This document shows positions 1 to 36,934 of a stretch of DNA of 36,934 bases, piece by piece. Each line of letters starts with the position of its first letter. The first letter of the stretch is position 1. This DNA is from a virus. Made by a program: the position numbers and the translations under genes. The notes below the pieces were generated by a model. That model saw nothing but the letters and a program-made list of their open reading frames with translations, was not told the DNA's origin and ran no database searches. The stretch spans positions 1 through 36,934 of the IMG/VR virus record IMGVR_UViG_3300028607_001511. One strand, written 5' to 3'.

Positions 1-144
1 CTTTCAATAAGTTCTGCTTGTGCCTCTCTTTCAAGGTGCAGTTCAGCAATGCTTGACATCCTTGAAAGTCTCTCTGCTTCTGTCTTGAGCCTATCACGCA
101 TTGCCTTGTTTCTTTCTATAGCATCTGTATTGTCCTCAAGTGCC
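1..144. repeat. Terminal direct repeat (first copy)
   Basis: Identical to 36791-36934. It lies inside the tape measure gene and keeps its frame, which indicates a circular (or circularly permuted) genome cut at an arbitrary place, not a true terminal repeat. Confidence 0.95.
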
Positions 145-1469
145 TCTGTTTCATCTTCAAAGGCATCAGTTGCATCAATGATTGCTCCCACTACAGCACC
201 AATTGCAACAAGAGCCAGACCCCATCCAGATGTTGCAAGTGCAATTTTCATTGCTTTCAACCTGAACAATGCAACGAGTGCCACCCTGTTGAACCATGCA
301 ATTGCTACTGCAACAGCACTGAATCCAAGTGAATAAGCATACAACTCCTCTGTGTCTATATCCTGAATGAATGCAATTTGTGCCCTTTTCAAATCCATGA
401 ATGCAGGTGTGAGTTCTGTGGCAATCCTGATCCACAATAATTCCGTTGCTGATACCACCAATAATTGTGCACCAACAAGATCATCAAGCATGGTGTCAGC
501 CATCTTTTTTGACGCACCCTCAACATCAACGAGAGACTTGGTCAGTTTGTCAATATCTTTTGCAGAATCAACCAAGACACCAAAAGTCTTTGCTGTCCTT
601 GGCAGGACAAAACCAAGAAAGTCAGAAAGGTCTTTTCCTTCTCTTTTCATGGTTGTCATCACTTCAACAAACCCCTCCATGCCTGTCACTGGGTGTCCAA
701 TCTCCTTTGCAAGATCAGAGTTTGCGTTTGCCATCTGCTCCATGATCTTGGTCAATGCAGTTCCTGCAATGGATGAGTCCACCATCTTGTTTGACAGAAC
801 TCCAAGCAGAGCAGTGACCTCATGCACTTCAAATCCTGCCTGTGGTGCAATCTGCCCAACATAGACCATTGCATTTGCGAACTTTTCTGTGTCCAGAGCA
901 GTGGATGAAAATGCAACAGCCATCATGTCTGCCACATTTCCTGCCTCACTTGCATCAAGACTGAACTGTCTCAACACACCACCTGCCACCTCTGATGCTC
1001 TTGCCAGATCAACATCAAAAGCAATTGCCATGTTCAGGATGCCCTCTGTGGATGCCAAGATTTCATCTGTTTTGAATCCAAGTTTTGAAAGTTCAAATTG
1101 TAATTTTCCCACATCCTGTGCACTCTTGGCAGTTGATCCACCAAACTCAAGAGCACTGTCTCTCAATTTTTTGAATTCTGCAACAGACGCACCTGACACT
1201 GCTTTGACCTTGTTCATGGTGTGCTCAAAATTTCCACCTATATCAGAAATCTTTCTGGCAACTGCTCCAATGGTATTGTTCAAGATGCCAAAAGCCTGTT
1301 GCACACCACTGACAGCCAGACCAAACTTTGCCATTCCACCTGCAAAGCCCTCTGTGTGCTGTTTTGCTTTTGATCCAAACTTGTCAAGCCTCTGGTCAAT
1401 CTTCTGGATTGCCTGATTGATCTGGCTGATGTCAGCCTTAAAATCAAAAGTTACTCTTGGATTTGCCAT
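1..1469 (-). CDS. Tail tape measure protein, N-terminal part (joins 34972-36934)
   Basis: This is the first part of the tape measure protein, which sets tail length and is ejected ahead of the DNA. The ATG at 1469 follows the stop of the frameshifted tail chaperone by one base (TAA-A-ATG). The frame stays open to base 1 and continues in frame at 36790 because bases 1-144 equal 36791-36934; the joined protein is 1095 residues. The N-terminus contains FEHTMNKVKAVSGAS followed by a helical domain typical of TP901-type tape measures. Hydrophobic stretches (AVAVAIAWFNRVALVALF, ALATSGWGLALVAIGAVV) lie around residues 365-420. The gene is easy to miss because the linear cut splits it. Family call is from domain pattern and position. 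Confidence 0.9.
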   Translation of the reverse strand, partial: MANPRVTFDFKADISQINQAIQKIDQRLDKFGSKAKQHTEGFAGGMAKFGLAVSGVQQAFGILNNTIGAVARKISDIGGNFEHTMNKVKAVSGASVAEFKKLRDSALEFGGSTAKSAQDVGKLQFELSKLGFKTDEILASTEGILNMAIAFDVDLARASEVAGGVLRQFSLDASEAGNVADMMAVAFSSTALDTEKFANAMVYVGQIAPQAGFEVHEVTALLGVLSNKMVDSSIAGTALTKIMEQMANANSDLAKEIGHPVTGMEGFVEVMTTMKREGKDLSDFLGFVLPRTAKTFGVLVDSAKDIDKLTKSLVDVEGASKKMADTMLDDLVGAQLLVVSATELLWIRIATELTPAFMDLKRAQIAFIQDIDTEELYAYSLGFSAVAVAIAWFNRVALVALFRLKAMKIALATSGWGLALVAIGAVVGAIIDATDAFEDETEALEDNTDAIERNKAMRDRLKTEAERLSRMSSIAELHLEREAQAELIE

Positions 1470-1470
1470 T

Positions 1471-2090
1471 TTAGTTTGGACTCTTTGGTGTCATTCTAAT
1501 TCTCAACATCATGAATTTTGCCACCTGTGAAATGCTCCAGTGATCCATTGTCCATTCATATTGGATCACATCACCACCTGACACACTAAAGACCAATGAC
1601 TCAAGACCTGCAATGTGTTTGTCCTCGTCTTTTTTGATCCCATGTTTGTCAAGCAGTTCATCATCAGTGACACCACCTATGTAGTTGACTTCTGGGGTGT
1701 CTGTTCCCCATTCCCCCTCATTATGCTTGGATTGTTCAAGAACATCCCCAAGGAAACGAAGTTGTTTATCATTGCTTTGTTTAATAAAAAAAAATCAGCC
1801 AAGACCTCCTGCAGTTCCGTGTTTGTGATCTTGGAAATATCAATTGCATCAATGTCACCCTTGAGAATGATCTTGACCAATTTCTCCACATTTGGCAGAT
1901 CAAGAAATGAATCCAACATTGTGTCTGGATCATCTCCTGTGAGTGAACTTTTGAAAACCTTAATCAGTTTGATGTCCTCACCGATTGTGAGTTCAGTCTG
2001 CCTGAATTTCTGACCCTGTATTGTGTAGAATCTCTCATGTTCAGGTTTCTCTACCTGCACAGTTTTCTGTGATGTTGTTTCCTGTCCCAT
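1471..2090 (-). CDS. Tail assembly chaperone, long form made by -1 ribosomal frameshift
   Basis: This is the gpGT-like long chaperone. Translation starts at 2090, slips back one base at T TTT TTA (1791-1785), and continues from ATT at 1785 in the -1 frame to TAA at 1473-1471. The -1 frame is open for 104 codons and reads as ordinary protein, beginning IKQSNDKQLRFLGDVLEQ and ending RIRMTPKSPN. The fusion is about 206 residues. Its stop sits one base from the tape measure ATG. Two overlapping chaperone forms between the tail tube and the tape measure are a hallmark of long-tailed phages. The heptamer U UUU UUA is the one used by HIV-1. The frameshift is inferred from sequence and synteny. Confidence 0.85.
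1677..2090 (-). CDS. Tail assembly chaperone, short form
   Basis: This is the gpG-like zero-frame product, 137 residues from ATG 2090. GGAGG lies four bases upstream of this ATG. The frame also runs upstream to another ATG at 2132 (MDTIKEQNKQNGG), which has a poorer ribosome site, so 2090 is preferred. The protein is polar and helical (TIGEDIKLIKVFKSSLTGDD), as expected for a chaperone that coats the tape measure during tail assembly. The zero frame ends at 1677, about 110 bases after the slippery run, giving the unshifted product. It is made after two candidate tube genes and before the tape measure. Confidence 0.8.
   Translation of the reverse strand: MGQETTSQKTVQVEKPEHERFYTIQGQKFRQTELTIGEDIKLIKVFKSSLTGDDPDTMLDSFLDLPNVEKLVKIILKGDIDAIDISKITNTELQEVLADFFLLNKAMINNFVSLGMFLNNPSIMRGNGEQTPQKSTT
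1785..1794 (-). promoter_or_regulatory. -1 programmed ribosomal frameshift site
   Basis: On the coding strand nine T are followed by A. In the zero frame the codons are GAT TTT TTT TTA TTA, which contains the heptamer T TTT TTA (X XXY YYZ) at 1791-1785. Both tRNAs can re-pair after slipping back one base. The -1 frame then stays open to 1471, while the zero frame stops at 1677. Confidence 0.8.
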
Positions 2091-2170
2091 AATGCCTCCA
2101 TTTTGCTTGTTTTGTTCTTTTATGGTGTCCATCTACCCTGCCACCATTTTGTATTGCTTAAATTCCATAT

Positions 2171-2923
2171 TTATAGCACAAACCCCTGTGCCACTAATCT
2201 GACTCTGAAAAATTCTGTTGCATCATCTGCCACATCAACTGTGGGAGTCATCCTGATCTTGAGAGGATCATCCATTGCATTCCCATTTGATGCGTTGCCT
2301 GTTGTATAGGTTGCACCATTGTCATCAGAGTATTCAAATGCTGTCACAGTATCAACTGATGCAAATGTTGAGTCCACTGATTTTTCCAGTGTTGGCAGTA
2401 TTATGACAGGTTTCAGAAATTTGGGTGTGTAGAATATAACTTCAGGCGTGGGGTCATAGCCAAATGCACTCTTGTTCTTATTTTCACCATGACCATTCAG
2501 TGTGAAATTGATGACCTGTTTCCTGAAATCAAATGTCTGTCCTGTCCACTCTGTTTCTGATTCAGAGACAGGAATGGTTCTTGTCCCATCAGTGAACTCC
2601 AGTTTGAGTGACATGTTTGTGTATAGTTGAGGCAGGATGTCTTCAAATGCATTCCACTCCAAGGTTGTGAGTTTTTCTCTACCGTTGCCTGTGAGCACCA
2701 CTTCACCACTGGCATTCCCTCCAGTGATGTCCATTTCTCTATACTGTCCTGCGTAGAGTTTATATTGTCCTGTCACCTTGCCAGTGAGAAATGAATTGGT
2801 TTTCCACTTAAATTTGAACTTTACAGTTCCCAGAAGTGTGTTCACAGTGACTGTGGGAGTATAAGAGGTCAGAACTGATAAGTCATCAATTCTTGTATAT
2901 TTATATGATGTAGAATCAGCCAT
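2171..2923 (-). CDS. Tail structural protein, beta-rich
   Basis: A 250-residue, Thr/Ser/Gly-rich protein with an alternating beta pattern (TVTVNTLLGTVKFKFKWK) that starts MADSTSYKYTRIDDL. It lies directly upstream of the tail assembly chaperone, where the major tail tube protein usually sits. The 148-residue gene at 3245-3691 is an equally good candidate, so one may be the tube and the other a tube-associated or decoration protein. The start ATG at 2923 has only a distant AGGA. No catalytic motif is seen. Function is inferred from position and composition. Confidence 0.55.
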   Translation of the reverse strand: MADSTSYKYTRIDDLSVLTSYTPTVTVNTLLGTVKFKFKWKTNSFLTGKVTGQYKLYAGQYREMDITGGNASGEVVLTGNGREKLTTLEWNAFEDILPQLYTNMSLKLEFTDGTRTIPVSESETEWTGQTFDFRKQVINFTLNGHGENKNKSAFGYDPTPEVIFYTPKFLKPVIILPTLEKSVDSTFASVDTVTAFEYSDDNGATYTTGNASNGNAMDDPLKIRMTPTVDVADDATEFFRVRLVAQGFVL

Positions 2924-2934
2924 GAGAGTGATTC

Positions 2935-3144
2935 CTACTTATCAAATAAGAATTTTTTGTGTCGGTGTCCTTTCAGTAAATCATGAGGGTCATGAATTGT
3001 TCTTCCTGCCTGTTTGAGTTTTACACAATAGTCCAAATTGTCCTCTGCCACTTTGATGACTTTGCCATCAATAGTGACGGCATCCACAAACAAAGGTGGC
3101 TTGTCAGGCTTTGATTTAGCCTTCTTGACAGCATTTTTTGCCAT
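2935..3144 (-). CDS. Small basic protein of the tail block
   Basis: A 69-residue Lys-rich protein starting MAKNAVKKAKSKPDKPPLF, with a good ribosome site (CAGGAGATAAGC-ATG). I do not recognise a family. It lies between two tail structural genes and just downstream of a long RNA hairpin (3166-3211), so it is probably a small virion or tail-assembly factor. The C-terminal half contains His/Lys pairs (HDPHDLLKGHRHKKFLFDK). Confidence 0.6.
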   Translation of the reverse strand: MAKNAVKKAKSKPDKPPLFVDAVTIDGKVIKVAEDNLDYCVKLKQAGRTIHDPHDLLKGHRHKKFLFDK

Positions 3145-3165
3145 GCTTATCTCCTGCTATATGAA

Positions 3166-3211
3166 GATTCCCTGACTCACCTGATCATAAGACCAGATGA
3201 GTCATGGAATC
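3166..3211 (-). other. Long imperfect RNA hairpin between tail genes
   Basis: This is a 46-base inverted repeat. On the minus-strand RNA it can form about 20 pairs with one A/G mismatch, two G-U pairs and a UUAU loop. The outer arms are GATTCC...GGAATC and TGACTCA...TGAGTCA, and the inner arm is CTGGTC...GATCAG. On the plus strand the two wobble pairs become mismatches, so the structure fits the transcribed strand better. No T run follows, so it is not a normal intrinsic terminator. An RNase processing site or a transcript-level control element are possible roles. Confidence 0.55.
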
Positions 3212-3244
3212 ATGTTTAGACCTATTTGCTCATTCCGCTACTGT

Positions 3245-3691
3245 TTAACCAGCAGAGGCATTGTGAACAATAGACCAAGGTCTTGTGGTCGCAGTCACAG
3301 ACTTACGAGCCACTATTTTGGTTTTGAATCCGTCAGCAAAAGCCCTAATCTGATCACAGTCAGTCATGGTGAAAGTCATTCCAGTGGAATTTGTCCCACC
3401 TGTTGTTGTGATCACCTGAATCTCACCAAGATCTTCACAATCATCAATGAGACCCAGTTCAACTGGATCAAAGTTTGACACAATGATCTCCATGTTTGAC
3501 TTGAAACCCCAAGCAGTTACAATCTCCTGTCCATCTTCAATCTCTGTGATGGTTTCTTTCAACTCATCAGAGATGGTGACTGTTTCTGGTTTTAGGTTTT
3601 CCCAGTCAATCTTGGTTGCATCAGCCGAGTCCTTGATTAGGATTTGACACAATCTTCCAACAAAGACCTTACTTACAAGTAAAGCACCCAT
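3245..3691 (-). CDS. Putative major tail tube or tail structural protein
   Basis: A 148-residue protein (MGALLVSKVFVGRLCQILIK) with alternating beta-strand character and acidic loops. AAGGAGAAATCTT precedes its ATG. It lies between the tail completion candidate (3738-4211) and the chaperone region, so it could be the major tail protein; its size fits small tube proteins. A strong RNA hairpin follows it, which could separate its level from downstream genes. No close family recognised. Confidence 0.5.
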   Translation of the reverse strand: MGALLVSKVFVGRLCQILIKDSADATKIDWENLKPETVTISDELKETITEIEDGQEIVTAWGFKSNMEIIVSNFDPVELGLIDDCEDLGEIQVITTTGGTNSTGMTFTMTDCDQIRAFADGFKTKIVARKSVTATTRPWSIVHNASAG

Positions 3692-3737
3692 AAGATTTCT
3701 CCTTTTTTAGGTTTTGAGAAATGAATAAACATGTTCA

Positions 3738-4211
3738 TCAGTATGCACCTTCAAACAACAGAGTGACCTGTGGGAAATTCAACAGACCTGCGTCCAAACC
3801 AAACTCCTCGGAGTCTAAAAACTCAAACTCACTTGTCATTGATTGGACATAGTCACAGCCAGAAAACTTGGCAGTGACTGCTCCAGATTCACCTGTTGAT
3901 GCGTCCAGAGCCTTTAGTGCGTCAACCATTCCCCTTGTGACCTCATTGATCTTGGTCATCTCTTTTCCTGCTGATGTGTTTAGGACAAAAGCAACAGAAT
4001 ATGATGCTTGATAGACTCCCACACCCTCAAAGGCTGTGTCATCTATCCGTCCCTCAACAAATGCAATGAAAAAAGATTGGTCAATTCTGCCTGATGCGAA
4101 AGCCTTGCTATCAATCCACTGATATTTTTTCAATCTACTGAAACCAGAAAGGTTTGCAGTCAATTTAGTTGCAATATGATCTGCACCAAATTCAATTGAC
4201 GGGAATGCCAC
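3738..4211 (-). CDS. Putative tail terminator/completion protein
   Basis: A 157-residue protein. The start is GTG at 4211 (MAFPSIEFGADHIATKL), with CAGGTG upstream. It follows the head-tail connector candidate and precedes tail tube candidates, the usual place of the tail terminator. The pattern of an N-terminal helix, strands (SFFIAFVEGRIDD, ASYSVAFVLNT), a helix (TRGMVDALKAL) and final strands is compatible with the gpU/HK97 gp10-type fold. That assignment is inference. Confidence 0.45.
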   Translation of the reverse strand: MAFPSIEFGADHIATKLTANLSGFSRLKKYQWIDSKAFASGRIDQSFFIAFVEGRIDDTAFEGVGVYQASYSVAFVLNTSAGKEMTKINEVTRGMVDALKALDASTGESGAVTAKFSGCDYVQSMTSEFEFLDSEEFGLDAGLLNFPQVTLLFEGAY

Positions 4212-4215
4212 AATA

Positions 4216-4632
4216 TCACCTGCTAAATCCTATTTGCACCAAAGGTTCACCTGTCTTTTCAGAATCAGTGATTGTTGCATCTGCAGAAAAGGCAAGATCA
4301 GTCAACAGAATTGAATCTGATTTTGACTGATACAGTTGAGCCTGATCTGCATGATTGTGATTAAACATCACATTTGCAATGACCTGATAGCAGATTTTCC
4401 TCTGGATAGGTTTTGACAGTTCAAATTCCCTCAACTCTGCAATTTCAGAATCAGTCTTAATGTTCCGATACTGATTTTTCAGATCATCAAACAACTGACA
4501 CAGAGCCTGATTGATCTCATGAGTGAGACCTCCAGTTTCTTCATCAGAAAGAAATGATGTGATTGTTGGGAGAAATTCCGTGACATCACTGTCAGAGATT
4601 GTCAAATATGTGAAAGGGTTTGCAAGAGCCAT
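4216..4632 (-). CDS. Putative head-tail connector (adaptor) protein
   Basis: A 138-residue, mainly helical protein (MALANPFTYLTISDSDVTEF) that begins with a 'DSDVTEFLPTI' segment, as seen in gp6-like connectors that bind the portal ring. It lies two genes after the capsid gene and just before the tail terminator candidate. AAGGG lies upstream of the ATG. Helical content and gene order support the call; no decisive motif was found. Confidence 0.5.
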   Translation of the reverse strand: MALANPFTYLTISDSDVTEFLPTITSFLSDEETGGLTHEINQALCQLFDDLKNQYRNIKTDSEIAELREFELSKPIQRKICYQVIANVMFNHNHADQAQLYQSKSDSILLTDLAFSADATITDSEKTGEPLVQIGFSR

Positions 4633-4637
4633 TCAGA

Positions 4638-4844
4638 TCAACCCTTTGCCTTTGGTTTGGCTTTGGACTTCTCTTTGGCTTTAGCTTTAGGTTTGGAGGA
4701 CATCTCAAAATTCCGTTCATAGCATCCAATGAGCCATGAACCAAATTTCTCGCTGACCTCGTAGACCTTGCTTTGCTCCCACACTTTTTTGCCACCTTTT
4801 TCAATATCAGGGGTGACATTGCTTGAGATACACTTGATCCACAT
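4638..4844 (-). CDS. Small protein with histone-H1-like Lys/Ala/Pro tail
   Basis: A 68-residue protein. The first ~48 residues look folded (SEKFGSWLIGCYERNFEM). The last ~20 are a Lys/Ala/Pro/Ser repeat (SKPKAKAKEKSKAKPKAKG). It starts at ATG 4844 after GAGGAGTTGAACA. It follows the capsid gene directly. Such tails in virion proteins usually bind DNA or acidic surfaces; a head-decoration or head-completion role is possible but not shown. Confidence 0.6.
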   Translation of the reverse strand: MWIKCISSNVTPDIEKGGKKVWEQSKVYEVSEKFGSWLIGCYERNFEMSSKPKAKAKEKSKAKPKAKG

Positions 4845-4872
4845 TGTTCAACTCCTCATTTGTTGTTTAAGA

Positions 4873-5859
4873 TTACGCCAGTGCGTTGACTACGCCCTGT
4901 TTGAAAGGATTTCTACATACAAGCACCATGTAACAAACAACGGTGAATGCAATTTCGTCCTTACCAGATGCGTCTTTCGCTTCGACCTTGAAAGCACCCT
5001 CCACAAGTTTGCCCTCTGAAGTGTAGGACTTTTGTGGTAAGTAATAGAGTGCAAAGTCACTCCCTATGACAAAATCCATCCTTGCGTTGTTGTATTTCGG
5101 GATGGCTATCACAGGGACTCCCCTGTAGTCAAGTGCCATGAACCTTGCATCACCTTTTGCAGTTGGGACTGGATTGTATCTGGCATTCGCAGTCAGGAGT
5201 CCTTCATAAGCAGAGAACTGCTTTTGAGATGTCCAGATGCTTGATGGAGGAGACAGTCTGGAGTCTACCAGATTGTCCCAAACATCATCCATCATTGCCA
5301 ATGTCAGTGATGCTGACCCACCTGCTTTGACATAAGATGCAAACCAAGATGCTCCAGTTTGATCAACTCCTGCCAATGAGGTGTTTGTGTTGCCAACAAT
5401 ATCACTGACTCCTGCCATTGATGAGGTGCTTGTTGCTCCCTCACCTAACATGTCAAGTGTGATTGCATATTTCAGGTCATCAACAGCCAACAGTAATTCA
5501 TCAGCCAAAAGGTCTGACAGTGCGTTGTAACCACCTGCCAGTGCTTTTGCTTGAACCATACCATCAACGGAGACTGTTGTCCCGTATCTGGCATAATTCC
5601 ACTCTACTGTTTGCCGTCCTTGTCCTTGACCAACTGGAATTGCTGAACCTTCAGAAAATGCTCCCGCATAGTCTGCCTCGTTAGAGGTGACGGACACAGC
5701 CATTCCTGTCTTGTGCATGGGAATTTGAACTCTTGCCTTTCCTGCTGACATTCCAACCTGCCCAAGAAAACCTGCAGTGTTGGAAAATGCTTTTTGGAAT
5801 TGAGGAAAAGCAACTGTGTTCAGAATGTTCTGAACTTGAGTTGAGGCTATATTTGCCAT
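4873..5859 (-). CDS. Major capsid protein (HK97 fold)
   Basis: A 328-residue shell protein. ATG 5859 follows AAAGGAGAATTGAA. It lies right after the scaffold gene. It has an early strand-loop pattern (KARVQIPMHKTGMAVSV), a long spine-helix region (YNALSDLLADELLLAVDDLK), a central 'VWDNLVDSRL' segment and a C-terminal 'RGVPVIAIPKYNN' strand typical of HK97-like capsids that use a separate scaffold. Its 3' end (4861-5100) holds 10 CpG, far more than most of the genome. The family call is from pattern and position. Confidence 0.85.
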   Translation of the reverse strand: MANIASTQVQNILNTVAFPQFQKAFSNTAGFLGQVGMSAGKARVQIPMHKTGMAVSVTSNEADYAGAFSEGSAIPVGQGQGRQTVEWNYARYGTTVSVDGMVQAKALAGGYNALSDLLADELLLAVDDLKYAITLDMLGEGATSTSSMAGVSDIVGNTNTSLAGVDQTGASWFASYVKAGGSASLTLAMMDDVWDNLVDSRLSPPSSIWTSQKQFSAYEGLLTANARYNPVPTAKGDARFMALDYRGVPVIAIPKYNNARMDFVIGSDFALYYLPQKSYTSEGKLVEGAFKVEAKDASGKDEIAFTVVCYMVLVCRNPFKQGVVNALA

Positions 5860-5918
5860 TTCAATTCTCCTTTATTGTTTAGTAATTAAAGAGGGAGAAC
5901 TGTCTGGCTTGGTCTTAT

Positions 5919-6551
5919 TTACAAGGCTTTCTGTAGTTCTTTTGAAACATACTTTGAAACCTGCTCTCTGTCATCCAAATCATCAGGTGGGGTGTCTCCG
6001 TTGGGTTGAACCTTGGGAGTGCCCTTTCCAAATGTTGGGACAGATGACTCAGTGCCTTCAAACAAACCAAGTTTCTCAATCTTCATGACTGATTCACTCA
6101 TGTTTGCAACAGCATCTGGATCAAGACCCGTCAGATCAATTTTGCCCTCATCATTTTGACTGACATCCAAGAAAGACTTTGCTTTGTCCCAGTTGGTGTG
6201 TGATGATAGTTTGTCCAGTTTCTTTTGGAGTGACTTTCGTGCACTTTCAGTCCACTTTTTTTCTTTGTCTTTGAGTGTCTGAATCTCTTTCTTGAGTCCA
6301 GAATCATCAAGAGAACTGACCTGACTTTGCAAAGAATCGAGTTGTGCCTTTAGTTCTCTGTTGTCTTTGGAAAGAGTCTCATTTGAGAGCCTCTTGTCCT
6401 TGTTTTCAGAGCCAAAGACCTGAACCTTTGCTACCATGTCATCGAACAAACCACCCATTTTCTGCAGGGCAACCTTGACCTCACTTGATTCCATATCCTG
6501 TCCTTTGGATGAAACCTCGTTGAGGATTTCATGAAAAGATTCGCTAATCAT
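5919..6551 (-). CDS. Capsid scaffolding protein
   Basis: A 210-residue, highly charged protein that is mostly coiled coil from residue ~45 to ~130 (ETLSKDNRELKAQLDSLQSQ). It has a Pro/Gly/Asp linker (NGDTPPDDLDDREQ) and a helical C-terminal tip (VSKYVSKELQKAL). This layout immediately upstream of the capsid gene is that of a scaffold whose C-terminal helix binds capsid subunits and which leaves the mature head. AAAGGAGATTCACCAA precedes the ATG. No protease domain or separate protease gene is seen. Confidence 0.8.
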   Translation of the reverse strand: MISESFHEILNEVSSKGQDMESSEVKVALQKMGGLFDDMVAKVQVFGSENKDKRLSNETLSKDNRELKAQLDSLQSQVSSLDDSGLKKEIQTLKDKEKKWTESARKSLQKKLDKLSSHTNWDKAKSFLDVSQNDEGKIDLTGLDPDAVANMSESVMKIEKLGLFEGTESSVPTFGKGTPKVQPNGDTPPDDLDDREQVSKYVSKELQKAL

Positions 6552-6621
6552 TTGGTGAATCTCCTTTCATTTTAACGTGTTTAATTTAACAAATGAAATG
6601 TTTATCTGTGCCATCTTTTTT

Positions 6622-6891
6622 TCAATCAGGAACAGTCATGACATCTGATGCTCTGACTGCTGATCCAGTGTATTGCATTTTGAGAGCCTTCATGAATTTC
6701 AATCCATCCTTTGGATAGAGCATCTTTCCCCTCTTGCCAACAGGAGTGTAGATGCCATTGTCAACCAAGTCCTCCTTGTAGTATTTCCCATATTTACCCA
6801 TGAACCTGACCTCTTTTCCAACAAGCCTCACTGTGCAACCAATGGTCTGTGAGCCATCATCCTGTGTTTCATATATGTGAACGATTTTCAT
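6622..6891 (-). CDS. Small head-region protein, unknown
   Basis: An 89-residue protein (MKIVHIYETQDDGSQTIGCTV) with beta-rich character and many Lys and Tyr residues. Its ATG overlaps the stop of the MuF-like gene (ATGA), so it is translationally coupled, and GAAAGGATC lies upstream. No family recognised. Its place between the minor head protein and the scaffold suggests a head-assembly role. Confidence 0.6.
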   Translation of the reverse strand: MKIVHIYETQDDGSQTIGCTVRLVGKEVRFMGKYGKYYKEDLVDNGIYTPVGKRGKMLYPKDGLKFMKALKMQYTGSAVRASDVMTVPD

Positions 6892-8903
6892 ATTACTGAT
6901 CCTTTCAAATGTTTTCTTCCAACCTTTCCTGATTCATAGTTGGCATGTGATTCAAATCCTCTTGAATGATTTGCACCAAGATGAACATTGGTGTCCAGAA
7001 CCATGTCAACCCTTTCCCAAAACACATTGATTGCTTGTTCACTCAACCCTGCCTCATTCCTTTGTCTGTTCCTCATCTGTGTCTCATTTGATTTCATTGC
7101 TTTCAATTTCTTCAGCCAGTATGGTGACACTTTTGTTCCTGCATACTCACTTGCAATTGTTGGTTGGTGTCTGGATGTCCCTCCATGTAGCAACCCATGA
7201 GAAAGCCCATTGTCAATCAATGCAATCTTGATGTCAATCACATCAACTGTAACTGTTTTCAGTGCAGGTGCATTTTTCAGTTTTGTGTCCAGTGTCTTGA
7301 TAACTCTTTTAGTCTTTGCAACCTTTGATTTAGCATTTTTGACATCTTGTTTCATTCCCCAAACAGTTCCTGTCAGGTTGTTGATTCTGTTGTCTACATT
7401 ATTGATTTCTGTTTCGTATGTTTTATTTCGCTTTGTCCATTTGACCCATGCATCTGTGTCATCTGCTTGGACAGCATCGTTTGCTTTTTGGGTTGCATCT
7501 TTTGCTTTCTTTGTCCATTCTTTCTTGTTCTTTTTCTGTTTAATGAGATTGACTTTTGCAGATTTCTCCTGATTCTGCATGATCTCAAGATGTTCTTTTT
7601 GGTCTTTCAGTGTCTCTTTTTGTTTTCTCGTATCTTTCCTGATCTGTGGTCTGGGGTCAATCTTTTTCTTGACTTTTTTCACTGTTGGTTTTGCCATCCA
7701 GTTTCCATCATGCCTGTCTTGGTTCTGTTGAATGCTGTCCAACAAAAACCATCCCTCTCTTGTTCTGCTCTTGACATGATTATTCCATTTGTTGATCCCA
7801 TACTTTGACCTGATGTGTCCCCTCAACTCTCCAACTTTCATGTAGCCATCTTTCCAAACCTGAAATGACCCAACATCTCCCTTGTATCTTTTCATCACAG
7901 TTGTAGGAACAAGACCAAGACCAAGTTCCTCATCAAAGATGGATGATCCCACCTCTCTCTTGTATTGTGTCCCCTGCTTGATCCCTCTCCTCAAGGCTGA
8001 TCCAAATTCACCCTTTCTGCTTTTGAATATGCCATTGACACCATTGGACAGTCTCCTGCTTTCATTGATGCCACTGTCAACGTCAATTCGTTCATCTGTG
8101 ACAACCTTGGAGTCCTCCATTGCTGTTCTTGATCTGTTTTGTTTACTGGCTGTCTTGGTTGTCTGTCCCCTGACTTTCCTGCCTTCCAAAGATGGTTTTT
8201 CTCTCAATGTTTTCTGCTCCAGTTTCAACTCTGCAACGGTCTTTGCTTGTCCTGAATCTGGCACAGCAACCACTCTCCCATTCCTGTCAATATAGGTGGT
8301 TGATCTTGGTGCAAGTTTTGCCTGTTGATGGATATGCTTTTGCATCCTGATGTCATTGACACCCATGATCTCTCTTGCCTGTTTGCCTCCACTCTTTGCT
8401 CTCCAGATTTCATTGGACACACTGCTGACATTCCGACCCCTTGCCACAGGTCTCAACATGCACTTGCATCCAATGTTGCAATCTGTGTCTCCCCATCTTG
8501 GGAGACCTCTCCCCAGTTGCAACCACTGCTCTTTGGTTCTTGGTCTCATTATTCCATGCCTCAAGCAGTCACCACAGCCTGATGCAAATGGGTCTCTCAC
8601 CCACAGATACAGTTGACCCCTCTCTCCTTTGAAATCCTCAACAGGCTTGGCAACCATCCTCTGCTCTTGATCAGCAATCATCCTGTGTGCTTTCTTTTTG
8701 ATCCCAACAAAGTTGCCTGTGTAGTGTTTCGATCCATAGTTCTTTAGGTCAGCAATAAGAGCACTCCTTGCTTGAGCAGGAGAAACCCCATTCAACACCT
8801 GTCTTTTGAAATCAGATTCTGCCTGATTGATGATGGCATCAACCTGACCATCCATCTCAAGAGCAGTCAGATCAATGAGCAACTTGGTTCTCCTGTTATT
8901 CAA
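6888..8903 (-). CDS. MuF-type minor head protein fused to a PI3/4-kinase-like domain
   Basis: A 671-residue protein. Residues 1-155 resemble phage Mu F/SPP1 gp7-type head morphogenesis proteins: a helical start, then a Cys cluster (C110, C113, C142, C146, C148) around DPFASGCGDC and DCNIGCKCMLRP. Residues ~286-405 and ~550-605 look like a protein/lipid kinase of the PI3/4-kinase-related type: GIFKSRKGEFG (K294), YKREVGSS (E317), GLGLVPTTV, GSFQVW, catalytic loop NQDRHDGNW (D396, N401) and metal motif ALIDNG (D564). A Lys/Gln-rich coiled coil (~410-545) splits the kinase halves. The start is TTG at 8903, with AAGGA seven bases upstream. It probably enters the virion; whether the kinase is an ejected effector is inference. 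Confidence 0.7.
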   Translation of the reverse strand: MNNRRTKLLIDLTALEMDGQVDAIINQAESDFKRQVLNGVSPAQARSALIADLKNYGSKHYTGNFVGIKKKAHRMIADQEQRMVAKPVEDFKGERGQLYLWVRDPFASGCGDCLRHGIMRPRTKEQWLQLGRGLPRWGDTDCNIGCKCMLRPVARGRNVSSVSNEIWRAKSGGKQAREIMGVNDIRMQKHIHQQAKLAPRSTTYIDRNGRVVAVPDSGQAKTVAELKLEQKTLREKPSLEGRKVRGQTTKTASKQNRSRTAMEDSKVVTDERIDVDSGINESRRLSNGVNGIFKSRKGEFGSALRRGIKQGTQYKREVGSSIFDEELGLGLVPTTVMKRYKGDVGSFQVWKDGYMKVGELRGHIRSKYGINKWNNHVKSRTREGWFLLDSIQQNQDRHDGNWMAKPTVKKVKKKIDPRPQIRKDTRKQKETLKDQKEHLEIMQNQEKSAKVNLIKQKKNKKEWTKKAKDATQKANDAVQADDTDAWVKWTKRNKTYETEINNVDNRINNLTGTVWGMKQDVKNAKSKVAKTKRVIKTLDTKLKNAPALKTVTVDVIDIKIALIDNGLSHGLLHGGTSRHQPTIASEYAGTKVSPYWLKKLKAMKSNETQMRNRQRNEAGLSEQAINVFWERVDMVLDTNVHLGANHSRGFESHANYESGKVGRKHLKGSVI

Positions 8904-9400
8904 ACCACAGTCCTTTTGAATTTCTTGACCTGTTTTTTCAGTTCTCTTTCCACCTGCCTGTCACATTCCTTTTGCAGTCTTTTGAAAAACTGTGATCCTC
9001 TTGGCAACTTGTTGAAGATTCCAGAATAGTGTTCTTGGTTGTGCCACCTGAACAGTGATCTATATGTGGGAGGATTCTTTGACTTTCCTCTTTTGCTCCC
9101 TCCTGCATATAAGTATTTGCCACTGTGTTTTTTACCAGATGCAAACACACTCAACCTCAATGGCTGTGCACCAAACTTGATTCCCTTTTTCATTGTTTCT
9201 TTTGTGGAAACAAGCCAGTGATCTTTTCCTTTTGTCTTGATGGTTGACTTCTTGTTGCGTGGAGCAGAGTCCAGATTGATGCCTCTTTTGGAGTTTAGGA
9301 GTGAGGCATATGTGGGATATGAGGTGGTGGGTTTACCAATGATGTTCTTCTTTGCCTCTTTGGTAAAAAATATCTTAAAATTCAGTTTTATCCGAGCCAT
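8900..9400 (-). CDS. Putative virion morphogenesis/head-completion protein
   Basis: A 166-residue, very basic protein (MARIKLNFKIFFTKEAKKN). A central 'YRSLFRWHNQEH' and following 'NKLPRGSQFFKRLQKE' resemble the 'iHq.G...PaR.Fl' pattern of Mu gpG/P2 gpS virion morphogenesis proteins. It lies between the portal and MuF genes and overlaps both neighbours by a few bases. The family match is weak and based on a short motif; other small head proteins are possible. Confidence 0.4.
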   Translation of the reverse strand: MARIKLNFKIFFTKEAKKNIIGKPTTSYPTYASLLNSKRGINLDSAPRNKKSTIKTKGKDHWLVSTKETMKKGIKFGAQPLRLSVFASGKKHSGKYLYAGGSKRGKSKNPPTYRSLFRWHNQEHYSGIFNKLPRGSQFFKRLQKECDRQVERELKKQVKKFKRTVV

Positions 9401-9642
9401 GTTTGACCCAGTTTGATCCCACCTTTCACAACCCTTTCTGCATGTTTCTTGATTGCATCTCTCATTAGTTGATTCAGTTCATTCTTTTCTTTTCTGGTCT
9501 TGGCTCTGATGATCTTGGTTGTGTGTGTTGCAATGATCCTGTCAAACCTCTGTTGCAGTTTCTTGGTGAGGATTTGTTCATTGGTGATCAGTTGACCAAG
9601 TTCCTCTTTCAGGTCACTGGCAACATAAACCTGTTTGATCAT
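9388..9642 (-). CDS. Small helical protein after portal, unknown
   Basis: An 84-residue, mostly helical and basic protein (MIKQVYVASDLKEELGQLI). The start ATG shares its A with the portal stop (TAATG), so translation is coupled. It overlaps the next gene by 13 bases. No family recognised; the context suggests a head-assembly accessory protein. Confidence 0.6.
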   Translation of the reverse strand: MIKQVYVASDLKEELGQLITNEQILTKKLQQRFDRIIATHTTKIIRAKTRKEKNELNQLMRDAIKKHAERVVKGGIKLGQTWLG

Positions 9643-11120
9643 TAGGAGTCTGAACTTTCTCTGATCAGATTGCCGTTCTCACCCACTGACAGTCTTGGTG
9701 GTTCTGGAGGGGTCAACCCAAACATCTCCTCAAACTCCTGAAGGTTGTCCTTGATGTGTTGCCTTGCGTCATCCCTGCTCATCTCTGGATTTCTTTTCTG
9801 CACCCAGTCAACAGCACTGATCACACCATCCTCCATCTGTATCTTTGCAAGTTCATAGTCATTCTTTTCATCACTGATCACCTTTGGTTGTTGATAGTCA
9901 ACAATCAGGCTGTCCATCACTGCAGGATTGATCTGGTTGTCTGGTCTGTGATAGTTGTTGCAGTCAATCAGTTTCTCAATCAGCCTCTTATCATTCTTTG
10001 TGACCTTCATGATGTCTGATGCCCATTGTCTCAACAGTGGCTCATTCTTGATCCTCAATGCAATCCCTGACAGGTCTTGTTTGAGTTGGGTCTTGAGCAC
10101 TGATTCCACACTGTATGTTGCACTCACCATGTCCACAAGTTGGTCAACATATTTCAGTATGTCCTCTGTGTATAGATCAGCAGACAGAATCTGTGTTGGT
10201 GCAGATGTGTCACCTGTGAATGCACTGGCAGAAAAGATGGGATTTCTCAAGCCAGTCTTGATCTTTCCCTTGATGTCCTTTGTTCCTGTTGGCTCAAAGC
10301 CCATGATCAACAATCTGATTGCCTCCCTGATGGTGTCATCTTGCAGGACTGTGAGCAACAGGTTGATTGATCTGATGAGTTCAACCAATGAGTCCATGCC
10401 ATTCCCCCAAAAGGAATCCTGTCTCCTGTATCTCATGGTGACCCAAGGAAAGTAATCACCAACAAACATGTCTGACACTTCCTCACCAAATGAAAACTTC
10501 TCACCAAGGATGTCCCTGCTCATGGGGTCATATTTTGGTGTGTGTGGCATCCAATAATGGAGACCCCTGATCCTGTCCCAAATGATGAACATTTCAGTGT
10601 TCTGATCATTGATGAAAGGATAGGTGATGATCATTGGATCATAGAAATGCTCTGGCAGTTCATAGACAATGGCAGTCCCTGCGTTGTATTGCTCAACTAC
10701 AACCTTCTCAATCTCACTCACATATTTGCAATGAACCAAGAGAGTGTTGTGCATCTTCATCTTGACCATGTTGTCTGCCATGAGATGATGGATGTCCACC
10801 TCGTCCAACAGAGCCTCAAGCCTTTCTTGGTCTTGACCCTCATTGTCAAACTTGATGATGGGTGGTGTGTTGTATACTGAACAAATTTTGTCCATGAATG
10901 ACGGTATGAAATAGTCAAGGGTAATCAGTTTCATATCATCCAAATCCTTTGCGTCAGAATAGTATTTCCCCAAGTCCTCCTTGAGTTTTGCCTGAATGTG
11001 AACAGAGTCCTGCTCCAGAAAGAAATCCCTGATGGATGCCCTTGTCTGCAAGTCCGACAGTTGGTTCTTTTCTATCAGTGAATAGTTAACTGCATGTATT
11101 GAATCAAGTGATGATTGCAT
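9642..11120 (-). CDS. Portal protein
   Basis: A 492-residue protein directly after the large terminase, in the portal position and of typical portal size. Conserved-looking features are an N-terminal helical wing, a mid-region RRQDSFWGNGMDSLVELI followed by INLLLTVLQDD, and a long helical stem/crown with 'SGIALRIKNEPLLRQWASD'. The C-terminus is acidic, then Pro-rich (TPPEPPRL). GGAGGATAAATC precedes ATG 11120. The portal forms the dodecameric vertex through which DNA is packaged and ejected. Confidence 0.8.
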   Translation of the reverse strand: MQSSLDSIHAVNYSLIEKNQLSDLQTRASIRDFFLEQDSVHIQAKLKEDLGKYYSDAKDLDDMKLITLDYFIPSFMDKICSVYNTPPIIKFDNEGQDQERLEALLDEVDIHHLMADNMVKMKMHNTLLVHCKYVSEIEKVVVEQYNAGTAIVYELPEHFYDPMIITYPFINDQNTEMFIIWDRIRGLHYWMPHTPKYDPMSRDILGEKFSFGEEVSDMFVGDYFPWVTMRYRRQDSFWGNGMDSLVELIRSINLLLTVLQDDTIREAIRLLIMGFEPTGTKDIKGKIKTGLRNPIFSASAFTGDTSAPTQILSADLYTEDILKYVDQLVDMVSATYSVESVLKTQLKQDLSGIALRIKNEPLLRQWASDIMKVTKNDKRLIEKLIDCNNYHRPDNQINPAVMDSLIVDYQQPKVISDEKNDYELAKIQMEDGVISAVDWVQKRNPEMSRDDARQHIKDNLQEFEEMFGLTPPEPPRLSVGENGNLIRESSDS

Positions 11121-11123
11121 GAT

Positions 11124-12359
11124 TTATCCTCCAATCATTTGGTGTTGTTTTTGGGTTGTGTAGAATTTGTCTGCATATAGAATCCATGTGATATAGTCAA
11201 AGGCATCTGATGCATGTGTCCTCATGGGGTCAGTCTTGTTCTTTGCACCCTTGTTGTCTGATTCATTGCTTTGTAGATCAGAGATCAGATATTGTGCTTT
11301 GTCTGTGATTGAAATTCTCTTGTGTTGAATAAGACTGCAAACCACATTGACCCTGTTGTTGATGTTTGGGTTTTTCCTTGGGACTTTGAGTATCACATGC
11401 CATCCATTGTTTTTCAGTTCGTCCCTGATCAGCACATAGTCTGATGTCCAGTCTCTGTGTGTCTCATATTTTGATGATGCATCTCCTGTCACATAGATCA
11501 TCTTTTCAATCACATGCTCATACTTTCTGCAAAACTCCCTGATCAAGTGTTGTGTCTTGGCATTGTATTTCATCACCATCTCATCCAACACAAACAGGTG
11601 TCCATCTATCTCCTGACACACAAGCCAGACCATTGGTGACTTGTTAAAGTCACAGGTGAGCCAGAGTGGTGATGAACCATCTCTCTTGACTGAACTTTTG
11701 ACAACATTAACTGTATCAAAGTTGTAGTAAAGTGTCCCCTCATATGTTTCAAAGGTTGCCTCAAACTCCTGTCTGAATGTCCTCTCATCCATCTCTTTCT
11801 TTGCCAGAGCAATCTCATCATGTGGCACACACCCACCATCAATTGTCTTGTATTCATAGACAGACCAATCAGGGTCATCCATTGCTCTCAACACCATTGT
11901 GTGGAAATGATTGTATCCTGAAGGTGTGCCAGTGAACAGTGCCCTGCCCTGTGTTGTTGATAGCATGGGAAGGATCACCATCTGCCAGACATCTGGTTTC
12001 ATGTATGCATACTCATCAAGGCAGACCTTGGTCAAGCCAACACCTCTCAATAGATTTGCCCTGTCTGCTCCAACAATCCTGATCTGGTTGTTGTTGGGTA
12101 GGATGACTTTGAGTTCTGTCTCATTGAATTGACAATGGGTGTCTGACAGCATCTGTTTCAAGACACTCCAAGCAATGAGTTTTCCTTGCCTATAGGTGGG
12201 TGATATGAAAAAACGAATGTCGTTTGATGTGAACTTTCCAGACAGCAACCATGTCAATGACAACCAAGTCTTTCCCCATCTTCGTCCTGCAATTAAGATG
12301 GTAAATCTCGACCTGTCATGTAACAGTTCAAGTCTCTTTGAATCAACTTTGATTTGCAT
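11124..12359 (-). CDS. terL: Terminase large subunit
   Basis: A 411-residue packaging motor ATPase and nuclease. Walker A is AGRRWGKT (24-31), Walker B is VCLDE (112-116) and the coupling motif is GTPSG (144-148). The nuclease domain shows CDFN (D237), GDASSK (D293) and HASDAFDY (D385/D388), so both activities look intact. The start ATG at 12359 shares its A with the stop of the small subunit (TGATG). It cuts concatemers and drives DNA into the prohead through the portal. Confidence 0.95.
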   Translation of the reverse strand: MQIKVDSKRLELLHDRSRFTILIAGRRWGKTWLSLTWLLSGKFTSNDIRFFISPTYRQGKLIAWSVLKQMLSDTHCQFNETELKVILPNNNQIRIVGADRANLLRGVGLTKVCLDEYAYMKPDVWQMVILPMLSTTQGRALFTGTPSGYNHFHTMVLRAMDDPDWSVYEYKTIDGGCVPHDEIALAKKEMDERTFRQEFEATFETYEGTLYYNFDTVNVVKSSVKRDGSSPLWLTCDFNKSPMVWLVCQEIDGHLFVLDEMVMKYNAKTQHLIREFCRKYEHVIEKMIYVTGDASSKYETHRDWTSDYVLIRDELKNNGWHVILKVPRKNPNINNRVNVVCSLIQHKRISITDKAQYLISDLQSNESDNKGAKNKTDPMRTHASDAFDYITWILYADKFYTTQKQHQMIGG

Positions 12360-12718
12360 CAGTCAAGCATATTTTGAACCTTGATCAATTCTATTGGTTT
12401 GACCTCATCCTGCTTGGGTTGTCCATTGTCTGATTGACCAAGATGCTGTTTACCCCACCATATTGCCATTACAGGGATTTCATGTGCCATCCTGAACTGT
12501 GCCCTCCTCACAGAGTGCTGTCCACCAAGACTCCCTTTTTTATAGAGGCTGTCAAAAGTCTCATCTCTGTCCTCCTTGCATCTTCTCTGCAAAGTCCTGA
12601 TAGAGAGACACAAGACTTTGGCGATTTCCTCTTGAGTGCATTGGATTTCACATAGGCTGTCAAAGACACCCCAGTCAATTGTCAGTTTAGGTCTACCAAT
12701 CACATTGACTTTTGTCAT
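12359..12718 (-). CDS. terS: Terminase small subunit
   Basis: A 119-residue DNA-binding packaging protein. A helix-turn-helix is visible at CTQEEIAKVLCLSIRTLQRR (~27-46). It is followed by 'GSLGGQHSVRRAQFRMA' and 'MAIWWGKQHLGQSD', a common C-terminal pattern of small terminases (long helix, then W-x-G-K/Q). GGGAGCAAGGAA precedes the ATG, and the gene is coupled to terL. Confidence 0.85.
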   Translation of the reverse strand: MTKVNVIGRPKLTIDWGVFDSLCEIQCTQEEIAKVLCLSIRTLQRRCKEDRDETFDSLYKKGSLGGQHSVRRAQFRMAHEIPVMAIWWGKQHLGQSDNGQPKQDEVKPIELIKVQNMLD

Positions 12719-12760
12719 TTCCTTGCTCCCAAATTGCTTGGTGGGAGGGTAAAAGTCACA

Positions 12761-13327
12761 TTACAATCTAAACAATCTAAATCTCTCTATTAAACTTTTT
12801 ATTTCTTGACCTGTCTTTTTTGTGGCTTTCTCTTGTCTCACAACCATCTGACAGTGACCAAGATCATCATCATATATAAACCCTGCACCCCTCAAGGCAT
12901 CAATCATCCACTTGTGTGAGCCATAGAGATTGTCTTGATCCATCATCCTCTTTCGATATGATGTCAAAAGTAAAAGATATGACATGTCCTCTGATGCTCT
13001 TTTGATGTTTGCTTTGTCCATGCAGTGTCTGATGATCCATGTCCACTGTTTTTTTTGTTTGTGTGTTTTTGACCAGTGTGATCTGATGGAGATGTTGAGT
13101 GTTGGGACAATTGCCATCTTGCCCCACTCCTTTTTTGTTAGGACTATGCTCTCACCATCTTTGTCCTTGACATTGTAGTGGTTCAGGAGTTCCTGTCTAC
13201 CGAGCCATGACCCTATATATTTGTTTACAATCTCAACTCTATAATTATCATCAAGCATTCCATTGATCAGCAGTTCAACTTCAGGTGGGATTTCATCCTT
13301 GTTGTAGATTTTCTTCCAGTCACTCAT
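12761..13327 (-). CDS. RusA-like Holliday junction resolvase
   Basis: A 188-residue protein. The C-terminal half has the RusA signature: a basic segment, then MDQDNL (D130, D132, N133), K139, 'MIDALRGAGFIYDDD' (D143, D153-D155) and a final helix. These acidic residues match the metal site of RusA family endonucleases, which cut four-way junctions. The N-terminal ~75 residues are an extension beyond the ~120-residue core. It lies between recombination genes and terS, where RusA often resolves branched DNA before packaging. No good Shine-Dalgarno site precedes ATG 13327. Confidence 0.7.
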   Translation of the reverse strand: MSDWKKIYNKDEIPPEVELLINGMLDDNYRVEIVNKYIGSWLGRQELLNHYNVKDKDGESIVLTKKEWGKMAIVPTLNISIRSHWSKTHKQKKQWTWIIRHCMDKANIKRASEDMSYLLLLTSYRKRMMDQDNLYGSHKWMIDALRGAGFIYDDDLGHCQMVVRQEKATKKTGQEIKSLIERFRLFRL

Positions 13328-13409
13328 ATAAATTTAGGTGGGGAGCATGACACTACTCATAGACCCCCCACCCATCACACCTGTGTCCGTTCAGGAGACT
13401 GAACTTGAA

Positions 13410-13790
13410 TCATGACACAGTGGTTGTATTTTTTAAGACACCAAGAGCCTCTCCAATCACTTCTCTGATCTCACTTGGTGATGCAAGTTTTTCCTTTATC
13501 TCTTTTTTTGTCAAATTTCTCTGCTCTGGCACATACAGCATCCTCAACCCTCCCTTGTATTGTGCCTTGATATGACCCCTGTCAATCAGTGCCTTGACCC
13601 AGAGTGAGACAGTTGTCTTTGACACTTCATATAATTTTGCAAAATAGCCATTGGTTGCGTAGCAATAGCCTTTTTTGTTGGACAGTGCTGTGATCTCTGA
13701 AAACAAGACCTTTGCACCCATTGAAATTGTTTTGTCATATCTGACTTTCGCAGTCAGAATTGAATAGTATGCAGGTTGTCTTTTCAGCAT
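13410..13790 (-). CDS. Helix-turn-helix replication/regulatory protein
   Basis: A 126-residue winged-helix protein. 'YYSILTAKVRYDKTISMGAK' followed by 'YATNGYFAKLYEVSKTTVS' and 'WVKALIDRGHIK' matches the N-terminal HTH domain of phage replication initiator/DnaD-like proteins (HTH_36 type). The usual C-terminal replication domain is missing or very short (ends at residue 126). AGGAGACTGAA precedes the ATG. It may load host replication proteins or act as a regulator. Confidence 0.6.
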   Translation of the reverse strand: MLKRQPAYYSILTAKVRYDKTISMGAKVLFSEITALSNKKGYCYATNGYFAKLYEVSKTTVSLWVKALIDRGHIKAQYKGGLRMLYVPEQRNLTKKEIKEKLASPSEIREVIGEALGVLKNTTTVS

Positions 13791-13799
13791 TTCAGTCTC

Positions 13800-14234
13800 C
13801 TATTTACCAAAGTAAACTACACACTCCTTTACTCCATAATCAATCTCTAAACCTTTGGGAAATACTGCTGATGCTAAATTGAGACCATAGTTTTTGGGAT
13901 CATAAAATGCCTCTGATTTGATTTCCCAACCATCATCTGTGAACTCAAAGTCAACCTCCTCATCATCTTCTGTTTTCATCAGATATTCACAGATATGAAC
14001 ACCACTGATCTTGTCAACCACAATGTCCATGTAGAATCCTGATCCCTTGTCATCAAACCTCACCTCCCACTCAATCAGCACATTGTCTGACTTGTAGAAC
14101 TTGGCAAAATCATCACTGACTATCTCCTTGTCCCTGTCTTTTCCTGTGTCCCAAATGATGTCAGTGAATATGCACCCAAGGATGCCTTGTGTGCTGACAC
14201 TGCTTGAGTCCAGTCTACATTTGAATTTCATCAT
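13800..14234 (-). CDS. Acidic protein, unknown
   Basis: About 145 residues (MMKFKCRLDSSSVSTQG), acidic, with a central DEEVDFEFTDDGWEI segment. Three ATG codons in a row (14237, 14234, 14231) follow AGGAGAC; the second or third has the best spacing, although the open frame extends upstream to 14339 inside the previous gene. I recognise no domain. It lies among recombination and replication genes and is probably an early accessory protein. Confidence 0.55.
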   Translation of the reverse strand: MMKFKCRLDSSSVSTQGILGCIFTDIIWDTGKDRDKEIVSDDFAKFYKSDNVLIEWEVRFDDKGSGFYMDIVVDKISGVHICEYLMKTEDDEEVDFEFTDDGWEIKSEAFYDPKNYGLNLASAVFPKGLEIDYGVKECVVYFGK

Positions 14235-14242
14235 CATGTCTC

Positions 14243-14653
14243 CTATTTTGGTTTTGTGTTTTTGCTCTTGATCCACCTGTTGAATGTAGTGTGTTCCTCT
14301 GCCCTGCTCACATAGTGATAGCCTCTGTCTTCTGACCATCTCAAGGATTTGCTTTTAGGTGGAGTTTTGTTTGGATTGACCTCTCCATCATGTCTCCTGA
14401 ACTGATTCATGAACCTCTCCATCAGCCTCATCTCACTTGGGTGCTTATAGACCCGTCTTGATTTTGGGTCAACCACATGTGCTGTGTCAGTTGCTTTTGG
14501 CTTTCTTGTAAGTTTGGTCTTGATGGCAAACCAGATGCACTCCATGATTTTGGCATTGTGAAATGTGAAGGTCATTTCTCCATGATGCATCATCAATTTT
14601 TGATTCGGGAACTTTGAAATGTATTTTGAAACTTTCTCATTCATTGTTGGCAT
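14243..14653 (-). CDS. Basic protein, unknown
   Basis: A 136-residue, Lys/Arg-rich protein (MPTMNEKVSKYISKFPNQK) with HHGEMTFTFHNAK and 'RRVYKHPSEMRLMERFMNQF' segments. GAAGGAGG lies nine bases before ATG 14653. No family recognised. A 130-bp untranslated stretch lies upstream. Confidence 0.55.
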   Translation of the reverse strand: MPTMNEKVSKYISKFPNQKLMMHHGEMTFTFHNAKIMECIWFAIKTKLTRKPKATDTAHVVDPKSRRVYKHPSEMRLMERFMNQFRRHDGEVNPNKTPPKSKSLRWSEDRGYHYVSRAEEHTTFNRWIKSKNTKPK

Positions 14654-14783
14654 GTAGGGTGTCCTCCTTCAATAGTGTTTTTTGGCTCATATATGGGGCA
14701 GGGAGGCTGTTTCTCCGAGAGTGAGTAAGCGATAGTGGGGTAGAGAATACAACCCCCCTGTGAGCATGTCCCCATTTAGTGGT
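14654..14783 (-). other. Intergenic leader region
   Basis: 130 bp without a credible gene. It holds purine/pyrimidine-biased runs (CCCCCCTGTG, GGGGTAGAG on the plus strand) and ends at the Shine-Dalgarno site for the gene starting at 14653. A promoter or processing site could be here, but I see no convincing -35/-10 pair or terminator. Confidence 0.3.
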
Positions 14784-15386
14784 TTATTTAGTCACTGCTG
14801 TGAAAGATGGTTCTTGTTGTGTCACCTCAATTCCATCAGGAATTTCTCCAGTTGCTTTCATGTATTCCTTGACACCTGCCTTTGACACTGTGATCTTTTT
14901 GGTCAGCAGTTTCATTGACCATTCAGATGTCAATGTTGATGTGCCAACCCAGTTGATCACAATCTTTGGATCAGTGATTTCAACCTTTTCCTGCCTGACC
15001 CTCATCTTGAGTGATCCATTTGGCAGATTCATGGTCTTTTGTTCTTGACCCATCATGAACAAGTGCAACCCCCGTGACAGGAATGCAATTGTCTTGTCCC
15101 GTTTTGCAACTTCCCTGTCCATGAAATCAGTTGCATCTTTGATCTGTGCGTTTCCAACTGTCACAACATTCTCTATTTCATCCCTCAACTTTTTAATCAC
15201 ATAGAGATATTTGTTGGCTGTTTTCTGTCCCTCTACCACTTCATCAGTGGTGATGGGATCATCCAGATCAAGACTGCCAATGACCTCATAAAGAAATGCA
15301 TCCTCTGGATCATTGTCATGGTTCATGTTCAGGTTGACCAAGTTGTCTGCAGTTTGGTCAAGGTCTTTTTCTGACATTGTGCTCAT
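14784..15386 (-). CDS. Gam/Gp157-like host-nuclease inhibitor family protein
   Basis: A 200-residue protein from ATG 15386 (MSTMSEKDLDQTADN), which follows GGAGACTGAA; the open frame extends upstream but without a start context. It is an acidic N-terminus, then a long helical region (KLRDEIENVVTVGNAQIKD), then 'NLPNGSLKMRVRQEKVEI' and a C-terminal 'YMKATGEIPDGIEVTQ'. This order is that of Mu Gam-like DNA-end-binding proteins and of siphovirus Gp157. Either would protect linear phage DNA from host exonuclease. Its neighbours are a Rad52-like annealing protein and a zinc protein. Confidence 0.6.
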   Translation of the reverse strand: MSTMSEKDLDQTADNLVNLNMNHDNDPEDAFLYEVIGSLDLDDPITTDEVVEGQKTANKYLYVIKKLRDEIENVVTVGNAQIKDATDFMDREVAKRDKTIAFLSRGLHLFMMGQEQKTMNLPNGSLKMRVRQEKVEITDPKIVINWVGTSTLTSEWSMKLLTKKITVSKAGVKEYMKATGEIPDGIEVTQQEPSFTAVTK

Positions 15387-15387
15387 T

Positions 15388-15831
15388 TCAGTCTCCTTTG
15401 AACAAAGAAGTCTGGCTTGTGCCAAACCTCTTTGCTTTGATTTCTGTGTTTTTGGATTTAGGGTCAAACCAACCTGCACCATCACAGTTCTGGCACACAT
15501 TGCCAAACTGGTCTGCTCCCTTGCCTTTGCAGTCCTTGCACTTGACATTGTCCTGCCAAGTCATTCTCTGCATTCTGGCAATTTTAGCAGGGGAGTCAGC
15601 ATTGACCTCATGAGATGCCCTGAACTGCAGACCATCCACTACAATGCCCTCCCCTGCTTTGATGATTTTCTTCCACCTGTTGAAATTCCTGTATTCAGGA
15701 CAGACATCAGTCTTTGCCCATGAGCCATCATCCATCTTGAATGTGATCCTGATGAACCTTGACCCATAGTTCTTGAGTCCTGCTCCTTTTGCAGGTTTCA
15801 GATTGTGGATTTGTTGAATCATGCCTCTCAT
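15388..15831 (-). CDS. DnaJ-type zinc-binding protein
   Basis: A 147-residue protein. Residues 98-120 contain CxxCxGxG-x7-CxxCxGxG (C98, C101, C113, C116), the DnaJ-like zinc motif. The N-terminal ~75 residues are beta-rich (RFIRITFKMDDGSWAK). ATG 15831 overlaps the Rad52-like stop (ATGA). There is no J domain. It is probably a nucleic-acid or protein partner of the annealing protein; that role is inference. Confidence 0.6.
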   Translation of the reverse strand: MRGMIQQIHNLKPAKGAGLKNYGSRFIRITFKMDDGSWAKTDVCPEYRNFNRWKKIIKAGEGIVVDGLQFRASHEVNADSPAKIARMQRMTWQDNVKCKDCKGKGADQFGNVCQNCDGAGWFDPKSKNTEIKAKRFGTSQTSLFKGD

Positions 15832-16766
15832 GCTTGAATGATGGTCATTGCCAGACCCTGAACCTGCTCAAGTGTGAGTTTATCATGGACAAAACTCCAT
15901 GACTTTTCATGCATCCTTGTCAGGATTTCCTTTGAGGCACGTTCCTGTCTCTCTTTTGCAATCTTGATTTCAGAACCATCTTCTCTCTTGGTGCTCATTT
16001 TAGAGATTGTCCAGATCAAGAGATCAGCACCAATGTCTTTCCAAGCAGTGTGCTTGTTGTCGTTGGTGTATCCAATCTCCTGCCTTCTGCCATTCAGTTT
16101 CCAGTCCTGAAAACCGTTGCTGACCTGATCTCCAATTGCAAATTCTGGATCAGTGGAATACTGCAGATCATCAACAGTGTCATTCATGTCTGCCTCATCC
16201 TCATTGTTGTTGAGCACTTCATGGTATTCACCATGTTGCATCTCATGCCTGATCCCTTTCAGATCAGCCTCTGTTTTCACAGCATCTGCAAGAGCCTCTT
16301 TTTTCTTTTGTTTCGCTGATGGTGGTGTCCAATTCCAAGGTGCTTTCCATGATCCATCTGCTTTCTTTTCACAATCCACCCAGTGGATGTCCAGATCATA
16401 AAGATCAGCACAGATGCCCCAAGTGAAACATGCTCTCTTGAATGCATCTGAAACCTCTCCCTTGTCCTTCTCAAAATCAGAAGGCACACCACAGTCTTGC
16501 TTGGTCACTTTCGTGCCATCAGGAAATGTGATTGTGAGTGAACAGAACAGCACACCTTGTGTGTCCCTGTTGTAAGTAACCTCCCACCCATGAATGCCAA
16601 CTGCCTCGTCCAAGATTTTCCTTGGCAGTCTTGCATCAGTATATGCAACCATTGTGGCTTTGCCAGTTGCCTGATTGATGGATTGACATTTCCAATGGAT
16701 TTCATTTTCTGGGGTGAGTTGTTGGAGAGTGCCTTGAATGACATCCCAACTTTTTTCTTCAGTCAT
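15828..16766 (-). CDS. Rad52/Rad22-family single-strand annealing protein
   Basis: A 312-residue protein from ATG 16766 (MTEEKSWDVIQGTL), which follows GGAGACAAAC; the longer open frame to 16838 lacks a site. Residues ~10-130 match the Rad52/22 core: 'YTDARLPRKILDEAVGIHGW' then 'DTQGVLFCSLTITFPDG', 'DCGVPSDFEKDKGEVSDAFK' and 'RACFTWGICADLYDL'. This family anneals complementary single strands. The C-terminal 180 residues are acidic and then basic and may bind partners. It heads the recombination operon, directly after a strong terminator and an ATATGATA site. Confidence 0.75.
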   Translation of the reverse strand: MTEEKSWDVIQGTLQQLTPENEIHWKCQSINQATGKATMVAYTDARLPRKILDEAVGIHGWEVTYNRDTQGVLFCSLTITFPDGTKVTKQDCGVPSDFEKDKGEVSDAFKRACFTWGICADLYDLDIHWVDCEKKADGSWKAPWNWTPPSAKQKKKEALADAVKTEADLKGIRHEMQHGEYHEVLNNNEDEADMNDTVDDLQYSTDPEFAIGDQVSNGFQDWKLNGRRQEIGYTNDNKHTAWKDIGADLLIWTISKMSTKREDGSEIKIAKERQERASKEILTRMHEKSWSFVHDKLTLEQVQGLAMTIIQA

Positions 16767-16832
16767 GTTTGTCTCCTTTGTTTGTGTGTGTATTGATCCC
16801 ACCTGAATGCTCATCATCCAGAGTGGAATTAA

Positions 16833-16840
16833 TATCATAT
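16833..16840 (-). promoter_or_regulatory. ATATGATA site before the Rad52-like operon
   Basis: The minus strand reads TTGTAAATTATATGATATT, 67 bases before the Rad52-like ATG and just after the intrinsic terminator at 16875-16907. TATGAT resembles a -10 box. The same octamer recurs in five other intergenic places. Confidence 0.45.
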
Positions 16841-16874
16841 AATTTACAACCGTTTAGGCTTTTATGCTCTACAT

Positions 16875-16907
16875 AAAAAACCTCCCCATGTTGCCATGAG
16901 GAGGTTT
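16875..16907 (-). terminator. Strong intrinsic terminator after the TOPRIM gene
   Basis: On the minus strand the arms are AAACCTCC/GGAGGTTT, then a U-G pair, then CATG/CATG closed by a GCAA tetraloop: 13 continuous pairs followed by TTT. The full T run is six bases (16880-16875). It lies ~60 bases after the TOPRIM stop and ends the first early transcript. Confidence 0.85.
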
Positions 16908-16968
16908 CCTTCATTTCCTGACAGTGAATGCAGGTGCACCAACCGTCTTTGTCAAATTCCTGATCCAA

Positions 16969-17874
16969 TCAGACTCCTGCGTCTTCCAGTGCCTCAAGCA
17001 CAAGGCTGTAGTTGTCAGCAATCCTTCTCAAGTTTAACTTGTCATTGCTTTCCACTTCCAACCGTTCCTCATATTTGACAAGGTCAATTTCTGCCTCTAT
17101 TGCATCAGTCACAATTTCAGTCAGGTCTGATGGTTCAAGTGCATCAATCTCCCAACACTCTGTCCCAAAGGTTTCATTGTATCCACCTGCTCTGGAGTCT
17201 GTGGCTTTGGCAAAGTTGGGTGGTGGTGAATGTAGTTCAACCTGATCCATTGTCAAAGCAATGTGTTTGACCTCCAGAGTGAACTGATCCTGATTGAACT
17301 CACTGACCCTGTCATCACAGTCCCTGATCATGTCCAATCCACTGGGGTCATGGTCTCCCATGTAAAGGATCACATTGTGGCTGTGTGGCTTGAACCTGTT
17401 GAAGGCATCAAACATGGCAGTGATGGATGAATATCCTCTATTGACCATCAGCCTGACATGGTATCTGGAGCAGACCCTGCCAACGATTGCTGACAGTGCC
17501 TCTTTCTCAAGCCAGACCTCAACATTGATCTCCTGATCCTCCTGCCTGTTGACCCTGTATTGTCTGGCTGTGTCATCAAGTGCATCCCACACACTGTCTG
17601 CCCAGTAGGGGAGGCGAGGTCTGCGTAGTCTGTCCTCAATTGAGTCCCAGTCTATGAGTCCACCCATCCTGCCCTTGCCACAAAGATTCATCACCTTTTT
17701 ATATTCAGCTTTCGTGTTTGGGATGATGTCCCTTGCAACCATTTGATAGTATAACTGGCGAAGGGTCAAACGGAGTCCCTGTGCCCTGTAGGAATCAAGA
17801 ATCTCGTTGATGGTTGTCAACTTGATGAGATTCTTTTTGCTGATCCCTGCCTTTGCTCTGAAAGACTGTTTCAT
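16969..17874 (-). CDS. TOPRIM-domain protein, Spo11/TopoVI-A-like
   Basis: A 301-residue protein. The N-terminal third (LTLRQLYYQMVARDIIPNTK, then 'VMNLCGKGRMGGLIDWDSIE') looks like the winged-helix part of TopoVI-A-type proteins. The TOPRIM core follows: 'VEVWLEKEAL' with E123, 'MVNRGYSS', and 'VILYMGDHDPSG' with D174 and D176. There is no TopoVI-B partner, so it is more likely a nuclease or nicking enzyme than a topoisomerase. ATG 17874 overlaps the HAD gene stop (ATGA) after GGAGACAG. The family call is based on the E...DxD metal motif and flanking pattern. Confidence 0.65.
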   Translation of the reverse strand: MKQSFRAKAGISKKNLIKLTTINEILDSYRAQGLRLTLRQLYYQMVARDIIPNTKAEYKKVMNLCGKGRMGGLIDWDSIEDRLRRPRLPYWADSVWDALDDTARQYRVNRQEDQEINVEVWLEKEALSAIVGRVCSRYHVRLMVNRGYSSITAMFDAFNRFKPHSHNVILYMGDHDPSGLDMIRDCDDRVSEFNQDQFTLEVKHIALTMDQVELHSPPPNFAKATDSRAGGYNETFGTECWEIDALEPSDLTEIVTDAIEAEIDLVKYEERLEVESNDKLNLRRIADNYSLVLEALEDAGV

Positions 17875-18518
17875 GATCTGTCTCCTCTCTGGTCAAGTTC
17901 CTTGAACCTGTCCAGTTTGTCATCTATTTTGGGGTAGCCATAAAACTGACCCTTTTGTCCCATTGCATAAATGCGTGTGAATTTCTTGACTTTTTCATCA
18001 TCCCATTCAAATGATTCTGGTAGGATGTTGTTGAAGTCAAACTCATTTCCAAATGTTGCAAAGGGATGAAACTGATCACAGTTTGTCCACTTCACTCCAT
18101 ATCTCTCGGCTGATCTCTTGTCTCTGCCAACACCATTGTCACCAATGAAATAGACTTCATCAAGTCTGACCCCAAAGTCCTCTGCTATTCTTGCAAAGTC
18201 TTTGTCACCATGCTTGTGCTTGTCAAAGTTCATTGTGTCAAATCCATAGAATTGGAAAGCGTGAAACTTGCTTGTGGTTGTCTTGCTGTAGTCAACGAAA
18301 TATGACGCAACGCCAATCTCATCCAGTAATCTCCACACTCTCATTGGATCATGGTCATCTGTTGCAATGACAAGTTCAATTCCATTTTGCTCCATTCTAT
18401 TCAGGAACTCAAAGAGTCCCTTTCTTGCAGTCTGCTTTTCACCTGCAGGGACACCGTATCCAACGAGTGTCCCATAGCAGTCAAGCACTACAACTTTCAC
18501 TTTATTGAGTAGTGTCAT
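17871..18518 (-). CDS. HAD-superfamily phosphatase/hydrolase
   Basis: A 215-residue protein. Motif I is VVVLDCYGTLVG (nucleophile D13, Tyr at +2 as in haloacid-dehalogenase-type members), motif II is VIATDD (T53), and motif IV is VYFIGDNGVGRD (D127, D133). A Lys in KHKHGDKDF serves for motif III. The core looks intact. Phage HAD enzymes are often 5'-nucleotidases or polynucleotide 3'-phosphatases; the substrate cannot be read here. It is translationally coupled to both neighbours, with AGGAGAATAAA before the ATG. Confidence 0.75.
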   Translation of the reverse strand: MTLLNKVKVVVLDCYGTLVGYGVPAGEKQTARKGLFEFLNRMEQNGIELVIATDDHDPMRVWRLLDEIGVASYFVDYSKTTTSKFHAFQFYGFDTMNFDKHKHGDKDFARIAEDFGVRLDEVYFIGDNGVGRDKRSAERYGVKWTNCDQFHPFATFGNEFDFNNILPESFEWDDEKVKKFTRIYAMGQKGQFYGYPKIDDKLDRFKELDQRGDRS

Positions 18519-18985
18519 TTTATTCTCCTAACTTGTTTGAGTTGATCTGTTCTATTCCACCGCAAAAGCACCTCATGTCTGTTTCTCCAGAACTTGGTGT
18601 CATCCTTGATTTCCTGATGCAGTCTTTTGATTGTCTCCCTCTCTGTTTTCAGATAGTCATTTCTCCAACTGATGAATTCAGTGTGAGTGTTGAAAACTTG
18701 AGTGATCCATTTGAGTCTCAAGGTGTAGATGTAATAACCACCACCATTCATTTTCTTGAATTCCACTGTCATTGGATTGAGCTTTGTGATTCTCCCTGCA
18801 TTGACTTTGTAGGGATTCCTGTCCTGTGTATACCATTGCAACCAATCACTGCACAAGGGACTGTTGCGATAGTCAAACAAGGACAGTCTCAAATCATGGT
18901 GAGGTTTGCTCATGCCGTCATATTTGAAAGCACCAAGGTAAACCCACATCCCTGATTTGATGTCTGATTTTTTGAGTAGTGTCAT
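18515..18985 (-). CDS. Unknown early protein
   Basis: A 156-residue protein from ATG 18985 (MTLLKKSDIKSGMWVYLGAF), which follows GGAGACAAAC; the frame extends six codons further upstream. A beta-rich N-terminal half (MTVEFKKMNGGGYYIYTLRL) is followed by a long basic helix (DYLKTERETIKRLHQEIKD). No family recognised. It is the first gene after an ATATGATA site and is coupled to the HAD gene. Confidence 0.6.
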   Translation of the reverse strand: MTLLKKSDIKSGMWVYLGAFKYDGMSKPHHDLRLSLFDYRNSPLCSDWLQWYTQDRNPYKVNAGRITKLNPMTVEFKKMNGGGYYIYTLRLKWITQVFNTHTEFISWRNDYLKTERETIKRLHQEIKDDTKFWRNRHEVLLRWNRTDQLKQVRRIK

Positions 18986-19025
18986 GTTTGTCTCCTGTTT
19001 CATTACCTGTAAGGTAATGCTTACA

Positions 19026-19033
19026 TATCATAT
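19026..19033 (-). promoter_or_regulatory. TTGNNNATATGATA site before the HAD/TOPRIM operon
   Basis: The minus strand reads CTTGACTATATGATATG, 41 bases before ATG 18985. It matches TTGNNNATATGATA exactly, as do 21125-21132 and 21521-21528. It is a candidate promoter core or operator. Confidence 0.5.
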
Positions 19034-19047
19034 AGTCAAGTGGTTTC

Positions 19048-19105
19048 TCTCGACGAGAGATTCAGATTTGTGGGTCTTGACCCAGTCTTGAGTTGAAATC
19101 CCAAC
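19048..19105. repeat. Cluster of short palindromes downstream of the ParB-like gene
   Basis: Three short inverted repeats lie in a row: TCTCTCGACGAGAGA (19048-19062), GGGTCTTGACCC (~19072-19083) and GAGTTG...CAACTC (~19090-19107). No T run follows on the minus strand, so this is not a plain terminator. It lies between the ParB-like stop and the ATATGATA promoter candidate, so protein-binding sites are possible. Confidence 0.45.
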
Positions 19106-19741
19106 TCAATTTTTGTCACATATATTCAACCTGAAGACTTTCAATATATTGCACACCAAAAACCCTGTGACCCACAATGGAATCATGACAATCACCCAAG
19201 CAAGTTTCATGAGACAAAGCAAGGAGAACCATATCCAGAAAAAGGTCATGATGGTTGTTGCAAATCCAGTTGAGGTGTAATGCATCCACCATCCACACAC
19301 CATGAGTTTGAATTCATGATCTCGACCATACCTTGCAAACAGCAAATCAAATCTGTGGTTGCCATCAATGAGTCTGTATTTTTTATCTGATTTGATGTAT
19401 CCAGACTTGAACATATCTGGAGCATAGCCATGTTCTAAAAGAGACTCCACAACTGTGTGATATTTGTTGGCTTTGCCAAGACCTCTGTTTTTATATTTTT
19501 TGAAATTCAGTTTATTCCACCACTGTGGATGCAGTGGGTTTTTTCTCGGAGGCAGGATTGATTCAACATACTGGATTGCATCATCAATGTCTTGTGTGTG
19601 CCATAGCCTCACAAGATGTTCAATGTTTTTCTTATGATATGTGTCCACCTTCATTTTGTTTTTTGAAAATGTCAGGACTCTTTGGACTTTGATGTCAGAA
19701 AGTTTTACAACAACGACCTCATTTTTTTTTGAATTATTCAT
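19106..19741 (-). CDS. ParB-like domain protein with C-terminal membrane anchor
   Basis: A 211-residue protein. Residues ~10-150 are soluble, with 'YRLIDGNHRFDLLFARYG' (DGNHR at 126-130), the GxxR/DGNHR signature of ParB/sulfiredoxin-type domains. Residues ~159-203 are strongly hydrophobic with two likely membrane helices (IMTFFWIWFSLLCLM and WVIVMIPLWVTGFLVC). There is no Shine-Dalgarno site; the ATG follows an AT-rich TATTATATAGCAT, so the message may be leaderless. It flanks the putative origin, so a role in placing or segregating DNA at the membrane is attractive but unproven. Confidence 0.5.
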   Translation of the reverse strand: MNNSKKNEVVVVKLSDIKVQRVLTFSKNKMKVDTYHKKNIEHLVRLWHTQDIDDAIQYVESILPPRKNPLHPQWWNKLNFKKYKNRGLGKANKYHTVVESLLEHGYAPDMFKSGYIKSDKKYRLIDGNHRFDLLFARYGRDHEFKLMVCGWWMHYTSTGFATTIMTFFWIWFSLLCLMKLAWVIVMIPLWVTGFLVCNILKVFRLNICDKN

Positions 19742-20014
19742 ATGCTATATAATAGTTTTTTTTTATTAAAGATTTATATTATTCTGTTTTAAGATTTCTT
19801 AAAGACCCCCATTTAAGTTTTCTTATATGTGCGTTGAAGTTATCCACATAAAAGCCAAAGTTATCCACATGTTTTCCACATCCTCACTTGCCACTCATTA
19901 ACCTCTTGACCCATCTGCAAAGAATGCAGTGAGCATCAGACCATCTTGATAACCTGATCAAATAGACATCAAGAGCAATGTGTAGATTGGACATGAGCCT
20001 GTCTAATTTGGCTC
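19742..20014. other. Putative replication origin (DnaA boxes plus AT-rich stretch)
   Basis: A 273-bp intergenic region. Two perfect DnaA boxes TTATCCACA (19840-19848, 19861-19869) and one near match TTTTCCACA (19872-19880) lie in the same direction, spaced 21 and 11 bp. Next to them is a very AT-rich stretch (19741-19800) with GATTTATATTATT-like and AAGATTTCTTAAAG segments resembling an unwinding element. The phage encodes no polymerase or helicase, so a host-DnaA origin would make sense. This is the only place where I found the box. Confidence 0.65.
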
Positions 20015-20230
20015 TCACAGCACTTTCTCCTCATGTGGGTGGTATCTATGACCAAAGATGAATGTGGAGCACATTTCAATGAATGCCACTTTCCTTGTGA
20101 TTCCCCTCTCTTTGCAAACTTGATCAAGGTCTTTCACAAGTTTTGGCTCAACATTTCTAAACAAGATTTGAGATTTGGATTTGTCCACCTGCCTCTGATA
20201 AACAGACCCCTTGTTGTTTTCTTGTGCCAT
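20015..20230 (-). CDS. Small ribbon-helix-helix-like DNA-binding protein
   Basis: A 71-residue protein. The layout is a strand (SQILFRNV), helix A (EPKLVKDLDQVCKERG), a turn, then helix B (TRKVAFIEMCSTFIFG), as in Arc/CopG-type ribbon-helix-helix dimers. AAAGGAGAACAGC precedes the ATG. It lies between a terminator and the putative origin. It could regulate the ATATGATA sites or the origin, which is inference. Confidence 0.5.
   Translation of the reverse strand: MAQENNKGSVYQRQVDKSKSQILFRNVEPKLVKDLDQVCKERGITRKVAFIEMCSTFIFGHRYHPHEEKVL
20061..20090 (-). terminator. Withdrawn placement; see terminator at 20261-20290
   Basis: No terminator is claimed at this position; the hairpin described for this gene pair lies at 20261-20290. 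This entry carries no annotation weight. Confidence 0.
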
Positions 20231-20260
20231 GCTGTTCTCCTTTTTATTTATTCAGTAAAC

Positions 20261-20290
20261 AAAAAAGGGACACATTTCTGTGCCCCTTTT
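20261..20290 (-). terminator. Intrinsic terminator after the DUF932-like gene
   Basis: On the minus strand GGGGCACA - GAAA - TGTGTCCC - TTTTTT forms an 8-bp stem (one G-U pair) with a GAAA tetraloop and a six-T tail. It lies 24 bases after the stop at 20314. On the plus strand the same site has an A/C mismatch, so it is directional. The stem is nearly the same as in the terminator at 23123-23153. Confidence 0.8.
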
Positions 20291-20313
20291 CTTGGGTTGT
20301 TTTGCTTTGGCTA

Positions 20314-21063
20314 TTAAGCCTGTGCAACAATGATCCCATTTGGTGTCTTGACGAACTTCTCAGTGAACACATTGTGCAGAGCAAGTCTCCTGCTCATGGC
20401 ATGTGTTGGATCACTTTCAAGTTTGAGTGCCTCTGTGCAGGAATTAAACAAACCCCACAGGCTGTCAGTTGGGTGATCATAGTCAGGCTTTTTCCACTGC
20501 TCAAATGCCTTGGAAAGTTGGACAGGTTTCAGGATTCCTGAACCTCTCAAGATTCCCAAGATTTCCCAACCTCTCTGTTGTGTGATCTTGACACCTTTCA
20601 TGTCCTCTGCATCCTGCAGATGCTTATGGAAAACGGTGGGAGCATTTTTCAATGCCAGTTCAGTGGTTGCCTTGATTGCATCCCATCCATTCATGGTGTG
20701 CTTTTTTGACATCACAATGTCACCTGACAGATCAAGGTTGTCACAGATCATCACTGATGTTCCGATTGCAACACCATATGGTAGTGTCTTGTCATATCCT
20801 TGCCTGTAAGCAATTGCCAGTTCCTGCTCATCTGATGTGTTTGAGAATGTCAACATCCCAAACAACCTCTGACCTTTTCTGGCAAGTCCAAAGACATTAT
20901 CTTTGAAAACAAATGACTTGTCCAGAATGCCTTTTGCATAAGACTCCACCATTGTGATGACCTCTGCATGAGGTGTTGGGAAAAAAGTTGGGGTGATCTC
21001 TGGAACAGCGATTGCCCTCACTTCTTTCATTGTTGCTTGGTTGCAAAATATCATGTTGCTCAT
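20314..21063 (-). CDS. DUF932-like phage protein
   Basis: A 249-residue early protein. The segments 'AIAYRQGYDKTLPYGVAIGT' and 'VMICDNLDLSGDIVMSKKHT' match the core of DUF932 (phage/plasmid-like) proteins, in which an S/GYD-K-s..g...G..v.vCdNl..sg.....k+HT pattern is typical. Molecular function of the family is not established. It is the first gene leftward from the divergent control region, with AAAGGAGACTGAAAA before the ATG, and has its own terminator, so it is probably strongly and early expressed. Confidence 0.6.
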   Translation of the reverse strand: MSNMIFCNQATMKEVRAIAVPEITPTFFPTPHAEVITMVESYAKGILDKSFVFKDNVFGLARKGQRLFGMLTFSNTSDEQELAIAYRQGYDKTLPYGVAIGTSVMICDNLDLSGDIVMSKKHTMNGWDAIKATTELALKNAPTVFHKHLQDAEDMKGVKITQQRGWEILGILRGSGILKPVQLSKAFEQWKKPDYDHPTDSLWGLFNSCTEALKLESDPTHAMSRRLALHNVFTEKFVKTPNGIIVAQA

Positions 21064-21124
21064 TTTTCAGTCTCCTTTTTTGTTGTTATTGATTCATGAT
21101 TCATGAAAGAATTTAGTGGACGCA

Positions 21125-21132
21125 TATCATAT
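21125..21132 (-). promoter_or_regulatory. TTGNNNATATGATA site before the DUF932-like gene
   Basis: The minus strand reads CTTTGCATATATGATATGCG, 62 bases upstream of ATG 21063. It is an exact match to TTGNNNATATGATA. Confidence 0.5.
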
Positions 21133-21282
21133 ATGCAAAGGTTTATTTCAAACCTCATTTTTACATTAAAGTTTACACAGCAAGAACCAAGTCATACATT
21201 TTTACCACACATATGGTCAAGTCACCTCACTAATTTTCATGATTGTTTTCTCGACAGTAAATCCATTATTATTGATTTTTCG

Positions 21283-21290
21283 ATATGATA
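21283..21290 (+). promoter_or_regulatory. ATATGATA site
   Basis: The plus strand reads TTTTTCGATATGATATAAGC in the middle of the divergent region. It shares the octamer but lacks the TTG at the usual spacing. Confidence 0.35.
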
Positions 21291-21361
21291 TAAGCACACA
21301 AGAAGAAAGTCCCGTAAACAGGCATATAGACCCCTTCAGAGCCATTTGGCACTTTGAACTC

Positions 21362-21369
21362 ATATGATA
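21362..21369 (+). promoter_or_regulatory. ATATGATA site
   Basis: The plus strand reads TTGAACTCATATGATACAA, with the octamer and a TTG five bases upstream instead of three. Confidence 0.35.
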
Positions 21370-21520
21370 CAATTCAGTGTGTTTTCAGCCTGTATTTCAT
21401 AGGCTCATTGTAGTTTTCAATTGTTCATCTGTAGTATATTCTGTGGATATTCAATGCTCAAAATGGTGATCATGAAACATGGTTGAATGTATAAATCAAG
21501 TCTGAATTGAGTTGTTGTTT

Positions 21521-21528
21521 ATATGATA
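21521..21528 (+). promoter_or_regulatory. TTGNNNATATGATA site before the rightward operon
   Basis: The plus strand reads GTTGTTTATATGATACC, 47 bases before ATG 21575. It is an exact match to TTGNNNATATGATA, at a distance like that of the 19026-19033 site from its gene. Confidence 0.5.
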
Positions 21529-21574
21529 CCTAATCACTAAATTCTTTTAGTAAATAATAAAAAGGAGATTGAAC

Positions 21575-22018
21575 ATGAAAACAGAAGAACGACTGACCAA
21601 ATGGTTAACTGCTCCCAACTCACAAATGGCATTTCAAATAATCATCCCAGAGCTTGGACTTTGCAGGTGCGTGTTTGACATGGAAGATGACAAGGGAAAA
21701 TACAAAGGGAAAAAAGCCCACAGGAATTGGACACTGTGCAGACAGGATCACTCCAATCCAAATTTTGCCCACTATCTGCAATGTAATGATTGCAATTATC
21801 AATGGGCAAAACAATACTGGAAACATGATCACCTTGCTGATTTCTATGGCATGGCTGAAAATGTGTTTTCATTCTTGGTTGCATTGAGAGATTCCAATGT
21901 GACAAACATGTATGGTGCATCTCCCTACTTGCAGAACAAGTTTGGCTTTGCCAGAGCAACAGCCGAAAACTACCTGAAAGCATGGATGGACTCCCACAAA
22001 ATGGAGGAACTGATATGA
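21575..22018 (+). CDS. Unknown Cys/His-containing protein, rightward operon gene 1
   Basis: A 147-residue protein from ATG 21575 (MKTEERLTKWLTAPNSQ), after AAGGAGATTGAAC. It has several Cys/His residues (LGLCRCVFD, TLCRQDHSN, YLQCNDCNYQW) that could bind zinc. No family recognised. It is the first gene of a four-gene plus-strand unit, opposite to the rest of the genome, so it may act very early or take part in control. Confidence 0.6.
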   Translation: MKTEERLTKWLTAPNSQMAFQIIIPELGLCRCVFDMEDDKGKYKGKKAHRNWTLCRQDHSNPNFAHYLQCNDCNYQWAKQYWKHDHLADFYGMAENVFSFLVALRDSNVTNMYGASPYLQNKFGFARATAENYLKAWMDSHKMEELI

Positions 22019-22269
22019 TTGGAATTCCAAGTGGTTTCAAAAAATGTGGTTATAGAATAACAACAGCAGAAATCACAGATGTTCAGGGGTGGACTCTTGC
22101 CAAGGGACAATGTTTTTTTGTCCTTGAAATGAGCATTGAAAGACCCTCTGGATTTCCTGTGAACATTGCTGTTGACAATGGCTTTGAAGATGATGCCATG
22201 TTTCCAATCACTGCAATTGATGAAAGCTATTTTCTTAATCAAACAAAGGAGGAAAAGGAAAATGAATAA
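22015..22269 (+). CDS. Unknown protein, rightward operon gene 2
   Basis: An 84-residue protein from ATG 22015 (MIGIPSGFKKCGYRITTAEI). The ATG overlaps the previous stop (ATGA). Beta-rich, with an acidic tail ending in KEEKENE. No family recognised. Confidence 0.55.
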   Translation: MIGIPSGFKKCGYRITTAEITDVQGWTLAKGQCFFVLEMSIERPSGFPVNIAVDNGFEDDAMFPITAIDESYFLNQTKEEKENE

Positions 22270-22483
22270 ACCCATGACACACATCATTGAACTGTTCCTG
22301 AACAACAGCATAATGATGAACGTCTTTGGATTGGTGAACCTTGAATCAGTCAGGTCACAATTGAGACTTGAGGGATGCAAGAGAATTCCCAACACAAAGA
22401 GATTGAAAAGGATCATCAGAGAAATCTTTGATGATAAAATCACAAACAGTGTCTCATTCAGGGACACACAACAAGGAGACTGA
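22262..22483 (+). CDS. Small basic helical protein, rightward operon gene 3
   Basis: A 73-residue protein (MNKPMTHIIELFLNNSIMMN), after a near-ideal AAAGGAGGAAAAGGAA site; it overlaps the previous gene by 8 bases. Predicted to be mostly helical, with a basic middle (CKRIPNTKRLKRIIREI). No family recognised; size and charge would suit a DNA- or protein-binding regulator. Confidence 0.5.
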   Translation: MNKPMTHIIELFLNNSIMMNVFGLVNLESVRSQLRLEGCKRIPNTKRLKRIIREIFDDKITNSVSFRDTQQGD

Positions 22484-22487
22484 AAAC

Positions 22488-23093
22488 ATGACTGATCAAA
22501 TCAAACAGTTTGTGAGGGAAACCATTGGCACATCCATTGGAGTCCTGCATACAGACGAACATGCACAACTGAATCTGAACCTCTCTCTCTGTCCCCTATC
22601 AGATGAGTGGATTGCAAAGATCAAATCTGGCAACCTGATCATTGTTGAAAGGAGAACAATGGGAGGTGAGACCTATGAGACCAACTGTGGAATCACACAG
22701 GTTGGAGGATCAGGTCTCTACAACATGATCCCTATGCCAACCCACAGGACAATGCTTTGTGCAAGTGAGCAAAGTGTGATGAGAACTGGAGGAGACCATG
22801 ATGGAGTTTTGGTCTGTTTCAGATACCTCTCAAAGGAGGGCATTGAATACATCATGAATGATCCCATGATCAAGGCAAAGAAAAACAGTCTTGACCTTGA
22901 TCTTGAATGGGTTGATCAACTGCCAGTGTTTCCAAAATGTCTGGCAATGACTGAATGCAATGGTGATCTCCCAAAGGATGCTGTGGAGCAGATGATGATC
23001 AACAGAGGTCTTGATCCAAATGTCAAACGATACCCACCAACTGACTTGTTTGCAAATCCAACAGGTTCAGAACACTGGATCATGCCAAACTAA
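22488..23093 (+). CDS. Unknown protein, rightward operon gene 4
   Basis: A 201-residue protein from ATG 22488 (MTDQIKQFVRETIGTSIGVL), after AAGGAGACTGAAAAC. It is acidic, with mixed strands and helices (LIIVERRTMGGETYETNCG). No catalytic motif seen. It is the last gene before a strong terminator. Confidence 0.6.
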   Translation: MTDQIKQFVRETIGTSIGVLHTDEHAQLNLNLSLCPLSDEWIAKIKSGNLIIVERRTMGGETYETNCGITQVGGSGLYNMIPMPTHRTMLCASEQSVMRTGGDHDGVLVCFRYLSKEGIEYIMNDPMIKAKKNSLDLDLEWVDQLPVFPKCLAMTECNGDLPKDAVEQMMINRGLDPNVKRYPPTDLFANPTGSEHWIMPN

Positions 23094-23280
23094 ATCACAC
23101 TCACACCTGTGATGAATACCAGAAAGGGACACAGCAATGTGTCCCTTTTTTTTGTCACCATGACCATGAGGTAAGGATGGAGGTTGAGAACTGGGACAGA
23201 GCATGGTGACTGGAATGCCCTCTACAGGCTTAAATTTGCGTCATATAGCCACTTTTATTCCACAGTGGTGTCCTTTGTCA
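23094..23280. other. Convergent intergenic region
   Basis: 187 bp between the ends of the rightward operon and the leftward late transcript. It contains the terminator at 23123-23153 and otherwise nothing that I can assign. Confidence 0.5.
23123..23153 (+). terminator. Intrinsic terminator of the rightward operon
   Basis: AAAGGGACACA - GCAA - TGTGTCCCTTT is an 11-bp perfect stem with a GCAA tetraloop and an eight-T run. It lies 30 bases after the stop at 23093. On the minus strand the stem is followed only by TTTCT, so it is weaker for the late transcript. The same GGGACACA stem occurs in the terminator at 20261-20290. Confidence 0.9.
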
Positions 23281-23430
23281 TCATTTCTTTTTTGCAATCT
23301 TCTTGATGGCTTTCCAGACAATATCCAGAAGGATGTCATCTGCTTTCATGGGTGTCAATTTCACCAACTTCTCTGCGATGAAAAAACCCAACAAGCACCA
23401 ATACCAATTCCCTGTGATCCACGCTTCCAT
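23281..23430 (-). CDS. Small membrane protein of the lysis region (49 aa)
   Basis: A short gene. ATG 23430 follows AAAGGAGAATGAA and TGA ends at 23281. The product starts MEAWITGNWYWCLLGFFIAE, with one likely membrane helix (residues ~8-20), and ends in a basic amphipathic segment (VWKAIKKIAKKK). Small single-helix proteins with basic tails in a lysis cassette may be holins or holin partners; this is inference. It is the last gene of the late transcript. Confidence 0.6.
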   Translation of the reverse strand: MEAWITGNWYWCLLGFFIAEKLVKLTPMKADDILLDIVWKAIKKIAKKK

Positions 23431-23445
23431 TTCATTCTCCTTTTG

Positions 23446-23721
23446 TTACTTCATTAAAGCAATCACAATGAGCAGGACTGCAAACAATGCAGAAATGAAC
23501 ATCCCTGCTCCTCTGTTTATGTTGCCAATTTTTTCAGATGCTCTGATTCTGCCGTTCTGAATGTTCAGCAAGTTGTCAATGCTGTCCAGTCTCTGCATGG
23601 TTTGAGTGTGATGCAGTTCAATTTTCTCATTGATGCCGTTCAACCTCTCTGTGTTTTGGACAAGAGTCTTGTTGACCCAGTCTCGAAATTCTCTTGTGTC
23701 CTTGATCCTGAAATCAGCCAC
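23446..23721 (-). CDS. Tail-anchored coiled-coil membrane protein (holin or spanin candidate)
   Basis: About 91 residues if it starts at GTG 23721 (MADFRIKDTREFRDWVNKTL); a TTG at 23757 would add 12 residues read through the previous gene. The body is a coiled coil (LDSIDNLLNIQNGRIRASEK) and the C-terminus is one hydrophobic helix (MFISALFAVLLIVIALMK). This layout fits several phage holin-like proteins with a C-terminal anchor. It overlaps the end of the previous gene and is followed by another small membrane protein. Confidence 0.55.
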   Translation of the reverse strand: MADFRIKDTREFRDWVNKTLVQNTERLNGINEKIELHHTQTMQRLDSIDNLLNIQNGRIRASEKIGNINRGAGMFISALFAVLLIVIALMK

Positions 23722-23911
23722 TTTTCTTTTTGCTCTTTTTCTTTGGAGGCACAACAAAATTCTTTGCCTTCAGTGCCTCTGTTTTTGTTGCATAGGTCTG
23801 TATCACATCACCGTCCCTGACAAGACCCCACCCCTTGTCTCCCTTTTTGACTGTGATTGCTTTCTTGCTGTCTTTGATCAAGGTCAATTTTCCTTTTGTG
23901 ATGAGTGTCAT
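23714..23911 (-). CDS. Small DUF2188-like protein with Lys tail
   Basis: A 65-residue protein (MTLITKGKLTLIKDSKKAIT). 'KKGDKGWGLVRDGDVIQTY' followed by 'ATKTEALKAK' resembles the short beta-hairpin-plus-helix domain of DUF2188 proteins (gW.v...g......T..EA...A). It ends in a Lys-rich tail (PPKKKSKKKSG). ATG 23911 overlaps the previous stop (ATGA). Function unknown. Confidence 0.5.
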   Translation of the reverse strand: MTLITKGKLTLIKDSKKAITVKKGDKGWGLVRDGDVIQTYATKTEALKAKNFVVPPKKKSKKKSG

Positions 23912-24318
23912 TCTACAAGTCCTTTGTGCATTTCTTCTTTTGTTGGTTCTCCACCCTTTTCATAAAGCCCACCACTCTTGTCCTTTTCATCGGGGAGTCT
24001 GGTCATGTCTGCCATAGGGAGAGACTTTTCAATTCTCAATGAGTCCAGTTCATGGTTTGGAATGGTCATCTTTGTTCCTCTGTCATAAAAGATCAGCGTT
24101 GTTTTCATCATGCCAATCTTGGTGATCCTTGCCACTCTGTTGAAAATATACACAACATCCAGTTCATTGTAATCCTTATTAAGATAAAACCTGACACCTG
24201 CAAGTCCATTGATCAGTGCCTCCTTGAAGAAAAGACCTGCAATGATGACAAGTCCAATCCAGAGCCAGTGACCAAACAGTTGCTCAATCTCTGGAGCAAT
24301 CTGTGGTATATCAGACAT
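23908..24318 (-). CDS. MscS-like beta-domain membrane protein
   Basis: A 136-residue protein. One membrane helix (~16-31, HWLWIGLVIIAGLFF) is followed by 'FKEALINGLAGVRF', then 'KDYNELDVVYIFNRVARIT', 'IGMMKTTLIFYDRG' and 'MTIPNHELDSLRI'. This reproduces the pattern of MscS mechanosensitive channels from the pore helix through the Sm-like beta domain (GD.v....v.G.V..I....T.i...dg....iPN..l). The other MscS helices and the C-terminal alpha/beta domain are absent. It lies just after the endolysin gene. A holin-like or ion-conducting role is possible. No good Shine-Dalgarno site is seen. Confidence 0.55.
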   Translation of the reverse strand: MSDIPQIAPEIEQLFGHWLWIGLVIIAGLFFKEALINGLAGVRFYLNKDYNELDVVYIFNRVARITKIGMMKTTLIFYDRGTKMTIPNHELDSLRIEKSLPMADMTRLPDEKDKSGGLYEKGGEPTKEEMHKGLVE

Positions 24319-24360
24319 GATCTACACTGCACAAGCACAACTCAACAATCCTCACTCATC

Positions 24361-24873
24361 TCATGACTCCAATTTTGAAACTGCCCTCCTGAACCAACCA
24401 AACCAGAATCTCATTTGTTGTGGTTTCTTCTGGACAATTTTGCTGTAGTGCAAAACATTGAATGCAACAAGCCTGTCAATTTCCAGACTCTGACATGCCT
24501 TTGCTGTCATCCTCCCTATTCTGCCATCCATAGTGATGAGACTGTCTTTCTGTTTTCTGTTTTTGTTGTTGGTTGCCTCCTGCAGTATCTTGACACCTCT
24601 CCTGCCTTTGTTCACTACCATGTCAAATGTGATTCCCTGCAGGTGTTCAGGCAACATTGAAATCTTGTATTTCCTCCAGTAGAATTCCCAGTAAATTTTG
24701 ATTGCATCTGCTTTTGTCAGATCAAGAATGTTGGTGTCAGGAAAGGCTCTCTTTGAGATTCCAAACTTGGTCTCTCCACCCAAATCATTTGGGTCTTTGC
24801 TATAGCCACCCTCATGCTCCAAGACTTTCTCAACTTCTTTCATGAAAATTTTGCTATATGCCAGATCAGTCAT
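24361..24873 (-). CDS. Endolysin, GH108 N-acetylmuramidase
   Basis: A 170-residue peptidoglycan hydrolase. The catalytic region is LEHEGGYSKDPNDLGGETKF then GIS (E21 in the EGGY motif), the GH108 signature. 'YWEFYWRKYKISMLPEHLQG' and a C-terminal peptidoglycan-binding-like part (SLITMDGRIGRMTAKACQ) with 'FWFGWFRRA' follow. There is no signal peptide, so it needs a holin to reach the wall. ATG 24873 shares its A with the previous stop (TGATG). Confidence 0.85.
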   Translation of the reverse strand: MTDLAYSKIFMKEVEKVLEHEGGYSKDPNDLGGETKFGISKRAFPDTNILDLTKADAIKIYWEFYWRKYKISMLPEHLQGITFDMVVNKGRRGVKILQEATNNKNRKQKDSLITMDGRIGRMTAKACQSLEIDRLVAFNVLHYSKIVQKKPQQMRFWFGWFRRAVSKLES

Positions 24874-25319
24874 CAGCCTCTCTCGCTTGTGAATCTCTCG
24901 TCATCTACACCAACCCACATCTGTCTTGTCTTTGCTCCCTTCATGATTCCAATGTGCCAGTTCTGGTCATTGAACAATGAGAACTTTGACAGATCATATA
25001 TTTGCATGTGTTTGTCAAATGTCTTTGGGGTCTTTTTACCATCTCTGAAAAACAGTGAGCATCTTTTTCCATCAGCCATTGCCACTCTCGTTCTGTTTGG
25101 CTTGTTGTAGTTTCTCTCATGGACTTCAACATAGATGTCCAGATCAGAATCTGCTGTGGGTATTCCCCAACAATAACTTCCAACAACCCACAGGTCAATC
25201 ACCTCTGCTGTTTCATAGGTTGTCTCTGTGTTGATTAAAGAAATGAGTTCTATAATAAGATCAGACCTTTGCTGTTCAGTCCAGTCCTCAACTGTCTTGG
25301 TCATCTGGCTCACCGTCAT
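24873..25319 (-). CDS. Pol-beta-type nucleotidyltransferase
   Basis: A 148-residue protein from ATG 25319 (MTVSQMTKTVEDWTEQQ), which overlaps the fibre stop (ATGA). 'IDLWVVGSYCWGIPTADSDL' then 'DIYVEV' gives GSxxxG...SDxD (G47, S48, D59, D61), the nucleotidyltransferase core. A third carboxylate is not obvious. Similar minimal enzymes are seen in toxin-antitoxin (MNT) and tRNA/antibiotic-modifying families. Its place between tail fibre and endolysin genes in the late transcript is unusual; it may modify a host or virion component. Confidence 0.65.
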   Translation of the reverse strand: MTVSQMTKTVEDWTEQQRSDLIIELISLINTETTYETAEVIDLWVVGSYCWGIPTADSDLDIYVEVHERNYNKPNRTRVAMADGKRCSLFFRDGKKTPKTFDKHMQIYDLSKFSLFNDQNWHIGIMKGAKTRQMWVGVDDERFTSERG

Positions 25320-25855
25320 GAGACATCCCAACCTATGATGAGACCATCTTTGATGACTATAGTGTGCCTCTCACCATCATCATCAATAAAAGAAGCTGTG
25401 TCAGTAGTTCCTGAATGTCCTGTGGATGCTTTGAAGGTGTCACCACACTGCACATCTTGACCTGACAGTGTCATTGCAAGGTTTCCACCTGTTGAAAATC
25501 CAATTGAATTTGACGATTTTCTATACATCCCAGTGTCAGTGTCTCCTGTAAATGCATGTGCAGGTTTTGAGACATCTCCGTATCCTGTAATGACTGCACC
25601 AGAAAATGTGGCAGTGCCTCCAGTAAGTCCCAAAGCCTCCTTATCTGATCCACCAATTTTGGTGCTGAATTGTAGTTTTCCATCTTCAGTGCCATTTGAT
25701 ACATCAGCAGTCAGCCCTTTGATCCAACCATATTGAGTATTTTCATTTGCTGAATTATCTGCATAAAAAGAAATCTGTCCTATTTGGTCACCATCGGTGG
25801 CAGTTGCTCTGTTACGTTTGAACTGAATTATAGAAGGACTTGAATTGTCATATGA
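25316..25855 (-). pseudogene. Orphaned C-terminal part of the tail fibre
   Basis: An open frame of ~177 residues without a start codon; the in-frame stop TAA at 25858-25856 lies in the inverted repeat. It reads DNSSPSIIQFKRNRATATDG, then 'QIGQISFYADNSANENTQYG' and ends 'HTIVIKDGLIIGWDVS'. This is typical fibre tip sequence and has no other source. It is probably the continuation of the fibre at 25940-27649, cut off by the inverted segment 25852-26068. It could be a switched-off cassette, a decayed gene or an assembly error. Confidence 0.65.
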
Positions 25856-25892
25856 TTACTATGAGAACAAATTCTGACTCATCATCTGCTGA
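25852..25892 (+). repeat. Inverted repeat, left copy (41 bp)
   Basis: An exact reverse complement of 26028-26068. It begins ATGATTACTATGAGA and ends CATCTGCTGA. A further four bases (GTCA) match after one mismatch at the outer edge. Confidence 0.95.
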
Positions 25893-26027
25893 TGCTCTTA
25901 TTCTTGATACATCCCAAAACGCCACATTTACTGGGGCAGTCACAGTAAATGGTTCAAATGTGACTGTAGCCAATGCATCAAATCCATACATATATTTGAA
26001 TGATACAAGTGGAGGGGCAGGAATTTT
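25893..26027 (+). other. Misoriented tail fibre segment between inverted repeats
   Basis: 135 bp whose plus strand encodes fibre-like protein (ALILDTSQNATFTGAVTV, then 'ASNPYIYLNDTSGGAGIF'), although the fibre gene is on the minus strand. The phrase ALILDTSQNATFTG closely resembles ALTLDQNQNATFVG inside the same fibre. Inverting the segment between the 41-bp repeats would put it in frame after QMITMRTNSDSSSA. Confidence 0.8.
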
Positions 26028-27649
26028 TCAGCAGATGATGAGTCAGAATTTGTTCTCATAGTAATCATTTGACCACCAATTAAAGTCAAACCTGCAGAGA
26101 GAGATTTCACCACATTTCCAGACAGATTAAGATATTGAGTCCCACCGCCATATATTTTCAAACTATCATTATTTTTTCCAAGAACAACATCACCAACAAA
26201 TGTGGCGTTTTGATTTTGGTCTAATGTCAGTGCTGTTGTAGTCCCTCCAGTTTGCAGATTAAGTATCCCATCTCTATGATGATATATTCTGGATTTAGTT
26301 GTGCCAGAAGTCTGAAAAATTAACTCACCATATTCACCATTTGAATTCAGAGCATCCAGATATATGCGAGAAGAACCACCACCTGTTGAATCTAATGTAA
26401 GGGCAACATTTGCGTTTTTCTCTATTAAGACATCACTCTGGAATGAGGTCAATCCTGTTGCATCAATGTGAAATGCATCTGAACCATCTTTCAATTTGAA
26501 ATATCCAATTCTTGTGGACAGGTTTCTATATCCCATCTGCAGAGGACTGATGATGGTGTTGTCTTGTGCTTGGTTGTAATAACCACCCACCAATATATAT
26601 GCATCATGGTTTGCATCCATTGCTCCCTGCGTTTCAGTAAATGATGCAACTTCACCTTGACCATTCTTTTCCACCATGAAAGTCCCATCTTTCAGATGAA
26701 ATGTTCTTTGTGGGTCTGTTTTATGAACCCCTATATTGCCATTGATTCCTATAAAAAATCTATTTGTCAATGATGAATCTTCTGTTGTTTTTGCTGTATT
26801 AAAGAAAAATCCTGCAGTTGCATCTTCGCCAGTAGAATCTGAAGTAAATAGAACAAAGTCTAAAGCACCCCATGATGTGTTTGGTTTTGTTAGTGTCGGA
26901 GCACTTGCAGACTCTGCAGTAATTACTCCATTTTGTGTGATATGTAGAACTCTACCATTGGAGGAAAACTGCCTAAATTGAACTTTCGTTGAACCATCCA
27001 ATGTGAGGCTTGGATTTGCTTGACCATTGTTTACTGAACTGTCTTGATTTACAATGACTAAATTTGGTTGAATAGTGGTTTCACCACCACCATCAATGGT
27101 CAATCTTGTTGTGTCATTTGTTTTGATTCTAAATGCTCGGGCATCCATCACAGACAATTCTGCATCTGCTCCACTACCTGCTTGTATCCTAAATCTGTTT
27201 GCAGTCCCACCATCAGCACCCATATTTATTTGTGAACCTTTCACAAGAAAAGCCCCACCTGAAGTGAGACTCCCTGATGTTTCTGTTGAACCATCTGAAC
27301 CAATGGTCAACCTTGTATTGGTGCTCCCATTAGTAAAAAATGTTAAGTCTGATTCATCTTGATTCCCTATTGCAGTGTTGCCACCTGCTCCCTCTTTTTC
27401 AATAGTAAAATAAGCATATCCTTCACCTGATGTGCCAAAATCACCACCATCTGGATCAAGCCAAATTGTTGACTTTCGACTTCCTGCAGTAGCATGTCCT
27501 ACTGCATAAAACCCACCTCCTGCTCTTTGAGATGATGTGCCTTGAGCAGTCCTGAAAATAGAATTCATTGCTGTATTGGTTGCAACTGTTAACACCCCTA
27601 CAGATGCATCCTGATCCTGCAGTAGAACCTTTTTCCATTTCACTGCCAT
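25940..27649 (-). CDS. Tail fibre protein, C-terminus disrupted by an inverted segment
   Basis: A 569-residue product as it stands. The N-terminus MAVKWKKVLLQDQDASVG resembles that of the fibre at 28128-29399 (MAVTWKKVL), so both probably attach to the same tail site. The body is beta-rich fibre sequence with repeated 'LTIDGGGETT/LTLDGS/LTLDSTGG/LTLDQNQNATF' units. At about residue 541 the coding sense is lost: after QMITMRTNSDSSSA come EKFLPLHLYHSN and other antisense-like residues to a stop. The remaining tip lies at 25316-25855. AAGGATGATCTGAA precedes the ATG. Confidence 0.8.
   Translation of the reverse strand: MAVKWKKVLLQDQDASVGVLTVATNTAMNSIFRTAQGTSSQRAGGGFYAVGHATAGSRKSTIWLDPDGGDFGTSGEGYAYFTIEKEGAGGNTAIGNQDESDLTFFTNGSTNTRLTIGSDGSTETSGSLTSGGAFLVKGSQINMGADGGTANRFRIQAGSGADAELSVMDARAFRIKTNDTTRLTIDGGGETTIQPNLVIVNQDSSVNNGQANPSLTLDGSTKVQFRQFSSNGRVLHITQNGVITAESASAPTLTKPNTSWGALDFVLFTSDSTGEDATAGFFFNTAKTTEDSSLTNRFFIGINGNIGVHKTDPQRTFHLKDGTFMVEKNGQGEVASFTETQGAMDANHDAYILVGGYYNQAQDNTIISPLQMGYRNLSTRIGYFKLKDGSDAFHIDATGLTSFQSDVLIEKNANVALTLDSTGGGSSRIYLDALNSNGEYGELIFQTSGTTKSRIYHHRDGILNLQTGGTTTALTLDQNQNATFVGDVVLGKNNDSLKIYGGGTQYLNLSGNVVKSLSAGLTLIGGQMITMRTNSDSSSAEKFLPLHLYHSNICMDLMHWLQSHLNHLL
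26028..26068 (-). repeat. Inverted repeat, right copy (41 bp)
   Basis: An exact reverse complement of 25852-25892. On the minus strand it encodes MITMRTNSDSSSA in the fibre frame. Read the other way it has an open frame SADDESEFVLIVI. Confidence 0.95.
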
Positions 27650-27655
27650 TTCAGA

Positions 27656-27877
27656 TCATCCTTGTATTTTCTGGATCATGGTTGCTGTCTTGTTTCCAAG
27701 TGCATTGATCACAGGTGCATCTGACCCCTTGATTGTGCATTGCTGAATCAGACCCATGATCAAAGACAACTCATCCAGATTGTAGTTGCTTTCATCTGGT
27801 TCATTGTTGTCTGAAATCATTTCATCAATGCTGAATTTTACATCTGTCTTTTCTTTTGATTGGTTTCCCTCGTTCAT
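27656..27877 (-). CDS. Small acidic protein of the fibre cluster
   Basis: A 73-residue protein (MNEGNQSKEKTDVKFSIDEM) with an acidic N-terminus and helical C-terminus (LSLIMGLIQQCTIKG). The ATG overlaps the previous stop (ATGA) and GGAGG lies upstream. Together with 27874-28125 it resembles a pair of helical fibre-assembly chaperones or adaptors; that role is inference. Confidence 0.55.
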   Translation of the reverse strand: MNEGNQSKEKTDVKFSIDEMISDNNEPDESNYNLDELSLIMGLIQQCTIKGSDAPVINALGNKTATMIQKIQG

Positions 27878-28125
27878 TTTAGAACCTCCATCTGTTTTAG
27901 TTTCTCAAAAATTGCTCTCAACTTGTGCAATGTGCTTGTCATTGCATCCAATTCTTTGAAAGGATATTGACCCACAGGAAGTTTAACCTGTTGCATCAAC
28001 TGCAAAAGATTTTCTATGTCATTGACAGTGAGAGAAAGTTTTTGATCATTTTCCTGTTTTATCTTTTCGGTTAATGCATTCTTGATCTTTTTTTTCTCAT
28101 CACCACCCTTGGTGATTAGTGCCAT
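27874..28125 (-). CDS. Small coiled-coil protein of the fibre cluster
   Basis: An 83-residue helical protein (MALITKGGDEKKKIKNALTE). It has heptad-like leucines (IENLLQLMQQ) and a basic N-terminus. The N-terminal LITKG also begins the small protein at 23714-23911. Coupled to the following gene. Function unknown. Confidence 0.55.
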   Translation of the reverse strand: MALITKGGDEKKKIKNALTEKIKQENDQKLSLTVNDIENLLQLMQQVKLPVGQYPFKELDAMTSTLHKLRAIFEKLKQMEVLK

Positions 28126-28127
28126 CC

Positions 28128-29399
28128 CTATTCAACCCTCACATATACATAGTCTGTGTCTGCCACACACCAAAATGATCCAATCCCAGTCCCTGCATTG
28201 GATGATGTGGGTGCAGTGTTTGCGTGTTCCTGAACAGTTGCAAGAAATCCCATTGTGTTTACAAGTGTTCCTCCACTGATGCCTTTTGCAACTATGCATC
28301 TTTGTGTGTTAGCCTCGAAACCAAGCACCCTCTCCCTTGAGGATGTGTTCATATTGAATGTGATTCCCTGATCTGTGGTGTCATTTGTGACGTTGTGTGC
28401 AAGATCAATTGAGTCATCTTCAACCAGAATTTGTGAAACATTCTGCGTGACTGTATCACCTGAAACCGTCAGGTTTCCAGTGACAGTAAGGTTTCCAGAG
28501 CAAGTCCCACCACTCAAAAGACTTGTGTTGTTGTCTGTTGAACTGATGGTGATTGTCCTGTTGTCAGTTCCTCCTTGAGTCACACTTGTTGCACCTGACC
28601 CAGTGAATGTCACAGCCTCACCCTGACTGATTGTTGTTGTTGCTCCACCCACAAGAGTCCATGTTGTCAACTGATTTGTGTTGACAAAGTTGGGTGAACT
28701 GATAGTGATTGCAGTTCCTGACCTTGTGATAGATGTGGCTTGTGCTCCAATGAAATCCAAATCTGTCCCATGTGCAACATCTGCAGTTGACCCACCACCA
28801 ACCTTGACCTGAAAGATTGTTCTCTCAAAGTCATTGCTGTCAGTGGAGTTAATTTTGAGACTGTTTCCTGTCCTTTCTGTTGTGACATTTGACCCACCAA
28901 CAAAGGAGACTGTTTCACCCTGCCCAATTGTTGTTGTGCTTCCTGCGTCACTGTCAAGTTTCCATGTTGTCAGTTGGTTTGTGTTGTTGTCTGTTGAACT
29001 GATGGTGAATGCAGTGCCTGATCTTGAGACAGATGTTGCACCTGATCCAATGAAATCCACATCAGTCCCATGAGAGACATCTGCTGTTCCTCCACCGTTT
29101 GCCTTGACCTGAAAGATTGTCAATGCGTTGGTGTTAGTGAAAGAAGATGAAAGAGTGACAGTTCCTGCAGATTCAACAACAGACATATTTGAGGACGCAC
29201 TGATGGTCAGTGTGTTGCCAGAGCCAATTGTTGATGTGTTTGATCCGTCAGATATTGTCCAACTGCTGAAATTGTCTTTTGCCACCCAAGCAAAACCTGT
29301 CCCACTTTGGGTCAGAACATCTCCACTACTCCCTCCTGTCTTTATATCATCATTGACAACAGTGCCTTTTGTTAGGACTTTTTTCCATGTAACAGCCAT
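28128..29399 (-). CDS. Tail fibre protein with two ~98-residue repeats
   Basis: A 423-residue beta-rich protein (MAVTWKKVLTKGTVVNDD). Residues ~93-192 and ~194-292 are tandem repeats: TIFQVKANGGGTADVSHGTD in the first and TIFQVKVGGGSTADVAHGTD in the second, each followed by xDFIG...ATS..RSGTA and NTNQLTTW. The C-terminal domain (LTVTGNLTVSGDTVTQNVSQ to FWCVADTDYVYVRVE) is the classic phage fibre 'ltV.Gnltv.G.tt....' region with a tip motif. AAGGAGAAAATAAA precedes the ATG. Confidence 0.8.
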   Translation of the reverse strand: MAVTWKKVLTKGTVVNDDIKTGGSSGDVLTQSGTGFAWVAKDNFSSWTISDGSNTSTIGSGNTLTISASSNMSVVESAGTVTLSSSFTNTNALTIFQVKANGGGTADVSHGTDVDFIGSGATSVSRSGTAFTISSTDNNTNQLTTWKLDSDAGSTTTIGQGETVSFVGGSNVTTERTGNSLKINSTDSNDFERTIFQVKVGGGSTADVAHGTDLDFIGAQATSITRSGTAITISSPNFVNTNQLTTWTLVGGATTTISQGEAVTFTGSGATSVTQGGTDNRTITISSTDNNTSLLSGGTCSGNLTVTGNLTVSGDTVTQNVSQILVEDDSIDLAHNVTNDTTDQGITFNMNTSSRERVLGFEANTQRCIVAKGISGGTLVNTMGFLATVQEHANTAPTSSNAGTGIGSFWCVADTDYVYVRVE

Positions 29400-29415
29400 T
29401 TTATTTTCTCCTTGT

Positions 29416-29754
29416 TTAAGTTTTTATTTTTTGATCAGGCTCTTTCATCAACTCTTTGATCTCAAGTTGAAGTTCATCAAACTCTTTTTTTAGTTCTCTG
29501 TATTGATCTTTGATGTCTTGTGGCATCTTGTCAACAACAGCCCCATATCTGTCCTCATATTTCCACATCCTCTCCTGCAAGGAATTACACCTGTCTTTCT
29601 TCAGTTTGATTTCCAGTCTCCTGTCAACCTGATCCACCTTGACCAAGAGATCATGAATGTCCTCAATCTTTGCGTATCTTGAGTCAACAGTGAATGCAGT
29701 GCCAAGCAAGGTGCACAGTCCAACAGTTGATGCAATGAGTGCTCCCGTTTTCAT
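29416..29754 (-). CDS. N-terminally anchored coiled-coil protein
   Basis: A 112-residue protein. One N-terminal hydrophobic helix (GALIASTVGLCTLLGTAF) is followed by a long charged coiled coil (VDQVDRRLEIKLKKDR to FDELQLEIKELMKE). There is no lipobox, because the residue before the Cys is Leu. This topology resembles Rz-type spanins or fibre-cluster accessory proteins. ATG 29754 overlaps the previous fibre stop (ATGA). Confidence 0.55.
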   Translation of the reverse strand: MKTGALIASTVGLCTLLGTAFTVDSRYAKIEDIHDLLVKVDQVDRRLEIKLKKDRCNSLQERMWKYEDRYGAVVDKMPQDIKDQYRELKKEFDELQLEIKELMKEPDQKIKT

Positions 29755-30491
29755 GATGCAGATTTAGAAAAATATAGAGTCTCATCAGTGGTGTTGAAAT
29801 ATAAACCACCTGCAACCTGTGTGGGAGCAGATGAATGACCCATGATTTGTATTGATTCCATTTCCACCCTGCCAGTGGCTGTGTGAATTTTCATTGCCAT
29901 GCTGTTTGAACTCTCAATGACCAATGCTCCAGAATCAACATCCTCATCCACAGAGATTGACCATCTTTCCTGCAATAGTTCTCCCACCTGACTTTTGAAC
30001 ACCAAAGACTTTTGTGAATCCTCAACACCCATGATCACAAGTTCTCCCGTTGAGTCTGTTGTCCCAACTTTGAAACCTGATCCAATCGGCTGATCCATCA
30101 TCAGCAATGTCACCCCACTGAACTGCCACTCTGATCCTGACCATTTGATGGTGTCTGATGCGTCAGGAGTGCCGTCTTCTACGTCTGCAAGATCAGCAAG
30201 GTTTGATGTGCCTGTGGGATCAGCAAAGACCCAGTTCTCTTGTGTTGAATCATATTTGAGAATCTTGTTGTTGCCAAGACCAGATGCATCTATTGAATAT
30301 CCAAGAATGCGTGTCCCATCAAACAACTCATCACTTGACCTGCCTCCCACAAGGTCTGCATTATCAACCTGCAGATTCTGGTCTTGATCATAATCCTCTG
30401 CAAACATTGGTGAACCAAGAATCACTGCATCCTGTGTTGGCTGTATTCTGCCAACATTTGGTTGTCCTGATATGAGAAAAGCGTTGCTCAT
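29751..30491 (-). CDS. Tail fibre/appendage protein
   Basis: A 246-residue acidic, beta-rich protein (MSNAFLISGQPNVGRIQPTQ). It includes 'DNADLVGGRSSDELFDGT', 'NLADLADVEDGTPDASDT' and an end 'QVAGGLYFNTTDETLYFSKS', the 'GglyfNTttntlyy' motif common near the end of phage fibre proteins. AATAGGAGATAAA precedes the ATG. Confidence 0.7.
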   Translation of the reverse strand: MSNAFLISGQPNVGRIQPTQDAVILGSPMFAEDYDQDQNLQVDNADLVGGRSSDELFDGTRILGYSIDASGLGNNKILKYDSTQENWVFADPTGTSNLADLADVEDGTPDASDTIKWSGSEWQFSGVTLLMMDQPIGSGFKVGTTDSTGELVIMGVEDSQKSLVFKSQVGELLQERWSISVDEDVDSGALVIESSNSMAMKIHTATGRVEMESIQIMGHSSAPTQVAGGLYFNTTDETLYFSKSAS

Positions 30492-30511
30492 TTTATCTCC
30501 TATTTATTCAA

Positions 30512-32452
30512 TCAATCTGTTGGGTTGCCAACATATTCTGTTGTCTGTCCTGCCACAACTGTGATCTGTCTCTTGCCTATCAAGCACCATTCCAGAACCT
30601 TGAAATCTTTTGTCCCTGATGAACTGTTGTTGTCAAACATGAATTGAATGTTGACAGTGTAGAGATCATAATTTGCATGGGATGTCAGGTCAAAATAGAT
30701 TGCACCCAACTCTCCAAGGTTTCCTGTGGCATTGATTGAATCAGATGCCTCTGATTGATTGGACACATTATATCCACCAATTGTGATCTGTGTCTTTCCT
30801 GTGAATCCATTTGTTGCACTTGACACTCTTGATCTTGTGTAGAGGACAAGTTGTCTGTAGTCAGGTATCTTGTAAAAGTTGATTTTTCTGATTGTGTAAA
30901 ATGTCCCACTTGCATAAGACCCACCATCAGTCAGAGTTGCCTCAACAATTGTTGGGTCTGCCTCATAAATAGGTGTCCCAAAGCCTGATGAACTCTGATT
31001 GTGTGCATCCCAGTCATTTGTGGCAAGGATAGTGTAGAGTCCCTCTGTGCCACTGAACTGGGTGAGATAGCCAAGCCTCTGATCCAATATGTCCATGTTT
31101 TGGAGTAGAGTTTTATCTGATGATATATAGTTTTCTGATGTGAATGACTGGTCAATGCTGATTGTTTTTTGCAGTTTTCCATTGGATGCATTGGATGAGT
31201 CCACAACATTCATTCCATTAAATTTCAGATCAAGCCATTTGAACTCATCACCACTTGCATAAGATGGCAATGATGCAATGATACCACCAAGTCCATCTGT
31301 TCCTGCCTGTTCTGCAAATCCTGCAGTGCCTGATGCAGGGACTTTGAAATGATCTGGATCAATGGTGTCATCTGTGGGTGTCAGTCCCACACTTGCATTC
31401 AGTTTGTCAGATGTGATTGCACCATCTGCAATTTTGGTTTCATCTATTATGTCATTCGCAAGGTGTGCTCTGTCAATTGAGCCGTCCACATAGTGGTCTG
31501 AATCAACTGCATTGGTGGCAAGTTTGTCACCTGTGACAGCCAGATCAGCAAGATGGTCTGTGTTAACCTCATCATAAGATGGCACTCCTGCAGTGCTGAA
31601 AACTACTGCTCCATAGCCTGTATGATGTTTGATCTGTGGTGCACCTACTGCATTGTCTGCCATCTTTGACTCTGTCACACAATCCTCATCAAGTTTTGCT
31701 GTTGACACTGCGTTTCCTTCAATATGATCTGTATTGATTTTCCCGAATTGTGGGACACCTGATGAGCCAAATGAGATCACACCATATCCAGTGTGATGAG
31801 AAATTTGGGTTGGAGTTATTGCATTGTAAGCAATCTTTGCTTCAAGCACACTCAAGTTTGCAATCTCTGTTGCTGTCACACTTCCATCAATGATCTCTGT
31901 TGTGCCAACTGAATTGATTGCCATCTTTGCGTTTGTCACTGCTAAATCATCTATTTTACCAGTGGTGACTGCAGAGTTTCCAAGTTTTGCGTTTATCACA
32001 CCCAAATCTTTGAGGTGCAGAGTGGTGGCAAATTCAAGGGAAGTGCCATCAACCTCTCCCTCTTTCATGAGGGTGGAATCTTTACCCTCAAATGTTGCAT
32101 TGGTGTAGTCATATATCTTGTCTGCTGACCACAACTTTGTTGTTGCTCCATTTCCTGCACCGTCATCAATAGGTCTGTGCAGTGTGGCATCAACCATGTG
32201 TGTCTTGATCTCATCTGTTGCCACAAATTGGTTTGTCATTTCCTCATGCAACGAACCTCCAACAAAGACATCAACATTTGATGTGTCGAGCACATCTGTG
32301 AAATATGTCCCATCTCCATTGTCAATGATTGATCCACTTGTAGTGGAGGCAAGAACGGTGGCTGTCCCCGTTGATTTGATTTCTACAATAAGGTTTGGTT
32401 GCAGGTCTCCAGACCCTTGACCGAATACTCCAAAACTAAATCTGGTTGCCAT
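30512..32452 (-). CDS. Large tail fibre/receptor-binding protein
   Basis: A 646-residue protein (MATRFSFGVFGQGSGDLQPN). Residues ~150-345 are a row of short degenerate repeats of the form 'dlAVTnaKlA.naV....i.dgsI' (DLAVTNAKMAINSVGTTEII). Within them a larger unit, HHTGYGxxxFxSxGVPxxxxxNTDH, occurs twice. The C-terminal ~300 residues form a non-repetitive domain, probably the receptor-binding or tip module. AATAGGAGAATATC precedes the ATG. This repeat style is typical of long side or central fibres. Confidence 0.8.
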   Translation of the reverse strand: MATRFSFGVFGQGSGDLQPNLIVEIKSTGTATVLASTTSGSIIDNGDGTYFTDVLDTSNVDVFVGGSLHEEMTNQFVATDEIKTHMVDATLHRPIDDGAGNGATTKLWSADKIYDYTNATFEGKDSTLMKEGEVDGTSLEFATTLHLKDLGVINAKLGNSAVTTGKIDDLAVTNAKMAINSVGTTEIIDGSVTATEIANLSVLEAKIAYNAITPTQISHHTGYGVISFGSSGVPQFGKINTDHIEGNAVSTAKLDEDCVTESKMADNAVGAPQIKHHTGYGAVVFSTAGVPSYDEVNTDHLADLAVTGDKLATNAVDSDHYVDGSIDRAHLANDIIDETKIADGAITSDKLNASVGLTPTDDTIDPDHFKVPASGTAGFAEQAGTDGLGGIIASLPSYASGDEFKWLDLKFNGMNVVDSSNASNGKLQKTISIDQSFTSENYISSDKTLLQNMDILDQRLGYLTQFSGTEGLYTILATNDWDAHNQSSSGFGTPIYEADPTIVEATLTDGGSYASGTFYTIRKINFYKIPDYRQLVLYTRSRVSSATNGFTGKTQITIGGYNVSNQSEASDSINATGNLGELGAIYFDLTSHANYDLYTVNIQFMFDNNSSSGTKDFKVLEWCLIGKRQITVVAGQTTEYVGNPTD

Positions 32453-32498
32453 GATATTCTCCTATTTTCCTTTTCATTTGTTCATTCAATTTACATCA

Positions 32499-33005
32499 TC
32501 AATTTGAGTCATCAACGCCAAAAATCCTGTTGAAGTAAACAACCCCAAGCATGTTGTCAATGGTTGGAATGGCTTTTACATGCCTCACACCAACAAAATC
32601 AATCTTGGCTGATGTATATTTCACAAGTCCAGAGTAATGAGGCAAAGATAAATCTTCAATGATCACATCATAGTTGATGTATTTTGCATCACTGTGTGGG
32701 ACAAGATTGAAAGTTGCCCTGTCATTATATAACTCACTCATTTTGTCAATGAATCCACCTGCAATTCCAGTCAGGTCTCCTTTGTCATAAGACTGAACCA
32801 ATCCGAATGTGTATTCTGCTTTGAATCTAAAGGTTGGAACACCTGCAATAATCTCTCCATCAATGTTCTCATAGGTCTCTGTCAGGTTCTCCCATTCCTC
32901 TTTTCTGCCTCCTTTCACTGGACGGGGAAGATCGAGAAATTCAATAAGTGTTCCGTCACTTGCAACAATCCTGATCTGTGGATTTCCAATTCCTCTGTAA
33001 GCCAT
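32499..33005 (-). CDS. Minor tail/baseplate protein
   Basis: A 168-residue beta-rich protein (MAYRGIGNPQIRIVASDGTL) that ends VVYFNRIFGVDDSN. The ATG shares an A with the stop of the 655-residue gene (TAATG), with AGGAGAGG upstream. It lies between a large baseplate-type protein and the fibre genes. No family recognised with confidence. Confidence 0.6.
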   Translation of the reverse strand: MAYRGIGNPQIRIVASDGTLIEFLDLPRPVKGGRKEEWENLTETYENIDGEIIAGVPTFRFKAEYTFGLVQSYDKGDLTGIAGGFIDKMSELYNDRATFNLVPHSDAKYINYDVIIEDLSLPHYSGLVKYTSAKIDFVGVRHVKAIPTIDNMLGVVYFNRIFGVDDSN

Positions 33006-34972
33006 TAAGCCTCTCCTGCTTCACTCGTAAATTGTGCAACATATTTATATTTCGAATGCTCCATGCCAATGTCAACTTGGATCACAGTCCCCAACTTTGT
33101 CATTGATCCATTGTCATCCATATATAGCAAGTCCAACAATTGTGGCATGTCAATTCCTGTCTGATTCAAATCTGATGGTTTGAGAATCTCCAGAGTGTTG
33201 GTTGTGACATTGCCTGAAAATTTGTCTTTGTAGAATGACTGTAAAAATTCCCACTCTGTTTCTCTCAATACAATACCCCAGTCAGAGACCTTGCCCTCTG
33301 AATCTCTTTTGTATCTGTCAATACTTATTTGTGTTTCCACATCTCTCTTGATCTTCGTTTTTCTACTGACAAACCAGTGTCTTGGCATCTCATTGATGTG
33401 GAAAGGAACAGAAATGGGTTCTCTCTCCATCATTGAGATCAAATTGTTTTTGTCTATATAGAGAAACCTGTTTGTCACCACACACAAGTCTTTCAATACT
33501 TTTGCAGGTGTTGCGTTTTTATAGTGTAGTCTCTGGTAAAAGTCAAAGGGAGTCTCCATGCCGACAAGCCATTCAGAACCACCAATGTCATTCCATCTCT
33601 TTTTGGTCTTGACAATGAAATATGTGTTTTGATCATCCCAGTCAAATGCTGACCTTGACAATTGCCAGTTTGATCCCTCATCTTTTACAAAAACCTTGAC
33701 TTTTGCTTGAGTAACATTTGCAGAGTCACCTTCATTGTCCCACCTTGAGCCATAGAGAGTCCCCAAGTTTGGGACTTGAATGTCACCACCCTCCTCATCT
33801 CCGTCATGGTCTGCCTGATGAAATTGGTCATCTATAATGGGAAAAACACTCTTGACCCATGATTGCTCTTGAACCATGTCACCACCATTGAGACTGTATA
33901 AATCATGTCTTGATCCAATGCATGGGATATATATGTGAGAACTTGGAATATCAATTGTGGTTGATGGGATTGTCCATGTGACCTCTCCCCACTCAATAGT
34001 TGGGATCACATGCCCCAAATTGAATGTGATTGAGCACCAATCCAAAGAAATAGCAAACCATGTCAGTGAAACTCCGCAAGGATAGTCAAAAGTAAATCGT
34101 AGTGTGGACAAATGAATTCCTGTCACTGTATTGAATGACCAACTCATCCATTGTCCCTCCCAAATGTGTAGCCACTGACCCTGACTGATCAAAATCCTTT
34201 TGATGACTCCTGCATCCTGCACCTCATAGAACCAGTCATATCCTGAAGGCTGTCCACTGTTAGCCTTTCTCCGAAAGTATGACGCATCAAATGCATCAAT
34301 GAACATTTTTGCAAGGTTGAATGATAGTCCTGTCTTTTTCATTTTATGCAGAACTGTCCCAAGCCATCTCCTCCTGATTCCCTGTGCTCCTTCTGGTTCT
34401 GGAATGGAGTCTATTGTTGCAGAGAATGGAAGTGGATTCTTTTGTTCTCCTTCAGCAATAGTGTCATTCATGTTTGATATGAGAGACTGCACTATATCCC
34501 TGACATTTGTTGGGTGGTCTATTTCAAACTCCCAAATTTCATCCTCATCATCTTCGTCTGATGTCTTGACCCCTGCCTTGATGTCTTTCAACCTTGTTGC
34601 ATCTGGCATATATTTGATTCTTGGCTCACTATCATTCCAGTCCTCGATTTCATCAACAAATCCTCTCCCCAAAATCTCATCTGTTCCTTTGTCAACAATT
34701 ATGATTGACGCATATCTCTGCAATCTGATCTGAAAATCTGTGTCATGATAAAACAATGTATAACCTGCATCAAACATGTATTTGTTGAAATGGGTCTTGA
34801 TCATCCTGAATGAAAATCCCTTCACAGTAAAATCAAAATATGCGTCACCTTTTAGAGACTGTGAGAACTGCCTTGGAAACCCGTTTCTTGAGACTGCCTT
34901 GGTGATGTCCACATAGTTGTGACCCTCATCAACAACAAGCCCCTTGGGGAGAATTTTTATTGCAACCTGCAT
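33005..34972 (-). CDS. Large minor tail/baseplate protein
   Basis: A 655-residue protein (MQVAIKILPKGLVVDEGHNY) directly after the tape measure, where distal-tail and tail-tip (Dit/Tal-like) genes lie. The N-terminal ~150 residues are beta-rich (FDFTVKGFSFRMIKTHFNKY). A Trp-rich middle (~265-335; WLHIWEGQWMSWSF) is unusual. The C-terminal part (~470-650) looks like the 'yhl..tpakvLkdl' hub region. ATG 34972 shares its A with the tape measure stop (TGATG). Confidence 0.65.
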   Translation of the reverse strand: MQVAIKILPKGLVVDEGHNYVDITKAVSRNGFPRQFSQSLKGDAYFDFTVKGFSFRMIKTHFNKYMFDAGYTLFYHDTDFQIRLQRYASIIIVDKGTDEILGRGFVDEIEDWNDSEPRIKYMPDATRLKDIKAGVKTSDEDDEDEIWEFEIDHPTNVRDIVQSLISNMNDTIAEGEQKNPLPFSATIDSIPEPEGAQGIRRRWLGTVLHKMKKTGLSFNLAKMFIDAFDASYFRRKANSGQPSGYDWFYEVQDAGVIKRILISQGQWLHIWEGQWMSWSFNTVTGIHLSTLRFTFDYPCGVSLTWFAISLDWCSITFNLGHVIPTIEWGEVTWTIPSTTIDIPSSHIYIPCIGSRHDLYSLNGGDMVQEQSWVKSVFPIIDDQFHQADHDGDEEGGDIQVPNLGTLYGSRWDNEGDSANVTQAKVKVFVKDEGSNWQLSRSAFDWDDQNTYFIVKTKKRWNDIGGSEWLVGMETPFDFYQRLHYKNATPAKVLKDLCVVTNRFLYIDKNNLISMMEREPISVPFHINEMPRHWFVSRKTKIKRDVETQISIDRYKRDSEGKVSDWGIVLRETEWEFLQSFYKDKFSGNVTTNTLEILKPSDLNQTGIDMPQLLDLLYMDDNGSMTKLGTVIQVDIGMEHSKYKYVAQFTSEAGEA

Positions 34973-36934
34973 CAGTTCAATCTCCCTCTTTCAATGTCTG
35001 CATTGATGATTGTTGATCCATCAGTGATTGTCACTCCCTGTGGCATATTCATGACCTTGGTCAACATTCCTATTTTGTCACTCATTTGTTCAATTGCATT
35101 TGTGTTGATCTCTGTCAGTTCTTCTTGTCTGGTCATGTTCACAGAGTTATTAATATAGTTTTGATTTGTAAAATTGGACAATGGCACACCCAACTGCTGT
35201 GCTTGAAATGGAATGATCTGGCTCTTGACATAGTCTTTGAAACCCTGTTCTGGGATCACCAACTCTGCTCCTGCCTCACCCATCAGTGCCAGTGTTGGTT
35301 TCTGAATCAATCCACCTTTTTCAAATGCCATGACTTTTGATTTTGCTCCCTCAAGAATTGCCACAGCCCCTGCATACATAGGCAACTGAAAAGCCAAGGA
35401 TAGTCCCAGAGTTGTTGCACCTGTTGCCATGATCTCTGCCAGTTTACCGAGCAACCAAATCTGTTTCTCTGTGATGAATGTGACCAATTTCTGCTTTGCA
35501 TATGATTTGTAAGTCAGTGCACCACTTTGCATGAATCCAATTGATGCCTGATGGAGTTGTCCCTGCAGTTCAATTCTCCTTTCAACTGTCAGAGAGTCAT
35601 CCTGCAATTGCTTTGATAAGAGTGCCATGTGTTCAACATCTGACATTCTGCCTGTTTCCAGTTGATGTTCAATCCATTCATCATATTTGTTCCTTCTATG
35701 TTGCATCAGTTCAAACCATCTCTCACTGTAGAGTTCTTCTGCTTGAATCTTGGCATCAAGAAATTCAATGTAAACATCAAAATTCCTTTGCTCCTCACCA
35801 ATCAAAACAAAACCCATCTCCTCTGCCATTGCAATTCTGTCTTGTTGTGCTTCTTCTTCATGTTCTGCTTTTTCAGCATCTATCTTTGCTTTTTCTTCTG
35901 CGTAGAAATTATTTATTGTCAACAATTCATTTGTCAGTGCTTCTTCTTCTGCTACAATAACAGCTAACTGTTCTCTCCTCCCTTTCTCCAAAGCCTTTGC
36001 CGATGCAGATTGATCTTGTTCAAGTGCCAGTCTCAACTCATGTGCATGTGTTGTTGCAAATGATTGTAGTTCAAGGATTGTTGCTCTTTCATGAAGTCTC
36101 TCCTGCTCCAATCTAATTTTTTTCTTGCCCCATTTGTCTGCATCCACCAACTGCGATCTGACTGTCATTGCAATTGTTTGAGTAAGAACTTTCTGTCGTG
36201 CTATTATCTCCTGTTTTGACATTTTCTCCATTGCCTTCAGTCTCTCCGCTGACCATTCTGTTGCCTCTTTTTCTGTGTCAATATAGACCTCAAGTTTGTC
36301 AATTTGGTCTTGGATCAATTCTGCTGATGCAACTGCTCCTGCAAGTCTTTCTGCAGTTTTCTGCCTCTCCAACTTTAATCCTACCTCATCCCTGTTCAAT
36401 AGGTGTTTAAGACTCATCATTTTATCTATGGCAAGGTTGTGGTCTGATTGTGCCTCTGCTAAATCTCCCTTTATTCTTTTTATTTGATTTTCTCGTTTGA
36501 GTCCGTGAATACTTGTCTCATAAGCCAACTCCCTCTCATATTTTGCTATCAAACCCTTTGCAATTTCTTTGTCATTTTCAAAGATAGCCCCTGTCAGAGA
36601 ATATGCTTTCTGTTTTACATGTAATGTTGTCAAAAGTTGTTCCCCAAGCACCTTTTCTTGATCCACAAGAGCACCTGTGAATACTGTCAAGCCCCAAGTT
36701 AATTTGAGAGCATTGGGATCAGCCATGACTTCTCTGTTTTTCAAAACCTCCTTGATGACACTGCGTTCAACCACAGCTCTGTGTCTGAGGCTTTCAATAA
36801 GTTCTGCTTGTGCCTCTCTTTCAAGGTGCAGTTCAGCAATGCTTGACATCCTTGAAAGTCTCTCTGCTTCTGTCTTGAGCCTATCACGCATTGCCTTGTT
36901 TCTTTCTATAGCATCTGTATTGTCCTCAAGTGCC
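34972..36934 (-). CDS. Tail tape measure protein, C-terminal part (joins 1-1469)
   Basis: The continuation of the tape measure gene that starts at 1469. Bases 36791-36934 repeat bases 1-144, so residues are shared there. This part is long coiled coil (residues ~455-800; many Glu/Ala/Lys/Gln). A hydrophobic segment follows (KLAEIMATGATTLGLSLAF, MYAGAVAIL), then the conserved tape measure motif 'ALMGEAGAELVIPEQG' near the C-terminus, and the end IINADIERGRLN. The apparent ATG at 36891 (MRDRLKTEAERL) is internal, not the true start. Confidence 0.9.
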   Translation of the reverse strand, partial: ALEDNTDAIERNKAMRDRLKTEAERLSRMSSIAELHLEREAQAELIESLRHRAVVERSVIKEVLKNREVMADPNALKLTWGLTVFTGALVDQEKVLGEQLLTTLHVKQKAYSLTGAIFENDKEIAKGLIAKYERELAYETSIHGLKRENQIKRIKGDLAEAQSDHNLAIDKMMSLKHLLNRDEVGLKLERQKTAERLAGAVASAELIQDQIDKLEVYIDTEKEATEWSAERLKAMEKMSKQEIIARQKVLTQTIAMTVRSQLVDADKWGKKKIRLEQERLHERATILELQSFATTHAHELRLALEQDQSASAKALEKGRREQLAVIVAEEEALTNELLTINNFYAEEKAKIDAEKAEHEEEAQQDRIAMAEEMGFVLIGEEQRNFDVYIEFLDAKIQAEELYSERWFELMQHRRNKYDEWIEHQLETGRMSDVEHMALLSKQLQDDSLTVERRIELQGQLHQASIGFMQSGALTYKSYAKQKLVTFITEKQIWLLGKLAEIMATGATTLGLSLAFQLPMYAGAVAILEGAKSKVMAFEKGGLIQKPTLALMGEAGAELVIPEQGFKDYVKSQIIPFQAQQLGVPLSNFTNQNYINNSVNMTRQEELTEINTNAIEQMSDKIGMLTKVMNMPQGVTITDGSTIINADIERGRLN
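36791..36934. repeat. Terminal direct repeat (second copy)
   Basis: Identical to 1-144; see the first copy. Genome unit length is therefore 36,790 bp. Confidence 0.95.

Follow-up and report, generated by a model that had tools for sequence, protein, structure and literature searches.

In E. coli oriC, the DnaA box that adjoins the DNA-unwinding element points towards that element, and P1 oriR, like other plasmid replicons that combine a Rep protein with DnaA, also has an AT-rich stretch with tandem DnaA boxes next to it. How replication starts in small tailed phages without helicase, primase and polymerase is usually summed up as 'uses the host'. With a defined and conserved element of 140 bp, such host use becomes testable, as the element predicts both the host protein that is contacted and the bases that are important.

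The order described for BUS and oriC is a box, a spacer and the DnaA-trios, and a tandem pair of boxes has been described in bacterial origins (PMC8287927). According to a survey from 2021, 15% of bacteria are without DnaA-trios (PMC8287927). Among phages, mutation of the two DnaA sites beside the AT-rich lytic origin of P1, oriL, had no significant effect, whereas the AT2 region was needed (PMC9948254). The locus analysed here, an intergenic gap with three DnaA boxes (Table 1), is a conserved DnaA-box element of ordinary appearance, placed in a genomic context that is unusual.

Table 1. Features of the gap and of the early region (positions in the window; L008 is the diverged relative).
Feature	Position	Strand	Basis
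126-aa winged-helix (HTH_36) protein	13410..13790	-	Pfam HTH_36, E 7e-12; homologous to initiator N-terminal half
RusA-like Holliday junction resolvase	12761..13327	-	Family scans
Mu Gam-like end-protection protein	14784..15548	-	Family scans
Erf/Rad52-type single-strand annealing protein	15828..16838	-	Family scans
Topo VI A/Spo11-type protein (Mini-A-like)	16969..17874	-	phrog_6247, E 7e-84
211-aa protein, ParB-type motif LIDGNHR, hydrophobic C-terminus	19106..19741	-	Sequence; opens the leftward recombination operon
Intergenic gap with the element	19742..20014	.	ORF list; flanked by two leftward genes, the ParB-motif membrane gene and the small RHH-like gene
Easily melted AT-rich block (candidate DNA-unwinding element)	19742..19783	.	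Stability minimum; 83% identical in L008
DnaA box 1, TTATCCACA	19840..19848	+	Sequence; L008 has TTCTCCACA at this position
DnaA box 2, TTATCCACA	19861..19869	+	Sequence; TTATCCACA in L008
DnaA box 3, TTTTCCACA	19872..19880	+	Sequence, 1 mismatch; TTGTCCACG in L008
71-aa small protein, RHH-like by inspection	20015..20230	-	72% identical in L008
249-aa conserved protein	20314..21063	-	85% identical in L008; distant relatives in Salinibacter and Microcoleus phages

Genome and replication genes

The window (the whole stretch of DNA analysed, 36.9 kb) is a single virus record whose first 144 bases are repeated exactly at its end. The genome is complete and circularly closing, with about 36.8 kb, and the terminal redundancy over 144 bp implies that the gene set is complete as well. 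Nearly all genes are oriented leftward. Megablast of 25 kb of the window against the phage collection gave no match, and the search of bacterial genomes with the terminase gave no relative.

The original prediction held that the phage encodes no polymerase, helicase or primase. Indeed, none was recognisable in family scans of the proteins, and six-frame searches of the genome returned no match to the DnaB_C helicase, the DnaG zinc ribbon or PolA; in the large unassigned frames at 33-36.9 kb, which sit among tail genes, neither a polymerase nor a helicase family was recognised. A plus-strand protein with a C..H..C..C pattern (21575-22018) was considered as a primase zinc domain and rejected, since it had no DnaG zinc-ribbon match and gave a poor structure prediction (pLDDT 43), and since the plus-strand cluster has no counterpart in the diverged relative L008. 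This cluster (21575-23090) is the only one on the plus strand, and its absence from L008 makes it probably an accessory insertion. Two near-identical sequences resembling hairpin terminators, GGGACACA...TGTGCCCC, lie at 20261-20289 and 23123-23151 in opposite orientations, one after each early transcription unit.

What the original picture overlooked is an initiator-like protein with a winged helix (Table 1). Aligned over its full length, it shares 41% of its residues with the N-terminal part of the CL1 initiator (315 aa), and among annotated phage replication initiators its identity to the N-terminal, DNA-binding part is 41-60%. The initiators of Lactobacillus CL1, Staphylococcus PMBT9 and Lactobacillus PMBT4 have 243-315 aa, with DnaB or a DnaI-type loader encoded immediately after them, and the other viral HTH_36 proteins recovered are mostly of 209-315 aa (L184 and L186 are shorter or doubtful frames). 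The protein is highly conserved in this phage and in all of its close relatives, with a length of 109-126 aa; it lacks the C-terminal half of the initiators as well as a helicase or loader neighbour, and the next gene is RusA wherever visible. It is a phage initiator of which the half that binds DNA is left, and may assist DnaA or only regulate transcription. Full-length HTH_36 initiator loci in other viral contigs, which are partial, had no DnaA-box pairs, while the shortened form, known from one lineage and partial contigs, was accompanied by such pairs wherever the gap was covered. Although drawn from one lineage and partial contigs, this comparison suggests that DnaA boxes may have replaced the lost half of the initiator.

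The leftward operon starts with the ParB-motif gene and continues with HAD, Mini-A, Erf and onward. The Mini-A-like protein carries the invariant motifs RQLYYQ (catalytic tyrosine region), E-K and GDHDPSG (TOPRIM), and its best fold match in the PDB is topo VI A (prob 1.00, E 4.6e-4). It could make breaks that prime recombination-dependent replication.

Outside the early region, inverted repeats of 46 bp (98%) at 25847-25892 and 26028-26073 flank 135 bp in the tail-fibre region. On the opposite strand, these 135 bp resemble the coding sequence of a fibre, and they contain the end of the fibre gene (25940-27649); the whole (25847-26073) has the appearance of a tail-fibre switch that works by inversion, or of an inversion made in assembly. 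Beside the endolysin, 24873-25331 encodes a small protein with a nucleotidyltransferase fold, for which the matches were below the Pfam cut-offs.

DnaA boxes and an easily melted block in the gap

It had been predicted that two perfect DnaA boxes and a third one lie in an intergenic gap, in one direction and 21 and 11 bp apart. The sequence confirms this arrangement, with start-to-start steps of 21 and 11 bp from 19840 through 19861 to 19872, and no frame is open across the 273 bp of the gap (19742-20014) on either strand. No perfect box other than the two copies of TTATCCACA occurs in the 36.9-kb record, and with the third box, which has one mismatch, these two form the only such cluster in the genome. 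Near-boxes are not in excess over chance genome-wide (10 found, 13.4 expected) and thus the unusual feature is their clustering; three TTNTCCACA within 60 bp were seen in 0 of 200 third-order Markov simulations. The repeat search of 12.7-23.5 kb gave no further tandem, iteron-like array. At the element itself, no IHF consensus site was found and GATC sites are few.

An AT-rich stretch was also expected beside the boxes, and the easiest-melting DNA of the genome is indeed found there. By duplex stability, the least stable segments of 50, 100 and 150 bp in the whole genome start at 19732, 19728 and 19678, respectively, with the minimum at 19728-19830, on the 5' side of the boxes; the AT content on their 3' side is 57%. 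The block lies 5' of TTATCCACA, so that the boxes are oriented away from it. No DnaA-trios were found, taken as a run of three NTN within 16 bp on either side of the boxes.

GC skew had been proposed as a check of origin function. At four-fold degenerate sites of the leftward genes, the skew was -0.154 to the left and -0.053 to the right of the site, a test limited by the one-sided gene order. The difference is weak, has the sign opposite to that expected for a bidirectional origin, and is confounded by this gene order. Skew therefore lends no support to a bidirectional origin at 19742-20014, and was discarded as origin evidence.

Conservation of the element

Only two related contigs, reached through the ParB-like, 249-aa and RHH-like proteins, cover the gap. 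One of them is near-identical (L003/L021), and the single informative diverged relative is L008, with a terminase 86% identical. There, the three boxes read TTCTCCACA, TTATCCACA and TTGTCCACG at identical steps of 21 and 11 bp, and from the AT block through the third box the two sequences align with zero indels. Box bases are conserved at 24/27 positions, against 5/14 in the spacers (Fisher p 0.0008). Nucleotide identity reaches 83% in the AT block, with 96% in its 23-bp core (19750-19772), and 89% in the boxes, whereas it is 49% in the adjoining ParB-motif gene and 46% in the remaining gap. The boxes of L008 are weaker, as two depart from the consensus; the main change is at position 3, and the TCCAC core is retained in all three. 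Since the block, the positions of the boxes and their spacing were kept while the gene and the remaining gap diverged, the element formed by block and boxes is under selection, as judged from one diverged relative with weaker boxes. Absence of the boxes from close relatives, which would speak against the original prediction, was not what we found, as they are conserved in position in the sole diverged relative.

Coding constraint was considered as a reason for this conservation. In L008, an open frame of 87 aa (2313-2576) runs through the boxes and overlaps the stop of the RHH-like gene, but in the window the frame is closed by stops. As there is no open frame over the boxes in the window, coding does not explain their conservation.

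The labels given to the flanking genes in the original prediction are less secure. Both were given by inspection and have no support from Pfam or PHROG, in which the 211-aa protein had no match, although its LIDGNHR motif is retained in L008 in a protein with an overall identity of 36%. The best match of the RHH-like protein, below threshold, was the CopB-type PRK13702 (E 0.08). As to a ParA/ParB partition pair, no ParA match was obtained, and of a ParB the ParB-like gene shows just the LIDGNHR motif, next to a hydrophobic tail.

DnaA-box arrays in other viruses

In IMG/VR, box pairs at a distance of 11 bp are common (at least 120 stretches), and blast matches to the array included unrelated viruses with boxes at steps of 20-21 and 11 bp, in a search that favours such spacing. 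Co-directional boxes at 21 and 11 bp may be a recurring viral arrangement. The BUS/DnaA-trio test showed no enrichment in 113 other viral box pairs. The arrays of Vibrio phage BD1 (L154:8002-8042, at the end of a linear record) and of gokushoviruses (L162:562-644 and L163:604-665) are mostly outside annotated genes, with one of them inside a hypothetical gene.

We also considered whether boxes are linked exclusively to a missing helicase, and rejected this, since 10 of the 28 larger box-bearing records encode DnaB. DnaA boxes are therefore not a mark of helicase-less phages, and the reasoning of the original prediction, from a missing replisome to DnaA, fails as a rule because box clusters are also found in phages with their own DnaB.

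Interpretation of the element

In our favoured view, the gap at 19742-20014 acts in cis in replication, most likely as an origin that depends on host DnaA or is assisted by it, and we give this an even chance. Host DnaA would bind the three co-directional boxes at 19840-19880 and oligomerise, the adjoining AT block (about 19730-19840) would melt, and host DnaB with the host loader would be recruited via DnaA, so that the circular genome would be copied by the host replisome. Later recombination by Erf, Gam, RusA and possibly the Mini-A-like enzyme may yield concatemers for packaging. The winged-helix protein may help DnaA at the origin, or its part may lie in transcription only. Direct recruitment of host DnaA, as originally proposed, is partly supported: the conserved boxes, the melting minimum, the lack of a recognisable replisome and of any other array in the early region speak for it; against it stand the initiator-like protein, the boxes that face away from the block, the missing trios and the lack of support from skew.

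The same boxes could instead belong to a DnaA-responsive promoter, controlling the leftward operon about 100 bp away in step with the host cell cycle or DnaA level, with the AT block as promoter DNA. The first gene of this long operon begins 99-139 bp downstream of them, and AT-rich promoter DNA would likewise be expected to be conserved. Moreover, control of transcription by DnaA boxes close to promoters is well known, as for lambda pO (PMC3985674) and for uvrB (PMC6015884). However, a consensus scan of the gap showed no sigma-70-like promoter in either direction, and the single block of lowest stability in the genome exceeds what a promoter needs; we regard this explanation as possible, although somewhat unlikely. 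We find it unlikely to a greater degree that opening of the AT block, or of another site, and recruitment of the host helicase are the work of the winged-helix protein, the DnaA boxes being accessory and dispensable. Its resemblance to the DNA-binding half of annotated initiators and its strong conservation in all relatives would fit such a role, and P1 oriL offers a precedent in which AT2 is needed and the two DnaA sites are not (PMC9948254). Nevertheless, the protein lacks the C-terminal half found in its homologues and their partner, a helicase or loader; its gene has no iteron array nearby, and the boxes that would be dispensable are under selection.

Two further explanations seem highly improbable. 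The boxes might serve as a titration or nucleotide-exchange site of the datA/DARS kind, binding host DnaA in order to restrain or disturb host replication; a cluster of three boxes could offer room for several DnaA molecules, and the ColE1 DARS has three boxes in 70 bp (PMC5835720). Yet there are just three boxes per genome and no IHF consensus site, and the conserved AT block would be left unexplained. The other, to which we give equally little credence, is an operator with a chance resemblance to DnaA boxes, at which a phage repressor would act, for instance the RHH-like protein encoded beside the gap. Direct repeats at 21 and 11 bp, which share one helical face, would suit an RHH repressor, and the RHH-like gene is adjacent and conserved; however, two exact 9-mer consensus boxes with a third at one mismatch are unlikely for another specificity, and the changes in L008 fall mainly at position 3 and spare the TCCAC core of all three boxes.

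If DnaA is the direct recruiter at a host-dependent origin, such phages would replicate in dependence on the host cell cycle, and the orientation of the boxes away from the block would be a functional origin geometry outside the oriC models. It is conceivable, and we put it forward tentatively as a rather doubtful proposal, that a lineage of tailed phages handed origin firing to host DnaA: the initiator would have shrunk to its DNA-binding half, with loss of the helicase-loading half and of the partner genes, and the lineage would have acquired and kept a compact origin between genes, made up of an AT block and three boxes and reversed relative to oriC.

Comparison with known systems

As in bacterial oriC and BUS (DnaA-boxes 6/7 and trios of B. 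subtilis), TTATCCACA boxes lie here beside an easily melted region, and a close pair is 2 bp apart with the better match upstream. Unlike in those origins, the boxes face away from the AT block, there are no trios and three boxes only, and the phage element is accompanied by neither a dnaA gene nor a clear skew switch. The oriR type of P1 shares with it the tandem DnaA boxes adjoining an AT-rich stretch. However, we found no iterons, Rep or ParA, as no Rep family match was obtained and no tandem iterons besides the boxes.

Among viruses, Vibrio phage BD1 has co-directional boxes at exactly 21 and then 11 bp, and gokushoviruses and Lactococcus phage AM4 likewise have boxes in one direction at 21/11-bp steps, in each case from a search that favours this spacing. 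All are unrelated to the present phage; BD1 has its own primase/helicase, and gokushoviruses encode Rep. The HTH_36 initiators of CL1 and PMBT9 are homologous to the 13410-13790 protein in their N-terminal winged helix, but have 243-315 aa against 126 here, where no DnaB/DnaI gene follows. P1 oriL also combines DnaA sites with an AT-rich stretch in a phage that uses the host replisome, with the difference that oriL lies inside the initiator gene repL, while the present element lies between genes, at a distance of 6 kb from the sole initiator-like gene. The element is probably a variant of host-dependent phage origins rather than a new class.

Follow-up and report, generated by a model that had tools for sequence, protein, structure and literature searches.

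The minus-strand tail-fibre gene of the virus in IMG/VR record IMGVR_UViG_3300028607_001511 carries within it a 217-bp segment, made up of a perfect inverted repeat and a spacer of fibre-coding sequence that runs backwards relative to the gene, and this scar looks like a one-off copying slip, not a genetic switch. Very probably, a single local template-switch (fold-back) event made it. The arrangement, the ancestral arm, the stops, the frame shared by gene start and tip, and the point at which homology to relatives ends all emerge from the analysis of the window (the whole 36,934-bp record) and of its relatives. The preliminary description preferred a phase-variation switch, a reading that does not hold: only one arm is ancestral, neither orientation yields an intact fibre, the tip of the fibre is untranslatable, and no invertase was found among 30 phage ORFs scanned against Pfam.

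Geometry of the inverted repeat

The arms of the repeat (25852-25892 and 26028-26068) are 41 bp each and are exact reverse complements around a spacer of 135 bp, as first described; when extended outward by 5 bp (25847-25892 and 26028-26073) they match at 45 of 46 positions. This is the sole perfect inverted repeat of at least 20 nt in the whole window. The longest arms in Markov-3 simulated windows (n = 20) were 12-16 nt, and no inverted arms longer than 26 nt lay within 1.5 kb in the 1.79 Mb of phage loci that were retrieved; the 41-bp repeat is therefore not due to chance. The predicted fold of the repeat is very stable (-102 kcal/mol, z -10.5).

An inverted segment in the fibre gene

The 5' part of the fibre gene (MAVKWKK...GGQ; 26069..27649, minus strand) is intact, with an open frame from the ATG at 27649 and codon scores typical for the phage's genes. 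The neighbouring minus-strand fibre gene, starting at 29399, begins nearly alike (MAVTWKKVL, compared with MAVKWKKVL from 27649). Next along the gene lies the proximal arm, R (26028..26068, minus strand), which encodes MITMRTNSDSSSA in the fibre frame, and it is after ...MITMRTNSDSSSA that the minus-strand fibre loses sense. The inner segment that follows, S (25893..26027), is fibre-coding on the plus strand, where its frame (ALILDTSQNATFTGAV) matches the fibre gene's own repeat (ALTLDQNQNATFVGDV) with a local score of 60, where shuffled sequences average 33 (p 0.002); over the inner 135 bp the plus frame reads ALILDTSQNATFTGAVTVNGSNVTVANASNPYIYLNDTSGGAGI and the gene's own repeat reads ALTLDQNQNATFVGDVV. 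None of the other five frames of the spacer matches that repeat, and the plus frame has a codon score of 0.27 bits per codon, compared with a median of 0.24 for the phage's other genes. Since the plus frame alone matches the gene's repeat and scores as a gene does, the spacer is really inverted relative to the fibre gene, and the preliminary description was right on both the loss of sense and the coding strand.

Beyond S lies the distal arm (25852..25892, minus strand), a backwards copy of R that carries two fibre-frame stops, TAG (25859-25861) and TAA (25856-25858). The tip part of the fibre, D (25316..25855, minus strand), comprises a domain and the C-terminus, and is in the gene's frame and free of stops to 25318. 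The tip had been described as out of frame whichever way the segment lies, which proved mistaken: in both orientations the frame opened at 27649 reaches the tip frame after the distal arm (...S, two stops, then SYDNSSPSIIQFKRNRATATDGDQIGQ...), and it is the TAG and TAA that separate the tip (25855 down to 25316) from the gene start. The fibre product is thus truncated at 569 or 596 aa depending on orientation, with the tip lying past both stops in each. The tip domain is a common fibre domain, matched over 72 aa by a profile from 68 relatives (E 2.7e-24), and the match begins at the first residue past both stops; the first in-frame start in the tip part, at 25633, comes 71 codons in. Whichever way the segment lies, translation of the conserved tip domain would require both stops to be read through.

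Flipping the segment restores no full gene, as it gives R-S-FQQ followed by the copied arm, stops included. Nor could a small indel rejoin the three parts, as had been suggested, because the SADDESEFVLIVI frame runs into a TGA immediately past the arm, where, as the relatives show, coding sequence has been lost. The tip domain is undamaged although untranslatable, which fits a recent break, whereas under a stable switch it would not have been preserved. The event is recent, because the arms are identical at 41 of 41 positions while the flanks U, ahead of R, and D are intact.

Relatives of the interrupted module

A search with the plus-strand reading of the segment returned 59 relatives. Several in IMG/VR span the R/S join (query 1-52, 2-49 and 2-56), with L235, L236 and L278 matching across the proximal arm into S; R-S is therefore the ancestral order and the distal arm the new copy. 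S shares 68-70% identity with the fibre modules of L226-L228, and the module in L226-L232 reads ...ASNPYIYINDTNAGAGIFQQEGNTTRIGSDSNTQVV..., with small changes in L232. After the segment, L226-L231 read ...ASNPYIYINDTNAGAGIFQQEGNTTRIGSDSNTQVVLVQNNATAVTIDTSKN, while L232 has a close variant of this and L244 one that is further removed, so that the natural continuation of the inner segment in relatives is GAGIFQQ-EGNTTRIG... The window's plus-strand reading tracks this module to GAGIFQQ (TTTCAGCAG; ATTTTTCAGCAG) and then becomes the reverse copy of R. As the module continues past FQQ in relatives, its end and the coding sequence from there up to the tip appear to be missing from the window. The module ASNPYIYINDTNAGAGIFQQEGNTTRIGSDSNTQVVLVQNNATAVTIDTSKN recurs, very similar, in otherwise different IMG/VR phage fibres (L226-L232, L244), a sign of module shuffling.

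Homology stops 6-7 nt (TCAGCAG) into the distal arm, which is not ancestral past about 7 nt, and the common piece, TCAGCA(G), reverse-complements CTGCTGA, the sequence at R's 3' end. In R this motif stands at 26028..26034 (TCAGCAG on the plus strand, CTGCTGA on the minus), the probable 6-7 nt microhomology of a first switch, and a second copy, CTGCTGA on the plus strand, stands at 25886-25892; relatives carry the F-Q-Q codons TTCCAGCAA or TTTCAACAA at the microhomology site. The distal arm is absent from the corresponding module in relatives, and the repeat is absent from the fetched relatives.

We found relatives of this fibre at the level of modules only. Neither its 5' part nor its tip had a close match in IMG/VR, the tip had none in GTDB genomes, and a search of the phage collection with the fibre DNA likewise gave none; the exact 41-mer of the arm was not found elsewhere in IMG/VR, and an intact allele of the same fibre was found neither there nor in GTDB genomes. 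A near-identical contig, IMGVR_UViG_3300023216_000825 (99.7-99.95%), stops at window positions 22218 and 30252 and does not include the fibre. We also considered a direct ancestral join of S to the tip and rejected it: the tip-family profile (68 sequences) starts at the tip, short of S, and the relatives of S contradict such a join, with intervening sequence missing from the window.

A probable template switch within the fibre gene

The fold-back event that we favour would have run as follows. Synthesis along the fibre gene, in the direction we infer, would complete R, whose 3' terminus is ...CTGCTGA, and the nascent end would jump 135 bp forward onto the complementary strand; there TCAGCAG, in the F-Q-Q codons, offers 6-7 nt of pairing. 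As such a jump lands further on than it departs, it would have to be to the other parental strand, as we read the four-point model (PMC7954356). Copying would then run back through S and through another 34 nt of R before a second jump, likewise presumed, returned it to the original strand at the tip part, past the FQQ module. The product, U-R-rc(S)-rc(R)-D, would have a perfect inverted repeat and an inverted spacer, and would have lost the sequence from FQQ to D.

Several findings bear this out. The segment is the reverse complement of adjacent ancestral sequence, with one arm new (relatives match R-S, and S to FQQ); there is short complementarity at the first junction, between the CTGCTGA end of R and the (T)TCAGCA of the ancestral F-Q-Q codons; and homology runs 6-7 nt into the distal arm before it ends, which is where priming of CTGCTGA on TCAGCAG would put the limit. 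Against it, two switches are required where most amplification chimeras have one, the ancestral FQQ-to-tip sequence is reconstructed from modules just 68-70% identical, and D had a one-in-three chance of staying in frame across the deletion.

The four-point template-switch model describes such patterns and often yields perfect inverted repeats (PMC7954356), and homogenisation of arms together with inversion of the spacer by template switching is documented in yeast genes (PMC8604942). The fibre scar shares with these short-range mutations a reverse-complement copy beside its source, a perfect inverted repeat, an inverted spacer and a switch point at short complementarity; it differs in that the spacer is 135 bp, compared with inverted spacers of 2-5 bp in the yeast genes, and in that sequence past the segment is deleted.

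Natural mutation or chimera of the sample

The template switch could have taken place in the phage or in the amplification or assembly of the sample. The preliminary description had offered a fold-back artefact as its second reading, which comes close to the evidence, although template switching in nature would produce an identical scar and has to be added to it. In multiple displacement amplification (MDA), inverted chimeras with deletions predominate: more than 85% of the chimeras are inverted with an intervening deletion and more than 70% have 2-21 nt of complementarity at the junction (PMC1855051), and jump distances peak at 80-280 nt (PMC5372508). The fibre scar fits this pattern well, with its inverted join, intervening deletion, 135-nt jump and 6-7 nt of complementarity, and differs in needing a return jump. 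We lean towards a chimera, giving it about two thirds of the weight and an event in the phage about one third, because a broken fibre stands as the consensus genotype, the arms are perfect and the tip is undecayed.

Genome context and recombination functions

Positions 1-144 and 36791-36934 of the 36,934-bp record are identical, and a tape-measure-like gene runs across these 144-bp ends; for both reasons the record probably represents a whole genome, closed into a circle, of about 36.79 kb. A Pfam scan of 30 ORFs detected no site-specific recombinase, so that the earlier statement that no recombinase is encoded stands for this class and fails for homologous recombination, whose functions are present. 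They include a RusA-like resolvase (12761-13327, E 1.6e-7), a Mu Gam-like protein for end protection (14784-15548) and an Erf/Rad52-like annealase (15828-16838; PHROG 1097, E 1.2e-22; Pfam Rad52_Rad22, E 6.3e-6). Within the recombination and replication set there is also a protein of the PHROG 'DNA topoisomerase' family (16969-17874, E 6.7e-84).

The near-identical contig (loci L056/L057) covers the genome except for 22219-30251, an 8-kb stretch with both tandem fibre genes, and L063, a relative further off, has an unrelated fibre; together these suggest that the stretch is a hypervariable region. The 31 differences between the two genomes are strongly clustered (35992-35996, 36153-36177, 32285-32292 and 19241-19279) and include five adjacent substitutions. 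Small template switches were rejected as their source, since no tested cluster is a reverse-complement flip; the clusters are possibly the result of micro-recombination with another strain.

Inversion switches and other alternatives

The main alternative is a functional DNA-inversion switch, in which a host or phage recombinase flips the 135 bp at the 41-bp repeats and so alternates the fibre C-terminus for host range. The location in a tail fibre, the open reading frame that flipping joins across R and S, and perfect arms close in length to the 10-40 nt given for inverton repeats (PMC11892184) all speak for it. We nonetheless consider it highly unlikely: both orientations end early, leaving the conserved tip untranslatable, the distal arm is not ancestral, and the interrupted module is without its end. 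Repeats of this kind occur in no fetched relative, and the arm has at least five mismatches to an invertase core sequence, which is chance level. A host enzyme is conceivable in place of the site-specific recombinase that the scanned ORFs lack. Known phage inversion systems such as Mu gin and P1 cin swap alternative C-termini and encode the invertase. The fibre segment resembles these systems and bacterial invertons in that inverted repeats flank part of a fibre gene, and differs in that no invertase was found in the 30 ORFs scanned, no intact alternative product is made and one arm is new.

A template-switch scar could also now be flipping by homologous recombination or annealing between the arms, through the phage annealase and resolvase. 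Both genes are present, and Erf/Rad52-like annealases can work with homology as short as 41 bp; no second allele was found, however, and the flipped form yields no intact product, so that we rate this marginally below the inversion switch. Odder still, and somewhat less probable, is the idea that the phage keeps fibre variants by template switching and annealase-driven flipping, as a recombinase-free way to truncate or swap the tip. Least probable of all is a selected RNA or DNA hairpin, such as a terminator or regulator within the fibre operon: the predicted fold is very stable, but any 41-bp inverted repeat folds so, a conserved coding module is interrupted, and the repeat is absent in relatives.

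Implications for phage fibre genes

The single fold-back event thus remains our preferred account of the segment, and it carries a caution, in that a phage fibre gene from a metagenome can mimic a host-range switch exactly when a perfect inverted repeat in it encloses coding sequence turned backwards. Even where reads are lacking, relatives of the interrupted module can separate copying scars from invertons. A natural origin of the scar would mean that template switching breaks a fibre gene in a wild phage.
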